Source: Chitinophagaceae bacterium IBVUCB2
GTDB taxonomy: Bacteria > Bacteroidota > Bacteroidia > Chitinophagales > Chitinophagaceae
Assembly (NCBI GenBank): GCA_002127295.1
Contig: NFUV01000001.1
Location: forward strand, 1,364,001-1,428,000
DNA length: 64,000 bases
Direction of reading: 5' to 3'
Position 1 is the first letter of the stretch. Each line of letters opens with the position of its first letter. The notes under the pieces are model-generated. The model did no database searches, was not told where the DNA came from, and saw only the letters and a list, made by a program, of their open reading frames with translations. Shown here one piece after another: positions 1 through 64,000 of this stretch. Made by a program: the position numbers and the translations under genes.

Positions 1-632
1 CTTCCGGTTTTTTGCACATTTAAAAAGTTTACGAAGATACCTTGTGCTGTTTCTGGTCGCAGGTAAACTTTGTTGTCTTCATCATCACTTGAAACAGTGG
101 ACCCAAATTCTGTCGAGAACATCAGGTTAAACTGGCGAATATCTGTCCAGTTACAGGTGTCGCTTACCGCACATTTAATTTTATTTGTTTCGATCAATGT
201 CTTCAATCCGGCGAAATCATCTTTCGCCAGTAACGAATCCATCTGACCCAATAAGTTATCTGCCTCATTGCTTTCTTTTTCGCCTTTGATTCTTAATTCT
301 TCGGCGAAGCCTTCAATTAAATGGTCAACTCTATATCTTTTCTTGCTGTCTTTATTATCAATCATCGGGTCGTTGAAATTATCAACGTGGCCGCTTGCCT
401 TCCAGGTGGTAGGGTGCATAAAAATGGCAGCGTCAATACCTACGATATTGTCGTGCAATTGCGTCATACTTTTCCACCAATAATCTTTGATATTCTTTTT
501 TAGTTCACTACCCATTTGCCCATAGTCGTACACCGCCTGTAAACCATCATAGATCTCGCTGCTTGGAAAAATAAAACCGTACTCTTTACAATGAGAGATT
601 ATTGCCTGAAATTTATTCGAATCGTTTGCCAT
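1..632 (-). CDS. glyS: Glycyl-tRNA synthetase (class II, single-chain GlyQS type), N-terminal part
   Basis: Charges tRNA-Gly with glycine in the cytoplasm. About 210 codons are present; the gene runs off the left edge, so the C-terminal part is missing. Reading from the ATG at 632, the protein begins MANDSNKFQAIISHCKEYGF and contains FPSSEIYDGLQAVYDYG and FMHPTTWKASGHVDNF near residue 80. It reaches the class II motif LRPETAQGIFVNF just before the edge. These are typical of the eukaryote-like alpha2 single-chain enzyme, not the two-subunit GlyQ/GlyS form. A near-perfect Bacteroidota -7 box lies only six bases before the ATG. The identification is firm; only the length is unknown. Confidence 0.93.
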   Translation of the reverse strand, partial: MANDSNKFQAIISHCKEYGFIFPSSEIYDGLQAVYDYGQMGSELKKNIKDYWWKSMTQLHDNIVGIDAAIFMHPTTWKASGHVDNFNDPMIDNKDSKKRYRVDHLIEGFAEELRIKGEKESNEADNLLGQMDSLLAKDDFAGLKTLIETNKIKCAVSDTCNWTDIRQFNLMFSTEFGSTVSSDDEDNKVYLRPETAQGIFVNFLNVQKTG

Positions 633-637
633 AGGCC

Positions 638-646
638 GCAAAAGTA
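638..646 (-). promoter_or_regulatory. TAnnTTTG -7 box of glyS
   Basis: On the minus strand the sequence is TACTTTTGC, matching the Bacteroidota sigma-ABfr -7 element TAnnTTTG. It ends six bases before the glyS ATG, which would place the transcript start at or next to the start codon. No clear -33 TTG is seen at the usual distance. Confidence 0.5.
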
Positions 647-728
647 AGCCCAAAAAGGGGAAAAAGAGCCATGAAAAGAATGTAAGAAATCATAATAGCA
701 GCAATACAGATGGCCCCATATTGTATTC

Positions 729-1706
729 TCAAGCCGAACTATCTGTTTTTGATTCCGGCACTTCAATTATTATTTTTTCTTCCGGTTGTTGTTGTATTGA
801 TTTTTCCGACTCCACTTCGATCTGTTGTACCCATACAGCATAGCTGCTCGGATAAATACGGTCGCCTTTATGTACAACATAAGCATGAGTAAAGGCGGCT
901 CCAAAATATAATATCATCGAAGAATAATAGACCCATAATAAAATAACGATAACGGAACCCGCAGCACCATAAGCTGAACTCATTTTACTATGACCAAGGT
1001 AATAGCCTATAACAAACCTGCCCAACATAAACAAAAAGGCCGTTACCAAAGCGCCGATACGGACATGTTTCCATTCAATTTTAGCATCGGGCAATACTTT
1101 GAAAATGGCCGCAAAAATGAAAGCGGTAATAAAGTAGGTAATAATAATATTAAGTATGTACACCAGCCATACGGTCAATTCGGGGTATTTATCCATAAGA
1201 TTATTCAAAACAAAATCAAGTCCTCCGTTGATAACCATTGAAACAAGCAATATAAATCCCAGTGTGATGATCATGGAAAATGAAAGCAAGCGGTTCAGCA
1301 AAAGTTTTATAAATCCATACCCCTTTTTAGTTTTCGCCTTCAGTTTCCATATGTGATTGATTGAATCCTGTACTTCGCCGAAAACACTGGTTGCACCAAT
1401 AATAAGAGCAGCCAATCCAACAATAGTAGCAAAAGTGCTTTCAGAACTCATGCTGGCATTGCGTATTGTTTCCTGGATGTCGATGGCGGCGGAATGTCCA
1501 ACAAATTGTTCGATCTGGTGATAAATGGAACCCTCCACCACTTCTCTTCCATAAAAAAGGTCGCTGAACCAAATAATAATAATGAGCAGACCGGGCAAGG
1601 AGAACACTGTGAAGAAGGCTAATGAAGCACTAAGTCCTAAAATATTACTGGCAAAAAAATCAGTAAATGAGTGTTTGGTTATTTTCCAGGCATCTTTGAT
1701 TGTCAT
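729..1706 (-). CDS. YihY/virulence factor BrkB family membrane protein
   Basis: A 325-residue inner-membrane protein with about six hydrophobic segments. Family features are the N-terminal LGLSASLAFFTVFSLPGLLI, the central region around VGLAALIIGATSVFGEVQDSINHIW, and the C-terminal YGAAGSVIVILLWVYYSSMILYFGA split over two helices. The family was once called ribonuclease BN in error; its function is not settled. The C-terminal tail of about 40 residues is polar and acidic and probably cytoplasmic. It is transcribed alone on the minus strand between glyS and the mazG-like gene. Family assignment is secure, function is not. Confidence 0.88.
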   Translation of the reverse strand: MTIKDAWKITKHSFTDFFASNILGLSASLAFFTVFSLPGLLIIIIWFSDLFYGREVVEGSIYHQIEQFVGHSAAIDIQETIRNASMSSESTFATIVGLAALIIGATSVFGEVQDSINHIWKLKAKTKKGYGFIKLLLNRLLSFSMIITLGFILLVSMVINGGLDFVLNNLMDKYPELTVWLVYILNIIITYFITAFIFAAIFKVLPDAKIEWKHVRIGALVTAFLFMLGRFVIGYYLGHSKMSSAYGAAGSVIVILLWVYYSSMILYFGAAFTHAYVVHKGDRIYPSSYAVWVQQIEVESEKSIQQQPEEKIIIEVPESKTDSSA

Positions 1707-1746
1707 TATAGAGTATGAAGTTTAAAAACTGTGCCAAATAGTAGCC

Positions 1747-2073
1747 CTATTTTAGTTTCGGATTATTAATATGTCGTTCCCCATCTCTTGCATTTTTTTT
1801 CTCAAAATTCTTTTCCAATGCTTTTGTCAGATCTACACCAGTCTGGTTGGCCATACAAATCAATACCCATAATACATCTGCCATTTCATCGGAGAGGTCT
1901 TTGCCTTCATCGCTTTTTTTAAAACTCTGGTCGCCGTATTTGCGGGCCATAAGGCGGGCCAACTCACCAACTTCTTCAGTTAGAATCGTCATATTAGTTA
2001 ATTCGCTGAAGTAACGAACACCAACTGTTTTTATCCATTCATCCACTTGTTGTTGAGCATTTGCAATAGTCAT
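1747..2073 (-). CDS. MazG-like nucleotide pyrophosphohydrolase
   Basis: A 108-residue all-alpha NTP pyrophosphohydrolase of the MazG/dCTPase group, likely to clean up non-canonical nucleotides. The metal-binding pattern is visible as EEVGELARLMARKYG (residues about 33-47) followed by DEMADVLWVLICMAN (about 61-75). These correspond to the ExxE and ExxD helices of the fold. The ATG at 2073 (MTIANAQQQVDEWIK) is preferred because it gives the usual family start. An upstream in-frame ATG at 2127 would add 18 residues without family character. The protein is about the length of the single-domain enzymes, not the two-domain MazG of E. coli. The substrate cannot be told from sequence. Confidence 0.85.
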   Translation of the reverse strand: MTIANAQQQVDEWIKTVGVRYFSELTNMTILTEEVGELARLMARKYGDQSFKKSDEGKDLSDEMADVLWVLICMANQTGVDLTKALEKNFEKKNARDGERHINNPKLK

Positions 2074-2207
2074 AACAAAGTTTTTTGAAAATGATTGCAA
2101 TATAGCATGATTCTTGGCGTTTAGCATTTCCCGCCAGTTGATAACGGGATGAATTTGTACCGCCTACCCTCTGAAGAACGTTGTAAACCAATTCCTTTAA
2201 AAGATTA

Positions 2208-2549
2208 ATGTATTCTATGATGGTTACCATAATAGGACGGCTATTAGCTGTCACAATCCTGTCCGCAACTCTTTTTGTTTCCCAGGCACAGCCTGAAATA
2301 TCCCCTGCAGCAAAAGAAAGCAAGCCTTACAAATTATTAACTGCCGGAAAACAAATTACTATTAAAAGCAGTAAACAAATAAAGCATGTAATGCTATGGA
2401 CCACTGGTGGCAACCGGGTGGTGGAGCAACGGGAGATCAACAACAGTTCTTTTGTTGTAAACATTCCGGTGAATCAAAAGTCTTTCTTTCTTATGGTGGG
2501 TTTAAGTGATGGAAAGATTTATACAGAGAAGATAGGGCTAAGAGAGTGA
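2208..2549 (+). CDS. Small exported protein consisting mainly of a T9SS sorting-domain-like module
   Basis: A 113-residue protein not recognised as a named family. Residues 4-28 form a signal peptide with likely cleavage after SQA. After about 15 linker residues, the rest (ITIKSSKQIKHVMLWTTGG ... FVVNIPVN ... FFLMVGLSDGKIYTEKIGL) resembles the type A C-terminal sorting domain used by the type IX secretion system. It shares the pattern strand, 'IKHVMLW..GG' turn, 'VNIP', and a final GKIYTEKI. Unusually, no cargo domain precedes it. Three in-frame ATGs (2208, 2217, 2220) are possible starts. GldB and GldN elsewhere in the window show that the host has the gliding/T9SS machinery. Resemblance to the sorting domain is by eye and moderately sure. 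Confidence 0.7.
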   Translation: MYSMMVTIIGRLLAVTILSATLFVSQAQPEISPAAKESKPYKLLTAGKQITIKSSKQIKHVMLWTTGGNRVVEQREINNSSFVVNIPVNQKSFFLMVGLSDGKIYTEKIGLRE

Positions 2550-2579
2550 ATATTGATTAGCTAATTTATTTAAATACAA

Positions 2580-3032
2580 TTACTCTTTATTTTTTGTATC
2601 CATCACAATTGTAACGGGCCCATCATTCAACAATTCCACTTTCATATCTGCACCAAATACACCGGTACCAATTGGTTTACCTAAATCAGTTGTTAACTGC
2701 TGAATCATTTTTTCATATAATGGGATTGCTGTACCTGGTTTGCTGGCTTTAATATAAGAAGGTCTATTTCCTTTTTTGGTGGAAGCATGAAGTGTAAACT
2801 GGCTTACCAATATTATCTCTCCATCTTTATCTTTTATTGATTCATTCATTACACCTTCAGCATCATCAAAAATGCGGAGATTTACAATTTTGCCGCTAAG
2901 CCATTCAATATCTTCGTCAGTATCTGCATCTTCTATTCCAACTAATACCAACAATCCTTTTTCAATCTTTGAATGAATAGTGCCATTTATAGTAACACTT
3001 GCTTTTGAGACCCGTTGAATAACTGCCCGCAT
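2580..3032 (-). CDS. dtd: D-aminoacyl-tRNA deacylase
   Basis: Hydrolyses the ester of D-amino acids mischarged onto tRNA (and glycine on tRNA-Ala) in the cytoplasm. The 150-residue length is the family norm. Hallmarks are the start MRAVIQRVSKASVTI, the SQFTL motif (residues about 78-82) followed by KKGNRPSY, and the C-terminal NDGPVTIVMDT with the Gly-cisPro motif. The gene is divergent from arfB across 38 bases that hold a minus-strand TACATTTGC box. Identification is certain. Confidence 0.97.
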   Translation of the reverse strand: MRAVIQRVSKASVTINGTIHSKIEKGLLVLVGIEDADTDEDIEWLSGKIVNLRIFDDAEGVMNESIKDKDGEIILVSQFTLHASTKKGNRPSYIKASKPGTAIPLYEKMIQQLTTDLGKPIGTGVFGADMKVELLNDGPVTIVMDTKNKE

Positions 3033-3046
3033 TGTCCGTATTTTTG
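3015..3046 (+). promoter_or_regulatory. Promoter of arfB (TTG -33, TATTTTTG -7)
   Basis: A TTG at 3015-3017 is followed after 21 bases by TATTTTTG at 3039-3046, which fits the Bacteroidota TTG-N19-21-TAnnTTTG consensus. The arfB ATG is 24 bases further on. The -33 element lies inside the first codons of divergent dtd. Confidence 0.5.
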
Positions 3047-3050
3047 TTCT

Positions 3051-3059
3051 GCAAATGTA
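3051..3059 (-). promoter_or_regulatory. -7 box of dtd
   Basis: Minus-strand TACATTTGC matches TAnnTTTG and lies 18 bases before the dtd ATG. It sits only five bases from the plus-strand -7 box of arfB, so RNA polymerase could not occupy both promoters at once. Confidence 0.45.
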
Positions 3060-3070
3060 ATAGCTGAAAA

Positions 3071-3472
3071 ATGATTGACGTTGTAAAAGAAATAAACTTT
3101 CAAACTACCCGAAGTGGCGGTAAGGGTGGGCAAAATGTAAACAAAGTGGAAACAGCTGTCATTGCATCATTTAATATTGACAGCTCACAAATATTGAATG
3201 AGGAACAAAAATTAATACTAAAAGAAAAACTATCTCACCGCATTACTGCCGAAGGTTATTTGCAGGTAAAAGCTCAAACTCACAGAACCCAATTATCCAA
3301 TAAAGATGAAGCGGTAAAAAAAATCAACCAGTTATTGCTTGCTGCACTGCAAAAGAAAAAGGCACGGATTGCTACCAAAGTCAGCAAAGCATCCAAAGAA
3401 AAAAGATTGGAGTCAAAAAAAAGAAAAGCTGAAATAAAATCCGGAAGACAAAAATTTAAACGGGAAGACTAA
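3071..3472 (+). CDS. arfB: Alternative ribosome-rescue factor / peptidyl-tRNA hydrolase ArfB (YaeJ)
   Basis: Releases peptides from ribosomes stalled without a stop codon. The release-factor GGQ motif is present in TRSGGKGGQNVNKVET (about residues 13-28). The 133-residue protein ends in a strongly basic tail (KKRKAEIKSGRQKFK) like that used by ArfB to probe the empty mRNA channel. It lacks the recognition domain of RF1/RF2, which excludes a full release factor. It lies divergent from dtd, another factor that deals with faulty tRNA esters. Confidence 0.94.
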   Translation: MIDVVKEINFQTTRSGGKGGQNVNKVETAVIASFNIDSSQILNEEQKLILKEKLSHRITAEGYLQVKAQTHRTQLSNKDEAVKKINQLLLAALQKKKARIATKVSKASKEKRLESKKRKAEIKSGRQKFKRED

Positions 3473-3524
3473 CCGCTTTTTAACACGAAAAGAAAGCTGT
3501 AAATTGTATATTCAATTGAACACA

Positions 3525-4571
3525 GTGCGAAAAAGCTTGCTGACCATATTTTTATTACTGACAACTATTATTTCCCTCTCCTATCTGTTGGGTTCATGTC
3601 GCAAAGAGTCACGCATAAAGGAATTAGAATTATTACAACAAGATATACCATCGGGGTTTCCAGTTCCTGCTTATAATTTTTCTGATAATCCGTTGAGCAC
3701 AGAAGGGTTTGAGTTAGGTAGAAAATTATTTTACGATGGGCGGCTTTCAATTGATAATGCTACTCCCTGCTCATCATGCCATCAGCAAATTGCCGGGTTC
3801 GGAACGTTTGAGCATGATCGCAGCCATGGTGTAAATAATTCACACACTTTACGCAACGCTCCGGGATTATTTAATCTTGCCTGGAACACCAGCTTTCATT
3901 GGGATGGAAAGTATACTACATTAGTGGATGCTATTGCACAACCGATCAACGGGCATATTGAAATGGGCGAATCATTTAATGGTGTTATCAGTAAAATTCA
4001 GGATGATCCAGCCTATCGGGAATCGTTTAAAAAAGTATTTGGTTACCCCTTTATACGTCCTGAATATATTTTAAAAGCATTAGCGCAGTTTATTGGCTAC
4101 ATGGTTTCAGCCAATTCAAAATACGACAGGTATAAGAAAGGAACAGAGAGTTTTTCACCGCAGGAAGAAAACGGGTACCAGGTTTACAAAGCAAATTGTG
4201 CTACCTGTCACCCCGAACCACTATTTACAGATTACAGTTACCGGAATATCGGCTTGCCAGTTGATAATTTTTTAAAAGATTATGGCCGCTTAATGATTAC
4301 AGGCAAAGCAGAAGACTCCCTGAAATTTAAAGTACCAACATTGCGCAATACGTATATTTCTTCGAACTATATGCATGATGGAAGAATGGGGACATTAGCA
4401 CAATGTGTAAATCATTATCGCAATAGCGTACAACAAAGCAGCACTCTAGACCCTCTGCTGGCGACGGGCATTACGTTGACAAATACTCAAACAACAGATT
4501 TACTATTATTTCTGCGGGCACTAACTGACTCTGCATTTATACAAGACCCCCGTTTTCGTCAGCCTGATTAA
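3525..4571 (+). CDS. Di-haem cytochrome c peroxidase / MauG family lipoprotein
   Basis: A periplasmic di-haem peroxidase that would reduce hydrogen peroxide or an organic substrate with electrons from a c-type cytochrome. Two haem sites are seen: CSSCH at about residues 82-86, followed by HGVNNSHTLRNAP, and CATCH at about 225-229. The distal region VPTLRNTYISSNYMHDGRMG is typical of the family. The N-terminus carries a lipoprotein signal (LSYLLGSC, Cys at about 25). There is no good ATG: the reading frame opens at TTG 3504, but GTG 3525 gives a clean signal peptide (MRKSLLTIFLL) and is preferred. A 9-bp hairpin follows the stop. The true substrate is unknown. Confidence 0.9.
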   Translation: MRKSLLTIFLLLTTIISLSYLLGSCRKESRIKELELLQQDIPSGFPVPAYNFSDNPLSTEGFELGRKLFYDGRLSIDNATPCSSCHQQIAGFGTFEHDRSHGVNNSHTLRNAPGLFNLAWNTSFHWDGKYTTLVDAIAQPINGHIEMGESFNGVISKIQDDPAYRESFKKVFGYPFIRPEYILKALAQFIGYMVSANSKYDRYKKGTESFSPQEENGYQVYKANCATCHPEPLFTDYSYRNIGLPVDNFLKDYGRLMITGKAEDSLKFKVPTLRNTYISSNYMHDGRMGTLAQCVNHYRNSVQQSSTLDPLLATGITLTNTQTTDLLLFLRALTDSAFIQDPRFRQPD

Positions 4572-4586
4572 TCAGCTTATAACAAG

Positions 4587-4610
4587 GAACTCTCCAAATT
4601 AGGAGAGTTC
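4587..4610. terminator. Hairpin between convergent genes
   Basis: GAACTCTCC and GGAGAGTTC form a perfect 9-bp stem around a 6-base loop between the convergent ends of the cytochrome peroxidase gene and the next gene. No long T run follows on either strand, so it is a weak or non-classical terminator. Confidence 0.4.
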
Positions 4611-4632
4611 GTATAAATAGATTTCAAACAAA

Positions 4633-5277
4633 TTAAAAAGAAGGTTTTCGTTTCCCCATTAATACACCCAGGGACTGTCTTTGATTTTCAATATCTTTTT
4701 GTGTGTTCTCCTGGTCAGTTTTGTTATCGGCTAATTTTTTTTCTAATGACGCCTGGTCATCTCTTAAGTCCCGTAGTTTTTTTTCTGCCTTTGCAATGGC
4801 TTCCTCCTGTGCTTTTATTTCCAACTCTAAACTGGCAGCTTCAACATCTGGCAGCAAATTATTCAGGTATGACTTAGCTCTTCCGATATCTTCCGGCGAT
4901 AATGCATCCATCAGGTTCTTTTCGTCTCTGCTTAATATTACATATAACACAGCCTCATCTTTTTCTTTGCGGCTTTTTCGTTCCACTTTTACAATGTAAT
5001 CCATTCTTTCGCTACTGATATCCGTGACATATGAATTTTTGAAGACTAGAAATCCTTTGTCTTTATTTAGAATTCCTTTTTCTTCCTTCGGCTTATACCC
5101 CAATCTTGCCATTTTCTGTACAAAGGCATTTTCTACAGCTTCAGCCGTAAAACCATAATCGATCATTACTGCTCTTTGTTTTTTCTTGTCGTACTGTATG
5201 GTGCCTTCATAAGCTTGTGATGAAGCCATTGTCACAAATCCAACTGCAAACAAAAGGGTAAACATATTTCTTTTCAT
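4633..5277 (-). CDS. Exported hypothetical protein with C-terminal coiled coil
   Basis: A 214-residue protein not matched to a named family. Residues 1-21 are a signal peptide (MKRNMFTLLFAVGFVTMASS, cleavage near SQA). The middle part is a mixed alpha/beta region rich in charged residues. From about residue 145 to 205 the sequence is a long heptad-like helix (LELEIKAQEEAIAKAEKKL and onwards) predicted to form a coiled coil. It is probably periplasmic. It stands alone on the minus strand, convergent with the cytochrome peroxidase gene and divergent from the flippase. A TATCTTTA box lies upstream and differs from the consensus in one base. Confidence 0.8.
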   Translation of the reverse strand: MKRNMFTLLFAVGFVTMASSQAYEGTIQYDKKKQRAVMIDYGFTAEAVENAFVQKMARLGYKPKEEKGILNKDKGFLVFKNSYVTDISSERMDYIVKVERKSRKEKDEAVLYVILSRDEKNLMDALSPEDIGRAKSYLNNLLPDVEAASLELEIKAQEEAIAKAEKKLRDLRDDQASLEKKLADNKTDQENTQKDIENQRQSLGVLMGKRKPSF

Positions 5278-5407
5278 ACAAGAATAATTTGCGGTAAAGA
5301 TACAGCAAGAGCCAAAATCGTTGCAATTATCCTAAATAATGACAGACATTCAGATGGATTCGTTTTTTGCCTGTGCATCAATTACTTTTGTTACACTGGC
5401 ATTGTAG

Positions 5408-6943
5408 TTGACGGATAAATTTAAATTTTCCAATCCTTTGAGCGGTATTAAAAAACTGGCTGGACAAACTTTATGGTATGGGGTAAGCAGTATTTTCGGT
5501 CGCTTCCTTAATTACCTGCTTACACCGCTATTGGTTACCATTTTTGCTTCAGGAGAATATGGCAAAATCAGTACGCTTTTTACTATCGCCGCATTTTTGA
5601 ATATTATTTATACCTACGGTCTCGAAACTTCGTATTTCCGTTTTGCAGCATTGCAGCCAGAAAGCAAAGTTTATAATACTTGCTCCTCGTCCATTCTTAT
5701 TACCACAGCCTTGTTAACAGGCATCCTTTTTCTATTTACAAATGACTTTGCTGTTTTCCTGGAAATGCCCAAACACCCGGAATATATTACCTGGGTTATA
5801 CTGATTGTAGCGTTAGATACATTGGCCGTCATGCCATTTGCAAAACTCCGCCATGAAGGGAGGCCAAGAAAATTTGCCGCTATAAAAATATTGAACATAC
5901 TGATCAATGTTGGGCTGGTTATTTTTTTCCTGGTAGTTTGTAAGAATGCACATGAAAAAGATGCGGATAATCTTTTTGCCACTTTATATAATCCTAAAAT
6001 AGGATTGGGTTATGTAATCCTTGCTAACCTGGTTGCCAGTGGTGTCACTTTATTATTATTAGCCAAAGAATTTTTCCAATTCCGTTTCCGGCTGAACCCT
6101 GGCTTCTGGAAAGAAATGATGCGCTACAGCTGGCCCCTCATCATTGTTGGTTTTGGCGGTATGATCAATGAAACCATTGACCGTATCATGCTGCTGAAAT
6201 TATATCCCGGCACGACGGAAGAAGCATTTTCGCAATCTGGTATTTACTCGGCCAATTATAAACTGGCAGTAGTAATTGTTTTGTTCATACAGGCATTTCG
6301 TATGGGTGCGGAACCTTTCTTTTTTAAACAATCCACTTCAGATAATGCGCAGCGGACTTATGCAAGGGTGATGAAGTTCTTTGTTATTGCATGTTGCTTT
6401 TGCTTTTTAGGCGTCACCTTATTTCTCGATATCTGGAAATATTTTATGGGTACCCGTTATCCAGAATATTACACCGGTTTGAAAATTGTACCACTGTTGA
6501 TGTTGGCTAAAATTTTTCTGGGTATCTATTACAATCTTTCAATCTGGTATAAAATAAAAGAAAAAACATTGACCGGAGCCTGGATAACACTGGGTGGTGC
6601 AGCAATTACGATTGCCTTCAACTGGATATTTATTCCGATACTTGGCTATATGGCTTGTGCTATTGCCACGGTTCTATGTTATGGATTTATGATGGCCCTT
6701 AGCTATTCGCTGGGGCAAAAACATTATCCTATTCCGTATGCAAGAAAAAAAATATTGGCTTATATAGCAGTTTGCCTGATCTTTTTTGGATTGCACCAGG
6801 CATTTCTTTTACTGGATCTGAATAGTTGGATAAACCGTGGAGTAGGTTTATTCTTTGTAGGTTTATTTACATTGCTGGTATTGAATGTAGAACGAAAAGA
6901 GTTTGAAAGAATGCCGGTGGTGGGGAAGTTTTTGAAAAAATAG
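5408..6943 (+). CDS. Polysaccharide biosynthesis protein / Wzx-type flippase (MOP superfamily)
   Basis: A 511-residue inner-membrane protein with about 14 hydrophobic segments. It starts with LAGQTLWYGVSSIFGRFLNYLLT-like sequence typical of O-antigen/teichoic acid flippases, which move lipid-linked saccharides across the inner membrane. No ATG is available near the start: a TAG stop immediately precedes TTG at 5408, so TTG is the first possible start, and no Shine-Dalgarno is seen. No glycosyltransferases flank it, so it is an orphan flippase whose lipid-linked substrate cannot be inferred. The polar C-terminus is short. Confidence 0.88.
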   Translation: MTDKFKFSNPLSGIKKLAGQTLWYGVSSIFGRFLNYLLTPLLVTIFASGEYGKISTLFTIAAFLNIIYTYGLETSYFRFAALQPESKVYNTCSSSILITTALLTGILFLFTNDFAVFLEMPKHPEYITWVILIVALDTLAVMPFAKLRHEGRPRKFAAIKILNILINVGLVIFFLVVCKNAHEKDADNLFATLYNPKIGLGYVILANLVASGVTLLLLAKEFFQFRFRLNPGFWKEMMRYSWPLIIVGFGGMINETIDRIMLLKLYPGTTEEAFSQSGIYSANYKLAVVIVLFIQAFRMGAEPFFFKQSTSDNAQRTYARVMKFFVIACCFCFLGVTLFLDIWKYFMGTRYPEYYTGLKIVPLLMLAKIFLGIYYNLSIWYKIKEKTLTGAWITLGGAAITIAFNWIFIPILGYMACAIATVLCYGFMMALSYSLGQKHYPIPYARKKILAYIAVCLIFFGLHQAFLLLDLNSWINRGVGLFFVGLFTLLVLNVERKEFERMPVVGKFLKK

Positions 6944-6944
6944 T

Positions 6945-7252
6945 TTATTCGTACATTGTAAAGAATGGATAGACCAAAAAGGCAATATCAATTAGTACAA
7001 CAAATAGCAACCAATTCCATGTTTGTTTCCAGATTAAGAAAAGTGTAATTACAAGGAATAGAATTGACAATAGCACATAACCAATATAAAAATTTCGTGA
7101 ACGATATATTGAATATGGGGGAAAGAACTCGCTTCCGAATGGGTAGTCATACCCGCCTTCCAAACATCTATAATATCTGATAAATTAAGAAATAAAAAGA
7201 AAGCTGGAATAATGCTAAGAAATATTCTCAACCAAACTGAGTGCTGCTTCAT
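6945..7252 (-). pseudogene. Small membrane protein gene split by an apparent one-base frameshift
   Basis: Reading from the ATG at 7252, the frame gives MKQHSVWLRIFLSIIPAFF with a hydrophobic helix and ...SDIIDVWK, then loses character. The next frame, from about 7160 onward, continues with GGYDYPFGSEFFPPYSIY and two further hydrophobic segments (FYIGYVLLSILFLVITLFLI and WNWLLFVVLIDIAFLV) to a stop at 6945. Joining the two at the AAGG run gives one coherent membrane protein of about 100 residues with three helices. A single missing base explains the split. It could be real decay or a sequencing error. Alternatively the downstream frame could start at TTG 7163 as its own gene. No family recognised. 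Confidence 0.6.
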
Positions 7253-7268
7253 TAATTAACTATAAGTT

Positions 7269-7913
7269 TCAATACATCTTCACAAACGGATTATTCATTT
7301 TCTCGAAACCAACCGTAGTTACCGGCCCATGTCCGCTATACACTTTCGTTTCATCCGGCAACGTGAAAAACTGGGTTTGAATGCTATTAACTAAAGTTGC
7401 CATATTTCCTCCGGGCAGATCGGTTCTGCCAACACTTCCATTAAACAATACATCACCTCCGATAATAAAGCCGCCGGCTTCATGATAAAAAGAGATACTA
7501 CCGGGGGAATGACCCGGAGTAAAACGGATTTCCAGTTCATCATCCCCGATTTTTATAGAATTTCCTTCTTTTAAGTAAACCAAAGGGCCCTCATAATTGT
7601 CGAAAGGGAGTTGGTACATAAGTCCTGATTGTGCGGCAAAATCCAGCACCGGTTTTTCTTTTTCGTGTAGATGGAGGGTTAGTCCCCAGGTATCATGTAC
7701 GAATTTGTTGCCGAAAACATGGTCGAGATGGCAATGTGTGTTAAGCAGCAAAACAGGGATCAGGCCTGTCTTTTCAATGCCCGTTTTTAACTCCTCCCTT
7801 TCTTCCGGAAAATAACAGCCGGGGTCTATAATGCAGCACTGTTTTTGTTCGTTATACAAAACATAGGTATTCTCCTGAATTGGACTAAAAGTGAATGACT
7901 TAACAGTTAACAT
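7269..7913 (-). CDS. Metallo-beta-lactamase-fold hydrolase (glyoxalase II-like)
   Basis: A 214-residue cytoplasmic metal-dependent hydrolase. The zinc motif THCHLDH (HxHxDH, about residues 58-64) is present, followed by FTPGHSPGSISFY, GGDVLFNGSVGRTDL and a terminal SGHGPVTT, the order found in YcbL/GloB-like enzymes. It likely cleaves a thioester such as S-lactoylglutathione or a similar thiol adduct. The start at 7913 (MLTVKSFTFSPIQENTYVLY) is the standard family start; an ATG at 7961 would add 16 unsupported residues. It lacks the C-terminal helical domain of classical GloB. The substrate is uncertain. Confidence 0.88.
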   Translation of the reverse strand: MLTVKSFTFSPIQENTYVLYNEQKQCCIIDPGCYFPEEREELKTGIEKTGLIPVLLLNTHCHLDHVFGNKFVHDTWGLTLHLHEKEKPVLDFAAQSGLMYQLPFDNYEGPLVYLKEGNSIKIGDDELEIRFTPGHSPGSISFYHEAGGFIIGGDVLFNGSVGRTDLPGGNMATLVNSIQTQFFTLPDETKVYSGHGPVTTVGFEKMNNPFVKMY

Positions 7914-8050
7914 GGATGGTTTTTTCGTACTTTTAAAAATGGAACGGTGTACCAGATGCAAAGATAACCTGTCTTGCTACCTCCGGACATATAAATCAAT
8001 ACCTGCTGCTGGTAAAACGATTAAATAAGATATAAGAAACGTAAGAGTTT

Positions 8051-11000
8051 ATGAAGAAAGTATTAAGCCTGATTGCCTGCCTTTCCACTTTCCTTAGAAT
8101 GGAAACTGCAGCGCAAGTGAACACCGTTGAATTTGGTAAGAACCGAGTGCAATACCAAAAATTCAAATGGAAATATTACCAGACAGAAAATTTCAACAGC
8201 TATTTTAGCCAGGATGGTTTGGGGCTTGGCAAATATGTAGCCCAGGTTGCTGAACTGGAGCTTCCTTCTATTGAAGAATTTGTTGAATATGGCTTACAAC
8301 GTCGTGCCAATATTGTAGTGTATAATAACTACGATGAAATGCAACAATCAAACATAGGACTGGGTATTGACTGGCAAACCACCGGTGGTGTTACAAAACT
8401 GGTGAATAATAAAATGCTTGTTTATTTTGATGGCAATCACGATAATCTTCGCCGTCAGATCAGGCAGGGCATTGCAAAAATTTTAGTGGATAATGTTTTA
8501 TTTGGTGATGACCTTGGTGAGTTTGCTGCTAACCAGGCTTTGCTTGATCTACCAAAATGGCTCACTGACGGTTTTATTTCCTATGCCGCTGAGAACTGGA
8601 GCACTTCTTTAGATGATGACCTTCGCTCCGCCATGCTTGCCGGTTCGTATAATAATTTTTACCAGTTTGCTTTTGATAAGCCATTGCTGGCTGGCCATTC
8701 GTTCTGGAAATATATTGCTGATAAGTATGGTAAAAATAAAACTACCTATTTCTTATACCTGTCCCGTATTTATCGCAACCTGAACAATGCCTCTAATAAA
8801 ATTGCGAAGAAGAAATTCAAAAAACTGTTGCAGGATTTTATGGTGGATGTGCAACAGCAATACTTTAAAGACATTCGGGGACGTCGTAATACTCCAAAAG
8901 GTCAATTATCTATCAGCGAAACAGTTGGCAAAAAAGATTATATACGCTTTAATGCAAACCCTGTTCCCCGCAGCTTTACCTATGCCTTGGTGGAGTTTAC
9001 ACAAGGCCGCTACCAGGTAGTGCTGATGGAAAATTTTGTTAACCGGAAAATATTATTAAAACTCGGCGTTCGTAGCCGTGAGGATGACAAACATCCTAAT
9101 TATCCAATACTGGCATGGGATGGAAAAGGCACCCGGCTTGCTGTATTATACAATGAAGAAGGAAAAACAAAATTCTTTGTATATGATATGGTGAACCGTA
9201 CCAAACTCTGGAAGCAGGAGATTGATAAGTTTGACCAGGTGCAGGATATGAAATATATGCTTGATAACAATACCCTGCTCATGAGTGCGGTAAGAAGTGG
9301 ACAGACAGATATTTTTATTTATAAAATTGACAAACAAACTATTGAACAGGTTACTAATGATGTGTATGATGATTTAGATCCATCGTTTGTAGCATTTCCC
9401 AATAAAACGGGTGTACTGTATTCCAGCAACAGGCCATCAGCCAATGCTGCAAGCAGTGATGATTCACTACCAGGCGAGCACTTTAATATTTATTTAGTTG
9501 ACAATTGGAACAAATCAGATGTAAAGCAAATTTCGAAAATGACAGATTTGAAATTTGGTAATGCAAGATTTCCTTCACAATACAACCAGTCACATTTCAC
9601 CTTCATTAGTGATGAAAATGGTATCAATAATCGCTATGCAGGATTTTTTAAAACTGAACGGGCTGGTCTTGATACATTAGTATTTATTGGTGATGAAATG
9701 TTGCGCAACCCTCCGCAAAACGAGGTGGATAGCTTATTAAAAGAATGGAATAAAACAGATATTGATTCTGTAGGATTTGTTTCTATTACTAACGATTCTG
9801 CCTATGTGTTTCCATTAACAAACTACCAAAGCAGTATGCTGGAAACAAGAACCGCAGGCGATAATCAACAAGTAAGCGAAGTAGTGAAGCTGGGTGATAC
9901 AAAATTATTATACCGCCTGCGGGTAGACGAGAATACATTACGCCGCCGTAATGTAAATGCAAGTCCAACAGAGTATCTGCGCAAATTAATTGAAGAAGAG
10001 AAGAAAGCAGCCCGCAAAGGAGCCAGTTATCAACCCACAGTAGATACCGCTACCAAAAAACCGCAGGATTTCTTTAATACGGGCTTTGATGAAGAGAAAA
10101 GAGACAGCGCAACGACTGGCAATGTCACAGGGACCAATCAACCAGCATTAGATCCTATTCTAAAAAAAGCAAAAGTTTTTGAATACCGGCCACCTAAATT
10201 TTTTACTGATTACCTGGTTAGTGGTTTTAACAATAATGTATTGGTAACCCGTTTCCAGGCATACCAGGGAGGCAGCGGCCCTATCAATCTCAGCAACGGC
10301 AATCCTTTTAATGGTATACTTCGCTTGGGCACCTCTGATTTATTTGAAGATTGGAAATTTGCCGGTGGCTTACGTATCAGCCCCAACTTCAATAATAATG
10401 AGTATGTATTAACTGCACAATACCTTAAGAAGAGATTAGATTATGGTTTTACCTATTACCGTAACACAGTGGATAATCCACCACTGTATGACGATTCTCT
10501 TTATTTTGCGAAATCCTTTACTAATCTTTACCAGGCAACTATATCTTACCCTTTCAATAAAATAAAGAGCATCCGTTTTAATTTGGCATACCGGAGTGAT
10601 AAGTATGTAACATTGTCTACAGACCCTACCTCACTTACAACTCCCGACAACAGGCTAGGTTATGCATTGGCACATATTGAATATGTACATGACGATGCTG
10701 TTTCACCTGCTATGAATATTTGGAATGGGCTTCGGTGGAAAGCATTCCTTGACTTTAATACCCAAATCAGCAAGAGCGGTTCAAAGGGAACGGGTGATTA
10801 TCCTATTACTATGAACGTTGGCTTTGATGCAAGACATTATTTGCCGATATACCGTAATATAATTTGGGCTGTAAGAGGTGCCGCAGATTTTTCGTGGGGC
10901 GATCAGAAAATTATTTACTATTTGGGTGGTGTTGACAACTGGTTATTTCCAAAATTCAACAATGCCAATAAACCAGACCCTGATAATACTTATGCGTACC

Positions 11001-11410
11001 AATCTCTCGCTGTAAACCTCAGGGGTTTTCAACAAAACGTAGCCAATGGCAATAATGCTTTTGTGCTAAACAGTGAAATAAGAGTTCCCGTATTTACATC
11101 CTTCTTTAATAAACCTATTAATAATGCCTTCCTCCGAAACTTCCAGCTAGTTCAGTTTTTTGATTTAGGCACAGCATGGAACGGCTCATACGACAAGTTT
11201 GAAAGACCGAATGTAATTTACCAGGCACCTCCTTCACCCATTAATATAAAAATAAAAGCTGGTGGAATAGGACCTTTTGCAGGTGGGTATGGATTTGGTG
11301 CAAGAAGTACGTTGCTCGGTTATTTCCTTCGGGTAGATGCCGCCTGGGAAATGAAAGGAGTGTTTAGGGGAAAGCCAAGCTGGTATTTTGCAATGGGACT
11401 AGACTTTTAA
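8051..11410 (+). CDS. Large TolB-like beta-propeller protein with degenerate peptidase-like N-domain and C-terminal outer-membrane barrel
   Basis: A 1119-residue exported protein of a type often annotated in this phylum as translocation protein TolB. A signal peptide is followed by a domain shaped like a gluzincin (peptidase MA-like) domain: DLPKWLTDGFISYAAE at 166-181 matches the family's lPxWxxEGxAEY region. However, the stretch where HExxH should lie reads IRQGIAKIL (137-145), so it is probably inactive. PD40/TolB-like propeller repeats (for example QDMKYMLDNNTLLMSA and DDLDPSFVAFPN) fill roughly 300-560. After a polar linker, residues from about 717 to the end form a BamA/surface-antigen-like barrel ending in aromatic Phe. 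It is likely anchored in the outer membrane facing the periplasm. Precise role unknown. Confidence 0.85.
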   Translation: MKKVLSLIACLSTFLRMETAAQVNTVEFGKNRVQYQKFKWKYYQTENFNSYFSQDGLGLGKYVAQVAELELPSIEEFVEYGLQRRANIVVYNNYDEMQQSNIGLGIDWQTTGGVTKLVNNKMLVYFDGNHDNLRRQIRQGIAKILVDNVLFGDDLGEFAANQALLDLPKWLTDGFISYAAENWSTSLDDDLRSAMLAGSYNNFYQFAFDKPLLAGHSFWKYIADKYGKNKTTYFLYLSRIYRNLNNASNKIAKKKFKKLLQDFMVDVQQQYFKDIRGRRNTPKGQLSISETVGKKDYIRFNANPVPRSFTYALVEFTQGRYQVVLMENFVNRKILLKLGVRSREDDKHPNYPILAWDGKGTRLAVLYNEEGKTKFFVYDMVNRTKLWKQEIDKFDQVQDMKYMLDNNTLLMSAVRSGQTDIFIYKIDKQTIEQVTNDVYDDLDPSFVAFPNKTGVLYSSNRPSANAASSDDSLPGEHFNIYLVDNWNKSDVKQISKMTDLKFGNARFPSQYNQSHFTFISDENGINNRYAGFFKTERAGLDTLVFIGDEMLRNPPQNEVDSLLKEWNKTDIDSVGFVSITNDSAYVFPLTNYQSSMLETRTAGDNQQVSEVVKLGDTKLLYRLRVDENTLRRRNVNASPTEYLRKLIEEEKKAARKGASYQPTVDTATKKPQDFFNTGFDEEKRDSATTGNVTGTNQPALDPILKKAKVFEYRPPKFFTDYLVSGFNNNVLVTRFQAYQGGSGPINLSNGNPFNGILRLGTSDLFEDWKFAGGLRISPNFNNNEYVLTAQYLKKRLDYGFTYYRNTVDNPPLYDDSLYFAKSFTNLYQATISYPFNKIKSIRFNLAYRSDKYVTLSTDPTSLTTPDNRLGYALAHIEYVHDDAVSPAMNIWNGLRWKAFLDFNTQISKSGSKGTGDYPITMNVGFDARHYLPIYRNIIWAVRGAADFSWGDQKIIYYLGGVDNWLFPKFNNANKPDPDNTYAYQSLAVNLRGFQQNVANGNNAFVLNSEIRVPVFTSFFNKPINNAFLRNFQLVQFFDLGTAWNGSYDKFERPNVIYQAPPSPINIKIKAGGIGPFAGGYGFGARSTLLGYFLRVDAAWEMKGVFRGKPSWYFAMGLDF

Positions 11411-11432
11411 AGTTGAAATATTTTGCTATAGT

Positions 11433-11459
11433 AAAACCCTTCATTATGAAGGGTTTTTT
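11433..11459. terminator. Bidirectional rho-independent terminator
   Basis: AAAACCCTTCA and TGAAGGGTTTT form a perfect 11-bp stem with a 3-base loop, flanked by A and T runs. It lies between the convergent stops at 11410 (plus) and 11462 (minus) and can serve both strands. Confidence 0.85.
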
Positions 11460-11461
11460 AT

Positions 11462-12148
11462 TTACGATTTAGCTAAAGCTTCGCCCAATTTTTGTACGGT
11501 AAAATATAACAAGGACATAAATACAGAATAACAAAGTGTCATTCCCCAGGCGAAGCTGTTTGCAAATGGACTTAATATCATAGCAATGATTTCCCCGACT
11601 AATGAAAAAGGATCGGCAATAATATCCCAACTATTAAATCGCAAAAACCTGCCGATATAAATTCCAAAAGCACTCAGCCACATTACTACAAATACCAGGG
11701 CTATAGAAAATTTCTTGCCTTTTATCAATACAGCAATTTGCTCAATCCGGCGTAGTGATAAAACACCAGCAATAATGCCATTCCAGGCAAAAGAAAAAAT
11801 CAATAACAAGTCAAACCACTTAGGTGCTGAATCAACATGTGTAAGATGGAAAAGATCCGTTATAATATAAAAAGAATTGGGAATAAAAAGTAACCATCCC
11901 GTAGTAACAATTAACAATTTCCAATTGCTTTCAATAATTGAAACATTGTTTGTCATCCATTTCGTAATCCAATAGGGTACCAGGGCCAGGAATAAATTCC
12001 ACGGAAGAAAAATATACTCAATGGATCCCGTTACAATCATCCTTACAAATAATAGCAAGCAGCTAAATGCCGAAGATAAAAGTAACCAATCATGAATGGT
12101 ACTGGATATTGTAAGCTTTGTAAGCTGGATATTTTTTAGCTTATACAT
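11462..12148 (-). CDS. DUF1361 family membrane protein
   Basis: A 228-residue inner-membrane protein with about seven hydrophobic segments. DUF1361 hallmarks are FLPWNLFLALVPYWI, the central GWLLFIPNSFYIITDLFHL, WNGIIAGVLSLRRIE and IYIGRFLRFNSWDI. Family function is unknown. Its start overlaps the 3' end of the diacylglycerol kinase gene by 13 bases, so the two are translated from one mRNA. It is the last gene of a minus-strand run that begins at 15503 and ends at the bidirectional hairpin near 11446. Confidence 0.88.
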   Translation of the reverse strand: MYKLKNIQLTKLTISSTIHDWLLLSSAFSCLLLFVRMIVTGSIEYIFLPWNLFLALVPYWITKWMTNNVSIIESNWKLLIVTTGWLLFIPNSFYIITDLFHLTHVDSAPKWFDLLLIFSFAWNGIIAGVLSLRRIEQIAVLIKGKKFSIALVFVVMWLSAFGIYIGRFLRFNSWDIIADPFSLVGEIIAMILSPFANSFAWGMTLCYSVFMSLLYFTVQKLGEALAKS

Positions 12149-12519
12149 AATAATATTTTAGGAATAAAAATCAAACAGCCGGTCAACATTGCAACAAGAG
12201 CTGCTATTAAAACTGCTGCCGCAGATAAATCTTTAATGATCTTAATACGGTTATCTTTTTCTATTGAAATAAAATCCATTGCCTTCTCAATAACCGTGTT
12301 AAATATTTCAGCCACCCATACAAATCCAATAGAAATAGTCAATGCTATTATTTCTATACTTGAAAGCCTGAAAACGATTGATAAAGCAATAACAAAAGCT
12401 GTTGCTGCAAGATGAATACGGGCATTATGCTCTTCCTGGAAAAAAGCTTTAATACCCTCGACAGCATAAATAAAACTTTCTCCTCTTGCCCGCAGTGAGA
12501 ATGACTTATTATTTTTCAT
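12136..12519 (-). CDS. dgkA: Diacylglycerol/undecaprenol kinase family protein
   Basis: A 127-residue integral-membrane lipid kinase. It has the N-terminal amphipathic part GESFIYAVEGIKAFFQEEHNARIH, then three hydrophobic helices. The conserved catalytic helix reads WVAEIFNTVIEKAMDF (about 72-87), with the ExxNTxxE pattern of the DgkA/UndPK family. It phosphorylates diacylglycerol or undecaprenol at the membrane. Species without Gram-positive lipoteichoic acid usually use it for lipid recycling; which lipid is used here is not known. It lies 15 bases after the Coq4-like gene and overlaps the DUF1361 gene. Confidence 0.93.
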   Translation of the reverse strand: MKNNKSFSLRARGESFIYAVEGIKAFFQEEHNARIHLAATAFVIALSIVFRLSSIEIIALTISIGFVWVAEIFNTVIEKAMDFISIEKDNRIKIIKDLSAAAVLIAALVAMLTGCLIFIPKILLCIS

Positions 12520-12534
12520 ACTACTTTAAAGATT

Positions 12535-13014
12535 TTAATTACTACGATACACTTTATTTCGCAATAGGGCGGTTTTTTCTACCAATAACTCATTCCATTT
12601 CCATCCATGTATCGGGGTGCATTGTCGGCCTTGCCGAAAAGCTGAACGCATCGCTTTCCAGTGTTCTGGCATAGTTATAAACCCATAAGCCACCGTAGCC
12701 AATACCGGGAAGGAGATTCGCCCATTACCCAACATAAAACTTTGCAAACAGACCTCTCCTTCATCAGTGGTATCATACCCGAGTAATACATGTTTCAAAT
12801 CATGACGGGCATAATGCTTTAATAAAGGAAGGTTTCTTTTTTCAAGAAAGTGAAAAAGATCGTTGCCCAGTGTACCCTCGGGCAACATATACAGTTCCAA
12901 TTCTGAGTAGCTGAATGTTGCAGGTCTTCTTACATGCCGTAAGAAGGGCAAAGCAATATTATGGGTCAAATACACCAATACAGCAGAACGTTTGCGTATT
13001 AAAAATTTTTTCAT
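12535..13014 (-). CDS. Coq4-like protein
   Basis: A 159-residue protein with the metal-site signature of Coq4: HDLKH at residues 71-75 followed, after 11 residues, by Glu87 (pattern HDxxH-x11-E). The surrounding ARHDLKHVLLGYDTTDEGE also fits. Coq4 acts in ubiquinone synthesis in mitochondria and some proteobacteria. Chitinophagaceae make menaquinone, so a ubiquinone role is unlikely here. The protein may bind another prenyl or polyprenyl lipid, which would suit its place between creD and the lipid kinase dgkA. Homology is judged from the motif and length; the function is an inference. Confidence 0.62.
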   Translation of the reverse strand: MKKFLIRKRSAVLVYLTHNIALPFLRHVRRPATFSYSELELYMLPEGTLGNDLFHFLEKRNLPLLKHYARHDLKHVLLGYDTTDEGEVCLQSFMLGNGRISFPVLATVAYGFITMPEHWKAMRSAFRQGRQCTPIHGWKWNELLVEKTALLRNKVYRSN

Positions 13015-13057
13015 GTTTCTTGTTTTTACTTGTTCCGAAACGATTTATAATATTTGC

Positions 13058-14458
13058 CTACCATTGCATTTTCTTTGAAAATTTCATCACTACTGCCAGC
13101 GTTAAGAAAAGACCAATGCTTCCAAGCAGTAAAGAATAGTCTTGCAATTGAAGCAGACTAAACACATAAGAATAAATAAGCACCAGCACTACGGATAACA
13201 ATGTAGTGGCCCTACCTGAATCTAAAATGCTTCTTACAAACCAGGCAATTAATCCTATTGTAGCTGCAGATGCTATTAAATAGGCGGCATTAAATCCAGT
13301 ATATTCTGAAATAGAAAGCAATAATGTATAAAACAGAATTAATGCAAGTCCTATCAAACCATATTGAAAAGGATGTGCTGATTTTTTATTGGCAGTTTCA
13401 ATTAAAAAGAAAGCCGCAAAAGTTAGCAGTATGCATAGCAATGCATATTTGATTGTTCGTAAGGTTTTTTGATACCCATTTACCGGAATAAAAAGGTCTA
13501 CGCCAAAAGATGAGGCACTTATTAAATTTGATGGAGCCACAGTAGTATTAGCTGAAGCAACATTGCTACCATCAAAACGAACTCCATAGTCCGGTGCTAC
13601 TACCGGAAACATAATATCGAGTTTGTAAGCATTGCCAATCCATTGTTGTGGAAAATTTCTTTTATGCGACATACTTTTCCAGGTAGCCGTAAATCCATTA
13701 TCATTTACTTCAGTTGTCTGTGGCAACATGCTGCCTGAAAAACTTGGATCTCTCCAGTCCGAACTAACTTTCACAGTGGTTGATTTACCAACAGGAGTAA
13801 ATAATAATTGCTCCGAACCATTCAGGTTGATAGTGGTAGTAAGTTTTGCATTTTTAAAATCTTCTATAGAGGTGGTTTGCAATAAAGCAGTCATTCCCAC
13901 TTCAGAACCCGGCTGTGGGGAAAGCTCGATAATACTATCTCTCCAATTTATGGTTAGCTGTTCATTCAAGCCCTTATTGTCGGCAATGTTCATCACCACA
14001 AAAGCCTCCTTCCAGATAAAATTACCAGGTGCGATATTTAATTTATCAATAGCTAATTCATTAAAAGAAGCTGCGATAGTTGTTTTTGTGTCATACAACA
14101 TCACTTTAAAAATTCCCCGATGCTTTTCTTTGGGATTAACCTGGGCATTTATATCTAGCTGGTCAGGCAGAAAATAAGCGATGTTCTTAGAAGCATTCTT
14201 TCGCAACGTATCGTTGTCATCTACGTTCCAATATGGTATACCAATTACTGGCCCAACTATATTTTGTTTCCCAGCCCACTTGCTCCTAATTTCTCTTGTA
14301 ACCTGTTTCTGCCGCTCTTCTCTTTCAACAATCAGGCTCTTTACATATAGCATTGGTATCATCATGAGCAGTGCCATCAAGCCAATGATACCTCCTTTTA
14401 CTATCCATTTACTTTTGTTCCAGGCTGTACTAATTGTGTTCTGTAATGAATTATCCAT
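13058..14458 (-). CDS. creD: Cell envelope integrity protein CreD
   Basis: A 466-residue inner-membrane protein. Residues about 20-45 form a first transmembrane helix with the CreD signature LMALLMMIPMLYVKSLIVEREERQ nearby. A large periplasmic beta-rich domain (about 60-330) follows, containing FVVMNIADNKGLNE and FPVVAPDYGVRFDGSNVASANT. A block of at least five helices ends the protein (GLALILFYTLLLSISEYTGF and others). CreD is linked to envelope stress and colicin or lactam tolerance in enterobacteria, where it is controlled by CreBC. Here it instead follows a winged-helix regulator gene, and a 17-bp palindrome lies 45 bases before its start. Confidence 0.93.
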   Translation of the reverse strand: MDNSLQNTISTAWNKSKWIVKGGIIGLMALLMMIPMLYVKSLIVEREERQKQVTREIRSKWAGKQNIVGPVIGIPYWNVDDNDTLRKNASKNIAYFLPDQLDINAQVNPKEKHRGIFKVMLYDTKTTIAASFNELAIDKLNIAPGNFIWKEAFVVMNIADNKGLNEQLTINWRDSIIELSPQPGSEVGMTALLQTTSIEDFKNAKLTTTINLNGSEQLLFTPVGKSTTVKVSSDWRDPSFSGSMLPQTTEVNDNGFTATWKSMSHKRNFPQQWIGNAYKLDIMFPVVAPDYGVRFDGSNVASANTTVAPSNLISASSFGVDLFIPVNGYQKTLRTIKYALLCILLTFAAFFLIETANKKSAHPFQYGLIGLALILFYTLLLSISEYTGFNAAYLIASAATIGLIAWFVRSILDSGRATTLLSVVLVLIYSYVFSLLQLQDYSLLLGSIGLFLTLAVVMKFSKKMQW

Positions 14459-14502
14459 GATTTTATTATTTATTTCTGATGATTTCTTATTTAATAAAAA
14501 GT

Positions 14503-14519
14503 ACTTTGTATTTCAAAGT
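14503..14519. promoter_or_regulatory. Candidate operator upstream of creD
   Basis: ACTTTGTATTTCAAAGT is an almost perfect palindrome (half-sites ACTTTGTA and ACTTTGAA) 45 bases upstream of creD, inside the gap between the regulator gene and creD. It matches a perfect copy at 15511-15527 in 15 of 17 positions. The adjacent winged-helix protein is the obvious candidate binder. Confidence 0.55.
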
Positions 14520-14535
14520 GAATGCAGAAAAAAAA

Positions 14536-14838
14536 TTATTTCACCCCTTTGATCATATTTTCCAACGCCGTGATATGTTCAGCGAAAGCCTTCTCGCCTG
14601 CCTTAGTAATAACATAGGTTGTGTTTGTTTTTTTTCCAATAAAACCTTTGTGCACTTTAATAAATCCATTTTCTTCTAAATTAACCAGGTGTGTTGCGAG
14701 GTTTCCATCAGTAACCTGTAGCATTTGTTTCAGATCGTTGAAATTGATTTCTTCATTTACCATCAATACACTCATTACACCCAAACGGATGCGGCTTTCA
14801 AACACTTTATTTAAACCTGTGATCGGATTTTTCAACAC
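14536..14838 (-). CDS. Winged-helix transcriptional regulator (ArsR/MarR-like, PF13601 type)
   Basis: A 100-residue DNA-binding protein consisting of one winged-helix domain. It reads NPITGLNKVFESRIRLGVMS at the start, the recognition-helix region LKQMLQVTDGNLATHLVNLEE (about 37-56), and a wing VHKGFIGKKTNTTYVITKAG. This small form commonly accompanies membrane-protein genes in Bacteroidota and probably binds as a dimer. It lies between a membrane protein gene (23-base gap) and creD, and both transcription units start beside the same 17-bp palindrome. This suggests it represses its own operon and creD. The signal it responds to is not evident; no sensor domain is present. Confidence 0.9.
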   Translation of the reverse strand: MLKNPITGLNKVFESRIRLGVMSVLMVNEEINFNDLKQMLQVTDGNLATHLVNLEENGFIKVHKGFIGKKTNTTYVITKAGEKAFAEHITALENMIKGVK

Positions 14839-14861
14839 TGAACATTTAAACTTTAAACTTC

Positions 14862-15503
14862 TTAAACTCTTTCATATTTCTGCCACATCACAATTCCATA
14901 TATAATATGCAACAGACCAAAGCCTATAGCCCATATCCATAAACCATAACCGGGAAGAAACATACTAATCAAACCCAGTACAATTTCGCAATAACCCAAA
15001 TAACGAATGTCTGCCAATGTATATTTGCTGGCATTTACTAAAGCAAGACCATAGAAAATGAGGCAGGCTGGTGCAACAAATAACCACACATCATATCTAA
15101 GCATTCCCATAATAAAAATTGCACCCGCTATTAAAGGTACCAGCATATTCCAGGCTAGCCTTTTTGTAGTATGGTCCCAAATTGGTAATCCTTGCTTCTT
15201 TGCTTTCCGCCAGGTAAGATAAAAAGAAGATATAAAGGCGACTCCAAAAACAACTACCGCTAGCAGTGCAAAACGAATTTTGAGTTTGCTAAAATCATCG
15301 CCGGAAAAAAAACCACGGCTATTGTAAGAACCAAAATAATTATCAAGCATATTATCGGCAATAAACACACCGATTAATGCACAAATACCTGCCGCTACCC
15401 CACTTAGACCACTCAAAGAAATAAAACGGCTCGACCGTTCCATAATGCGGCGTATATCTTTAATATCCTGTAAGGAGCTGGAGGTTTGGTTTTTATCTTC
15501 CAT
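14862..15503 (-). CDS. Hypothetical membrane protein of the creD operon
   Basis: A 213-residue protein with a short cytoplasmic head (MEDKNQTSSSLQDIKDIRRI) and about six hydrophobic segments, including LSGLSGVAAGICALIGVFIA and YCEIVLGLISMFLPGYGLWI. It matches no named enzyme; similar proteins precede winged-helix regulator genes in related genomes. The ATG at 15503 is chosen because the upstream ATG at 15524 would lie inside the palindromic operator. It is the first gene of the minus-strand run and 23 bases ahead of the regulator, so it may act as the membrane partner or target of that regulator. Confidence 0.78.
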   Translation of the reverse strand: MEDKNQTSSSLQDIKDIRRIMERSSRFISLSGLSGVAAGICALIGVFIADNMLDNYFGSYNSRGFFSGDDFSKLKIRFALLAVVVFGVAFISSFYLTWRKAKKQGLPIWDHTTKRLAWNMLVPLIAGAIFIMGMLRYDVWLFVAPACLIFYGLALVNASKYTLADIRYLGYCEIVLGLISMFLPGYGLWIWAIGFGLLHIIYGIVMWQKYERV

Positions 15504-15510
15504 AAAAAGC

Positions 15511-15527
15511 ACTTTGTAATACAAAGT
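15511..15527. promoter_or_regulatory. Candidate operator of the membrane protein/regulator operon
   Basis: ACTTTGTAATACAAAGT is a perfect 8-1-8 palindrome lying 8 bases upstream of the ATG at 15503. A bound protein here would block transcription start or early elongation. The second copy lies before creD. Confidence 0.6.
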
Positions 15528-15631
15528 AGTAACAATTTTTTCATTCCTCCAAATAGTTTTTCCTCTTTGAGTTATACACCAATGATTTTAACAATCCAAA
15601 ATCCACTAACTGACTGTATTTTTACTTAATA

Positions 15632-18118
15632 ATGCCTATCCGGAAACTATACAGACTCTTCAGCTTTTTTGTTATACTCATCTTTTTCCTGCAACCAGTG
15701 CTGGCGCAGCGAAAAATTATTAGTGGTGTGGTAAAAGATTCGCATAGCGAGGAATCTATTCCGTTTGCCTCCGTTAGTTTCAAAAGCACAACCATGGGTA
15801 AACTTACCGACTCATCGGGAAGCTTTACCTTTTACTTCAATGAGTGGCCTTCGGATACATTGGAAATAACTTGTGTGGGGTATCAGCCGTTTCTGTATGT
15901 AATAAATAAGAACAGAGATTCTATTCTGCTTTCCATTAATATGGAAAGAGGCACTTTTAATGAAGGTGCCCAATTAAAAGTAAAAGTGAACAAAGGATTA
16001 TTAGTTTGGAGAAAGATCGTAGAAAACAAACCCAATAATGATCGTTACCGCTTCGATAATTTTTCCTATGAATTATACAACAAACTAGAACTTGATCTGA
16101 AGAATATAAATTTTGAAAAATTTGGAAAGCTAAAGCCATTAAAGTCCATTACAGACCTTATTAACCAAAACATAGACACTTCCGAAGGATTAAGATACCT
16201 GCCAGCTTATTTAACAGAAGCAATCTCCGATTACTACTACCAAAAAACACCCAAGAAAAGAAGAGAAATAATAAAAGCCGCCAATACAAACGGGGTAAAA
16301 AATGAAAGTGTGTTAAAACTATTGGGTGGCATGGACCAGGTAGTAAATGTGTACAATAACTTCATTCCCGTTTTTGATAAGCAATTTGTAAGTCCCGCCA
16401 GCGAGAATGGTGATTACTATTATAATTACCAGGTAATCGATACACAATTAATTGCCAACAACCGATATTTTCATTTAGTCTTTACTCCACGCCGAAAAGG
16501 TGGCGATACTTTTGAAGGCGATTGCTGGGTGCATGTAGGCACATTTGCTATTCAACGAATGAACCTGCGATTGGGCAAAGAAGCGAATGTAAATTTTGTA
16601 GAAAATCTGAGCCTGATACAGGAATACAAAATGATTGATGACTCTACATGGTTTTTGTCGAAAGATAAATTTGTGATCGATCTCTCTCCTGCCGGAAAAG
16701 ACAGACCCGGTTTTATCGGCCGTAAAACCACCACCTATAGAAATATTGTTGTGAACGATTCATCAGTTATTACCGAACTGAATAAAAATAAAATACAGGA
16801 AGAAATAATTACACTACCCGGGGCAGCTGAAAAAGAAAAGTCATTTTGGACCGTTGCACGACATGAACCTTTGAGCAAAACAGAAAGTGGAATTATTAAA
16901 ATGATCGATACATTGACCAATGCACCGGTGTTTCAAAAGTTTACTAAGACAATGGCTTTTATAGGTACCGGATATTTAGATGTCGGTAATTTTCAATTAG
17001 GACCGTGGATGAACTGGATAACGTCTAATGGCTGGGAAGGTTTCCGGGTTCGATTTGACTTTGGCACCAATAAACATTTTGATAAACGTTTCCGCTTTCA
17101 TACTTACCTGGCTTATGGGTTTGGCGATAAAAAATTAAAAGGCATGGGAGAATTATTTTACCTGCCCAACAAAGATCCCCGTACTTATTTATACGCATCC
17201 TTTACCAATGACCTGGATTGGGGGCAAAATTATTATGGAGAAATATCACAAGACAATGTGTTTGCACTCGCCGTTCGCAAAAAAGGGATTGCTGTAAAAA
17301 ATATTAAGGTAAATGAAAAAAGGTTTGAATTTTTTAAAGAAGTAATACCCTGGATGTCTAACCTTGTTGCTGTTACACATAAATCATATCTCCCTTTAAG
17401 AAATTTAATACCGCTGGATTCATTTAAAGCAACCGGTAATAATAAACCATTGACCAATTTTGAAGTTTCTGTTCGTTTTCGCTTTGCATACCTCGAACGT
17501 TTTTTAGAGAGTCATTTCTACCGGACCAGTCTTGGAAGTATATATCCCATTGGGGAAATAAATATCAGCAGGGGATTTGCAGGTGTATTTAGAAGTAATT
17601 ATAGCTACACAAAGGTTTCAGCCAGTGTATCCGACTATTTTAAAATTCCCCCATTTGGTAATGTTTCTTGGTATGTATACGGAGGAAAAACATTTGGAAC
17701 ATTACCTTACACATTGCTTGATATTGCACCAGGCAATGAGATGTATTACTATAATAAGTATGCATTCAATATGATGAACCGCTGGGAGTTCATTCATGAT
17801 CAATATGCTGGTGCCAACATCGAACATAATATTGGCAATGGCATCTTCCGCCTATTCCCCAAACTCCGCTTTCGTCAATTCTGGACAGCTAAAGTTTTAA
17901 TAGGAAGTCTTTCAGAAAAAAACAAAGAATTAAATTTTAAACAAGGTCATAGCTTTCAAACATTGGATGGTAAACCTTATTTAGAATTAGGAACGGGTGT
18001 TGATAATATATTCCGTGTATTCAGGATCGATTTTATCTGGCGGGTATTGCCAACAACACTTACGAGGGTGAATGATAAAAACTTTGGAGTGTTTGGAAGT
18101 TTTAGGGTGGCGTTTTAA
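15632..18118 (+). CDS. DUF5686 and carboxypeptidase-like regulatory domain outer-membrane protein
   Basis: An 828-residue outer-membrane protein. A signal peptide (to about residue 25, QPVLAQ) is followed by a carboxypeptidase-regulatory-like domain at about 28-105 (ISGVVKDSHSEESIPFASVS ... GSFTFYF). The DUF5686 region follows and ends in a large beta-barrel (repeated amphipathic strands such as FRFAYLERFLESHFYRTSLG) and a terminal aromatic residue. The family is specific to Bacteroidota and its function is unknown; it resembles TonB-dependent receptors without a plug. It overlaps the convergent regulator gene by four bases, so no terminator separates them. Confidence 0.88.
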   Translation: MPIRKLYRLFSFFVILIFFLQPVLAQRKIISGVVKDSHSEESIPFASVSFKSTTMGKLTDSSGSFTFYFNEWPSDTLEITCVGYQPFLYVINKNRDSILLSINMERGTFNEGAQLKVKVNKGLLVWRKIVENKPNNDRYRFDNFSYELYNKLELDLKNINFEKFGKLKPLKSITDLINQNIDTSEGLRYLPAYLTEAISDYYYQKTPKKRREIIKAANTNGVKNESVLKLLGGMDQVVNVYNNFIPVFDKQFVSPASENGDYYYNYQVIDTQLIANNRYFHLVFTPRRKGGDTFEGDCWVHVGTFAIQRMNLRLGKEANVNFVENLSLIQEYKMIDDSTWFLSKDKFVIDLSPAGKDRPGFIGRKTTTYRNIVVNDSSVITELNKNKIQEEIITLPGAAEKEKSFWTVARHEPLSKTESGIIKMIDTLTNAPVFQKFTKTMAFIGTGYLDVGNFQLGPWMNWITSNGWEGFRVRFDFGTNKHFDKRFRFHTYLAYGFGDKKLKGMGELFYLPNKDPRTYLYASFTNDLDWGQNYYGEISQDNVFALAVRKKGIAVKNIKVNEKRFEFFKEVIPWMSNLVAVTHKSYLPLRNLIPLDSFKATGNNKPLTNFEVSVRFRFAYLERFLESHFYRTSLGSIYPIGEINISRGFAGVFRSNYSYTKVSASVSDYFKIPPFGNVSWYVYGGKTFGTLPYTLLDIAPGNEMYYYNKYAFNMMNRWEFIHDQYAGANIEHNIGNGIFRLFPKLRFRQFWTAKVLIGSLSEKNKELNFKQGHSFQTLDGKPYLELGTGVDNIFRVFRIDFIWRVLPTTLTRVNDKNFGVFGSFRVAF

Positions 18119-18903
18119 ACTATCGTCACCTCAATTCCCATCCCTTTTAATTTTTCCTGCAGATGTTCGGAGATTCCGCTGTCAGTAATGATCTGGTCTA
18201 TTTCTTCCAATCCGCAAATTCTTCCAAAGCCTCTTTTACCAAACTTGCTGGAGTCGGTGAGTACAATTGTTTTTTGTGCAGCTTCGATCATTTTACGATT
18301 CAGCTGTGCTTCCATAACGTGGGTGGTAGTAAGTCCAAATTCAATGTCAATTCCATCAACACCTAAAAATAATTTGCTGCAGGAAAAATCCTCCAGCATT
18401 TTCTCTGCATACAAACCTGTTCCGGAGGAAGAGCTTTTTCTTAGTATGCCACCTAATACCAAGACTTCGATATCGGGATCATGATTTAATTCTGTTGCAA
18501 CATTCAATGCAGCAGTAATAACTGTAAGATGACCTTTTGGCTTTATACTTTTTGCCAATGAAAGCACAGTGGTGCCCGATGCAATAATAATGCAGTCGTC
18601 CTGCTCTATTAATGCTGCGCCAACAGTACCGATATCTGCTTTCTCTTTTGCTTTTATTTTTTCTTTCTCACTTACATGCCGGTCTGCTGTGTAAGGATTA
18701 GAAAGTGTACCACCTCCATGTGTTCTGAACAATAGATTTTTTGTTTCTAACAGCTTTAAGTCCTTTCTGATGGTAACCGATGAAACATTCAAGTCATGGC
18801 AAAGGTCAAGCACATTTACTTTTCCTTCCTTTTTTAAGGTGTCCAGGATATGCTGGTGCCGTTCAGCCAGCGTATGCACTACTATATTTTTTGCAACAGC
18901 CAT
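18115..18903 (-). CDS. DeoR/GlpR family transcriptional regulator
   Basis: A 262-residue repressor of the DeoR family. The N-terminal helix-turn-helix reads VNVLDLCHDLNVSSVTIRKD and continues LKLLETKNLLFRTHGG (about 29-65). The C-terminal sugar-phosphate sensor domain (DeoRC) has IIIASGTTVLSLAKSI, LVLGGILRKSS and FLGVDGIDIEFGLTT. It is divergent from glpD, so glycerol-3-phosphate is the likely effector, as in GlpR. The intergenic region holds a perfect 9-bp inverted repeat near the glpD start. The symbol glpR is not given because the family also regulates other sugars. Confidence 0.88.
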   Translation of the reverse strand: MAVAKNIVVHTLAERHQHILDTLKKEGKVNVLDLCHDLNVSSVTIRKDLKLLETKNLLFRTHGGGTLSNPYTADRHVSEKEKIKAKEKADIGTVGAALIEQDDCIIIASGTTVLSLAKSIKPKGHLTVITAALNVATELNHDPDIEVLVLGGILRKSSSSGTGLYAEKMLEDFSCSKLFLGVDGIDIEFGLTTTHVMEAQLNRKMIEAAQKTIVLTDSSKFGKRGFGRICGLEEIDQIITDSGISEHLQEKLKGMGIEVTIV

Positions 18904-19055
18904 ACGTCAATTTATACAGATGTAATTGAATTTCAAAAGATAAAATATGCCACAAATCTACATAACGATACGAAACAATAAAAAATCATTGTTATTTCGA
19001 AATATTTTTATTTGTTTATTTAAATTTTTCTTTACTTTCATTTTCTTATCAATTA

Positions 19056-19080
19056 GTTTCATTTAGCACTCAAATGAAAC
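19056..19080. promoter_or_regulatory. Candidate operator before glpD
   Basis: GTTTCATTT and AAATGAAAC form a perfect 9-bp inverted repeat with a 7-base spacer, 18 bases upstream of the glpD ATG. GAAA-containing half-sites are common in DeoR-family operators, and the divergent DeoR-type regulator is the obvious candidate. Binding would cover the transcript start or leader of glpD. Confidence 0.5.
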
Positions 19081-19098
19081 CTATCGAATAGTAAGAAA

Positions 19099-20688
19099 AT
19101 GACTGACTTGCTTAAAATAGCCAATATAACTGACCGCAACCAACAACTGGAAAAACTGGCTGACTCAGCTAACGAATGGGACATTATTGTGATTGGAGGA
19201 GGCGCCACCGGGTTGGGAATTACGCTGGATGCGGTTTCCAGGGGATATAAAACGTTACTGCTGGAACAGGCCGATTTTGCAAAAGGCACTTCAAGCCGCA
19301 GTACCAAACTGGTACATGGCGGGGTTCGCTACCTGGCACAAGGTGATGTAAAGCTGGTGCGGGAAGCCAGTATTGAAAGGGGGCTATTGCACCAAAATGC
19401 TCCACACCTGGTAAAAAATCAAACCTTTATTGTTCCCATCTATAGTTTCTGGGACAAGTTGAAATACACCGTCGGTTTAAAACTTTATGATCGTATTGCT
19501 GGAAAGCTTCGCCTGGGGCCATCCAATTTTATTTCCAGAAAAGAGGCATTAGAAAAAATGCCGGGTATAAAAGAGAAGGGCTTAAAAGGTGGCGTTCTTT
19601 ATCATGATGGGCAGTTTGATGATTCCCGGCTCGCAATCAACCTTGCACAAAGCATCCTGGAAGCCGGTGGCACTGCTATTAACTATGTAAAAGTGATAAA
19701 CCTTCTAAAAAATGAAAAAGGAAATATCACTACAGTTGTGGCAGAAGATACCGAAACCCAAAAAGGATTTCAATTAAAGACCAAAGCCGTTGTTAATGCT
19801 ACCGGTGTTTTTGTAGATGATATTTTAATGATGGATAAACCGGGCAGCTCTAAAACAATTTGTGTAAGCCAGGGTGTACATATTGTATTGGACAAAGAAT
19901 TTTATCCAAGTAGCGATGCGTTGATGATACCAAAGACCAGTGATGGCCGTGTGTTATTTGCCGTGCCCTGGCATGGCAAAGTAGTTGTGGGCACAACTGA
20001 TACACCGGTTGAAGAAGCATCACTCGAGCCGCAGGCATTGGAAAAAGAAATCTCCTTTATTTTGGAAACAGCCGGCAGTTACCTGAACCGAAAACCACAA
20101 CGCAGCGATGTGCTGAGTGTATTTGCCGGTCTTCGTCCATTAGCAGCACCGCAAAAAGGAGAACAAAAAACAAAAGAAATTTCCCGCAGTCACAAGATCA
20201 TTGTTTCTCCCTCTCATCTTTTTACCATCCTTGGTGGTAAATGGACTACCTATCGTAAAATGGGAGAAGATATGGTAAACCGCATCGAAAAAGATTTACA
20301 CTGGCAACATCATTCACCTACCACCGCCAGTTTACATATTCATGGCTATGAAAATAATATTAACTGGAACGACCCTTTATATTTCTATGGCAGTGATGCC
20401 AAATTGATCTACCAGCAAATGAATGGTGATGCAAATATCTGGATCAGTGAGGAATTAAAAATTCATAAAACACAAATTACCTGGGCTGTTGAACATGAAA
20501 TGGCAAGAACAATAGAAGACTTTTTATCAAGAAGAACAAGAGCTCTTTTACTGGATGCCAGGGAAAGCCGTCGCATCGCCCCGCAAGTGGCGGTTGTAAT
20601 GGCAAAAGCATTAGGAAAAGACCAGGAATGGATAGATGAACAGCTTACCACTTTCAATCAATTAGCAGAACAGTATATATTAAAATAA
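19099..20688 (+). CDS. glpD: Glycerol-3-phosphate dehydrogenase/oxidase, FAD-dependent
   Basis: Oxidises sn-glycerol-3-phosphate to dihydroxyacetone phosphate at the inner membrane and passes electrons to quinone. The 529-residue length fits GlpD. The FAD-binding motif IIVIGGGATGLGI is at about 30-42, followed by the family signature SSRSTKLVHGGVRYL (about 70-84). Further family sequence is VLSVFAGLRPLA and FTILGGKWTTYRKMGED. A C-terminal helical domain contains the FLSRRTRALLLDA motif. It begins the glycerol locus, next to a divergent regulator, and would act downstream of the GlpK and GlpF encoded at 29.3-31.6 kb. Confidence 0.96.
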   Translation: MTDLLKIANITDRNQQLEKLADSANEWDIIVIGGGATGLGITLDAVSRGYKTLLLEQADFAKGTSSRSTKLVHGGVRYLAQGDVKLVREASIERGLLHQNAPHLVKNQTFIVPIYSFWDKLKYTVGLKLYDRIAGKLRLGPSNFISRKEALEKMPGIKEKGLKGGVLYHDGQFDDSRLAINLAQSILEAGGTAINYVKVINLLKNEKGNITTVVAEDTETQKGFQLKTKAVVNATGVFVDDILMMDKPGSSKTICVSQGVHIVLDKEFYPSSDALMIPKTSDGRVLFAVPWHGKVVVGTTDTPVEEASLEPQALEKEISFILETAGSYLNRKPQRSDVLSVFAGLRPLAAPQKGEQKTKEISRSHKIIVSPSHLFTILGGKWTTYRKMGEDMVNRIEKDLHWQHHSPTTASLHIHGYENNINWNDPLYFYGSDAKLIYQQMNGDANIWISEELKIHKTQITWAVEHEMARTIEDFLSRRTRALLLDARESRRIAPQVAVVMAKALGKDQEWIDEQLTTFNQLAEQYILK

Positions 20689-20903
20689 TTTCTGCAATGT
20701 ATCTACAGTACAGGCAGAACTTAATTATTTCATAACAACCAATAACGTTTGAGCATATGAAGCTGTTATTTCTTTGCGGGCAGAAAAAAAGAATGAAGAA
20801 TGAACTGTATTCCAGTTCAACATCGGGTAATTCTTTTTTTCACTACTCAACTGTATTGCCTGCTCCATTTTTTTATTTCATCAACCTTAATAATTTAATC
20901 TTT

Positions 20904-23900
20904 ATGAGATCGCTAACAACTGCTGCAAAAAAAGTACTTGCAGGCCCCCGCTTGTTGCTGGCTTGTTTGCTCCTGACCATCAGCTTTGCTGCATTGGCCC
21001 AGGAAAAAACAGTAAGTGGCGTGGTAAAGAACCCTGAAGATGGTTCACCAATTGCCAATGCAACAGTTCAAATTAAAGGAACGAAGATTGGCACCCTTAC
21101 AGATGACAAAGGTGTTTATTCTTTAAAAGCTAGTGACAACCAAACACTGGTAATTTCTGCTATTGGGTTTGCTACAGTAGAAATAAAAGTGGGTAACAAA
21201 TCTTCCATCAATGTTGATTTGGTGAACATCAACAAAGAAATGGAAGGAGTAGTAGTTACAGCTCTTGGGATTAAACGGGATGAAAAAGCATTAGGCTATT
21301 CCGTCTCAAAAGTTAAGGGAGAAGATATTACCGAAGCTATGTCGAACAACTGGACCAATGCATTAACGGGTAAGGTGGCCGGATTAAATTTAATAAAATC
21401 AGGTGGCGGTCCTTCAGGTAGTAATAAAATTATATTAAGAGGTGAAAATTCTTTAGCCGGCAATAGTGAAGCATTGATCGTAGTGGATGGTGTTATCATC
21501 AGCAGTAGCAGCGGACAACAAACTGGTACAGGAAGTACTTCTTACCTGCAGGGTGATTCACCAGTAGACTTTGGAACCAGTTTAAATGATATCAACCCGG
21601 AAGACATTGAAAGTGTTTCCGTGCTAAAAGGACCTGGTGCATCGGCCTTATATGGTGCAAGAGGTGCCAACGGAGCTATCATCATTACTACAAAGTCTGG
21701 TACAAGTCGTCAAAAAGGATTAGGTATTACCTACAATATGAATGTATCCATAGACAGAGTGAATCGTTGGATGGATTATCAAAATGAATATGGACAAGGA
21801 ACCAGTGGACAAGACACCTGGTATTCTTACAATGCAAGTGAGGATGGACCAAGCACCAGAAGTACAAGTTCTGCATGGGGGCCACGTTTTGCAGGACAAT
21901 CTTATTATCAATATGATCCGGTAACCCGGGATAAATCTGCAACAAGATTACCATGGGTGCCGTATGAGAATAATCGTAAAGATTTTTTTGAAACGGGTAC
22001 TACATTCATCAACTCTGTTACGATCGATGGTGGGAACAATAATACAACGATGCGTCTTTCGCTGACCAATCTTAATAATACCTGGATCGTTCCGAATACG
22101 GGCTACAAAAGAAATACAGTAGCCTTATCAGTTACACATAAACTTTCCAACAAATTACAATTGGCCACTAAAGTGAACTATGCTAATAAATATGCTGATA
22201 ATTTACCTTCCACTGGTTACAACAATCAATCTATCATGTATTTTATCCGGGGACTAACGCCGAACGTTAACCTGGATTGGATAAAACCACTTTGGAATCC
22301 TGACCAGGATAATATTTCTCAAAATCAACCCTTCAGTAGTTTGTTGGATAACCCTTATGTTATTGCCAACGCAATGCTGAATAAATCAAACCGTCATGGT
22401 GTAATTGGTAACGTATCTGCTACCTATAATTTCAGCAAAGATTTCAGCATTATTATTAGAACGGCATTGGATTATTCCACAGAAGCCCGTTCTCAACAAC
22501 GTCCTTTTGATACAAATAAATTTCCGGAGGGCATGTTCAGATCACAAAATATTTTTACACAAGAGATCAATTCAGATTTCCTGGTGCGATATGGCAGGGA
22601 CCTGGGTAAAAAATTCAATTTTTCTGTATCAGGAGGTGGAAGCCAGATGCGTAACCGCTATGTTCGGGATGAGCTCCGTGCCGATCAATTGAACTTACCG
22701 GGCTATTATAATTTGGCTAACAGCAAAAATCCATTGGTGGCTTTACCATATAGAGCACAATACAGGGTGAACAGCTTTTATGGTTTAGGACAGTTAAGTT
22801 TTGATAAATTCCTGTTCTTTGATGTAACAGCAAGACAAGACTGGGCAAGCACATTGGCAACCCCTCCGTCTCCTACCGGTGAAGGTTCAACTTCTAATAC
22901 TGGTTTCTTTTATTCATCCTTTAACTTAAGTGCTGTTCTTTCTGAAAAATTAAAATTACCTGAGGCAATTTCTTTCTTAAAAGTGAGAGGTTCATTAGCC
23001 GGTGTAGGTAGTGGTGGTATCACTCCTTATAAAACTTCGTTTACCTATAACCCCACTTTATTTCCGGGTGGTTTAACGAATCCTCCGGCTATCGCCAATC
23101 CTAATCTTCAATCGCTGTTAACACAAAGTGTTGAATTTGGAGTAGACGTTCGTTTCTTGAAGAACAGGCTGGGATTAGATATTGCGGTTTATAAGAACAA
23201 CACTAAAAAACAAATACTAGATATTCCTATTGACCGTTCTTCCGGTTATTCTGCTACTGTAGGCAATGCCGGCTTGGTAAGAAATACAGGAATAGAGATA
23301 CAATTGAACGGAACGGTATTGAAATCTTCAAAAGGTTTTAGTTGGGATGTATTTGCAACTTATGCTGCTAACCGTAACAAAGTAGTATCACTCATTGAGG
23401 GAATTGATGTGTATGTAATGTCTGTTGGGCCTGCAAACCGTGGTTCTATACAGGCAGTGCCGGGTGGTAGAATGGGTGACCTATATGGAATAGGTTATGA
23501 CAGAGCACCTGATGGACAGATCATTTATAATGCACAGGGCTTACCTACAAGAACAACCGAGATAAAATACCTGGGCAATACAAACCCGGATTGGAAAGGA
23601 AGCTTTGGAAGTGAGTTCAAGTATAAAAATTTCCGGTTAAACGTCTTGATGGATGGACAATTTGGTGGTGTTGCTTACTCTCTTACACATGCTGTATTAA
23701 TGGAAGAAGGCAAACTAAAGAAAACATTGCCGGGCCGATACAACGGTATTGTTGGAAACGGTGTTGTGTATGATGCAATTAATGACAAATACCTCCCAAA
23801 CACCACAGTAGCTACTAATATTCAGTCGTACTATGATGCACACTTTAACAGGGATAATGTAGAGGCTAATACATTCAGTACTGATTTTATTAAACTAAGA

Positions 23901-24125
23901 GAAGTACGATTTGATTATACGATCGCTAAAAAACTGGTTACTAAATTAAAACTACAGAAAGCAAACATTGGTTTGTATGGTCGTGACTTGTTCGTTATTA
24001 CCAACTGGCCGGGTTATGATCCTGAGTTTGGAACATTAGAAAATGGAACGATCAATGCAGGTTTTGAAATTGCACAATTTCCATCAACCCGTACCATTGG
24101 CCTTTCATTAACCGTAGGTTTTTAA
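20904..24125 (+). CDS. SusC/RagA family TonB-linked outer-membrane transporter
   Basis: A 1073-residue outer-membrane transporter. The ATG at 20904 gives a proper signal peptide ending SFAALAQ; the frame is open from 20757 but that extension has no signal character. A carboxypeptidase-like domain (VSGVVKNPEDGSPIANATVQ, about 37-115) precedes the plug (SVLKGPGASALYGARGANG) and a 22-strand barrel ending in aromatic Phe. SusC proteins import oligomers across the outer membrane with a SusD lid. The partner SusD gene starts 26 bases downstream. The 215-base leader contains a 7-bp inverted repeat (TGAACTG/CAGTTCA at 20801-20819). The genes around it suggest a glycerol-containing substrate, which is inference. 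Confidence 0.95.
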   Translation: MRSLTTAAKKVLAGPRLLLACLLLTISFAALAQEKTVSGVVKNPEDGSPIANATVQIKGTKIGTLTDDKGVYSLKASDNQTLVISAIGFATVEIKVGNKSSINVDLVNINKEMEGVVVTALGIKRDEKALGYSVSKVKGEDITEAMSNNWTNALTGKVAGLNLIKSGGGPSGSNKIILRGENSLAGNSEALIVVDGVIISSSSGQQTGTGSTSYLQGDSPVDFGTSLNDINPEDIESVSVLKGPGASALYGARGANGAIIITTKSGTSRQKGLGITYNMNVSIDRVNRWMDYQNEYGQGTSGQDTWYSYNASEDGPSTRSTSSAWGPRFAGQSYYQYDPVTRDKSATRLPWVPYENNRKDFFETGTTFINSVTIDGGNNNTTMRLSLTNLNNTWIVPNTGYKRNTVALSVTHKLSNKLQLATKVNYANKYADNLPSTGYNNQSIMYFIRGLTPNVNLDWIKPLWNPDQDNISQNQPFSSLLDNPYVIANAMLNKSNRHGVIGNVSATYNFSKDFSIIIRTALDYSTEARSQQRPFDTNKFPEGMFRSQNIFTQEINSDFLVRYGRDLGKKFNFSVSGGGSQMRNRYVRDELRADQLNLPGYYNLANSKNPLVALPYRAQYRVNSFYGLGQLSFDKFLFFDVTARQDWASTLATPPSPTGEGSTSNTGFFYSSFNLSAVLSEKLKLPEAISFLKVRGSLAGVGSGGITPYKTSFTYNPTLFPGGLTNPPAIANPNLQSLLTQSVEFGVDVRFLKNRLGLDIAVYKNNTKKQILDIPIDRSSGYSATVGNAGLVRNTGIEIQLNGTVLKSSKGFSWDVFATYAANRNKVVSLIEGIDVYVMSVGPANRGSIQAVPGGRMGDLYGIGYDRAPDGQIIYNAQGLPTRTTEIKYLGNTNPDWKGSFGSEFKYKNFRLNVLMDGQFGGVAYSLTHAVLMEEGKLKKTLPGRYNGIVGNGVVYDAINDKYLPNTTVATNIQSYYDAHFNRDNVEANTFSTDFIKLREVRFDYTIAKKLVTKLKLQKANIGLYGRDLFVITNWPGYDPEFGTLENGTINAGFEIAQFPSTRTIGLSLTVGF

Positions 24126-24151
24126 TTGTTAACCCATTTAAAAAAAGTAAC

Positions 24152-25630
24152 ATGAAACGATTCAATAACATAATACTAAGTGTCCTTGCAGCAGGAATGC
24201 TTTTTTCTTCCTGCACCAAAGACTTCAAAGAGGTAAACACTAATCCCAATACATTGCCAGAAACAAGACCTGAGTTATTATTGGAGTCTGCCATCTTTGC
24301 ACTAAAAACGGCAACACAAACAAGAGAACATCGCCTGATTCATGAAATGATGCAGGTGCATGTAACGTTAAGTAACTCCGATGAGATTCACCGCTACATT
24401 ATCCGTCCATCTGAATCGGATTATATGTGGAATGTCTGGTACACACAGTTGACCAATATCAAGGATGTATATACGTCTGCAAAAAACCTGGTACTACTTC
24501 CTAACCAGGCATACAACGCATCATACATGGGCATTTCCCGCATCCTGGAAGCATGGGTTACATCGTTGATAACAGATACCTATGGCAATGTTCCTTATAC
24601 AGAAGCTAACAGAGGCAGAACAGATAATATCTTTCAACCAAAATTTGATGATCAGAAAAGTATTTATGATAGTTTATTTGTAAGATTAGAAGAAGCGAAT
24701 ACTTTACTGGCTCAAAACCTTGCACTGCCTGCCGCATTAATGGCAAGAGACCCTTTATTTTTAGGAGATATAGCAAAGTGGAGAAAGTTTGGTAACAGTT
24801 TATACTTACGATTGTTGCTCCGTGCATCGGGAAGAGCGGAAAGCAATGCTGCTGCAAAAATGCAACAGATGGTGGTAACAACCCCGGCTAATTATCCCAT
24901 TATGACTAGCAATGCAGAATCTGCTATACTTAGGTTTACTACTACTGCACCATTCTTATCTGCCTTTAGCACTTACCGTGATTTTGATTTTAGTGGAGAA
25001 AATGGCTTTACAGAATTTTTTATCAATACATTGAACGGATGGGCAGATCCCCGACTTACAAAATGGGCAACTACAGTTGGTGGAGTGTACGTAGGTATTC
25101 CGAGTGGTTACGCACCAGGTGCACAGCAAGACAGGCAATCGTTTTACCTGGCCGCTTTAAAGAATGAGCCATTAACCGGTAATATATTAAGCTATGCAGA
25201 ATTACAGTTCATACTAGCGGAAGCAGCTGTTAGAGGTTTTATTACACCTGCCACTGCAAAAACCTATTATGAAAATGGGGTAAACAATGCTATTACCAAT
25301 TGGGCTTTAACTGTTCCTGCAGGTCATCTTACAAAGCCTGGTGTTATTTGGGTAGATGCAGAAACCAACGAGCAGAAGATCAGCAAGATCATTACGCAGA
25401 AATACTTCACTTATTTCTTTACCGATTTTCAATCCTGGTTTGAGCATCGCCGTACTGGCTACCCTGCTTTACCAGCCGGTCCCGGTCTGCAAAATGGAGG
25501 TGTGATGCCAACAAGATTTGTTTATCCTGTAGCTGTGCAATCATTAAATAAAACAAATTATGACGCAGCAGTTGCCGGCATGGGTGGACCAGATAATATG
25601 ACCACAAAAGTTTGGTGGGACGTAAACTAA
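24152..25630 (+). CDS. SusD/RagB family nutrient-binding lipoprotein
   Basis: A 492-residue outer-membrane lipoprotein that caps the SusC channel and binds substrate. The lipobox is LFSSC, with Cys at about residue 21. It begins FKEVNTNPNTLPETRPELLL, the pattern of the SusD-like 2 subgroup. Other family features are the TPR-like helices with ITDTYGNVPYTEANRG (about 135-150) and the C-terminal LSYAELQFILAEAAVRGF. The DYxxCMN-type ligand cannot be predicted from sequence. It is cotranscribed with susC and with the lipoprotein that follows after 30 bases. Confidence 0.94.
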   Translation: MKRFNNIILSVLAAGMLFSSCTKDFKEVNTNPNTLPETRPELLLESAIFALKTATQTREHRLIHEMMQVHVTLSNSDEIHRYIIRPSESDYMWNVWYTQLTNIKDVYTSAKNLVLLPNQAYNASYMGISRILEAWVTSLITDTYGNVPYTEANRGRTDNIFQPKFDDQKSIYDSLFVRLEEANTLLAQNLALPAALMARDPLFLGDIAKWRKFGNSLYLRLLLRASGRAESNAAAKMQQMVVTTPANYPIMTSNAESAILRFTTTAPFLSAFSTYRDFDFSGENGFTEFFINTLNGWADPRLTKWATTVGGVYVGIPSGYAPGAQQDRQSFYLAALKNEPLTGNILSYAELQFILAEAAVRGFITPATAKTYYENGVNNAITNWALTVPAGHLTKPGVIWVDAETNEQKISKIITQKYFTYFFTDFQSWFEHRRTGYPALPAGPGLQNGGVMPTRFVYPVAVQSLNKTNYDAAVAGMGGPDNMTTKVWWDVN

Positions 25631-25660
25631 TAATCATTGTAAATCCTTCAATCGAAAAAA

Positions 25661-26944
25661 ATGACTACAATTAAAATAATAAGAACAGCAGCAGCAATTG
25701 GCTTGCTATTGCTTTGTTTGCAATCTTGCGTTAAAGATTACGACAACCCTGCCGCAGGTACAACTGGCGAATTGATGACCTTGTTTGCATTAAAACAAAC
25801 TTACCAGGGCAGTGAAATAACATTAGGCGGTGATGTTACTGGTGGCGCTTCCAAAATTCAGGGTATTGTGATCTCTGATAAAACAGGACTTAATATCGAA
25901 CCGGGAACATTTGTACTGCAACAAACATTCACCTCCTCTAATTCAGCTGGCGATATTACCCGCGGTGTAGTCATAAAAATGAACAGCGCAACGGCTGATT
26001 ATAATTTTGGTGATTCGCTGGTAGTTAATGTTAGTGGGGCAAAACTTGATCGCATAAATGGAAAGTTGACCATCAGTGGTATCAGTGCTGACAAAATAAC
26101 AACAGTTGCGCCTAATAAAGTTCCGTTGGTTCGCTATGTTACACAAGGAATACTGGGTGTAAATATGGAGCAATACGAATCAACACTTATTTCAATGCAT
26201 GCTGATGTGGTAGATTATGCAGTGGGTACTACATTTTCTGGTCTGCGTAAATTAAAAGATAATACCGGGCCAGATGTTTATATTAATACATTGACCACAG
26301 CTGCCTTTGCTGGTACACAAGTTCCTGTTAATGCACAATTTAATGGTATAGCTACTTACGTCAATGAATCAGCAAAAGATACCAGCGGGGCAAAGAAAAC
26401 GATCATGTTAAGAACTGCTTCAGATGTTCAATTTGTAAGCGGTGCTTTGTATGCTGGTTTTCCAGAGAGTTTTGAAACACCCGATGCTGCCACAAAAGCT
26501 AGTTATAACAGTGGTACTAACTTGATTAACGCCGGCACAGGCACCTGGTATTTATTACAGGCTATACTTGCTAATACCGTACTTAGTGACAAATTCAATC
26601 CACCGGGGAAACAATGTATTCGGATGCAGCAAAACCTGACAACAAGTGGTTATGTGCAGATGAACTTCGATGTACCAAATGGTGCTTCTAAAGTAACTGT
26701 GTTTTATGGTAAGTATGCAACCGATGCAAGAAGTACATTCCGATTAGAATCTTCTATTAATGGTGGAACAACCTGGGTGGCGGTTGGTGCAAATATTACA
26801 GATATGCCCGATAAGGGAAACAAACAAGCAAGTTGGGCAGTGAATTTTACCGTACCTGTTCGCTTCCGTATCAATAAGATTGGTACCGGCACTTCAAACA
26901 ATGGCAGATTATCCATTGAAGATTTTGCAGTATACAGGAACTAA
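25661..26944 (+). CDS. DUF5689 domain lipoprotein
   Basis: A 427-residue surface or periplasmic lipoprotein (lipobox LCLQSC, Cys about residue 23). The DUF5689 domain spans about 35-260, with an OB-like beta pattern (ISDKTGLNIEPGTFVLQ, GDSLVVNVSGAKLDRINGKL). The last 150 residues are a separate beta-sandwich (ESFETPDAATKASYNSGTN ... GRLSIEDFAVYRN), similar to choice-of-anchor or carbohydrate-binding modules. DUF5689 proteins commonly follow susCD pairs linked to nucleic acid or phosphodiester use, often beside a metallophosphoesterase or endonuclease. That is also the case here. Confidence 0.86.
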   Translation: MTTIKIIRTAAAIGLLLLCLQSCVKDYDNPAAGTTGELMTLFALKQTYQGSEITLGGDVTGGASKIQGIVISDKTGLNIEPGTFVLQQTFTSSNSAGDITRGVVIKMNSATADYNFGDSLVVNVSGAKLDRINGKLTISGISADKITTVAPNKVPLVRYVTQGILGVNMEQYESTLISMHADVVDYAVGTTFSGLRKLKDNTGPDVYINTLTTAAFAGTQVPVNAQFNGIATYVNESAKDTSGAKKTIMLRTASDVQFVSGALYAGFPESFETPDAATKASYNSGTNLINAGTGTWYLLQAILANTVLSDKFNPPGKQCIRMQQNLTTSGYVQMNFDVPNGASKVTVFYGKYATDARSTFRLESSINGGTTWVAVGANITDMPDKGNKQASWAVNFTVPVRFRINKIGTGTSNNGRLSIEDFAVYRN

Positions 26945-26966
26945 GAAATAACTATTTTGAAAATTT

Positions 26967-28388
26967 ATGAAGCGGAGAAGTTTTATATATAATGTTGCGG
27001 CACTTACTGGCGGTCTTATCGTTGCCGGCAATTTACCCGCAAATACCATTACCCATATTGGAAATACTGTAAAAGGAAAGGTAACTGCCAACAATAGAGG
27101 TATTGCAGGAGTAGTGATCAGCGATGGCTATACAGTTGTGCAGACGGACAAGAATGGCAAGTATGAATTGGAACCGCATCCTGATGCAATTAGTATTTTC
27201 ATCAGCACACCTGCGGGTTATGAATTTTTACAGGAGAGAGGTGTAGCAAGTCATTATAAATTTATTGACAAGATCAAAGGGAAAAGAGGTGGCGACTTTT
27301 TACTTACACCACTTGACAAAAATGATAACGAACACAGCTTTGTAATTTGGGCCGATCCACAGGTAAAAAATGCCAGCGATGTAGAAAAGATGATGAAGCA
27401 ATCGGTACCTGATGTACAGAAATGGGTAGCAGCAGCAGGCAGTGGCGCATTATTACATGGAATAACTGTGGGTGATATTGTATGGGATGAATTACAATTA
27501 TTCCAGGATTATAACAAAGCGGTAGAACAAATGGGTGTGCCTTTCTTTCAGTGCATCGGCAACCACGATATGGACTATAATAAAGGCGGGGATGAAAAAT
27601 CGGATGATACCTTTCAAAAAACATATGGACCGACGTACTATTCCTTCAACCGGGGCAAGGCTCACTATATTGTTATGGATGATGTTCGGTATCTCGGAAA
27701 AGACCGTGAATATGATGGACACATATCACAGCAACAATTAGACTGGTTGCAGAAGGATCTTGCTTTTGTACCAAAAGAAAATTTGATCATTCTCTGTGTA
27801 CACATACCTGTTCATAACGGTATTAAGAATAATAAAGAACTGTATCCACTACTGGCAGAACGTAATGTTCATATAATGTCGGGCCATACGCATTACCATC
27901 GCAATGTAATTACGGACAATGTTTACGAACATAACCATGGTACTGTATGCGGTGCCTGGTGGACTGGCGCCATTTGTGGTGATGGTACACCTTGCGGATA
28001 TGGTGTTTACAATGTAAAGGGAAATCAACTGCAATGGCATTATCAATCAACTGGTGAAGATGCGAATCACCAGATGAAAATATTTGCAGAGGACAAACCG
28101 AACTCGCAAAAAGAATTATTAGTAAATATCTGGAACCACGACGAAGCCTGGAAAACGGAATATATTGTAGATGGTGTATCTAAAGGTTCATTAGAACAGT
28201 TTACTGGCTTTGATCCGGTTGCGTACAAAACATTGCTAGGACCAGATCTGCCAAAGCCAAGAGGATTTGCTGAACCAAGAAAAACAGAGCATATGTTTAA
28301 AGCAATGATTCCTGCGAATACAAAAGAAGTAAAAGTGATAGCTACTGACAGATTTGGTAAAAAATTTGTTGAAACATATAAAGCATAA
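26967..28388 (+). CDS. Calcineurin-like phosphoesterase, exported (MetallophosN/C architecture)
   Basis: A 473-residue phosphoesterase exported by a signal resembling a Tat type (MKRRSFIYNVAALTGGLIVA). An N-terminal beta-sandwich (about 35-110) precedes the catalytic domain. Metal ligand motifs are VIWADPQ, GDIVWDE, GNHDMDYN, CVHIPVHN and SGHTHYHRN. The first is D-x-Q instead of the usual D-x-H. A C-terminal all-beta domain (about 350-473) completes the architecture. It would hydrolyse phosphodiesters or phosphomonoesters outside the inner membrane. Its neighbours glpD, glpK and glpF make glycerol phosphodiesters or glycerol phosphate plausible substrates. This is an inference from context. 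Confidence 0.9.
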   Translation: MKRRSFIYNVAALTGGLIVAGNLPANTITHIGNTVKGKVTANNRGIAGVVISDGYTVVQTDKNGKYELEPHPDAISIFISTPAGYEFLQERGVASHYKFIDKIKGKRGGDFLLTPLDKNDNEHSFVIWADPQVKNASDVEKMMKQSVPDVQKWVAAAGSGALLHGITVGDIVWDELQLFQDYNKAVEQMGVPFFQCIGNHDMDYNKGGDEKSDDTFQKTYGPTYYSFNRGKAHYIVMDDVRYLGKDREYDGHISQQQLDWLQKDLAFVPKENLIILCVHIPVHNGIKNNKELYPLLAERNVHIMSGHTHYHRNVITDNVYEHNHGTVCGAWWTGAICGDGTPCGYGVYNVKGNQLQWHYQSTGEDANHQMKIFAEDKPNSQKELLVNIWNHDEAWKTEYIVDGVSKGSLEQFTGFDPVAYKTLLGPDLPKPRGFAEPRKTEHMFKAMIPANTKEVKVIATDRFGKKFVETYKA

Positions 28389-28391
28389 TTG

Positions 28392-29057
28392 ATGAAGAAA
28401 ATTATTCTGTCACTACTGATTGTGGGTTGTAGTATTTCTGGCGTTGCACAAACGGTAAAATGGGATAGTACGTTTCGTCCTAATAATTATGTGCAGCGGG
28501 TAGAAAATTTTCGCAGCTATCCCAATAACGACAAGGATATTATTTTTTTGGGTAATAGTATTACTGACTATACAGATTGGAATGAATTATTAGAAATCAA
28601 AGAAGCACGGAACCGTGGCATCTCCGGTGATATAAGTTTTGGTGTGCTGGAAAGATTGGATGAAATAACAGAAGGTAAGCCGGCAAAAATCTTTATCCTG
28701 ATCGGCATTAATGATATTGCCCGTAATATTCCTGACAGTGTATTGATAGATAATTATAGGAAAATGATCACCCGTATTAAAAACGAATCACCAAAAACAA
28801 AGATCTACTTCAACACATTACTTCCGGTAAATAATACATTCCCTGCAAAAAATCATTTTGGCAGAGATGGGCAGATCGCTTTTGTAAATAATGCTTTAGT
28901 TCAACTGTGCAATAGTGAAAAGGTAAATGTTATTGATATTCATCCTAAGTTTTTGGATGCTGATAAACGATTAGATAAAAAATATACCTACGATGGGTTG
29001 CATTTAAATGCAGAGGGTTATAAGTTGTGGGCATTGCTACTAAAGCCATTTATCTAA
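28392..29057 (+). CDS. GDSL-type (SGNH) esterase, exported
   Basis: A 221-residue serine hydrolase with a signal peptide (MKKIILSLLIVGCSISGVAQ). SGNH blocks are visible: IIFLGNSITDYTDW with the nucleophile Ser, NRGISGDISFGVLERL with Gly, ILIGINDIARN with Asn, and YDGLHLNAEGYKLW with the Asp-His pair. It probably removes acyl or acetyl esters from the substrate imported by the neighbouring SusCD system. The ATG at 28392 lies three bases after the phosphoesterase stop, so the two are translationally close. It could equally act on a sugar or glycerol ester; no sequence feature decides this. Confidence 0.9.
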   Translation: MKKIILSLLIVGCSISGVAQTVKWDSTFRPNNYVQRVENFRSYPNNDKDIIFLGNSITDYTDWNELLEIKEARNRGISGDISFGVLERLDEITEGKPAKIFILIGINDIARNIPDSVLIDNYRKMITRIKNESPKTKIYFNTLLPVNNTFPAKNHFGRDGQIAFVNNALVQLCNSEKVNVIDIHPKFLDADKRLDKKYTYDGLHLNAEGYKLWALLLKPFI

Positions 29058-29138
29058 AGCATCCTTTGCAGGAATTTGCTTTCGCATGATTTTGGGAAGC
29101 AAAATCAGCATTGCAAAATGCTGAAAAGAAATATAACC

Positions 29139-29213
29139 GTACAAGAGTGATTAATTTATTTTCATCCACTGGAAGAAAATAAATTAACAGGCCTTCGGCC
29201 GCAAGGGACGATG
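29139..29213 (+). repeat. Copy A of a diverged interspersed repeat, containing a hairpin insertion
   Basis: GTACAAGAGTG (29139-29149) and CGCAAGGGACGATG (29200-29213) match the two halves of copy B at 37145-37172, where they are separated by only three bases. Here 50 bases lie between them. Those hold a perfect 13-bp inverted repeat (TTAATTTATTTTC at 29151-29163 and its complement at 29175-29187) and a GGCC-TTC-GGCC mini-hairpin (29190-29200). The whole sits in the 261-base gap before glpK, which otherwise shows no gene. Confidence 0.5.
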
Positions 29214-29318
29214 CCAGGGAACTGAAGTTGGCTAAAAAATAAAATTTCACTATATAAACCAACTCAATTTCTTTTAAAATTTTCAAACTATATTTAATCA
29301 TCATAATAAACGATTGCT

Positions 29319-30812
29319 ATGCCCGATTACATTTTGTCCCTGGATCAGGGAACAACCAGTTCAAGAGCTATTGTGTTCGACAAAAAAGGAAGTATTGTTG
29401 CTACAGCACAAAAAGAATTCACACAAATTTTCCCGCAGCCAGGTTGGGTTGAACATGATGCTAATGAAATATGGAGTACACAATTAGGCGTAGCAACTGA
29501 AGCAGTGTTAAAAGCCGGGTTAAATATTATTGATATTGCGGCAATTGGAATTACTAACCAGAGAGAAACTACGGTGGTATGGGATAGGGATACGCATCTT
29601 CCTGTTTACAATGCCATTGTTTGGCAAGACAGAAGAACTGCAGACTATTGCGATACACTAAAGAAAGACGGACATGCACCATCTATACAAGCAAAAACAG
29701 GATTGGTTACAGATGCATACTTCTCCGGAACCAAAGTAAAATGGATATTAGATAATGTCGAAGGTGCAAGAGATAAAGCACAGAAAGGTGAATTATGTTT
29801 TGGCACCATTGACAGCTGGTTGCTCTGGAAATTAACCAATGGTAAAGTACATGCAACAGATGTATCGAACGCTTCAAGAACACTATTATATAATATTCAT
29901 GATCTCAAATGGGACGAAGAATTGCTTTCTTTATTCGGCATTCCCGCTAACATGCTGCCGGAAGTTCGCAGCAGCAGCGAAGTATATGGTCATACAGAAA
30001 ATATATTAACTGCAACACCAGTTCCTGTGAGTGGCATTGCCGGTGATCAGCAATCTGCTTTATTTGGCCAAATGTGTACCCAGCCTGGTATGGTGAAGAA
30101 TACATACGGCACAGGTTGTTTTATGTTGATGAACACCGGTACAAAACCTGTAACATCAAAAAACAATTTGCTAACCACTATTGCCTGGAAAGTAAATGGC
30201 GAAGTACACTATGCATTAGAAGGAAGTGTGTTTATTGGTGGTGCAGTAGTACAATGGTTAAGAGATGGGTTAAAGATCATTCAAACATCGGGTGATGTGG
30301 AAGCCCTGGCTTCAAAAGTAGAAGATAATGGTGGCGTTTATCTTGTTCCGGCATTTACTGGTTTGGGTGCACCCTACTGGAACCAGCATGCAAGAGGAAC
30401 TATTGTGGGCATAACAAGAGGAAGCAGTGATGCACATATTGCAAGAGCCGCTATTGAAAGTATCGCTTTTCAGTCAATGGATTTGATGCAATCCATGGAA
30501 GCAGATGCCGGCTTGCCTATAAAAGAAGTACGGGTAGATGGCGGTGCTACGGTAAACAATCAATTGATGCAATTCCAGGCAGATATTATAAATACAAATG
30601 TTGTTCGGCCGCAGGTTACAGAAACAACTGCACTCGGGGCTGCATATTTAGCAGGGCTTGCAGTAGGGTTTTGGAAAGACATCAATGAATTGCAACAGTA
30701 CTGGCAAAAAGATAAAGCCTTTACTCCAACCATGACAGACGAAAAAAGAAACGACTTGCAAAAGAACTGGAAGAAAGCAGTGAAAGCTGCACAGGCATGG
30801 ACGGAGGAATAA
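29319..30812 (+). CDS. glpK: Glycerol kinase
   Basis: Phosphorylates glycerol to glycerol-3-phosphate in the cytoplasm. The 497-residue length and motifs are those of GlpK: ATP-binding [16 protein letters not shown] at 4-19, [24 protein letters not shown] (about 80-92), and [18 protein letters not shown] signatures are present in the C-terminal half ([13 protein letters not shown] and [16 protein letters not shown]). It lies 56 bases ahead of the glycerol facilitator gene. Together with glpD it gives a full route from glycerol to dihydroxyacetone phosphate. Confidence 0.97.
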
Positions 30813-30868
30813 TAATTTAAGCTGCTGTCGGCGAATTATAAGCAAACAAAAACTATAAACTAACGATT

Positions 30869-31576
30869 ATGTCTCCATTCATCGGTGAATTTGTCGGAAC
30901 TGCATTACTCATCATCATGGGTGATGGTGTTGTAGCAAATGTCGTACTTAATAAAACCAAAGGACAAAACAGTGGTTGGATCGTCATCACTTTTGGCTGG
31001 GCAATGGCTGTTTTTCTTGGAGTGTATGCATCAACTGCATTGGGTGGAAGCGGACATTTAAATCCGGCAGTTACTATTGCATTAACTGCATTTGCTGATT
31101 TTGATTCTGCATTACTCCCCACTTATATCGGTGCACAATTTGCTGGCGCCATTGCAGGCGCAACAATAGTTTGGCTCTCCTACAAGCAACATTTTGCAGA
31201 AACAACTGATAAAGATCTAAAGCTGGCCGTATTTTGTAATGCGCCTGCTATAAGAAGTACCGGGCATAATTTAATTACAGAAACTATCGGCACATTTATA
31301 TTAATGTTTGGTGCATTGGCTATGACGCCAGCTGCATCATCATTAGGAACATTAGATGCATTACCAGTTGCATTATTAGTATTAGGCATCGGTTTATCTT
31401 TAGGCGGCCCCACCGGTTATGCTATTAATCCTGCAAGAGACCTGGGACCCCGGATTGCACATTTTATTTTACCAGTCGCCGGGAAAAGAGACAGCGATTG
31501 GAGTTATAGTTGGATACCGGTAGTTGGACCAATTGCAGGTGCCTTGTTAGGAGCATGGGCTTTTGGGTTATTGTAA
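30869..31576 (+). CDS. glpF: Glycerol facilitator (aquaglyceroporin, MIP family)
   Basis: A 235-residue inner-membrane channel with six transmembrane helices and the two NPA half-helices: HLNPAVT at about 64-70 and AINPARDLG at about 188-196. The D after the second NPAR (NPARD) and the Gly-rich pore region fit glycerol facilitators better than water-only aquaporins. It lies between glpK and the ridA-like gene, in the same direction, and would supply glycerol to GlpK. Confidence 0.95.
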   Translation: MSPFIGEFVGTALLIIMGDGVVANVVLNKTKGQNSGWIVITFGWAMAVFLGVYASTALGGSGHLNPAVTIALTAFADFDSALLPTYIGAQFAGAIAGATIVWLSYKQHFAETTDKDLKLAVFCNAPAIRSTGHNLITETIGTFILMFGALAMTPAASSLGTLDALPVALLVLGIGLSLGGPTGYAINPARDLGPRIAHFILPVAGKRDSDWSYSWIPVVGPIAGALLGAWAFGLL

Positions 31577-31593
31577 CAGTAAAATCAATTGCA

Positions 31594-32112
31594 ATGAAAA
31601 AGTTTATCTTCCTTCTTTTATTCTTAAACACAACATTATTTGTTATGAGTCAGACTGCTGAAGACAAGTTAAAAGAATTGAAAATTGAATTGCCCACTAT
31701 CAGTACACCAATGGCTAATTATGTACATGTTGTCAGAACAGGTAATCTTTTATTTTTAGCGGGTAAAGGGCCTACTAATGCAGCAGGCGTTTACACTACC
31801 GGCAAAGTGGGAAAAGATTTGACCATTGAAGAAGGAAAAGCTGCTGCCAGACTCACCGCCATCAATCAGCTGGCCGTATTAAAAATGGAACTAGGCAGTC
31901 TTAATAAAGTAAAGCGCATTGTAAAAGTATTAGGCATGGTGAATTGCGAAGGCGATTTTAAAGACCATCCAAAAGTGATTAATGGCTTTTCTGATCTGAT
32001 GGTAGAAGTATTTGGTGAAAAAGGAAAACATGCAAGGTCTGCTGTAGGCATGTGTTCATTGCCGGTGAATATGGCGGTAGAGATCGAAATGATTGTAGAA
32101 ATCGAGGATTAA
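31594..32112 (+). CDS. Exported RidA/YjgF-family protein
   Basis: A 172-residue protein: residues 1-20 are a signal peptide (MKKFIFLLLFLNTTLFVMSQ), followed by a RidA-type trimeric fold (MANYVHVVRTGNLLFLAGKG, GKVGKDLTIEEGKAAARL, GVVNCEGDF-like stretch, and KHARSAVGMCSLPVNMAVEI). The Arg of the ARSAVG motif, which binds the carboxylate in imine deaminases, is kept. RidA normally acts in the cytoplasm on enamine/imine intermediates, so export is unusual. The ATG at 31594 is chosen because the longer frame overlaps glpF. A terminator hairpin follows. Its role at the end of a glycerol locus is unclear. Confidence 0.86.
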   Translation: MKKFIFLLLFLNTTLFVMSQTAEDKLKELKIELPTISTPMANYVHVVRTGNLLFLAGKGPTNAAGVYTTGKVGKDLTIEEGKAAARLTAINQLAVLKMELGSLNKVKRIVKVLGMVNCEGDFKDHPKVINGFSDLMVEVFGEKGKHARSAVGMCSLPVNMAVEIEMIVEIED

Positions 32113-32127
32113 AAATAAATTAATAGT

Positions 32128-32163
32128 AAAAAAGGCTACTGAAATTTATCAGCAGCCTTTTTT
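32128..32163. terminator. Bidirectional rho-independent terminator
   Basis: AAAAAAGGCT and AGCCTTTTTT form a stem extended by CTGA/TCAG after one mismatch, with a 6-base loop and A/T runs on both sides. It lies between the end of the ridA-like gene and the end of the convergent traB-like gene. Confidence 0.8.
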
Positions 32164-32246
32164 ATAATGCGTTAGGCGTACTATTGATAACCAACAATTG
32201 TTATCTGCAGTACTGAAACAATAGGTAAAACGTATTAAAATCCTTC

Positions 32247-35200
32247 CTACTTTTTATTCTCTTTCTCAGCTGGGGGCGGATCTGCCTCCTTACTTTCTTC
32301 TTCATAGGCTTCGATAGATGCCATATATTCATTAAAGAGTTTGTCAATTGATTCATCTCCAAACTCTTTATCCCAATAGACGCCGGTAATAGTATGTATG
32401 CTTGTAAGATCTTTGCTATTGAGTGGATATGGACCAGCTACTCCTAAATAGTAAACTGGCTCGTCTTCTGAGAATGCGACCTTGTATAGATAAAATTTTT
32501 GTTGTTTCCCTTTATATAAAATTGTCCTCGTCCCTGCATCAGTAATCATACTGGGAGCTTCCTCATCCGTAGCATAACTATACAATTTACTTTTGCCAAG
32601 CTCTTTCTGTGTTAAATAAGCAGTGGGAAAAAGTTTCAGTTTGTTCATTTTTTTTAACTGGTCATACAATTCATGCCTGAACTCATCAGTAGTAGCCAGT
32701 GTCATAATTGTTTTTGTATCAACCGGCTGGTTATTTTCCAAAAGAGCAATTGATGCCTGGAATCGTATTCCACGGTTATTAAATTTGGCAAATTTTGCCA
32801 GCAGATTGTTTGTCTCGGCAGAATTAATAATACCAAGTATACGGATCAGATCGGCATAATTATACAGCCCCTCTTCTATATTTTTTTTATCACTTACCAG
32901 TATCCTGTTAGTTGCTTCGATAAATGGTTTGCTATACTGCCTGATTAAACTTTTTTCAATTAAACTATCATCCAGCAATGAAGTGGTTAGGCCACTTACA
33001 AGTTCCCACATGGATTCTCTACCTGCCACCTGCATCAACTCCGGAAATAAAGTGGCTGTAAGTTCCAACGAATCATATAAAGTATGATAATAATAAGGCG
33101 CATTCCCTACTGCAAAAGAATTTTTTAACAGGCTTTCTTTTAAAATAGTAAAAGAGGTTATGGTCTTTATTCCGGACAAATAAGAAACCACCAATGGTTT
33201 AACATATTCATCCTTCGGCTGAATAGAGGAGTAGTTGGTCTTAATAAAATCAATTGTTGATTTGTTACTGTCCAATGCTTCAATCCGCTGAAATATTAAA
33301 CTATTCAAGTTCCTGGAATAGGTTGTATCAAAGTCCGGGTAAATTGTAAAGGCCAGTTTTTGCAATGCCGGTATATCAGCAGCAGTAAACTCTACATTAT
33401 CCCACCATAATTTTATTTCTTCAATCTTTTTTTTATCAGCTCCTTTTAAGGTCGCAGTTAAATCACTCATTTTTGATCGCCCTATTCCGTCCCATTTTTT
33501 CTCATTTCTTATTTTAAACTCATTAAAAGGACGGTTGAACATATCGGCCATATCCTGTTGTGCAAAATGGCCATATAATTCAAAAAGTTCATCCCCATTT
33601 AACACCAGTTGTACTTTTTTTACTAGATGTTCACCTGGCTTTATTACCGTAAAGCCTGCTCCGGTAAGATTACCTGTTTTGAAATATTTGTAATCCGCCA
33701 ATGAATCCCCATAGGTTACATACTGATCAGATCTTCTTCTTAAGAAACCAGTATCAGAACTAAACCAATACCAATCAGGCAATTTGGTTTTATCGATATA
33801 AGTAGTAACGGCAGCTAATGAATCATACAACATGAATCGTTCTACACCAGGGAGAATATCTTCTTCAGCATTATCAACTTTGGTTAATGGAAAAGGCGAT
33901 ACAGTAGTAAATGATTTATCAGGAGAATCAACTGTTTTCCATTCTGGCTGATTGTATGGTAACAGGCGAAAAGAGTTCAAAAATCTTTTTGCAGCATTTT
34001 TTCCGGTTTCAGTTGGAATATATAATGCATACAAATAATAACTTATCCCTCCCCGAACCACTGTAATCATTTTCGTTTCAATAAAATCCCCTTCAGCCTT
34101 TCCGCTAAGTGTAACGGTATAAGCAGGATAATTATTTATGGAAAAAAAAACAGAATCGCTCAGTTTAACATTTTCAAAGCTTGCTTTAAGGTTCTCTTTT
34201 ACATTTATGAAATATGCAGTATCATCTCCTGCATCGTACATTCCTTCTTTCATGAGCGCCGCACGCATACCATAAAAAACCTGGTCCTGGATATCGTATG
34301 CCTGCCAGGTATAAACAGTTTTTCCTTCTTCTGAAACTACATCTTTTGCTTCCTTAGGATTTACTGGTATTTCAACCGAAAAAGATTGTAATGGAAATTT
34401 CATTTGCGTCCATACTTTTTCAGCAGTTGGCTTCTGTGGCCTGTTCGTATTGTATATAAACGATTGAAAAAACTTTTCTGTATCAGGTTCTGTCAGAGTT
34501 TTTTCTTTGAAAGCAAACACCCCATTTATAATAACCCATTCCATCCCAGGTAAAAATATTTGCATCTTGATCTCTCCTTCATTTGAACTAAACCGGTACT
34601 CCCGGCCATCCACATTATTAACAGTAATTTTTTTCTCACTTAATACTTTACCGTTCTTGGCATATTGATACTTTAAACTATTATATATACTATCGGCACC
34701 TATTTTCTTTCGTTCTTCTGGCATTTCAATCCCCAGCGTCATATACATTTTCATAAATGAAATATCAAAGAACATTTTCATTTCAATACCCATTGATTCA
34801 AACATCTCTATTCCATCTGCCACTCCCGGCATTTGAAGAAAATAACCGCTATCCCGTGTTTGCACAGGGAACCATTGAGCGGAAACTATTTTTGGAGCAT
34901 ATTTATCAGCACTTACTTTTCGTGACGAAATCACAGGTGTCACCGTAAATCCACGGCTACGCAAAAGTGCTACCACCCCGGAGTCGCCTGGCAAATGGGC
35001 TGCCCCAACTGCAAAGAGAGTACTGCGAATAGCTGAGAGGCTATCCATCCTACGGGCCATTTTCAGATTTCGTTTAATCATTATATAGTCCTTGTCGCCA
35101 TTGGCTGCCCGATACATAAAAGCGTCAATGCTATCTAACTGTTGATTCGTATACGTTTTGATGAAAGATTCTAATCCTTCCCGGTAATAGTCATCATCAA

Positions 35201-35795
35201 ATAAGGCCATTTGTATTTTTTCTTCTACATCTGAATCAAGTGATGTATGCTCGAGCTGGTCTTCTATTTCCTCTATTCCGCCAACCCATTTGCCTTGTTT
35301 GCGGGCCTGGCCAAATAACCAGGCATCTAAAAAAGTAGACATATCTCCTTTTCTAAATAAGTCTGTTTGAAGTTGTGTTTCTACAGCATCCAGATCATCT
35401 AACGTAATTTTATCTGCCTTTTTATCAAACCGTATAGCAAGCTTCTCCTTGTACAAATTCCAAACCTCAGCGCTTACTGCATCTTTTACCCGAACAGGTT
35501 CTTTCGCAGCCTTCTCTTCTGCTTCTTTAATAAATTGATTCACCATTTGAGTACCTACCCGGTTCATATCTAACTCAGCTGCAAAACCCTCCGTTTGTTC
35601 AAGTGCTTTATAAACAGAATCTCCAAGCTGAAACACCCTTTTATCCGTAAGGTGCATTGTGCCATACAGGTATGACGGCTTTGATAACTGATTTCCTGAA
35701 ATTCTCCAAAGTAAGGTATTCGTCAGTTTTGTATCCTGACCTGATGAGAGACGGGCAATAGAAGTTATCAGGAAATAGAGTACGAATTTCTTCAT
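32247..35795 (-). CDS. TraB/GumN family protein with a very long C-terminal extension
   Basis: A 1182-residue exported protein. After a signal peptide (to about residue 19) a TraB/GumN domain spans about 20-300. It has the GxxH motif SYLYGTMHLTD, FAAELDMNR, and the closing VGAAHLPGDSGVVALLRSRG. TraB-type domains are thought to be metal-dependent peptidases. The family is usually about 280-350 residues, so 850 residues are extra. The extra part seems to hold related modules starting near 308, 455 and 615 (for example WTQMKFPLQSFSVEIPVNP and WKTVDSPDKSFTTVSPFP), then a helical region (about 820-1180). It is followed by an acidic Lys/Glu-rich tail. It lies 9 bases after the aminotransferase gene. 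The function of the whole is unknown. Confidence 0.85.
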   Translation of the reverse strand: MKKFVLYFLITSIARLSSGQDTKLTNTLLWRISGNQLSKPSYLYGTMHLTDKRVFQLGDSVYKALEQTEGFAAELDMNRVGTQMVNQFIKEAEEKAAKEPVRVKDAVSAEVWNLYKEKLAIRFDKKADKITLDDLDAVETQLQTDLFRKGDMSTFLDAWLFGQARKQGKWVGGIEEIEDQLEHTSLDSDVEEKIQMALFDDDYYREGLESFIKTYTNQQLDSIDAFMYRAANGDKDYIMIKRNLKMARRMDSLSAIRSTLFAVGAAHLPGDSGVVALLRSRGFTVTPVISSRKVSADKYAPKIVSAQWFPVQTRDSGYFLQMPGVADGIEMFESMGIEMKMFFDISFMKMYMTLGIEMPEERKKIGADSIYNSLKYQYAKNGKVLSEKKITVNNVDGREYRFSSNEGEIKMQIFLPGMEWVIINGVFAFKEKTLTEPDTEKFFQSFIYNTNRPQKPTAEKVWTQMKFPLQSFSVEIPVNPKEAKDVVSEEGKTVYTWQAYDIQDQVFYGMRAALMKEGMYDAGDDTAYFINVKENLKASFENVKLSDSVFFSINNYPAYTVTLSGKAEGDFIETKMITVVRGGISYYLYALYIPTETGKNAAKRFLNSFRLLPYNQPEWKTVDSPDKSFTTVSPFPLTKVDNAEEDILPGVERFMLYDSLAAVTTYIDKTKLPDWYWFSSDTGFLRRRSDQYVTYGDSLADYKYFKTGNLTGAGFTVIKPGEHLVKKVQLVLNGDELFELYGHFAQQDMADMFNRPFNEFKIRNEKKWDGIGRSKMSDLTATLKGADKKKIEEIKLWWDNVEFTAADIPALQKLAFTIYPDFDTTYSRNLNSLIFQRIEALDSNKSTIDFIKTNYSSIQPKDEYVKPLVVSYLSGIKTITSFTILKESLLKNSFAVGNAPYYYHTLYDSLELTATLFPELMQVAGRESMWELVSGLTTSLLDDSLIEKSLIRQYSKPFIEATNRILVSDKKNIEEGLYNYADLIRILGIINSAETNNLLAKFAKFNNRGIRFQASIALLENNQPVDTKTIMTLATTDEFRHELYDQLKKMNKLKLFPTAYLTQKELGKSKLYSYATDEEAPSMITDAGTRTILYKGKQQKFYLYKVAFSEDEPVYYLGVAGPYPLNSKDLTSIHTITGVYWDKEFGDESIDKLFNEYMASIEAYEEESKEADPPPAEKENKK

Positions 35796-35804
35796 GAAAA
35801 GATT

Positions 35805-36992
35805 TTAATTTTTTATTAGTTGCAGCGCATTCAAAATAATATTACTCGAATGTTTTATCTGATCTTCCAAAATAATCAATGGTGGTGATATTCGCAAACA
35901 AGCAGAAGCAAACAAAAACCAATCTGTAAGTACTCCCTCGGCAATACAAGCATCAATTACTTTTTTATTAGTTTCAAAAGAATCGAACTCAACGGCGAAC
36001 CACAAACCAAAAGAGTGAACCCCTTTTATGTTGGGATGAACCAGCAACGATTTAAAAAGCTCTGCTTTGTCCTGTACCTGTTTGATCATTCCTTCCTCCA
36101 GCAACACCTTCATAGCAGCCATACCTGCTGCACAACAAACGGGATGGCCACCGAAAGTGGTAATATGTCCCAACATCGGGTTTTCTGTAAACGCATCCAT
36201 CATTACTTTATCAGCAATAAAGGCACCCAACGGCATACCGCCTCCCAATGCTTTTCCTAATAGTAAAATATCTGGACTAATATCAAAATGTTCAAAACCC
36301 CACAGTTTTCCTGTTCGTCCAAAACCGGTTTGTATTTCATCAAGAATTAATAAGGTACCTGTCTCCGTACATTTTTTTCGCAAGGCCTGCATCCATTCTT
36401 TTGTTGGAGCTTTTACTCCTGCTTCGGCCTGCACTGTTTCAGCAATTACACAGGCTGTTACTACAGTTATTGAATCTAAAGATTGGAAAGAATTGTACTC
36501 CAAATGCAAAACATCCGGCAGTAAGGGCCTATATGCATTTCGCCAATACTCATCTCCCATTACACTCAATGCACCTTGCGTAGAGCCATGATAAGAATTA
36601 TTAAAAGCAATTATTTGTGTTCTGTTCGTAACCCGTTTGGCCAATTTCATAGCACCTTCCACTGCCTCTGCACCAGAGTTAGTAAAATAGACCGAGTTCA
36701 ATGTAACTGGTAAATAATCTGTCAGCAGTTTAGCATATTGTACCTGCGGCGATTCAATAAATTCACCATACACCATTATATGCAGGTAAGCATCAAGCTG
36801 TTTTTGTATGGCTTCTATAACTGCAGGATGACGATGACCTACGTTTGCCACACTAATACCTCCTATTAAATCTATATACTCTTTCCCATCGGCATCAAAT
36901 AATAAACATCCTTCTGCTTTTACTATTTCGAGTGCAAGTGGTGCAGTTGAAGTTTGTGCTACATGGTGTAAAAAAAGTTCCCGTTGGTTCAT
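35805..36992 (-). CDS. Class III pyridoxal-phosphate aminotransferase
   Basis: A 395-residue aminotransferase of the acetylornithine/ornithine/GABA group. Motifs include LFDADGKEYIDLIGGISVAN, VYFTNSGAEAVEGAMKLAKR (phosphate cup), FNNSYHGSTQGALS, LILDEIQTGFGRTGKLWGFE (Asp bound to the pyridine nitrogen), and LLLGKALGGGMPLGAFIAD with the Schiff-base Lys. Substrate specificity cannot be read with confidence. No arginine-biosynthesis genes are adjacent, so an acetylornithine role is not supported by context. It is likely cotranscribed with the traB-like gene downstream. Confidence 0.9.
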   Translation of the reverse strand: MNQRELFLHHVAQTSTAPLALEIVKAEGCLLFDADGKEYIDLIGGISVANVGHRHPAVIEAIQKQLDAYLHIMVYGEFIESPQVQYAKLLTDYLPVTLNSVYFTNSGAEAVEGAMKLAKRVTNRTQIIAFNNSYHGSTQGALSVMGDEYWRNAYRPLLPDVLHLEYNSFQSLDSITVVTACVIAETVQAEAGVKAPTKEWMQALRKKCTETGTLLILDEIQTGFGRTGKLWGFEHFDISPDILLLGKALGGGMPLGAFIADKVMMDAFTENPMLGHITTFGGHPVCCAAGMAAMKVLLEEGMIKQVQDKAELFKSLLVHPNIKGVHSFGLWFAVEFDSFETNKKVIDACIAEGVLTDWFLFASACLRISPPLIILEDQIKHSSNIILNALQLIKN

Positions 36993-37144
36993 AACAACAA
37001 ATATCGGATTTCACAGCAAACCTGCCTGCCCTCTACCAGAAACATAAAGTTGGCGTAAAGACGTAAAGAAATTCTCTAATTTGCAGCAATCCAGTTTCAA
37101 GCCGCTACCGCTGTATAAAATAGATTGCTGAGTTGCGATATGGA

Positions 37145-37172
37145 GTACAAGAGTGCGACGCAAGGGACGATG
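37145..37172 (+). repeat. Copy B of a diverged interspersed repeat
   Basis: The unit has GTACAAGAGTG, a 3-base link, and CGCAAGGGACGATG, followed by a stretch that aligns loosely with the sequence after copy A (about 12 of 18 bases). It lies in the 237-base gap between the divergent aminotransferase and carbonic anhydrase genes, which otherwise holds no gene. The two copies are 8 kb apart. Confidence 0.5.
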
Positions 37173-37229
37173 ATAGTAGCACTACAACTGGGGACATAAT
37201 TTTAATTACTCATTCTTAATTACAAAACA

Positions 37230-37751
37230 ATGCCGGTACTACTTCCCGTAGACGATAAGTTTCCCAAATTTGGTAACAATAATTTCATTGCACCCAATGC
37301 TACCATCGTTGGTGATGTAATTACCGGCGATGATTGTAGTTTCTGGTTCAACGCAGTGGTGAGGGGTGATGTGAATTTCATTAAAATGGGCAATAAAGTA
37401 AATGTGCAGGATGGAGCCTGTATCCATTGCACTTTTCAGAAATACGGAACTACCATTGGCAATAATGTTTCGATCGGCCATCATGCCATTGTGCATGGCT
37501 GTACGGTGCATGATAATGTGCTGATAGGAATGGGTGCTATTGTAATGGATAATTGTGTGATACATAGCAACACCATTATCGCTGCAGGTGCAGTTGTCTT
37601 AGAGAATACCATCTGCGAAGCAGGCAGCATTTATGCAGGAGTACCTGCTAAAAAAGTAAAAGACATTTCCCAGGAGATGATCAGCGGAGAAATTCATCGC
37701 ATTGCTAATAATTATGTGCAGTATGCAGACTGGTTTAGAGAGCCCCTCTAA
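37230..37751 (+). CDS. Gamma carbonic anhydrase family protein
   Basis: A 173-residue left-handed beta-helix protein built of hexapeptide repeats (IVGDVITGDDCSFWF, VLIGMGAIVMDNCVIHSNTII). The three zinc histidines of the gamma class fit IHCTFQ and GHHAIVHG (about 68, 90 and 95). It probably interconverts carbon dioxide and bicarbonate as a homotrimer; many members of this branch (YrdA/PaaY type) show weak or no activity. It ends in a short helical tail (YVQYADWFREPL). Confidence 0.9.
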   Translation: MPVLLPVDDKFPKFGNNNFIAPNATIVGDVITGDDCSFWFNAVVRGDVNFIKMGNKVNVQDGACIHCTFQKYGTTIGNNVSIGHHAIVHGCTVHDNVLIGMGAIVMDNCVIHSNTIIAAGAVVLENTICEAGSIYAGVPAKKVKDISQEMISGEIHRIANNYVQYADWFREPL

Positions 37752-37878
37752 ATATCCCCAATGTGAGACTTCCGAACAGCCTGATTCTCATTAATTATTT
37801 ATTATTGACGATCCAGCACCTCGTAGCTTTCCTATTTTCCAAGCAATTATTTCTGCGTAAATTCGTTATTCAACTATT

Positions 37879-38082
37879 ATGCATAAAATGAAAAACCTTC
37901 GATTTTTAGCTGTCGCTTTGAGCCTCATGGTGTTACTATCTTCTTGTGGTATGTTTGGCAATTTGTTTAAACGCAAACAAGGCTGTCCTACCAACGGAAA
38001 AAATGTAGGCGCTGAGAAAATTCTAAGTGGTGACCCCGATGGATCAAAAGCGGCTAAAAAAGCCAAAAAGTTCAGAAGTTAA
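37879..38082 (+). CDS. Small lipoprotein
   Basis: A 67-residue protein with a lipoprotein signal: hydrophobic FLAVALSLMVLLSSC with Cys at about residue 23. After it come a short basic stretch (FKRKQGCPTNGKNVGAEKIL) and a Lys-rich tail (KAAKKAKKFRS). Start at ATG 37879 or 37888. A TAAATTCG box at 37858-37865 (one mismatch to TAnnTTTG) lies just upstream. Small basic lipoproteins of this kind are common and uncharacterised in the phylum. Confidence 0.72.
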   Translation: MHKMKNLRFLAVALSLMVLLSSCGMFGNLFKRKQGCPTNGKNVGAEKILSGDPDGSKAAKKAKKFRS

Positions 38083-38147
38083 TTAATTGTTTTGTGCAGC
38101 TAAATTCCACCCAATCCAGTCTATGATAAAACCTAAATACCTTAACT

Positions 38148-38477
38148 ATGAGCCTCACCCTACGAACCAACCTCGGCTGTACCGAAGCCGTTATTTCCGA
38201 TGATGGCGGATTAAAACAATTCTACCATGTGGCCGATGTACTGAGCCAGGATTTCAAAGTAAAATTTTCGCACAAAGAAGATGACTTTGATACCATTGAT
38301 TGGGAATTCAAATTCAAAGGTCATTACCTTACTCTTCACTACAACATTTACAACGGCATTTCTATTTTTCCGACCAAAACCCGTGATGCCCTGAACAAGG
38401 ACAACAAAGCGGTGGTGGAATTAGCAGCTGTACTGGAAGACCGTTTGTTTAATGAAGGAAGAAGGAATATTGCATAA
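38148..38477 (+). CDS. Hypothetical cytoplasmic protein
   Basis: A 109-residue soluble alpha/beta protein without signal or membrane segment. I do not recognise a named family. The sequence (SLTLRTNLGCTEAVISDDGG ... WEFKFKGHYLTLHYNIYNG ... VVELAAVLEDRLFNEGR) is compact, with beta strands then a C-terminal helix. Its composition and codon use resemble its neighbours. It lies downstream of the small lipoprotein gene, convergent with rsgA. Confidence 0.75.
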   Translation: MSLTLRTNLGCTEAVISDDGGLKQFYHVADVLSQDFKVKFSHKEDDFDTIDWEFKFKGHYLTLHYNIYNGISIFPTKTRDALNKDNKAVVELAAVLEDRLFNEGRRNIA

Positions 38478-38508
38478 TGCTTCTTGTTATCGTGGGAACA
38501 GGCCGTTA

Positions 38509-39435
38509 TTAATAACTCTTCTGCTCTATCGATTCCATAATACCTAAATAGCTTATATACCGGTCTTCATGAATTTCCTGGTTGTTGACCGCTTCTTTAA
38601 TGGCACAACCCGGTTCATTGTAATGCAAACAATTATTGAACTGGCAATTGTTTAAACGATCTCTCATCTCCGGGAAATAGTGTGATACTTCCTGCTTCTC
38701 AATATCCACCAACCCGAATTCCCGCATACCTGGAGTATCAATAATTTTTCCGCCGCCTGGCAGATCATACATTTCCGCAAACGTAGTAGTATGCTGTCCT
38801 TTTCCGCTCCATCCACTTACATCCTGTGTCTTTAAATTTATTGCTGGAAAAATCACATTCAATAAAGATGATTTACCAACCCCGCTATGTCCACTTACTA
38901 ATGTTGTTTTATTTCGCAGCACATCAATCACTTCTTCCACTCCTTCTTTTTTCTCCGCACTCATCAGCAAAACTTTATATCCAACAGCTTCATACATTTC
39001 TTTCCATTGTGCAAATTTTTCCAGTTCCTTGCTTTTATAGAGGTCGGATTTATTGAAAACAATTACTGCCGGCACATGATACATTTCTGAAGCCACTAAA
39101 AACCGGTCGATAAATCCTTGTGATGTTTTTGGTTCTTTTAACGTAGCAACCAGCATAGATTGGTCAAGATTAGAAGCGACAATATGATGCTGAAATTTAT
39201 GGCGGGGTGATTGTCGGTTAATATAATTCCGCCGGTCATGAATATCACTGATGATCGCTGTTCCTGCAGTTTCATCTTCAATTTCCATTTCTGCCCAATC
39301 TCCTACTGCTACCGGGTTGGTACTGGTAATATCATCCAGCTTCATAGCACCTTTGGTACGGCCATTCCAAAACTTCCCGGATTCATCTTTCAAAATGTAC
39401 CAGCTACCGGTTGATTTATATACAAGGGCTTTCAT
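38509..39435 (-). CDS. rsgA: Ribosome small-subunit-dependent GTPase A
   Basis: A circularly permuted GTPase that helps mature the 30S subunit. Domains in order: OB fold (about 1-70), then the G domain with permuted motifs NKSD (G4), GHSGVGKSSLLN (G1), and DTPGMREFG (G3). The C-terminal zinc knuckle CQFNNCLHYNEPGC follows. The ATG at 39435 (MKALVYKSTGSWY) is preferred over 39444. It lies 26 bases after the BatA-like gene and may belong to the same transcript. Confidence 0.96.
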   Translation of the reverse strand: MKALVYKSTGSWYILKDESGKFWNGRTKGAMKLDDITSTNPVAVGDWAEMEIEDETAGTAIISDIHDRRNYINRQSPRHKFQHHIVASNLDQSMLVATLKEPKTSQGFIDRFLVASEMYHVPAVIVFNKSDLYKSKELEKFAQWKEMYEAVGYKVLLMSAEKKEGVEEVIDVLRNKTTLVSGHSGVGKSSLLNVIFPAINLKTQDVSGWSGKGQHTTTFAEMYDLPGGGKIIDTPGMREFGLVDIEKQEVSHYFPEMRDRLNNCQFNNCLHYNEPGCAIKEAVNNQEIHEDRYISYLGIMESIEQKSY

Positions 39436-39461
39436 TGGCTGCAAGATAACAGAATAAATTC

Positions 39462-40475
39462 TCAGGGGAATTTTCTAAACACAGTAAATCGTAAAAGGAC
39501 TTCGATAAACAAGAACAGTAATGCAGCGAGAACAAACCAAAGAAACCGTTCTTCAAATCTTTTAAAAGATGTTACTTCTACTTTCGATTTTTCTAATTTA
39601 TCAATCTGTTTATAAATATTTTTCAGTCCATCCTTATCTCTTGCTCTAAAATACTTTCCACCGGTTTCATTCGCAATTTTACCAAGCAATGCCTCATCTA
39701 AAAATTCACCAGCTGGGTTTTTCTTTGCCTTTGCATTGCCGGTGTTTTCTACAATAGTAGAAGGTGCAGCACTCATTCCGATAGTGTAAACTTTTACCTG
39801 TTTCGATTTAGCAATTTCTAATGCTGTTAACGGGTCAATCAGTCTTGTTTCCGGTGGGTCTTCCTTACCATCCGTTAATAAAATGATCACTTTGCTTTTA
39901 CCGGCACTTTTAGAAAGTCTGTCAACAGCAGTAGCCAATCCTTCTCCAATTACCGTCCCATCAATTAGATACCGGCGACTTTCCAGCGTTTGAATTTGGG
40001 TGATCAATGTATTCTTGTCCGTAGTAATTGGACTTTGCGTAAAACTTTCTCCTGCAAAAACCACAAGGCCAATTCTATCAACCGGGCGGCTTCTTACAAA
40101 CTCTTCAGCAACTTCTTTTGCCACTTCCATTCTGGAGGGCAATATATCTCTTGATCCCATACTACCGCTTACATCCATACACAAAACAATATCTATTCCA
40201 TCACCTTGTGTTTGTTGTTCATCATTTCTTTTTTGGGGACGGGCCAACGCAACTATCAAACAACTTAATGCCAGTAACCGAAGTATAAAAGGAAAATGAC
40301 GAAACCGATTTTTCCAGGAAGAAACAGTGAAAGCACGGCTGGTGGATACATTGATGGTTGCACTATGTTTATCATGCTTCTTTACATACCACCATATCAA
40401 CACCGGTAGCAATGCAAATAATGCAAAGGCATAAGGATACGCAAAGTCCATATTTTTAATCCACTCGTATAGCAT
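39462..40475 (-). CDS. BatA-like von Willebrand factor A domain membrane protein
   Basis: A 337-residue inner-membrane protein. It has N-terminal helices (FAYPYAFALFALLPVLIWWY and FILRLLALSCLIVALA), a von Willebrand A domain with the MIDAS motif DVSGSMGS (D-x-S-x-S, about 98-105) and LTDGKEDP, and a C-terminal transmembrane helix (FLWFVLAALLFLFIEVLL). Such proteins form an envelope-associated complex with MoxR ATPases. The start ATG at 40475 shares a base with the stop of the previous gene (TGATG), a sign of translational coupling. Other Bat genes (BatB, BatC) are not found next to it. Confidence 0.92.
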   Translation of the reverse strand: MLYEWIKNMDFAYPYAFALFALLPVLIWWYVKKHDKHSATINVSTSRAFTVSSWKNRFRHFPFILRLLALSCLIVALARPQKRNDEQQTQGDGIDIVLCMDVSGSMGSRDILPSRMEVAKEVAEEFVRSRPVDRIGLVVFAGESFTQSPITTDKNTLITQIQTLESRRYLIDGTVIGEGLATAVDRLSKSAGKSKVIILLTDGKEDPPETRLIDPLTALEIAKSKQVKVYTIGMSAAPSTIVENTGNAKAKKNPAGEFLDEALLGKIANETGGKYFRARDKDGLKNIYKQIDKLEKSKVEVTSFKRFEERFLWFVLAALLFLFIEVLLRFTVFRKFP

Positions 40476-41380
40476 CAGCGTAGTTGTTCAATCCCCTGGA
40501 TTGATTTTTTAATTGTATCCAATATCATTTTATCATCTTCAGGACCGGGTATATATTTTGCGAATTTTACGAAATCACTTAACCGCAATGCTTGCGAAAG
40601 CTGGTCGAAACTTTCCTTATTCATATCCAATCCTTTTAACTGTATCACCAGGTCATCCATAGTTTTTTGAAGAGAAAGAATTCCTTTTTTTCGAAAAACA
40701 TATAATCGGAAAACATCCGTAAGCTCTGAATAATACTGTTTCGTATCCGGCTTATTTCTTTCAATGGCTGCAATTTTTGCCATTGCTTCTTCATACGGAT
40801 TGATAACCGCCTTCGGTGCTGCAACCGGTGCTGGTTTTTTCTTCGTCAATAAATAAACAATCAGTATCAAGAGTATTACTCCTGCACCAGCAACATACCA
40901 CCACCATTGTTGTTTCTTCTCTGCAGGTTCTATTTCTATAATATCTTTTATATCATGATAAGGCTGTTCCGGGTTAAATGGAGAAAACCCTACATCAACA
41001 GGGATGGTATCAGTTTTCAAACTTTCGGTCAATGAAAAAGAAGGAATTACCCAATGGCCGGAATCAAAACTGGTAATGGGAATAATTTGAATAAGCTTAG
41101 TACCATTGCTCGTATTAGTAGTATCAATTTTTCCCGGTTGCAAAAATTCAAAATGCGGAATACTATCTATTGAAAAAAAACGGATCGACTCATTCTCCGG
41201 AATATTTACCTCCAGGGTTAATTGAATGGGCTCCCCGATCAAAATCAGGTTTCTGTCTACTGTTGCCTTGACCGTTGTGCCATTTTGTGATGACGCCAGC
41301 AATGCTACAATTAAATAAACTGCAGTAAAAAATATTTTATGAAATTCCTTCTTGATCATTTGATAAACTAATGCTGCCAC
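40475..41380 (-). CDS. BatD/DUF4381-like single-pass membrane protein of the Bat operon
   Basis: A 301-residue protein. A signal peptide (start at 41380 or more likely the ATG at 41359) leads to a beta-sandwich periplasmic domain (about 30-140) like the BatD immunoglobulin-type fold. A transmembrane helix (WWYVAGAGVILLILIVYLL, about 162-180) is followed by a cytoplasmic helical tail resembling DUF4381 (YEEAMAKIAAIERNK, YYSELTDVFRLYVFRKKG). It is shorter than standard BatD (about 550-600 residues), so the name is only by analogy. It lies between the DUF58 and BatA-like genes with an 8-base gap and a one-base overlap. Confidence 0.78.
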   Translation of the reverse strand: MAALVYQMIKKEFHKIFFTAVYLIVALLASSQNGTTVKATVDRNLILIGEPIQLTLEVNIPENESIRFFSIDSIPHFEFLQPGKIDTTNTSNGTKLIQIIPITSFDSGHWVIPSFSLTESLKTDTIPVDVGFSPFNPEQPYHDIKDIIEIEPAEKKQQWWWYVAGAGVILLILIVYLLTKKKPAPVAAPKAVINPYEEAMAKIAAIERNKPDTKQYYSELTDVFRLYVFRKKGILSLQKTMDDLVIQLKGLDMNKESFDQLSQALRLSDFVKFAKYIPGPEDDKMILDTIKKSIQGIEQLR

Positions 41381-41387
41381 GGGTGAT

Positions 41388-42260
41388 TTACCGGTTGCGG
41401 CTGATAAAAAATTTCTGCAGCACTTTTACATAATCTTCATCGGTGCGGATATGCAATAAATCGCATCCGGCTTTCTTAAATACCCGGGTGCTATAGTCGG
41501 TAACTCGGAAAAATTCCTGTTCATAACTATAGCGAACAAAATTATTACTGGTATCAACCCATTTTGATTTTCCTGATTCGGAATCTTGTACCTGCAATAA
41601 ACCTGCTTCAGGTAATTTCATATCCATTTTGTCATACAGCTTAATGCCGATCACATCATGTTTTTTTCCAGCGATACGTAAGGCATCTTCATAGTTAGCA
41701 TCAATAAAATCGCTTAATACAAACGCAATGCTTTTTTGCCGGGTAGAATTATTAAAATACCGGAGAGCCTTACTCACAGCCGTCCCTTTTCCTTTTGGCT
41801 CAATACTTAATAGTTGCCGGACAATATACAAAGCATGTTGCTTTCCTTTTTTAGGTGGTATATAGGCTTCTACCACATCGCTATAAAAAATAACCCCTAC
41901 TTTATCCGCATTGTTTACGGCTGAAAAACTTATGACCGCCGCTATTTCGGTAATAATATCCCGTTTAGTTGCATGAACTGTTCCAAATAAAGAACTGTTA
42001 CTTATATCTATCAATAACATAACTGTCAACTCTCGTTCCTCTTCAAACACTTTACTAAAAGGATGACCAAACCTTGCCGACACATTCCAGTCGATAAAAC
42101 GAATATCGTCACCGGCCGCATACTCTCTCACTTCTTTAAACGACATGCCTTTTCCTTTAAAAGCACTATGATACTCCCCGGTAAATAAATCGGTAGTGAT
42201 CTTCTTGCTTTTAATTTCAAGCTGACGAACTTTTTTTAGTATTTCTTGAGTTGTGAGCAT
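41388..42260 (-). CDS. DUF58 domain protein
   Basis: A 290-residue cytoplasmic protein with the DUF58 signature GDDIRFIDWNVSARFGHPF (about 49-67). It is followed by a von Willebrand-like fold beginning ELTVMLLIDISNSSLFG (degenerate MIDAS D-x-S-x-S) and AFVLSDFIDANYEDALRI. DUF58 proteins work with MoxR AAA ATPases in protein-complex assembly. Its ATG (42260) lies next to the inverted repeat of the four-helix-bundle element, so its usual upstream region has been replaced by that element. Confidence 0.93.
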   Translation of the reverse strand: MLTTQEILKKVRQLEIKSKKITTDLFTGEYHSAFKGKGMSFKEVREYAAGDDIRFIDWNVSARFGHPFSKVFEEERELTVMLLIDISNSSLFGTVHATKRDIITEIAAVISFSAVNNADKVGVIFYSDVVEAYIPPKKGKQHALYIVRQLLSIEPKGKGTAVSKALRYFNNSTRQKSIAFVLSDFIDANYEDALRIAGKKHDVIGIKLYDKMDMKLPEAGLLQVQDSESGKSKWVDTSNNFVRYSYEQEFFRVTDYSTRVFKKAGCDLLHIRTDEDYVKVLQKFFISRNR

Positions 42261-42264
42261 ATCA

Positions 42265-42733
42265 GATGTCGGGTGAGAGTTGTCAGGTGTCGGTTACTTT
42301 AAATTTAAATTGGTTTCAAAATATTTTATCAGTCCTCCCAATAGTTTTCTACATTCTTCCAATAATAAAATCAATTCTGGAAGTTTAGCTTGTTGTAAAT
42401 AATTTAAGTCAGCAGCAATATATAATTGTGTTTCTAATTCATACAGAGAGCCTCTTGCAATATGAAAGAACTGAATACTCTCCTTTTTATATTGCCTGCC
42501 ATATCCTTCTGCAATATTAGATGGGATTGAAATTGCACTTCTTCGCATTTGAGAAACAAGACCATAGAGTTCATCTTTAGGAAAATCCTTTGTCGAAAGA
42601 TAAATCTCCTTAACAAAAGCCCTTGCTTTAACCCAAACATCCAAATCCTTGTATGTCTTATACTCTGCCATTCTAAAAATATTACTGCATAAGTCTTGTT
42701 TACGCCGACAACTCACATCCCACACCCGACAAC
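42265..42733 (-). mobile_element. Putative non-autonomous element: four-helix-bundle gene with 29-bp terminal inverted repeats
   Basis: Arms at 42265-42293 and 42705-42733 are inverted copies of each other with 23 of 29 matching bases. Each arm itself holds two direct TGTCGG words 21 bases apart (for example GTTGTCGG at both ends of the moxR-side arm). The arms enclose one gene, whose stop codon directly abuts one arm, and the whole lies exactly between the moxR stop and the DUF58 ATG. No transposase and no clear target duplication are seen. That it moved in is an inference from its structure and position. Confidence 0.55.
42294..42671 (-). CDS. Four-helix-bundle protein (23S rRNA intervening-sequence protein family, PF05635)
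   Basis: A 125-residue all-helical protein of the S23/IVP family. It has the typical AEYKTYKDLDVWVKARAFVK start, YGLVSQMRRSAISIPSNIAEGYGR (about 42-65, the family's most conserved part) and FFHIARGSLYELETQLYIA. Members were first found inside 23S rRNA intervening sequences and are also scattered as single genes in Bacteroidota; the function is unknown. The related Avd protein serves diversity-generating retroelements, but no reverse transcriptase is present here. The ATG at 42671 is preferred over 42725. A TATTTTTA box lies just upstream, so it may carry its own promoter. Confidence 0.93.
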   Translation of the reverse strand: MAEYKTYKDLDVWVKARAFVKEIYLSTKDFPKDELYGLVSQMRRSAISIPSNIAEGYGRQYKKESIQFFHIARGSLYELETQLYIAADLNYLQQAKLPELILLLEECRKLLGGLIKYFETNLNLK

Positions 42734-42736
42734 CTC

Positions 42737-43735
42737 CTATGGTACATTAATTTGTTTCAACACATCTTCAATTACATCCACCACATTTACATTCTCAGCT
42801 TCTGCTTCATACGTAAGTCCGATACGATGCCTCAGCACATCTTTACAAATACTTCTAACATCTTCCGGAATTACAAAGCCACGTTTATTTAAAAATGCCT
42901 GTGCTTTTGCCGCTAACCCGAGATTGATACTTCCCCGGGGAGAAGCACCGTAAGAAATCAGTGGTTTTAATTTTTCCAGTTTATATTTTTCAGGCTGTCT
43001 GGTTGCAAAAACAATATCCAGAATATACTGTTCAATTTTTTCATCCATATAAACCTGGCGGGTCAGGTCTTTTGCATTGGTTACCTCTTGTATGGAAACA
43101 ACCTGGTTGATCGTTGCAAATGCACCTTGTATATTCTGACGAAGAATTAATTGCTCTTCCGCCATTTTCGGATAGTCCACTACTACTTTCATTATAAATC
43201 GGTCAACCTGAGCTTCGGGTAAGGGATATGTTCCTTCCTGCTCCAATGGATTTTGTGTTGCTAATACTAAAAAAGGTTCATCCAGTTTATAAGTAGTATC
43301 ACCAATGGTCACTTGTCTTTCCTGCATTGCTTCTAATAAAGCACTCTGCACTTTTGCCGGAGCCCGGTTTATTTCATCGGCCAAAATAAAATTGGCAAAA
43401 ATGGGGCCTTTGCGTACAACAAATTCATTGCGTTGCTGATTATAGATCAATGTTCCAATTACATCGGCAGGCAACAGATCAGGTGTGAACTGTATCCGGC
43501 TGAATTTGGCATGAATTGCCTGGGCCAACGACTTTATCGTAAGTGTTTTAGCCAGGCCCGGTACGCCTTCCAGTAGAACGTGGCCATTACTTAAAAGGCC
43601 AATCAATAGTCTGTCAAGCATATGGCTCTGACCAATGATCACATGTCCAATCTCTTCTCTTAGTTTATCAGTAAACTGCCCGGCGTGACTAATTTTCTCG
43701 TTCAATTGCCGGATATCATCAGCGGTTTTTAGCAT
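42737..43735 (-). CDS. MoxR family AAA ATPase
   Basis: A 332-residue cytoplasmic AAA+ chaperone-like ATPase. Walker A is GVPGLAKT (about 56-63), Walker B FILADEINRAP, then the sensor region ATQNPLEQEGTYPLPEAQVDRF split over the conserved block, and arginine-finger and lid sequences (SYGASPRGSINLGLAAKA). It is thought to remodel von Willebrand-domain partners, here the DUF58 and BatA-like proteins encoded downstream. The operon is interrupted right after its stop codon by the four-helix-bundle element. Confidence 0.95.
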   Translation of the reverse strand: MLKTADDIRQLNEKISHAGQFTDKLREEIGHVIIGQSHMLDRLLIGLLSNGHVLLEGVPGLAKTLTIKSLAQAIHAKFSRIQFTPDLLPADVIGTLIYNQQRNEFVVRKGPIFANFILADEINRAPAKVQSALLEAMQERQVTIGDTTYKLDEPFLVLATQNPLEQEGTYPLPEAQVDRFIMKVVVDYPKMAEEQLILRQNIQGAFATINQVVSIQEVTNAKDLTRQVYMDEKIEQYILDIVFATRQPEKYKLEKLKPLISYGASPRGSINLGLAAKAQAFLNKRGFVIPEDVRSICKDVLRHRIGLTYEAEAENVNVVDVIEDVLKQINVP

Positions 43736-43886
43736 GGGCTTTATTTATGGTGACACAAAATACGACAAGCCTTATGCAAATTATTTGCCGTTATTGTAAA
43801 TCCCTGAAAATCCGGCACTATTTTAGAGTATTTGTACTTTCCTGTACAGGGAAATATTGTTTATTTTGTCGCTAAATCCAACATTT

Positions 43887-44348
43887 ATGCAAAAAAGAAA
43901 TTTCGCCATCGTAATCTGTCTTAGTGCCACTATATTTTTAGCATCTTGTAGTAAAGAGGATGATAACACCACTCCTCCTGCAAAAACAAAAACAGAATTA
44001 TTGACAACAGGTACCTGGAAGTTTAGTACTGCTTTCGTAGGACCCAATAACGTAAATGCATTTTTACAAGGTTGTCAGAAAGATAATATCATGACTTTTA
44101 CCGCTGCAGGACTTACCGGCACCTTAGATGAGGGCCTTACAAAATGTAACGCCGGCGATCCTCAGACAAGTCCTTTTACATGGAGCTTTGCCAGTGGTGA
44201 AACAGTACTAAATATTTCAACTCCATTATTTACAGGAGGTAGTAGCACTTTTACATTGGTTAGTTTGACTGCTACAGAACTAAAAGTATCTCAAAACATA
44301 ACTGTCAGTGGCACAACTCAGAATGCAGTTGTAACGTTTATTCACTAA
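43887..44348 (+). CDS. Lipocalin-like domain lipoprotein
   Basis: A 153-residue lipoprotein: signal MQKRNFAIVICLSATIFLASC with Cys at 21. A small beta-barrel of the lipocalin-like family common in Bacteroidota follows (LLTTGTWKFSTAFVG, MTFTAAGLTGTLDEG, FTWSFASGETVLNIS, LTATELKVSQ). Ligand unknown. The ATG at 43887 is chosen because the ten residues before it lack signal character. A near-palindrome TTTCCTGTACAGGGAAA lies 32 bases upstream. Confidence 0.82.
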   Translation: MQKRNFAIVICLSATIFLASCSKEDDNTTPPAKTKTELLTTGTWKFSTAFVGPNNVNAFLQGCQKDNIMTFTAAGLTGTLDEGLTKCNAGDPQTSPFTWSFASGETVLNISTPLFTGGSSTFTLVSLTATELKVSQNITVSGTTQNAVVTFIH

Positions 44349-44350
44349 AA

Positions 44351-46033
44351 TCAGGAAAGATATTTCCCCACTATAGGGACTCGTCTGCCCACTCCAAATG
44401 CTTTTGGAGATATACGGATGATGGGGCAAAACTGGTTGCGTTTATACTCATTTACATTTACCATTTTTAATACACGGTCTACCAGAGCAGGGTCAAAACC
44501 CTGCTCTTTTATCTCCTTTGGACCTTGTCGTCTTTCGATGTATTGGTATAATACCCTGTCAAGAATCCCATAATCGGGCAAGGAGTCAGCATCTTTTTGT
44601 CCCGGCCTCAATTCTGCAGAGGGTGGTTTAGTGATGATATTTTGCGGAATTATTTCTTTATAGCGATTGATATAGTTTGCCAATGCATACACCTGCATTT
44701 TATAACAATCACCCAATACTCCGATGCCCCCTGCCATATCTCCATATAAAGTACCGTAGCCGGTTGCTAATTCACTTTTATTAGAAGTGTTCAATAAAAT
44801 ATATCCAAACTTATTAGCGATGGCCATTAATAAATTACCTCTTGTTCTGGCCTGTATATTCTCTTCTGCCAGGCTAAACGGCAAGTCCTTATAAATGGGT
44901 TTTAGCTCCGTCAAAAAGCTCTCATAAATATTTTTTATCGGAACGATATCGTAAGGATTGCCGAGATTCTTACTCAATTGCTCTGCATCGCTTACAGAGT
45001 GCCCTGTCGAATATTGAGAAGGCATCAGGATTGCTCTTACATTTTCTTTACCCAATGCATCGCATGCTAATGCTAAAGTTACTGCACTATCTATCCCACC
45101 ACTACTACCTAAAATGGCTTTACTGAAACCCATCTTGGAAAAATAATCCTGGATAGCCATTACAATGGCATCATAAATTTCTGCAGTACATAAGCTATGA
45201 TCTAACTCAGCAGGATTAAATTCTGCATCGGGTAAATCTTTCGCAACAGCTAATACTGGTTGCACAAAAGTTCCGTCCTCTTTTAATTCAAATATTTCCA
45301 TCGCTTCTTTAAACAAGGGCAACTGTTTTACGAGGTTAGAATTTTTATCGAACACCAATGAAGCGCCGTCAAATACGATTTCTGTTTGACTACCCACGCA
45401 GTTGCAATACAACATTGGTAATTTATACTTAGCAGTATTGAGTTTCAGGATAGCTTTTCTATCTTCTACATGAGTGTAATCAAATGGTGAAGCAGAAATA
45501 TTCAGCATGATATCCGGTTGCTGTTTCATCAATTCATCCATCGGGCAATTACGATACAAAGGATTGTCGCCGAGATTCCAGATGTCTTCGCAAATTGTAA
45601 TAGCTAACTTCTTCTCTCTAAATTCAATGGTATTCCAACTATAGGCGGGTTCAAAATAACGATATTCATCAAACACATCATAATTAGGCAAACATGTTTT
45701 ATGAGCAACTGCCTTAACTTCTTTTTCATAGAGAAACCAGGCTGCATTAAATAGATCTTTTCCCTCCCGAACCGGATTTTTATCGGGAGCACCTACTACC
45801 ACTGCAATTGTATCTGCATGTTGCTTAATTTCATCGATTGACTTATTGCATTTAGCAATAAAATCATCGAACTCTAAAAAATCACGGGGAGGATAGCCGC
45901 AAATACATAGCTCAGAAAACAGCACTAAGTCTGCTCCTTGTTTTTTTGCCCATTGAATACCTTCGATAATTTTCCGGGTATTATCTTCAAAATTTCCGAT
46001 GTGATAATTTTGCTGCGCCAGTGCAATTTTCAT
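44351..46033 (-). CDS. nadE: Glutamine-dependent NAD+ synthetase
   Basis: Makes NAD from deamido-NAD, ATP and glutamine. An N-terminal nitrilase-type glutaminase domain (about 1-255: ADLVLFSELCICGYPPRDFL with Glu, AHKTCLPNYDVFDEYRYF with Lys, LYCNCVGSQTE with the catalytic Cys) is fused to the synthetase domain. That domain has the P-loop LGSSGGIDSAVTLAL (about 313-327) and TSNKSELATGYGTLYGDMAG. Its 560 residues match the bacterial short two-domain form. A perfect -7 box lies four bases before the ATG. nadC, another NAD-synthesis gene, lies at 51.2 kb but in a separate unit. Confidence 0.96.
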   Translation of the reverse strand: MKIALAQQNYHIGNFEDNTRKIIEGIQWAKKQGADLVLFSELCICGYPPRDFLEFDDFIAKCNKSIDEIKQHADTIAVVVGAPDKNPVREGKDLFNAAWFLYEKEVKAVAHKTCLPNYDVFDEYRYFEPAYSWNTIEFREKKLAITICEDIWNLGDNPLYRNCPMDELMKQQPDIMLNISASPFDYTHVEDRKAILKLNTAKYKLPMLYCNCVGSQTEIVFDGASLVFDKNSNLVKQLPLFKEAMEIFELKEDGTFVQPVLAVAKDLPDAEFNPAELDHSLCTAEIYDAIVMAIQDYFSKMGFSKAILGSSGGIDSAVTLALACDALGKENVRAILMPSQYSTGHSVSDAEQLSKNLGNPYDIVPIKNIYESFLTELKPIYKDLPFSLAEENIQARTRGNLLMAIANKFGYILLNTSNKSELATGYGTLYGDMAGGIGVLGDCYKMQVYALANYINRYKEIIPQNIITKPPSAELRPGQKDADSLPDYGILDRVLYQYIERRQGPKEIKEQGFDPALVDRVLKMVNVNEYKRNQFCPIIRISPKAFGVGRRVPIVGKYLS

Positions 46034-46037
46034 GTTA

Positions 46038-46045
46038 CAAATTTA
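46038..46045 (-). promoter_or_regulatory. TAnnTTTG -7 box of nadE
   Basis: Minus-strand TAAATTTG is a perfect match to TAnnTTTG and ends four bases before the nadE ATG. This predicts a transcript that begins at or next to the start codon. Confidence 0.5.
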
Positions 46046-46133
46046 CATGAATGAGGAAGGATTTAACGGTAATTTTTAAACCACTAATTTCGTTCTCACA
46101 ACAATTACAATCAGCATTACGTTTACAATAGCT

Positions 46134-47165
46134 ATGAAAAAAACAGCCATTGCATTATTGCTAGCCATTTCACTTTTCGCCTGCAAAGAGAAAAAAGATG
46201 TTCCGAATGTTTCGGATATAAATATAGACATCAAATTAGACCGGTTTGATAGGGATTTTTTTGCCATTGACAGTAATAATGTATTGCCCGGATTAAATGC
46301 ATTGAATAACAAATACCCTGTTCTTACTTCCATTTTTTTGGAAAATATTTTAGGACTTGACAGTGGCTCTACTTTACCCGGAGTAAAACAATTCCTCAGC
46401 CTTAGCGGAGGTTTATATGATACGGTAAATGATGTTTTCAAAAACACTAACAATCTTGAAAAAGATTTCAAACAGGCATTTCAATTTGTAAAGTATTATT
46501 TTCCCCAGTATAAAGTACCAACTATTGCTACTATTGCCGGCCCGGTTGATGCAATGGCTCAATCTGAAACAGGCCCCACACCTAATTTTTTAGCTCCGGG
46601 TGTTTTAGGTATCAGCCTGCAATTTTATCTGGGTCGTAATTTCTCAGTTTACAGCGATCCTTTCTTTATTGAAAATGTAGCTCCCGGATACCGCAGTCGC
46701 CGCTTTAGTAAAGAATACATTATTGCTGATGCGATGCAATTGGTAGCAGCAGATATTTTTCCTGATAAAAGCAAAGGAAAGCCATTGGTTGAGCAAATGA
46801 TCGAGAGAGGTAAGCAATGGTATTTATTAGACAAATTTTTACCAACAACTCCCGACTCCATTAAGATCGGCTACACACAACGACAAGTAAACTGGTGCAA
46901 GGAGAACGAAGGTTTGATATGGAGTTATATTGTAAAAAATGAAGACCTGTATTCTTTAAACCCGGCAGTTATCCAGGTATATATTGGTGAAAGCCCTTTT
47001 ACACAAGGCTTTTCGCAAGAACTTTCTCCCGGAAATCTTGGCCCCTGGATCGGTTGGCAGATCATTAAAAAATATGCAGGCAAAAACAGCAGCCTGAAAC
47101 CAGAAGAAATAATGAATACAGATGCAAAAAAAATATTAGATGAAGCAAAGTACAAACCGAAATAA
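46134..47165 (+). CDS. gldB: Gliding motility lipoprotein GldB
   Basis: A 343-residue lipoprotein (signal MKKTAIALLLAISLFAC, Cys 17) required for gliding and type IX secretion in Flavobacterium johnsoniae. The family opening DINIDIKLDRFDRDFFAIDS is clear, as are AFQFVKYYFPQYKVP, LSPGNLGPWIGWQIIKKY and the closing MNTDAKKILDEAKYKPK. It is divergent from nadE, an arrangement also seen in other Bacteroidota. gldC, which follows gldB in Flavobacterium, is not here. A box TACGTTTA with one mismatch to the -7 consensus precedes it. Confidence 0.93.
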   Translation: MKKTAIALLLAISLFACKEKKDVPNVSDINIDIKLDRFDRDFFAIDSNNVLPGLNALNNKYPVLTSIFLENILGLDSGSTLPGVKQFLSLSGGLYDTVNDVFKNTNNLEKDFKQAFQFVKYYFPQYKVPTIATIAGPVDAMAQSETGPTPNFLAPGVLGISLQFYLGRNFSVYSDPFFIENVAPGYRSRRFSKEYIIADAMQLVAADIFPDKSKGKPLVEQMIERGKQWYLLDKFLPTTPDSIKIGYTQRQVNWCKENEGLIWSYIVKNEDLYSLNPAVIQVYIGESPFTQGFSQELSPGNLGPWIGWQIIKKYAGKNSSLKPEEIMNTDAKKILDEAKYKPK

Positions 47166-47265
47166 ACATTCGTTCTGCAACTGTTATTCATCACAACCGT
47201 ATTTTTAGAAATTACTGCCTTTTTAACGGCTCTCTGGCTGATAAATTCCGTAATTTCGCTTCCTC

Positions 47266-48318
47266 ATGAAGTCTCTCGCAGCAACACTTACAGACCCGGT
47301 TTATACCCCTAAAGAAAATTTTACCTGGTACGATAAATTCTGGCTACGTTTTATGAACGATAAACGGGATTTACCATTTATTTATTTACTTACCACTATT
47401 CACTTACTGATATTACCGGTAGCAATTTTATTGTTTACACCAGTGTTACAAGGTTGGTGGTGGTGGGCAGTTGCTGTTCCTTATTTCTATCTTTCTCAAT
47501 TTTATTTTAAAGGAAGCTTTGGATTAATGTTTCATTGCTTTTGTCATCGTAAAACATTGAAAGCTCCGTGGCAAAAACCCTTTCATGCTTATGTGACCTG
47601 GATTATTTGTCCGCTATTTGGTCATGCCCCTGAAGGATATTTTAGCCACCATATGGGTATGCACCATATTGAAAACAACATGCCGGATGATACCAGTAGC
47701 ACTATGAAGTATCAACGGGATAGTTTAAGAGGTTTTCTTCATTACTTTTTTACGTTCATTTTTGTAGGTGTTATCAATACCATTCGGTATTTATTCAACC
47801 GCAAAAGAAAAAAACTCGGGCAGCGGCTTACCGCAGGTGAATATGTATACCTGGCCTTTTGCATTGTAATGTGTTTTGTAAACTTAAAGGCCACGATGTT
47901 GGTTTTTATTGTGCCCCTTTTATTTGCTAGATTGGTGATGATGCTCGGCAACTGGGCGCAACATTCTTTTATTGATGCCAAGGAGCCTGATAATCTTTAT
48001 AAGAGTTCTATCAATTGCATCAATACGGTGTACAATCATAAATGCTGGAATGATGGTTATCATATCATTCATCATCTTCGCCCCGGAATGCACTATACAG
48101 AAATGCCGGCTGAATTTTTAAAACGCAAAGATGAGTTTGCTGCCAATAAAGCAATTGTGTTTGATGGTATTCACTACCTGCACATTTTTACATGGCTGCT
48201 TACTAAACGCTACGACAAACTCGCCGATAACCTGGTGAATATTAATGGCAACATGTTTCAATCGAAAGAAGAAGCAATTATGTTGATGAAGGAAAGGACG
48301 AGGAAGATTGCCGTTTAA
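47266..48318 (+). CDS. Fatty acid desaturase family membrane protein
   Basis: A 350-residue di-iron membrane desaturase or hydroxylase. Histidine boxes are HCFCHRK (about 98-104), HHMGMHH (about 127-133) and HIIHHLRPGMHY (about 266-277), with HSFIDAKEPDN preceding the last box. Four hydrophobic segments are present. Its length and spacing fit fatty acid desaturases, though a sphingolipid or carotenoid target is possible. The ATG follows a TAATTTCG box by about 12 bases. It is not in an operon with gldB. Confidence 0.88.
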   Translation: MKSLAATLTDPVYTPKENFTWYDKFWLRFMNDKRDLPFIYLLTTIHLLILPVAILLFTPVLQGWWWWAVAVPYFYLSQFYFKGSFGLMFHCFCHRKTLKAPWQKPFHAYVTWIICPLFGHAPEGYFSHHMGMHHIENNMPDDTSSTMKYQRDSLRGFLHYFFTFIFVGVINTIRYLFNRKRKKLGQRLTAGEYVYLAFCIVMCFVNLKATMLVFIVPLLFARLVMMLGNWAQHSFIDAKEPDNLYKSSINCINTVYNHKCWNDGYHIIHHLRPGMHYTEMPAEFLKRKDEFAANKAIVFDGIHYLHIFTWLLTKRYDKLADNLVNINGNMFQSKEEAIMLMKERTRKIAV

Positions 48319-48701
48319 TTATTCTTCAACGGCACTATCATTTCAAAAGAAGGAATACTTACGTCAAACATCTTTTTGCTGTGCAGATTTTCCATCTGGT
48401 AAGTTCCCTTCATACGGCCCATTTCGGTGCGGAGATTGCAACCACTTACATATTGATAATTTTCGCCAGCTTGTAATGTGGGTTGAACACCTACTACACC
48501 TTCACCTTCAACTTCACGGTGACTGCCATTACTGTCAAAAATATACCAGTGGCGGCGATGCAGTTTTACAGGAAATGCGTTGTGATTTTCCAATGTGATG
48601 CGATAGGCAAACATAAATTCCGACTGCAGCGGGTTGCTGTAGTCAGGCTGGTAGAACGACTCTACGCTTACTTTCACCCCTTCAGATATCATACTGGTCA
48701 T
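48315..48701 (-). CDS. apaG: ApaG domain protein (Co2+/Mg2+ efflux-associated)
   Basis: A 128-residue ApaG protein with an immunoglobulin-like fold. Signatures are MISEGVKVSVESFYQPDYS at the start, FAYRITLENHNAFPVKLHRRHW split through the core, and VGVQPTLQAGENYQYVSGC with RTEMGRMKGTY. ApaG is linked to divalent cation tolerance in enterobacteria; the molecular role is unsettled. The ATG at 48701 is chosen; an upstream ATG at 48728 adds nine unsupported residues. It overlaps the convergent desaturase gene by four bases. Confidence 0.93.
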   Translation of the reverse strand: MTSMISEGVKVSVESFYQPDYSNPLQSEFMFAYRITLENHNAFPVKLHRRHWYIFDSNGSHREVEGEGVVGVQPTLQAGENYQYVSGCNLRTEMGRMKGTYQMENLHSKKMFDVSIPSFEMIVPLKNN

Positions 48702-48774
48702 GTAGTAAAAATAACGAAAAGGAAGCACATGAAAACTTGATGCTTTTTTAACGCCTAAATAGCCTCTCAGGGCT

Positions 48775-48783
48775 TAATTTTGC
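48775..48783 (+). promoter_or_regulatory. TAnnTTTG -7 box of the isocitrate dehydrogenase gene
   Basis: TAATTTTGC is a perfect match to the -7 element and lies 25 bases before the ATG at 48809, giving a leader of about 20 bases. No TTG is found at the usual -33 distance. Confidence 0.45.
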
Positions 48784-48808
48784 GGCACGAATTAAAAACC
48801 AGATATAT

Positions 48809-50260
48809 ATGAAAATAGCTGTTGCAAAAGGTGATGGAATAGGCCCCGAAATAATGGAAGCCGTATTGAAAATTTTTACCGCCAACAATGTTCCACTGGA
48901 GTATGATTTTGTAGACATGGGTAAATGGGTGTTCGATAAAGGCTTCAATAACGGGATGACACCGGAAGCCAAAGTCACCATCGAAGCATTGGGTTTATTG
49001 TTCAAAGGCCCCATGGAAACTCCCAAAGGGAAAGGTGTAAAAAGCATCAATGTAACGGCTCGTAAAACATGGAATACATTTGCCAACAAAAGAGATTTCA
49101 GAACCTTACACGGAGTTGATACGGTGTTCAGCAAAGCAGGAATACCGATTGACATAACAGTTGTAAGAGAAAACATAGAAGATACCTATGGCGGTATAGA
49201 ACATATGCTAACGCATGATGTAGCATTGAGCCGGCGCTTCATTACCCGTCCTGGTAGCATGCAGGTTATCCGTTATGCATTTGAAATGGCGAAGCAAAAA
49301 AATGCCCGTCGCATTACCTGCGTACACAAGGCCAATATTATGAAGATCACAGACGGATTATTTTTAGAATGTTTCCAGGAAGTAGCCAAAGAATATCCTG
49401 AATTAAAAGCAGATGATATAATTGTGGATGATCTCTGTATGAAATTAGTTACCCGTCCAGATCTGTTTGATGTGTTAGTGTTGACGAATTTACAAGGCGA
49501 TATTGTTTCCGATCTATGTGCCGGACTAGTAGGAGGATTAGGTTTTGCTCCTTCTGCAAATATCGGTGACCATATTTCCATTTTTGAAGCAGTGCATGGT
49601 ACTGCACCCGATATTGCCGGAAAAAATATTGCGAATCCGACAGCTTTACTTTTAAGCGGTCTCGCTATGTTGCGCCACGTTGGTCTAACAGAAAACGCAT
49701 CCATAATTGAAAATGCATTACTCTACACATTAGAAAATGGTATTCATACCGGCGACTTTGGCGATAAAACCAAAGCATCCGTAAACACCACACAATTTGC
49801 AGAAGCCATCATCAGCAATTTTGGTAAAAAACCGGAAATAGGTGCAAGAGAAATAATTGCCAATAAACCCGGCACTCCTGCCCCATTGAAATTAGAAACT
49901 AACCCGATGATGATTTCTAAAGAAGGCGAAAGTGAAACTATTGTTGGAGTGGATCTATTTATTGAAAGTGGTGAACAACCCACCGCTATTGCAGAAAAAT
50001 GCAAACGACATGGTGGCGTAAAATTCAATCTCATCAACATCAGCAATCGTGGCACACAGGTATGGCCAACTGGTTCTGTTTATACCAATCTGGTTAATCA
50101 ATATAATGTTCGTTTTGAAAGCATTAATGACGAGCCGCTGAACCAGCAGGATGTGATAGGCCTATATGTAAGCATGAGTGGTAATTTTAAGATCTGCTCT
50201 TTTGAATTATTGAATATGTGGGGAGATAAGAAAGCTTATAGTTTAGCACAGGGACAATAG
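48809..50260 (+). CDS. icd: Isocitrate dehydrogenase, long form with C-terminal extension
   Basis: Oxidative decarboxylation of isocitrate to 2-oxoglutarate in the citric acid cycle. The beta-decarboxylating dehydrogenase core spans about 1-335: VAKGDGIGPEIMEAVL, VRENIEDTYGGIEHM with the substrate-binding Arg and Tyr region, TCVHKANIMKITDGLF with the catalytic Lys, and LTNLQGDIVSDLCAGLVGG. EAVHGTAPDIAGKNIANPTA then binds the cofactor. About 145 further residues (from GTPAPLKLETNPMMISKEGE) form the extension found in Thermus-type enzymes. Isopropylmalate dehydrogenase is excluded by this extension. Confidence 0.92.
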   Translation: MKIAVAKGDGIGPEIMEAVLKIFTANNVPLEYDFVDMGKWVFDKGFNNGMTPEAKVTIEALGLLFKGPMETPKGKGVKSINVTARKTWNTFANKRDFRTLHGVDTVFSKAGIPIDITVVRENIEDTYGGIEHMLTHDVALSRRFITRPGSMQVIRYAFEMAKQKNARRITCVHKANIMKITDGLFLECFQEVAKEYPELKADDIIVDDLCMKLVTRPDLFDVLVLTNLQGDIVSDLCAGLVGGLGFAPSANIGDHISIFEAVHGTAPDIAGKNIANPTALLLSGLAMLRHVGLTENASIIENALLYTLENGIHTGDFGDKTKASVNTTQFAEAIISNFGKKPEIGAREIIANKPGTPAPLKLETNPMMISKEGESETIVGVDLFIESGEQPTAIAEKCKRHGGVKFNLINISNRGTQVWPTGSVYTNLVNQYNVRFESINDEPLNQQDVIGLYVSMSGNFKICSFELLNMWGDKKAYSLAQGQ

Positions 50261-50376
50261 AAATTTATAGTGGGGTTGCATAGGCTATTATCTTCTCTTT
50301 GGGATTTCTTTAAAGAGTTTGATAATTTGTATTTTAGTATGCCCAAACAATAAACTTTAGACCATAGACTTTTACT

Positions 50377-50826
50377 ATGCCCAAGGAAACATTAAAATAT
50401 ACCAACGACGAAGTAACTGTAGTATGGAAACCCAAGCTATGTATACATTCTACGATCTGTTGGAAAGGCCTGATTGAGGTTTTCAATCCCAAAGAAAGGC
50501 CCTGGATAAAAATGGATGGCGCCAACTCTGAAAAGATAATTGAACAAGTACGCAAATGCCCAAGTGGCGCCTTAAGCTATTTTCTAAATGCAGAAGCACC
50601 GGCTGATAATAATACTGCAGACAAAGTAGTAGCTGAATCTGCTAATATGCTTACAGTAGAAGTAACTCCAAATGGTCCTTACTTAATTAAAACTGAATGT
50701 TTAATTGTACATAGTGATGGACGGGAAGAAACAAAAACCGGGACAGTGGCTTTGTGCAGGTGTGGTTCTTCTGCCAATAAACCATATTGTGATGGCAGGC
50801 ATCGAAAGATTGGCTTCGAGGGATAA
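50377..50826 (+). CDS. CDGSH iron-sulfur domain protein with divergent 4Fe-4S N-domain
   Basis: A 149-residue protein with two modules. The N-terminal part (about 1-65) has the divergent mono-cluster ferredoxin pattern (CIHSTICWKGLIEVFN ... KCPSGALSYFL). The C-terminal part has a CDGSH motif, LCRCGSSANKPYCDGRHRKIGF (about 128-149, given in two halves: CRCGSS and KPYCDGRH), ligating a 2Fe-2S cluster with three Cys and one His. Such proteins are thought to act in redox or iron-sulfur transfer. It stands alone, convergent with the SUI1-like gene. Confidence 0.9.
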   Translation: MPKETLKYTNDEVTVVWKPKLCIHSTICWKGLIEVFNPKERPWIKMDGANSEKIIEQVRKCPSGALSYFLNAEAPADNNTADKVVAESANMLTVEVTPNGPYLIKTECLIVHSDGREETKTGTVALCRCGSSANKPYCDGRHRKIGFEG

Positions 50827-50834
50827 ATAACTTT

Positions 50835-51176
50835 CTATATTTTTTTAGCTTGCTTATATCCGCTTTTTACTAGCCATTGTAACACTTTTTCCCGTTGGTC
50901 TCCCTGCACAATTATTTCGCCATTTTTAGCAGAGCCCCCCGTACCACAAAATGATTTTAATTTTTTCCCCAGGTCTTCCAGATCTTCTTCTTTACCCGCA
51001 AACCCTTCCACTAAAGTAACAGCCTTACCTGCCCGGTGCTTTGTATCCAACCGTACTTTCAATTTTTGTTGTGCTGGTGGTAGTGTTGTGGCATTAGATG
51101 GTTCTTCATCAAAAGAAAAATTGGGATCTGTGCTGTAAACAAATCCTCTTGTATCTGGCTTATTTTTTTTACTCAT
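50835..51176 (-). CDS. SUI1/eIF1-family translation factor (YciH-like)
   Basis: A 113-residue protein with a flexible N-terminal part and a SUI1 fold from about residue 35. The core reads KLKVRLDTKHRAGKAVTLVE, LEDLGKKLKSFCGTGGSAKN and GEIIVQGDQREKVLQWLVKSGY, a close match to bacterial YciH. Bacterial members are thought to influence start-codon fidelity but are dispensable. The gene lies 65 bases from nadC in the same direction and could be its cotranscript. Confidence 0.92.
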   Translation of the reverse strand: MSKKNKPDTRGFVYSTDPNFSFDEEPSNATTLPPAQQKLKVRLDTKHRAGKAVTLVEGFAGKEEDLEDLGKKLKSFCGTGGSAKNGEIIVQGDQREKVLQWLVKSGYKQAKKI

Positions 51177-51241
51177 AAAATACTTTCTTAGAAAAGATGA
51201 AGGGGTATACCAGTGTCTGCATTTTGCTCTTTAGAGAAGAC

Positions 51242-52099
51242 TTAGAGAGGCATCGCTTTTAAACTTAAATCCAAACTTCTTGCCTGGTGTATTAATGCAC
51301 CCACACTTACATAGTCAACTCCGGCTTTTGCATACGCTTCGATATTCTCAAGGTTAATTCCACCGCTGGCTTCCGTCTCAAACTCTTCTTTAATCAACTC
51401 TGCCGCTTCTGTTACTTGTTCGGGAGTAAAATTATCCAGCATGATTCGAAAAACCTTACCCTTCCCCATGGCCATTACCCTTCTCACATCATCTATACTT
51501 CTTGTTTCTACTTCGATCTTTAACCCTGGTTTTTCTTTAAGTACATATTCTGTTGCTTTATCAATTGCTTTTTCTATTCCGCCACAATAATCAATATGAT
51601 TGTCCTTGAGCATAATCATATCATACAATCCAAAACGATGATTAACGCCCCCGCCAATTCTTACAGCTTCTTTTTCCAATAAACGAAAATTTGGAGTTGT
51701 TTTTCTTGTATCCAGCAACTTTGTTTTATAACCTTTCAGTTTATCGGTGTATTGTTTTGTCAAAGTAGCTATACCACTCATTCGTTGCATACAGTTCAGC
51801 ACTAATCTTTCACACTGAAGGATTGTATGAACTGTTGATTCTACTTCAAAAGCTTTTTCGCCATACTTCATTACATCTCCATCCTTTTTTAATGAAGTGA
51901 AAATGGCAGTGGGATCTTTATATTGAAAAATCTTTTCGGCTACCTTCATTCCAGCCAAAACTCCATCTTGCTTTATTTTTAAAACAGCTTTACCTTTTTC
52001 GGTTGGAGATATTATGGATAAAGTGGAGTGATCTCCATCACCAATATCTTCCCGCAAAGCTTCGTCTACCAGGTGTTCTAATTTCTCATCAAAACTCAT
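51242..52099 (-). CDS. nadC: Nicotinate-nucleotide pyrophosphorylase (carboxylating)
   Basis: Converts quinolinate and PRPP to nicotinate mononucleotide in de novo NAD synthesis. The 285-residue protein shows EDIGDGDHSTL at the N-terminus, ERLVLNCMQRMSGIATLT, LLDTRKTTPNFRLLEKEAVRIGGG (substrate Arg and Lys residues, in two parts), HRFGLYDMIMLKDNH, and the closing LENIEAYAKAGVDYVSVGAL. A perfect -7 box lies five bases before the ATG. nadA and nadB are not nearby. Confidence 0.96.
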   Translation of the reverse strand: MSFDEKLEHLVDEALREDIGDGDHSTLSIISPTEKGKAVLKIKQDGVLAGMKVAEKIFQYKDPTAIFTSLKKDGDVMKYGEKAFEVESTVHTILQCERLVLNCMQRMSGIATLTKQYTDKLKGYKTKLLDTRKTTPNFRLLEKEAVRIGGGVNHRFGLYDMIMLKDNHIDYCGGIEKAIDKATEYVLKEKPGLKIEVETRSIDDVRRVMAMGKGKVFRIMLDNFTPEQVTEAAELIKEEFETEASGGINLENIEAYAKAGVDYVSVGALIHQARSLDLSLKAMPL

Positions 52100-52104
52100 A
52101 ACTA

Positions 52105-52112
52105 CAAAAATA
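52105..52112 (-). promoter_or_regulatory. TAnnTTTG -7 box of nadC
   Basis: Minus-strand TATTTTTG is a perfect match to TAnnTTTG and ends five bases before the nadC ATG, again placing the predicted transcript start at the start codon. Confidence 0.5.
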
Positions 52113-52155
52113 CTATTTCACTCTATTAGATGTGCTGTAAAATACCAGTAATAAA

Positions 52156-52191
52156 AAAAGCCCCGTCTCATTTTGAATGAGAGGGGCTTTT
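52156..52191 (-). terminator. Rho-independent terminator of the DUF4783 gene
   Basis: AAAAGCCCC-GTCTCATT and AATGAGAG-GGGCTTTT form a long GC-containing stem (one mismatch) with a 3-base loop. On the minus strand it is followed by a T run, placing it just after the DUF4783 stop and before nadC. Confidence 0.85.
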
Positions 52192-52208
52192 ATATTTTTT
52201 CATAACGA

Positions 52209-52601
52209 TTATTCAATTGCCTGGAAGCGGATTTCTTTAACCACTTCTTTACCATTGCGTATTTTCATAAATACGTTGGTGCGAAAGTTTCCAGAATTAG
52301 TTTGCAACGTACCAATACAAAAGTGTCCGCCACTTGGTGCATCGCCTTTGTGCTTCAGGTCAAAGCCTTTCACACCATTGTTGCCAAAGAAATCTTTTAC
52401 TATAAGCTGCGCTTGTGCTTTGCTATAACTATCGCTTTTATCGGGTAAAGTCAATTCAACATTATCATCAAAATAGGTTGAAAGCTGAGAGGAACTTCCC
52501 GAACGCAAAGCGTTAATAACTTCATCAATGCCCTTTTGTCTTTCAAAAGAAGAAAGGAGCAGTGTAAACCCAAGCAGCAGAGTTGTAAATATCGGTTTCA
52601 T
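52209..52601 (-). CDS. DUF4783 family exported protein
   Basis: A 130-residue exported protein. Residues 1-20 are a signal peptide (MKPIFTTLLLGFTLLLSSFE). The rest is a small NTF2/SnoaL-like alpha-beta cone (IDEVINALRSGSSSQLSTYF, VELTLPDKSDSYSKAQAQLI, GDAPSGGHFCIGTLQTNSGN, VFMKIRNGKEVVKEIRFQAI). These are typical of DUF4783, a Bacteroidota-specific family of unknown function. The ATG at 52601 gives the signal peptide; 52619 would add six residues. It is divergent from gpmI. Confidence 0.85.
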   Translation of the reverse strand: MKPIFTTLLLGFTLLLSSFERQKGIDEVINALRSGSSSQLSTYFDDNVELTLPDKSDSYSKAQAQLIVKDFFGNNGVKGFDLKHKGDAPSGGHFCIGTLQTNSGNFRTNVFMKIRNGKEVVKEIRFQAIE

Positions 52602-52638
52602 AACAAAATAGGTTTTCACAGGTGTTTAATCTAAAAAC

Positions 52639-52757
52639 ATGCCACAGAAAAACTGGCATTTGATAGGATACTAAAGTACTAAAAATCAGCAGTTTTCCGC
52701 ATGCCAATTACCAAATTAAAGTATTTGATTGTAGTTTTACAAGGGTCAGATTGGCAT
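52639..52757. promoter_or_regulatory. Cluster of four ATGCCA half-sites between divergent genes
   Basis: ATGCCA (52639-52644) faces TGGCAT (52654-52659) across 9 bases. ATGCCAAT (52701-52708) faces ATTGGCAT (52750-52757) across 41 bases. All four lie in the 206-base region between the divergent DUF4783 and gpmI genes. They may bind a dimeric regulator; no candidate is adjacent. Confidence 0.3.
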
Positions 52758-52807
52758 TGTTACCTGATAATGAGTGTATTTGTACTAAATAAAATTGTTG
52801 ATAACTA

Positions 52808-54346
52808 ATGAATCAGAAAAAAATCATTTTGGTCATAATGGACGGCTGGGGATTAGGAAAAGTTGCGTCTGCGGATGCTATTCAGAATGCCAATGTTCCC
52901 TTTACAAAATCACTGTATAAAAAGTACCCAAATTCTACATTAATTACCTGCGGGGAAGACGTAGGCTTACCAGATGGGCAAATGGGTAACTCAGAAGTTG
53001 GCCACCTGAATATAGGGGCTGGCCGCATTGTATACCAGGAATTACAAAGAATAAATGTAGCAGTGAGAGATGGCGATTTTTACAGGAATGAAATACTACT
53101 GCAATCCATAAGGCATGCCAGAGACAACAATAAACCATTGCACTTGCTCGGTTTAGTTAGCAATGGAGGCGTTCATTCACATATCAACCATTTAAAAGCC
53201 ATCTTATCACTCTGTGTTTCAGAAAAATTTTTCAATGTCTTTATTCATGCCTTTACTGATGGGCGGGATTGTGACCCGAAAAGCGGATTGGAATTTTTAC
53301 AGGAATTGCAGGAGTTTTGTAAACAGACAACCGGAACTATTGCGAGCATTAGCGGTCGATATTTTGCAATGGATAGGGATAAACGTTGGGAACGAATAAA
53401 GCTGGCATATGATGCACTTGTAAATGGTATTGGAGAAATAGCAACTGATGCTGTTGAAACTGTTGTAAATTCTTATATAAACAATATAACAGACGAATTT
53501 ATACTTCCTACTTTAATAACAACTGAAAACGGTAACCCGATCGCAACAATAAAAGAAGGCGATGTGGCTATTTGCTTCAACTTCCGAACCGACCGGCCAA
53601 GAGAAATTACCCAGGTATTGACACAGTTGGATTTCCCTGAGTTTGGTATGAAAAAACTTTCGTTGCATTATACCACCATGACAGAATATGATGCTACCTA
53701 CAAAAATGTAAATGTTGTTTTTGAAACCGACAATCTTAATAATACATTAGGTGAAGTATTGGAACAAAATGGCTTGAAGCAAATACGGGCTGCCGAAACA
53801 GAAAAATACCCGCATGTTACTTTCTTTTTTAGCGGGGGTCGTGAAAAAATATTTGATGGCGAGAAAAGAATTATGATGCCTTCACCAAAAGTTGCTACGT
53901 ATGATCTGCAGCCGGAAATGAGTGCTTACGAATTAACAGCTGCTCTTTTACCAGAAATAAAAAACCAAACAGCTGATTTTATTTGCCTGAACTATGCCAA
54001 TGCAGACATGGTTGGGCATACTGGCATATGGACAGCGGCTATCAAAGCTGTTGAAACAGTTGATAAATGTGTTGAGCAGATAGTCACCACTGGCTTAGAA
54101 AACGGGTACACTATTTTTCTAACTGCAGATCATGGCAATTCCGATTTTATGATCAATGAAGATGGTTCACCTAATACAGCACATTCACTTAACCCGGTAC
54201 CATTTTTTATTATTGATAATAATTGGAATGGCCCCATTAATAATGGGAAATTAGGAGACCTGGCCCCTACTATTTTAACAATGATGAATTTGGCAATACC
54301 AAAAGAAATGACAGGGAATATCTTAATTTCAAACAATTCTCTTTAA
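52808..54346 (+). CDS. gpmI: 2,3-bisphosphoglycerate-independent phosphoglycerate mutase
   Basis: Interconverts 3- and 2-phosphoglycerate in glycolysis with two manganese ions. The 512-residue protein has VIMDGWGLG at the N-terminus, the catalytic Ser in QMGNSEVGHLNIGAGRIVYQ, HAFTDGRDCDP, SISGRYFAMDRDKRWER, NFRTDRPREITQ, and the metal site FLTADHGNSDFM. It begins a plus-strand run; the next gene starts 12 bases after its stop. Confidence 0.96.
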   Translation: MNQKKIILVIMDGWGLGKVASADAIQNANVPFTKSLYKKYPNSTLITCGEDVGLPDGQMGNSEVGHLNIGAGRIVYQELQRINVAVRDGDFYRNEILLQSIRHARDNNKPLHLLGLVSNGGVHSHINHLKAILSLCVSEKFFNVFIHAFTDGRDCDPKSGLEFLQELQEFCKQTTGTIASISGRYFAMDRDKRWERIKLAYDALVNGIGEIATDAVETVVNSYINNITDEFILPTLITTENGNPIATIKEGDVAICFNFRTDRPREITQVLTQLDFPEFGMKKLSLHYTTMTEYDATYKNVNVVFETDNLNNTLGEVLEQNGLKQIRAAETEKYPHVTFFFSGGREKIFDGEKRIMMPSPKVATYDLQPEMSAYELTAALLPEIKNQTADFICLNYANADMVGHTGIWTAAIKAVETVDKCVEQIVTTGLENGYTIFLTADHGNSDFMINEDGSPNTAHSLNPVPFFIIDNNWNGPINNGKLGDLAPTILTMMNLAIPKEMTGNILISNNSL

Positions 54347-54358
54347 AAACCAACGAAC

Positions 54359-54844
54359 ATGCTTAAAAAAATTCTTCTTTTTTTGCTCTTTGCATTAGTA
54401 GTAATACAATTTATACGTCCAAAAAAGAATAAGACCGAAGGGCCTCAACCTAATTACATTGGTAATGCTTTTGCTATACCTGCAGACGTAAAGTCGATTT
54501 TAGCAAAAGCTTGTAATGATTGTCATAGCAACAATACCAATTACCCCTGGTATTCAAATTTTCAACCTGTACTTTGGTGGCTTGATAAACATATAAAAGA
54601 TGGCAAAAAGCATCTTAATTACGATGATTATACCAATCGCAGTCTCCGCTACCAGTTTCACAAAATGGAGGAGACCATCGAAATGGTAAAAGAAGGAGAA
54701 ATGCCCTTAAACTCTTATACCTGGATACATAAGGATGCCAAACTCACCCCGGAAGAGAGAAGTAAACTTACTAGCTGGGCCAACAGCATTATGGACACCA
54801 TGAAAGCTAAGTATCCCATTGATAGCCTGATACGAAAGAATTAA
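54359..54844 (+). CDS. Haem-binding domain protein (PF14376 type), membrane-anchored
   Basis: A 161-residue protein with an N-terminal hydrophobic anchor (ILLFLLFALVVIQFI) and a single c-type haem motif CNDCH (about 51-55). The motif is followed by SNNTNYPWYSNFQPVLWWLD and YDDYTNRSLRYQFHKM, characteristic of the haem_bd domain. It faces the periplasm and probably carries electrons or senses redox or gas ligands. It may be cotranscribed with gpmI (12-base gap) and with the next small gene. Confidence 0.9.
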   Translation: MLKKILLFLLFALVVIQFIRPKKNKTEGPQPNYIGNAFAIPADVKSILAKACNDCHSNNTNYPWYSNFQPVLWWLDKHIKDGKKHLNYDDYTNRSLRYQFHKMEETIEMVKEGEMPLNSYTWIHKDAKLTPEERSKLTSWANSIMDTMKAKYPIDSLIRKN

Positions 54845-54872
54845 TGGTACATTTGTTTATCACTATTCTTCC

Positions 54873-55370
54873 GTGAAAAACAACCGCAGAAAAATAATAA
54901 GTGGCTTCTTTCTACTGCTTGGGCTGGCACCAGTATTATTTCTTTTATTTGGGATTTTGCAAAAAAAAGAGATCCGGGAAAAAATGAAAGAAAAACTGGA
55001 AACAGATAAACTTCAAACTATAGTACTACCCGAAGAAAAAGTGATATGGATGGATAAACATGAGATTTGGGTAAATGAACACATGTTTGATATTCATTCT
55101 AAGAAACTGGAAAATGGAATCTATACATTTACAGGGTTGTATGATGAAGATGAAACCTTGTTAGTAAAGAAACAACAACAAACCTCAGAAAAAAACCAGC
55201 ACCAGACAAAGCTTCTTACACAACTCTTTAAATGCCTTCATGGAATTTATTATACACAGGTACAGGAACCGGGTTTAATAATTACAAAAAAACATTACTT
55301 GCTTTTATTCAGTTCTTCCATGGCTGTCGAGCAATTCAGGGAAATTCTTACTCCACCACCGCAGGTTTAA
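54873..55370 (+). CDS. Hypothetical membrane-anchored protein
   Basis: A 165-residue protein not recognised as a named family. It starts at GTG 54873 (MKNNRRKIISGFFLLLGLAP). One transmembrane segment spans about 9-30, followed by a charged region (KKEIREKMKEKLETDKLQTI) and a mixed alpha/beta domain of about 110 residues. It sits 28 bases downstream of the haem-binding gene and 56 bases upstream of the TonB-dependent receptor gene, all in the same direction. This suggests it belongs with that envelope group. Confidence 0.72.
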   Translation: MKNNRRKIISGFFLLLGLAPVLFLLFGILQKKEIREKMKEKLETDKLQTIVLPEEKVIWMDKHEIWVNEHMFDIHSKKLENGIYTFTGLYDEDETLLVKKQQQTSEKNQHQTKLLTQLFKCLHGIYYTQVQEPGLIITKKHYLLLFSSSMAVEQFREILTPPPQV

Positions 55371-55426
55371 TTACAAGGCTTTTTATTGACATATTAATTC
55401 TGTAATTAAATTCTTAAATCTCTATT

Positions 55427-57655
55427 ATGCGAAAGATTGCATTGCTTTCCGCATTGCTATGTGTGTATGCTGCTGCTTATACCCAACCGGATACCATCGA
55501 CGAAAAGGGGTTGGATGAGGCTGTAGTGTACTCCAATAAATTTATTGAGAAGAAAAAAAACCTGGCACAAAAAATTGATATCATCAGTGCCCGTACCATC
55601 GCAAAATTCAATAGCCAAAACACCGGCGATCTGTTGATCAATACCGGAAATGTATTTGTACAAAAAAGTCAGCAAGGTGGTAGCAGCCCTGTGCTTCGTG
55701 GATTCGAAGCCAGCAGGGTATTATTGGTAGTAGACGGGGTTCGTTTAAACAACGCTGTTTACAGGGCCGGTCATTTGCAAAACATCATCACCGTTGATCA
55801 GAATATGCTGGAAAGAGTTGAAGTTTTATATGGGCCGTCATCTACCATTTATGGAAGTGATGCTTTGGGCGGTGTAATACAATTCCGCACTAAATCACCA
55901 GTTCTCAGCTCCGGCAATAAAAACTTCCTGGCTACTGGTTCGGGATTTGTAAGATATAGTTCTGCTAACAATGAAAAAACCGGGCATGCAGATGTAAGCC
56001 TGTCTGGAAAAAAATTCGGATGGCTGCAATCCTATACTTACAGTGATTTTGGTGACATGAAAATGGGAGATCACTACCGGGATAAGTATAGTAATTTCGG
56101 AAGACGTTCGAATTATATCGAGACTATTAACGGTGTTGATAGAATAGTAACAAGTGACGATGATAGAATTCAACGTTTTTCAGGATACAAGCAATGGGAT
56201 ATTACCCAGAAACTGCTTTTCAAACTAAGCGATAAGGTTTCTCATCGTTTAAATTTTCAATATTCTAATTCGTCAAATATTCCAAGATACGACCGTCTGC
56301 AGGATACCAGAAATTTTGGAGGTTCGATCGGCACAACATTACGTTATGCTGAATGGTTTTATGGACCTCAAACAAGAGTAATGGGTGGTTACGAATTAAA
56401 TGTTGAAAAGTTGGGATTTCTTGATGGATTGAAAGTAAACCTGAATTACCAGGATATTAAAGAAAGCCGTCAACAAAGAGAGTATCTCCGGTACGATCGT
56501 TTTGACAGCCGCAGAGAACATATTAAAGTAGCTGCTTTTAATGTCGATGGAAGAAAAGTTTGGGGAAACAATGAGGTAAGTATGGGTATAGACGGGCAGT
56601 TAAATGATGTAAAATCAGTGGCAGACCGTACCAATCTTACAACAGGGGCAGTTACTAAATTGGATCCCCGGTACCCCGATGGCAAGAATAAAATGAATTA
56701 CTTCGGATTATACTTTCAGCATTTGCTGAAAATGAAAAACGAAAAACTGATCTTAAATGATGGTATACGTTTCCAGGCTGTAAGCCTGCATTCAATAATA
56801 GTTGATAATTCATTTTTCAATCTCCCCGTTACTAAAATTGATCAAACTCCGTTAGCTGTTACAGGTAACATTGGCTTAGTTTATATGCCATCTCCCACTA
56901 TCCGTTTAACTGGTAATATATCATCGGGTTTTAGAGCTCCCAATATTGATGATGCTGTTAAGATCTTTGAATCCAGCAGTGCCACTAAAAGAGTTCTTAT
57001 ACCAAACCCGGATATTAAACCGGAGTACACATATAATTTTGATTTAGGCTTTTCCTATACGACCCCCGAAAAAGTTTATTTTGAAATAACTGCTTTTTAT
57101 ACATTGTTTCAAAATGCCATTGCATCTGCACCATTTAAACTTAACGGGCAAGATTCAATTATGTATAATGGTGTTATATCTGCTGTGTACGCCAGTCAGA
57201 ATGTAAATAAAGCATATGTAAGAGGTTTTAATGCCCGTTTAAAAATTGAACTGGGGAAAAAAGTAGCCATGGATAATACGATCAGTCATACCTATGGCCG
57301 GTATAAAAATCCTGATGGCACAAAAAAGCCACTAGATCATATTCCACCACTTTTTGGCAAATCTGGTTTTACTTATACAGATAAAAAATTTAATGCTGAA
57401 GTATATGGAATGTATAATGGCTGGAAGCGAATTAAAGATTATAATCCAGATGGGGAGGATAATGGTCAATATGCTACTCCCGATGGTATGCCCGCCTGGT
57501 TTACACTTAACTGGAGAAGCGGTTACAGCTTTACAAAAAATTTAAGTATGCAGCTAAGTGTTGAAAATATTTTAGATAAAAATTACAGGTACTTTGCTTC
57601 TGGTTTTTCTGCCCCTGGAAGAAATTTTATTGTTTCATTCAGGACTAGTTTTTAA
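55427..57655 (+). CDS. TonB-dependent receptor, haem/haemoglobin receptor-like
   Basis: A 742-residue outer-membrane receptor. A signal peptide (to about residue 20) and an N-terminal plug are present: KIDIISARTIAKFNSQNTGD, then SSPVLRGFEASRVLLVVDGV and ERVEVLYGPSSTIYGSDALG. The motif around VRLNNAVYRAGHLQN resembles haem and haemoglobin receptors. The 22-strand barrel ends in FRTSF. It lacks the carboxypeptidase-like domain of SusC proteins. The following PepSY gene and the haem protein upstream fit an iron or haem role, though the ligand is inferred. A terminator hairpin follows directly. Confidence 0.9.
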   Translation: MRKIALLSALLCVYAAAYTQPDTIDEKGLDEAVVYSNKFIEKKKNLAQKIDIISARTIAKFNSQNTGDLLINTGNVFVQKSQQGGSSPVLRGFEASRVLLVVDGVRLNNAVYRAGHLQNIITVDQNMLERVEVLYGPSSTIYGSDALGGVIQFRTKSPVLSSGNKNFLATGSGFVRYSSANNEKTGHADVSLSGKKFGWLQSYTYSDFGDMKMGDHYRDKYSNFGRRSNYIETINGVDRIVTSDDDRIQRFSGYKQWDITQKLLFKLSDKVSHRLNFQYSNSSNIPRYDRLQDTRNFGGSIGTTLRYAEWFYGPQTRVMGGYELNVEKLGFLDGLKVNLNYQDIKESRQQREYLRYDRFDSRREHIKVAAFNVDGRKVWGNNEVSMGIDGQLNDVKSVADRTNLTTGAVTKLDPRYPDGKNKMNYFGLYFQHLLKMKNEKLILNDGIRFQAVSLHSIIVDNSFFNLPVTKIDQTPLAVTGNIGLVYMPSPTIRLTGNISSGFRAPNIDDAVKIFESSSATKRVLIPNPDIKPEYTYNFDLGFSYTTPEKVYFEITAFYTLFQNAIASAPFKLNGQDSIMYNGVISAVYASQNVNKAYVRGFNARLKIELGKKVAMDNTISHTYGRYKNPDGTKKPLDHIPPLFGKSGFTYTDKKFNAEVYGMYNGWKRIKDYNPDGEDNGQYATPDGMPAWFTLNWRSGYSFTKNLSMQLSVENILDKNYRYFASGFSAPGRNFIVSFRTSF

Positions 57656-57667
57656 TTAAATACTTAT

Positions 57668-57696
57668 GGGCCTGTTATAAAAGGCAGGCCCTTTTT
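57668..57696 (+). terminator. Rho-independent terminator after the TonB receptor gene
   Basis: GGGCCTG and CAGGCCC form a perfect 7-bp stem with a 10-base loop followed by TTTTT. The PepSY gene begins seven bases later, so it may need read-through or its own promoter. Confidence 0.75.
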
Positions 57697-57702
57697 ACAA
57701 CT

Positions 57703-58272
57703 ATGAGTAATACTAAACAACAGGCAAAATGGATACGGTGGTTTCGCTGGCTTCACCGCAAGATTGCCATCTTTTTATTTGTGTTTTTCCTTATCATATC
57801 CATTACTGGAATATTACTGGGAATAAAAAAGCAAACTGGCTTGTTGGCGCCGACAAAAAAGGGTGTATCTGCAGATCTAAGCACCTGGTTAAGCATGGAT
57901 AGTTTGCAAAAAAATGCTATTCGTTTTATGAAAGATTCTGTTCAGGGAAACCTTTCTACTGAAGTAGACAGGATAGATGTGCGACCCGATAAAGGCATCG
58001 TAAAGTTTACATTTAAAGACCATTTTAACGGGCTACAGCTAGATGGAACCACCGGACAGTTATTGCTGGTAGAAAAAAGAAAAAGTGACTTTATTGAAAA
58101 ACTCCATGATGGCTCAATCCTCGATAAAATTTTTGGCACCAGTAATGACCAGGTAAAAATTAGTTACACTGTTATCATGGGACTTAGTCTTTTTATGCTG
58201 ATTGTAACTGGTATGTGGCTTTGGTATGGACCAAAACGCCTCCGAAAAAATAAAAAAGGCCAACATTCATAG
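57703..58272 (+). CDS. PepSY-associated transmembrane protein
   Basis: A 189-residue inner-membrane protein with two helices, one at the N-terminus (IAIFLFVFFLIISITGILLG) and one at the C-terminus (VIMGLSLFMLIVTGMWLWYG). Between them lies a periplasmic PepSY-like domain (VDRIDVRPDKGIVKFTFKD, GLQLDGTTGQLLLVE). The LHRKIAIFLF start is typical of PepSY-TM proteins, many of which act as ferric-siderophore or haem reductases after TonB-dependent uptake. It is small compared with four-helix relatives. Confidence 0.85.
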   Translation: MSNTKQQAKWIRWFRWLHRKIAIFLFVFFLIISITGILLGIKKQTGLLAPTKKGVSADLSTWLSMDSLQKNAIRFMKDSVQGNLSTEVDRIDVRPDKGIVKFTFKDHFNGLQLDGTTGQLLLVEKRKSDFIEKLHDGSILDKIFGTSNDQVKISYTVIMGLSLFMLIVTGMWLWYGPKRLRKNKKGQHS

Positions 58273-58456
58273 ATAGAATAAAATCAATTCATCCTTTTGA
58301 TTTTTTATACTCTTCACCAATACCTCCAATGGTATAAACCCGTTGTAATATCCTCCAGAAGCGAAAAATAGGAATCGGAACCTTACTGAAATTTTACTTT
58401 TCTGTGCAGCATTCGTTCAGAAAAAATGTCTAAATTACAGGCAACCAAAGTAAATT

Positions 58457-59038
58457 ATGACCGAGGAAGCCATACTTAGAGGTTGTTTGAACAATGATGC
58501 CGCCGCACAACGGGAATTGTACAATAAGTACAGTCCTAAAATGCTTGCTGTTTGCTATCGTTTTGCTCACAACCGGGAGGATGCCGAGGATATGCTTCAG
58601 GAAGGCTTTATTAAGGTTTTTTTACAGATACACACTTTTGAAAGCAGGGGCGCATTTGAAGGTTGGATTAGAAGGATTGTAGTTCATACCTGTATCAACA
58701 TTCTGAAAAAGAACAAAAAGTTCAATGAGAGTGTAGATATTATTCATGCTACAGGAATACAAGTAAGAGAGGATAGTGTGCCGTCAATAATACAGGCAAA
58801 ACAAGTAGTAGAATGTATCAGGTTGTTGCCTATTGGATACAGAACAGTATTGAACCTGTATGCAGTTGAAGGTTACAGTCACCGGGAAATATCTAATATG
58901 CTTGATATAGAAGAAAGCACCAGCCGAAGCCAGTACACAAGGGCTAAAGCAATGCTTGAAGATATTTTGATTAGAAAACGAATATTACAAAAACCAAAAC
59001 CTGAATTTGATTGGCTTGCCGCCGTTAGTCAGCGTTGA
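58457..59038 (+). CDS. ECF-type RNA polymerase sigma factor
   Basis: A 193-residue sigma-70-family extracytoplasmic-function sigma factor. Region 2 (about 18-85) contains LAVCYRFAHNREDAEDMLQE and GWIRRIVVHTCINILKKNKK. Region 4 (about 120-175) contains LPIGYRTVLNLYAVEGYSHR followed by EISNMLDIEESTSRSQYTRA. It lies 32 bases before a membrane-spanning protein with the features of a dual-membrane anti-sigma factor, its likely inhibitor. The regulon is not visible here. Confidence 0.94.
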   Translation: MTEEAILRGCLNNDAAAQRELYNKYSPKMLAVCYRFAHNREDAEDMLQEGFIKVFLQIHTFESRGAFEGWIRRIVVHTCINILKKNKKFNESVDIIHATGIQVREDSVPSIIQAKQVVECIRLLPIGYRTVLNLYAVEGYSHREISNMLDIEESTSRSQYTRAKAMLEDILIRKRILQKPKPEFDWLAAVSQR

Positions 59039-59070
59039 TTTAAACCGTATCCTAAACTGACCGCTGTGTT

Positions 59071-60588
59071 ATGGAAAATAGATTCAATAACAGGGATTTT
59101 GAGCAGTTTGTAAAGCAAAGTGCTGACCAATACAGGATGTTTCCTTCCGAAAAGGTATGGAATAGTATTCACAATACCCTACATACCCGCAGACGTTGGT
59201 ATGGGATCGGTCTTTCTTTGTTATTGGTTACTACTGCTGCGGTTACCTGGATAATGCTTATCAGCCCATCCAGTAGACAAGAACAACTAGCCAGCACACT
59301 AATTACTACTACTTCAAACGAATTTATTGAGCAAGAGTTTAAAACGCAGGAAATAGTTATTGCCCCGAAAAAAATAACTATCATTAAGCCTACTTATATT
59401 GCTTCACCTGATAATCTGCAAGAAAATCTTTTCCTAGCTGAAACAGGAACGCCGGTTACTTCTTCCGATGATATCTATACGACATCTGCTGACGAGAATT
59501 TAATTCCAGAAGCCGTGGCATTACCAGCTCCTGTAACTGCGACTAAGGTTTCAAATGATCCTACCATTGCCATCAATAGGAGTAAAACTAGCTCAGTTAT
59601 TTCAAAAAAACAGGCCGCTCCTGTTGTAAAATCTGCCAACCCAGATGTGTTGCCGGTTGCATCAATAAATATTGCACCTGAAACAACAAGTAGTAATCTG
59701 ACTATATCAATTATCGATAGTGAAGAACCCAGTAACGAAGAGGAAAAACCATCTAATGCTGCGGAGGAAAAATCATTAGTTGAAAAAAATGAACTCTACC
59801 CACTGACCATAGAAAGTGTAACTAATAGCTACATAAAGCTTGGCAAAAAAAGAAAAGCTTCATGGGAAATTTATTTCTTACCAACTATCAGTTACCGTAA
59901 GCTTTCAGAAAATAAAAATTTTTTACTTAAATCACAAGCAAATAACGCCCCTGCTAATAACTCCATTAATGAGAATATAAATGATGTTGTGACACATAAA
60001 CCAGATGTAGGTTTGGAGGCTGGTCTCAATGTTGGGTTTCCTATTTCCAAAAACTTAAAATTCACCACTGGCTTGCAATTAAACGTAAGTAAGTATGACA
60101 TTAAAGCTTATCCCTATCAACGGGAAGATGCAAGAATAGCACTCAGCAGCGATTTCGGAAGAACTTCTGTTTCTACAATCCAAACAAATTACAGAGCTCA
60201 GGAGAGTTATACCAAGCCACATTGGCTGTCTAATTATTATGTTTCGGCCTCTTTACCTATTGGTGCCGAATTAAAAATTGCCCGTCTAAAATCTAATAAT
60301 GGCTACCTGGGAATAGGCGGTACAATTCAACCCACTTACACGTTGATTGACAGAGCTTATATTATTTCCACTGATTTTAAGAACTATGCGAAGCTTCCTT
60401 CTCTTACACGGGACTGGAACTTAAATTCAAGCTTCGAAATATTTGCTGGTTACTCCACCAAAAAATTGGATTGGAAAATTGGACCCCAAGTTCGTTACCA
60501 GGTACTATCAAGTTTCTATAAAAGATACCCGGTAAAAGAACACCTGATGAATTATGGACTAAAATTAGCCGTAATTCTTAATAAATAA
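59071..60588 (+). CDS. Dual-membrane-spanning anti-sigma-like protein (Dma-type)
   Basis: A 505-residue protein with an unusual build. A cytoplasmic N-terminus of about 40 residues (NRDFEQFVKQSADQYRMFPS then EKVWNSIHNTLHTRRRW) resembles an anti-sigma segment. One transmembrane helix spans about 43-65 (YGIGLSLLLVTTAAVTWIML). About 200 low-complexity periplasmic residues rich in Ser, Thr, Pro and Ala follow. A C-terminal domain of amphipathic strands from about 262 (SWEIYFLPTISYRKLS, LKFTTGLQLNVSKYDIK) looks like an outer-membrane barrel. This matches the Dma anti-sigma factors described in Bacteroides, which span both membranes and control vesiculation. The adjacent sigma factor supports it. 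Confidence 0.82.
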   Translation: MENRFNNRDFEQFVKQSADQYRMFPSEKVWNSIHNTLHTRRRWYGIGLSLLLVTTAAVTWIMLISPSSRQEQLASTLITTTSNEFIEQEFKTQEIVIAPKKITIIKPTYIASPDNLQENLFLAETGTPVTSSDDIYTTSADENLIPEAVALPAPVTATKVSNDPTIAINRSKTSSVISKKQAAPVVKSANPDVLPVASINIAPETTSSNLTISIIDSEEPSNEEEKPSNAAEEKSLVEKNELYPLTIESVTNSYIKLGKKRKASWEIYFLPTISYRKLSENKNFLLKSQANNAPANNSINENINDVVTHKPDVGLEAGLNVGFPISKNLKFTTGLQLNVSKYDIKAYPYQREDARIALSSDFGRTSVSTIQTNYRAQESYTKPHWLSNYYVSASLPIGAELKIARLKSNNGYLGIGGTIQPTYTLIDRAYIISTDFKNYAKLPSLTRDWNLNSSFEIFAGYSTKKLDWKIGPQVRYQVLSSFYKRYPVKEHLMNYGLKLAVILNK

Positions 60589-60611
60589 TCTCCCTGACAA
60601 ACTGTTTATCT

Positions 60612-60645
60612 AATCCTGTATTGTTAATTCCGTACGGGATTTTTT
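60612..60645 (+). terminator. Terminator after the Dma-like gene
   Basis: AATCCTGTA and TACGGGATT pair (with one G-T wobble) across a 12-base loop, followed by TTTT. It closes the sigma/anti-sigma unit. Confidence 0.6.
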
Positions 60646-60720
60646 GCCCTGTTTTCATAGTGTTTTAACCCTTTGTTTCCGCTAATTTTATGGCATAAAT
60701 AGGTTTTGAAATCATAACAC

Positions 60721-61299
60721 ATGAAAAACTGTTGGTTCATTCTTGCAATCGCCGTGGTAGTAACTTCCTGTAAGGCAAAAGAAAAGGGTGCTGAAAAGAA
60801 ATTTATCTCGGTACGTTCTCTTATTGAAAAACAAGTGGCTCATATTGATACTTCTTTATACGCTATTACAAAAGTTGTAACAAAAGATAGTCTGCACAGT
60901 GATACTTTTTATATCAGTCGGGAAAATTTTAGGGCTGAAGCAAAAGATTTCCTTGAGATACCAGATTTATCCGTTCAAAAAATTGCCAAAAGATATAATG
61001 AAGAAACAAGGTATGATGAGCTGTTAAATAGAGTAATCATTACCTATACGCCTCAAAAACCTGAAAAAGAAGAAATTCAAAAACAAGAAATACTGGTCAC
61101 TCCGAATATTGCCACCGGCGACAAGGTGAATAACATCATTATTGAAAGTGTAAAAAGCGATCGAAACGGTTTCTTTGAAAAAAAAATGCTTTGGCAGGTA
61201 GATCATAGCTTTCTTATTACTACCACCACTCAAAAACCCGGAGAATCAGAAATAGTTACTACTACCAGGGTAACCTGGAATGACCATAGCCAACAATGA
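60721..61299 (+). CDS. Hypothetical lipoprotein
   Basis: A 192-residue lipoprotein (signal MKNCWFILAIAVVVTSC, Cys at about 17) not matched to a named family. The mature part has a pattern of charged strands (SVRSLIEKQVAHIDTSLYAI, SRENFRAEAKDFLEIPDLSV, NRVIITYTPQKPEKEEI, SFLITTTTQKPGESEIVTTT), suggesting a small beta-rich periplasmic or surface domain. It overlaps the uvrC start by four bases (ATGA), so the two are translationally coupled despite unrelated likely functions. It may belong to the regulon of the sigma factor upstream. Confidence 0.78.
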   Translation: MKNCWFILAIAVVVTSCKAKEKGAEKKFISVRSLIEKQVAHIDTSLYAITKVVTKDSLHSDTFYISRENFRAEAKDFLEIPDLSVQKIAKRYNEETRYDELLNRVIITYTPQKPEKEEIQKQEILVTPNIATGDKVNNIIIESVKSDRNGFFEKKMLWQVDHSFLITTTTQKPGESEIVTTTRVTWNDHSQQ

Positions 61300-63116
61300 C
61301 TTCAGCAGAGTTTCAACATATAGCATCTACTATCCCAGCACAACCGGGTATTTATAAATATTATGATTCTGCGGACCAGTTATTGTATGTTGGAAAAGCA
61401 AAACATCTTCGAAAAAGGGTGGGCTCTTATTTTTCCAAAACTTTTACCAGTTACAAAACACATGAGCTGGTTCAGCGTATTAACCGTATTGAATTTACCA
61501 TCGTCAATTCGGAGCAAGATGCATTTTTATTGGAAAACACTTTAATTAAACAATTTCAACCCCGGTATAATATCAACCTGAAAGATGACAAGACCTATCC
61601 CTATATAGTAATAAAAAAAGAGCCTTTCCCCCGTGTCTTTCTAACAAGAAAAAAAATTGAAGACGGTTCAGAGTACCTCGGCCCATACACATCAGTAAAA
61701 AAAGTACGGGAATTGCTCATGTTCATTAAACAAACCATACAGTTACGCAATTGTACTCTCTACCTCACTGATTCAAATATTAAAAAAAAGAAATTCAAAG
61801 TTTGTCTTGAATATCATCTAGGGAATTGCAAAGGCCCTTGCGAAGGATTGCAGAGCCTTGAAGATTATGATAAAAATATTGCACAGCTTAAAAATCTATT
61901 GCGGGGCAATCTGACGCCTGTCATTCGTCATTTTAAAGAGGAAATGAAACAACAAGTTGTTTCATTAGAGTTTGAAAAAGCAGAACTGGTAAAAAAGAAA
62001 ATTGATTACCTCGAAAACTACCAGTCACGTTCCGTGGTGGCCAATGCAAAAGCCGGCGACCTTGATGTTTTCTATATCCTGAAAGAACTTGATACCGCTT
62101 GGGTCAACTACCTGATGGTTAGAAGCGGAGCTATAATACAAACACAAACTAACAAAGTAGAAACACACCTTGATGAATCGGTGGAAGAAATTCTTAGTTT
62201 TTCAATAGCTCAATTAAGAACCACATTTAATAGTGATGCAGGAGAAATTGTAGTCCCTTTTTTAATTGAATACCCCGAATCGGAAGTAAAGATTACTGTT
62301 CCGGCAGGCGGTGATAGAAAAAAACTGCTCCAATTAGCAGAAAAAAATGTGCAGCACTTTATTGATGAGTTGAAAAATAAAGAGCGGCTCCGTCTTGACA
62401 ATAAAAATGCTGATAAACTGGATCTGTTACTGCAAGTACAAAAAGATTTGCAATTACAAGAAATTCCTGCGCACATTGAATGCTTTGACAACTCCAATTT
62501 CCAGGGAAGCTACCCGGTGTCTGCCATGGTGTGTTTTAAAGATGGAGTACCCAGCAAAAAAGATTACCGGCATTTTAATGTAAAAACGGTGGAAGGCATT
62601 AATGATTTTGCTACGATGAAAGAAGCTGTTTATCGCCGCTACAAAAGACTACAGGCGGAAGAGCAGCCATTCCCTCAATTAGTTATTATTGATGGTGGAA
62701 AAGGTCAATTAAGTGCCGCTATGGAAGCCATAGATGAATTGGAAGTTGGAGGAAGGACGACTTTAGTAGGGCTTGCCAAAAACGAAGAAGAAATATTCTT
62801 TGCCGGTGACCAGGAATCGCTAAAGCTACCTTACAATAGCAGTAGCCTGAAGTTTATTCGGCGTATAAGAGATGAAGTACATCGGTTTGGAATTACTTTC
62901 CACCGGGCTAAAAGAAGTAAAGGGACATTCCAAAACGAATTGGAAGATATTCCCGGCATTGGCAGTTCTACGGCCGACCAATTATTAAAAGAGTTTAAAT
63001 CCATAAAAAACATCAGGGAAGTTATTCGGGAGGGAAAAGGTGAAATAGAGATGGGAAAGTTGATTGGCATCTCCAAAGCCAAGCTGGTAGTGAAGTATTT
63101 TAGCGATAAATCTTAA
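61296..63116 (+). CDS. uvrC: Excinuclease ABC subunit C
   Basis: Makes both incisions in nucleotide excision repair with UvrB. The 606-residue protein has the GIY-YIG endonuclease domain (QPGIYKYYDSADQLLYVGKA, about 17-36, with RKRVGSYF). Next come the Cys-rich insert (CLEYHLGNCKGPCEG), the UVR motif (SLEFEKAELVKKKIDYLENY, about 225-244), the RNase H-like domain (HIECFDNSNFQGSYPVSAMV, LVIIDGGKGQLSAA, FHRAKRSKGTFQNELEDIPG) and a terminal helix-hairpin-helix (IGSSTADQLLKEFKSIKNI). It starts inside the stop of the lipoprotein gene. Confidence 0.97.
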   Translation: MTSAEFQHIASTIPAQPGIYKYYDSADQLLYVGKAKHLRKRVGSYFSKTFTSYKTHELVQRINRIEFTIVNSEQDAFLLENTLIKQFQPRYNINLKDDKTYPYIVIKKEPFPRVFLTRKKIEDGSEYLGPYTSVKKVRELLMFIKQTIQLRNCTLYLTDSNIKKKKFKVCLEYHLGNCKGPCEGLQSLEDYDKNIAQLKNLLRGNLTPVIRHFKEEMKQQVVSLEFEKAELVKKKIDYLENYQSRSVVANAKAGDLDVFYILKELDTAWVNYLMVRSGAIIQTQTNKVETHLDESVEEILSFSIAQLRTTFNSDAGEIVVPFLIEYPESEVKITVPAGGDRKKLLQLAEKNVQHFIDELKNKERLRLDNKNADKLDLLLQVQKDLQLQEIPAHIECFDNSNFQGSYPVSAMVCFKDGVPSKKDYRHFNVKTVEGINDFATMKEAVYRRYKRLQAEEQPFPQLVIIDGGKGQLSAAMEAIDELEVGGRTTLVGLAKNEEEIFFAGDQESLKLPYNSSSLKFIRRIRDEVHRFGITFHRAKRSKGTFQNELEDIPGIGSSTADQLLKEFKSIKNIREVIREGKGEIEMGKLIGISKAKLVVKYFSDKS

Positions 63117-63172
63117 AGAGGAAATCTTTTGCCCAGATTATGGTGTAAACTTGACCAGTAAGCAAAAAAAAT

Positions 63173-63202
63173 GGGGCCAGAATAGAAATTCAGCCCCGTT
63201 TT
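63173..63202 (+). terminator. Weak terminator after uvrC
   Basis: GGGGC and GCCCC form a 5-bp stem with a 15-base loop, followed by GTTTTT. Only the GC stem is convincing, so efficiency is uncertain. Confidence 0.45.
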
Positions 63203-63322
63203 TAAAATCCAATATCCTATGAAAAACCGAGACGAAAATACGACAATTATCCAATTATCCTATAGGACTTTTACGTTTTTCAAAAGTTTTTTTATGGATT
63301 AGCTCTTAAATAATTAGGCATT

Positions 63323-63352
63323 AAAAAAGCCCCTGAAATTGGGGCTTTTTTA
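63323..63352. terminator. Bidirectional rho-independent terminator
   Basis: AAAAAAGCCCC and GGGGCTTTTTT form a long stem with a 7-base loop, between the convergent uvrC and gldN genes, and closest to gldN. A and T runs on both sides allow it to work in both directions. Confidence 0.8.
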
Positions 63353-63378
63353 ATATGACTATATCTTCTCGGATTTCT

Positions 63379-64000
63379 TTAATAAGACCATAAATCCTGC
63401 TCAAAATTGAAGATTTTCTCTTTAATATTATCTCCTTCTAATAAACCTAGAATTGGGTCTTTGATATAGTTTCTGATCATCTTATTAGCCGGGTTATCCA
63501 AAGTAGATTTTACTACATAGCTGCTGAACATGCGGCTTTCAAAAAGCTCTTCCCATGTCATTCTGCTTTGACCCATATTCTTAGGGTTGTAAACTTCTGC
63601 TTTAGCCAGCATAGGCCTTAGATCAGGATAATAAACCCAGAACAAGTTAGATGTACCTCTTTCTTTTGTAGTATTTGGAAAATACTCAGTTTTAAGTAAG
63701 CCGATACCTAGTATGCGAACAAACATTCTGCTTGACTCTCTGTCAAAAACCCATTCCTCTTTTAAGCGGATTTTTGTAACAGTTTTGGGATCGAAGCTTG
63801 ATCTTGTAACAACATAACCAACTATTTTATCAATTTGCTTAATATCATACTTGGCAACGGTATCATTTTTACCTGAAGTCAATTGCTGTACATCAGCCAC
63901 TAACATAGGAGTGGTAAATCTGTCATCAGAAAATGCAGTTACTTCTCCTTTCTGTACAGCATTCATCAACATGCTAACAAAAATCTGGCTTCCATTATCA
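63379..64000 (-). CDS. gldN: Gliding motility protein GldN, C-terminal part (runs off the window)
   Basis: Component of the type IX secretion/gliding machinery in the periplasm, which associates with GldK in a ring. About 207 codons are present: the frame stays open to the window edge, reading DNGSQIFVSMLMNAVQKGEV before the first internal Met. Family features are TPMLVADVQQLTSGKNDTVA, the IVGYVVTRSSFDPKTVTKIR to EEWVFDRESSRMFVRILGIG stretch, LFWVYYPDLRPMLAKAEVYN and MTWEELFESRMFSSYVVKS. The gldKLM genes should lie to the right of the window. A bidirectional terminator follows the stop. Confidence 0.93.
   Translation of the reverse strand, partial: DNGSQIFVSMLMNAVQKGEVTAFSDDRFTTPMLVADVQQLTSGKNDTVAKYDIKQIDKIVGYVVTRSSFDPKTVTKIRLKEEWVFDRESSRMFVRILGIGLLKTEYFPNTTKERGTSNLFWVYYPDLRPMLAKAEVYNPKNMGQSRMTWEELFESRMFSSYVVKSTLDNPANKMIRNYIKDPILGLLEGDNIKEKIFNFEQDLWSY

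Follow-up and report, generated by a model that had tools for sequence, protein, structure and literature searches.

Inverted heptamer arrays around an IVP gene at a moxR/DUF58 junction: a probable copy of a widespread one-gene element

The moxR/DUF58 junction of Chitinophagaceae bacterium IBVUCB2, within the 64,000-nucleotide stretch of DNA analyzed here (the window), holds a unit that is probably a copy of a widespread, slow-moving element with a single gene, the IVP product of which would read the element's own repeat word. The armed IVP unit is one case of a pattern that we confirm to be much wider than the preliminary description of this DNA had claimed. The arrangement of arm, gene, and arm is well supported across IVP genes, and the data also support a coupling between word and protein, similarity confined to the unit, recurrence at the same sites, and a patchy distribution. 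The unit and its neighbors in the window are as follows.

41388 to 42260, minus strand: DUF58/vWA gene, the downstream neighbor, its ATG 4 bases from the arm
42265 to 42293, plus strand: arm on the DUF58 side (the 3' arm of the IVP gene), TGTCGGG TGAGAGT TGTCAGG TGTCGG(T), a degenerate heptamer array
42294 to 42671, minus strand: IVP gene (23S rRNA-intervening-sequence family, four-helix bundle), with a likely ATG at 42671, 125 amino acids
42294 to 42725, minus strand: the mechanical open reading frame (ORF) of the IVP gene with a GTG start, matching the PF05635 profile (E 1.2e-40)
42705 to 42733, minus strand: arm on the moxR side (the 5' arm of the IVP gene), TGTCGGG TGTGGGA TGTGAGT TGTCGG(C)
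42737 to 43735, minus strand: moxR-type AAA ATPase gene, the upstream operon neighbor, its TAG stop 3 bases from the arm

The preliminary description reported two 29-base inverted arms at 42265-42293 and 42705-42733 with 23 of 29 positions matching, and our count by eye agrees; a repeat search of the window returns the pair as 27 nt at 81%, and the best inverted alignment at the locus scores 34. The paired TGTCGG words 21 bases apart are likewise present, at 42267 and 42288 on the plus strand and at 42705 and 42726 on the minus strand, and because the window arms are degenerate tandem heptamers, this spacing amounts to three units, the words being units one and four. The claim of structured ends therefore stands in part: the ends are structured, not as unique or conventional terminal inverted repeats but as element-specific arrays of degenerate 7-mers. 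The unit (469 bp) fills the 476 bp from the moxR stop to the DUF58 start, and the arms enclose the IVP gene only, both as described, the single gene seen in the unit being the PF05635 gene, whose protein begins MAEYKTYKDLDV (read within the ORF at 42294-42725). Among the ORFs and profile matches of the unit there is no transposase gene, no homing endonuclease gene, and no Y1 HUH (RAYT) gene, and positions 38000 to 48000 of the window gave zero Rfam matches at the gathering threshold. The window arms are too degenerate for the 70% lag-7 array filter, which finds zero arrays in the window; the case depends on comparison with other IVP loci.

The source genome (G000) has two PF05635 genes, the second of which (L002) is likewise enclosed by inverted arms (29 nt, 83%), with the word AGTCGGG. 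PF05635 is present in 150 of 195 genomes of Chitinophagaceae, with up to 17 matches per genome. Our first set of 91 loci (L001, L002, and 29 plus 60 more), drawn from the best-scoring end of the family match list, contains 98 IVP matches and 90 usable genes. The expectation that other IVP genes would prove to be armed was borne out, with 86 of the 90 scoring at least 28 (85 of 89 distinct, since L028 and L055 hold one element twice), compared with 80 of 900 mismatched-arm pairings and 8 of 525 windows displaced by 300 to 700 bp. At a score of at least 34, the figures are 67 of 90 IVP genes versus 36 of 900 mismatched pairings and 3 of 525 displaced windows. In a second, less biased set, consisting of 56 of 72 matches from five genomes (30 of 45 and 26 of 27) and partly overlapping the first, arms were found in 43 of the 52 copies measured versus 29 of 520 controls; the losses were three copies without a hit and one with too short a flank, and two of the five genomes are congeners with common sites.

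Beyond these sets, the best 80 of more than 580 loci from a scan of GTDB genomes (one of them, L256, also in the first set) yielded arms scoring at least 28 at 65 loci versus 35 of 640 mismatched pairs. Arms with a 7- to 9-base period occur in 20 named phyla, many represented by a single locus; 17 of the 20 reach a score of at least 32, and Cloacimonadota, Daviesiibacteriota, and Elusimicrobiota reach 28 only, which could be chance. Heptamer arms are also present at all five plasmid loci read (from among 30 IVP-matching plasmid records), all of them cyanobacterial and two of them near-identical copies in one strain. Phage records gave zero IVP matches.

The arms follow a common grammar. In both arms of the 86 armed genes of the first set, identity at lag 7 is 0.63 versus 0.31 after shuffling, and lags 1 to 6 and 9 to 13 give identity below 0.29. 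The best period is 7 in 70 of these genes and 8 in 15; among the 65 armed cross-phylum loci it is 7 in 47, 8 in 15, 9 in 2, and 5 in 1. The gene-facing strand is G-rich, with G exceeding C in 82 of 86 cases in the first set and in 63 of 65 across phyla, and the common form of the unit is A or G, then G, then five bases, with one or two positions free. Both arms of an element carry a common word, and words vary between elements. Across 469 kb of loci, the 70% filter finds 123 arrays at lag 7 and 22 at lag 8, and 0 to 3 at each of lags 5, 6, 9, 10, 11, and 13. Because many words contain TAA, TAG, or TGA, we considered delivery of stop codons as the purpose of the 7-base period and rejected it; AGGCAACA, GGATGTT, and CGTTGTC are without any stop. 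Among the mismatches that separate the two arms, G-U pairs are not preferred (91 versus 79, p = 0.40; 76 versus 100, p = 0.08), and this wobble test weakens conservation of an RNA stem and speaks for reading of the arms as DNA.

The word of an element changes along with its protein. Across the 85 distinct elements of the first set, arm similarity is correlated with protein identity (Mantel r = 0.535, 0 of 2000 permutations), and the word is kept, in the sense of exceeding the shuffled 95th percentile, in 91% of 82 pairs at 60 to 70% protein identity and in 100% of 87 pairs at 70 to 80%, pairs in which four-fold silent sites are at or near background (0.30 and 0.37, respectively). Below 50% protein identity, only 0 to 13% of first-set pairs keep the word. 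Many of these pairs occupy the same site, which confounds the test, and it was therefore repeated on pairs without a common flank gene, drawn from 179 distinct elements, with the 95th percentile of pairs below 40% identity as the baseline. At 70% protein identity or above, 21 of 22 such pairs exceed the baseline, the 22 not being independent, as a few elements recur in many of them; the proportion is 53% of 135 pairs at 60 to 70% identity and 18% of 232 at 55 to 60%, and at 50 to 55% it is 8% of 1024, with no signal below 55%. The IVP protein of L234, from KSB1, is 72% identical to that of L230 (Desulfobacteraceae) and 70% identical to that of L232 (Nitrospirae), and all three have AGGCACAA-type words; L253 and L350 have the common word AGGGAAC.

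Since the word is kept between pairs without common flanks, it tracks the protein and not the site alone, and its change together with the protein suggests, from sequence comparison, that the IVP protein most likely recognizes its own repeat word. An alignment of 11 IVP proteins has W9, Y20, P27, E30, L34, Q37, R40, and S44 invariant, together with N48, I49, E51, G52, F64, G70, S71, and E74, and the solved IVP relatives 2gsc and 2rld have five chains each.

IVP units recur at particular junctions. Homologous genes on both flanks are shared by 241 of 4005 first-set pairs, and twelve same-site clusters contain 64 of the 90 first-set elements. Clusters of the first set include the following, with gene names read from the protein sequences without a database search.

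argC/argD junction: 17 elements
leuA/leuB junction: 8 elements
moxR/DUF58 junction: 8 elements
atpD/atpC junction: 7 elements
rpoB/rpoC junction: 5 elements
ABC ATPase/MacA-like pair: 5 elements

Flanking genes are co-directional with the IVP gene at 64 of 76 judged loci, opposed at 8, and mixed at 4, a count in which same-site loci are not independent, and in the second set 43 of 46 copies are co-directional with both flank genes. The stop of an upstream forward ORF lies within 150 nt of the arm in 75 of 85 elements, at a median distance of 3 nt and within 10 nt in 56 of the 75; downstream, the distance from the arm to the first in-frame ATG within 150 nt has a median of 8 nt (n = 66), on a measure that favors short distances. 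The earlier idea of a small, discrete element that spares its host operon gains support from the arms around most IVP genes and from units at unrelated sites, and is further backed by presence that varies among congeners and by these mostly co-directional flanks. An exact 17-base 23S rRNA motif was found in 0 of 312 loci.

Two loci have long arrays of another kind nearby. In L232 (about 1955 to 4336, a Nitrospirae metagenome-assembled genome [MAG]), an IVP unit lies between apparent cas1 and cas2 genes, judged by eye, followed by an array with a period of ∼66 bp, which may explain why a 23S rRNA IVP is named in a CRISPR-linked figure legend in the available portion of PMC10910872. In L234 (1 to 1747, a KSB1 MAG), a long tandem array of ∼75-bp units lies directly upstream of the IVP unit.

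Similarity restricted to the unit at unrelated sites supports mobility of the IVP unit. L141 and L147, both in G004, are 80% identical over 455 bp, arm to arm, and the rest of the two loci gives no blastn match; no clear target-site duplication is seen by eye, and the arms may obscure one. Between genomes, L253 and L350 are 76.7% identical over 455 bp, with the downstream arm matched separately, and L230 and L232, from two phyla, are 67.6% identical over 432 bp, in both cases with dissimilar flanks. Within each of five genomes, IVP copies have a median identity of 0.23 to 0.32, with at most 3 pairs per genome above 50%, indicating that bursts are absent, that movement is rare, and that most copies are old. 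The members of the one 98% pair, L190 and L192, are 1.6 kb apart and represent a local duplication.

Presence at a given junction is patchy. At moxR/DUF58, 29 of 30 fetched junctions were readable, and 6 hold an IVP gene (one frameshifted); 7 further junctions have array-like or hairpin debris with other words (by eye; two are congeners). Comparison of this junction among relatives thus upholds patchy presence (6 of 29) and does not uphold a fresh insertion of the window copy. What recurs is the site: IVPs of the same clade sit at moxR/DUF58 in several genera and not in all relatives. At rpoB/rpoC, 27 of 30 fetched junctions were readable and 5 hold an IVP gene, and there are one IVP-less inverted pair and several arm-like relics (by eye); mapping the presences onto the host tree takes at least 5 changes, and in three genera presence varies from one congener to another. 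G130 carries the IVP element L191 where its congener G040 has a short IVP-less junction, the flanks being only 77 to 82% identical, and nine other IVP sites are common to both genomes. In G040, the counterpart of L189 lacks an IVP gene yet is not a clean empty site, and two further empty-site searches returned scattered matches only. One apparent empty site, at query 2457 to 2553 of the comparison within the genus of G173, was discarded, as no heptamer element was seen there on inspection.

Distances between IVP proteins and between their flanking proteins agree to differing degrees. At the moxR site, IVP distances are correlated with those of DUF58 at r = 0.22 (796 of 5000 permutations) and with those of MoxR at r = 0.31 (386 of 5000), against a yardstick of r = 0.90 between MoxR and DUF58 (0 of 5000), and simple vertical descent of the moxR-site IVPs is weakened by this lack of clear tracking. 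The IVP follows its flanks at leuA/leuB (r = 0.74 and 0.67; 3 and 10 of 2000) and at argC/argD (r = 0.37 and 0.32; 5 and 70 of 2000), and does not clearly follow them at rpoB/rpoC (r = 0.41 and 0.62; 136 and 207 of 2000; five loci), at atpD (r = 0.49; 78 of 2000), or at the ABC site (r = -0.25 and -0.17), all measured against a flank-flank yardstick that is itself weak (r = 0.90 at moxR, 0.87 at ABC, 0.61 at leuA/leuB, 0.48 at rpoB/rpoC, and 0.40 at argC/argD). The tree of IVP proteins is built on few columns and leaves 43 of 88 inner branches open. Because IVP divergence partly follows the flanks at argC/argD and leuA/leuB, much of the distribution may reflect vertical descent and loss, and the site record as a whole appears to combine descent, loss, and new arrival. 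Several IVP genes, among them those of L117, L051, L198, and L202, are interrupted by stop codons or frameshifts, which fits decay in place.

Similar arrays also occur away from IVP genes. A 400-kb portion of G173 contains 26 arrays at lag 7 and 6 at lag 8, with 0 to 3 at lags 5, 6, 9, 10, and 11, and 27 of these 32 arrays are more than 250 bp from any IVP gene. A separate tally across the loci, which placed 46 of 145 arrays far from an IVP gene, was set aside, since at least five of the 46 (in L100, L106, and L118) adjoin IVP genes that the tally had missed. Some are hairpins of ∼70 to 90 bp with many copies across three genomes of the genus, recurrent examples being at query 3896 to 3970, 5425 to 5510, and 8587 to 8667. 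Compared with the genome's own IVP words (nine arm pairs), the gene-less arrays of G173 show a modest excess of matches, a level that 13 of 200 controls also reach. Array length changes between congeners: beside one IVP gene the length difference is 90 bp for one array and 8 bp for its partner, at a second locus an array differs by 70 bp, and the other seven common loci show no array change.

Genes of a second kind have comparable arms. At the five GxxExxY loci read (L181 in G100:C19 and L345 to L348), the gene is bounded by inverted arms whose words are 8 or 9 bases long, for example of the CGCAAAG, CAGAGGACG, and GCGAAGGC types. The gene of L181 falls in the gap opposite L161 query 9987 to 10572, one GxxExxY unit sits inside fabD/fabG, and one site is occupied by an IVP element in G173 and by a GxxExxY gene with its own arms in the congener G100. 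As these genes are unrelated to IVP, their similar arms suggest that such arms may not be IVP's own. Viral contigs searched for GxxExxY yielded no relative. The same comparison shows other exchanges. In L181, the insert opposite L161 query 7680 to 7725 carries a gene with an HVHF motif, presumably RAYT-like, flanked by REP-type hairpins, and the corresponding junction of the congener G173 carries an array-like stretch in its place; the insert opposite query 5424 to 5499 is an extra G100 gene, which we take to be an ORF6N-domain gene, with no clear array arms, where G173 has an array hairpin. In L182 (G195:C104), the junction opposite L161 query 3896 to 4031 holds another intergenic repeat, with long inverted C/G runs of the CCCCCTAAATCCCCCAAAGGGGGACTT type, and G173 has an array there.

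These results can be brought together in a model in which the element would be one IVP (PF05635) gene enclosed by two arrays in inverted orientation. The degenerate word of these arrays, 7 bases long (or 8, rarely 9), is particular to each element, is shared by its two arms, and changes along with the IVP protein. An IVP oligomer might bind one array at each end and bring the ends together, and the unit may then be copied or moved by host repair or replication enzymes, by a nuclease, or by a reverse transcriptase. This analysis identified no trans-acting recombinase, nuclease, or reverse transcriptase, and the non-autonomous character suggested in the preliminary description is a conjecture. 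It would settle between co-directional genes, near the upstream stop and the downstream start, and we propose that the operon can for this reason still be read through and that loss of the unit is tolerated. Arrays would later change in length, and loss of the gene would leave solo arrays and hairpins.

One alternative is that IVP is a domesticated operon gene, inherited vertically with losses and immobile now, with arms that act in cis as an RNA or DNA device, such as an RNA stem for processing, a coupling of translation, or autoregulation. It would account for the 64 of 90 elements that fall into 12 same-site clusters across genera in sense orientation, for the partial agreement of IVP and flank distances at argC/argD and leuA/leuB, for the purifying selection on a protein that remains 60 to 80% identical with silent sites at or near background, for arms placed close to stop and start codons, and for the relics seen by eye in IVP-less junctions, which fit loss. 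Units that share their arms while occupying unrelated sites, both in one genome and between phyla, are difficult to reconcile with it, as are the differences in presence among congeners and the moxR-site IVPs that do not clearly track DUF58 or MoxR even though MoxR and DUF58 agree with each other; an RNA stem in particular would be expected to leave a G-U bias in arm mismatches, which is lacking. On balance we consider it unlikely.

More doubtful still is that the arrays are independent repeats or hairpins spread by other machinery, with IVP and GxxExxY genes as passengers or users, despite the abundance of IVP-less arrays, the 8- or 9-base arms of GxxExxY, which is a different protein family, and array lengths that vary between congeners; the word follows the IVP protein even at unrelated sites, and the two arrays beside an IVP gene share their word. 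It is scarcely credible that the window feature is an ordinary orphan gene surrounded by low-complexity sequence or by chance matches. Viewed in isolation, the window arms are short, degenerate sequences (79% over 29 bases) that fail the array filter, and a score of at least 34 arises in 36 of 900 mismatched pairings; against this stands the lag-7 specificity of arms and arrays, and for the whole pattern chance is ruled out by the controls of the first, second, and cross-phylum sets.

Under the preferred reading, that of a slow-moving element whose IVP protein would recognize its own word, a very common and puzzling family of IVP or "four helix bundle" genes gains a testable role as a tiny mobile element, and the coupling of protein and word offers a tractable problem of protein-DNA specificity with many natural pairs. 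It may also connect three loose ends, namely, orphan IVP genes, rRNA intervening sequences, and scattered heptamer repeats, and the survey shows that even core operons such as rpoB-rpoC and atpD-atpC tolerate such units. A broader proposal, which we advance tentatively and would not yet bet on, is that IVP and GxxExxY genes form an unrecognized class of mobile elements in ∼20 phyla, with self-read arrays of 7- to 9-base words that drift with the protein and with homing to conserved operon junctions, of which the 23S rRNA intervening sequences (IVSs), together with much of the heptamer DNA dispersed in Bacteroidota and Cyanobacteria, would be special cases and remnants.

Several known systems invite comparison. 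In REP/BIME systems with RAYT (TnpA-REP), a gene is flanked by inverted short repeats that are also dispersed without the gene, and word and protein go together; the repeats are palindromes, and RAYT is a tyrosine HUH transposase. The IVP gene similarly lies between inverted repeat copies with a word tied to the protein, whereas its repeats are tandem heptamers and not palindromes, and we know of no catalytic motif in IVP proteins. The same conserved site is occupied in different lineages in a patchy manner, as with homing-type elements, a pattern that losses could also produce. The window protein is a four-helix-bundle relative of Avd (bAvd) of the diversity-generating retroelements (PF22296, E 2.7e-8, below the family cut-off), and the accessible text of PMC10053308 notes the resemblance of PF05635 to Avd; in contrast to Avd systems, there is no template or variable repeat and no reverse transcriptase within the window unit.

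Our literature search found no link between IVP genes in general and repeat-array arms, subscription papers lying mostly outside it. The TAACTGA heptamers of Beggiatoaceae, Cyanobacteria, and some Bacteroidetes are, in the available sections of PMC4679880, tandem and intergenic, with many adjoining start codons, and sporadic across phyla with no evident transfer mechanism; they differ from the arrays described here in being direct repeats of one fixed word, and the main text of that article lacks the terms S23, four helix, and intervening and makes no link to S23/IVP genes. In work on 16S and 23S rRNA insertions of CPR bacteria, the 23S_rRNA_IVP domain is listed as functionally uncharacterized (PMC11270868, in the portion available).

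A close parallel is the 23S rRNA IVS itself. In the accessible part of PMC4990558, the IVS of Coxiella burnetii is 428 nt long, with an S23 ORF and with terminal inverted repeats that form a 28-bp stem. Its ORF is preceded by three heptamers in tandem (GACAGAT), the number of which varies between strains, and the IVS is suspected to be a mobile element of unknown mechanism. The window unit resembles it in being mostly filled by a PF05635 ORF, in its size and 29-bp terminal inverted arms (469 bp, compared with about 430 nt and about 28 bp for an IVS), and in heptamers that adjoin the ORF, degenerate in the window copy. It differs in lying between the protein genes moxR and DUF58 and not in an rRNA from which it is cut by RNase III, and in carrying arrays in both arms, with a word that varies with the protein, where those of Coxiella are described, in that part of the source, as 5' only and with no extension to other IVP genes. 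The 23S rRNA intervening sequences probably represent elements of this kind at a different conserved site.
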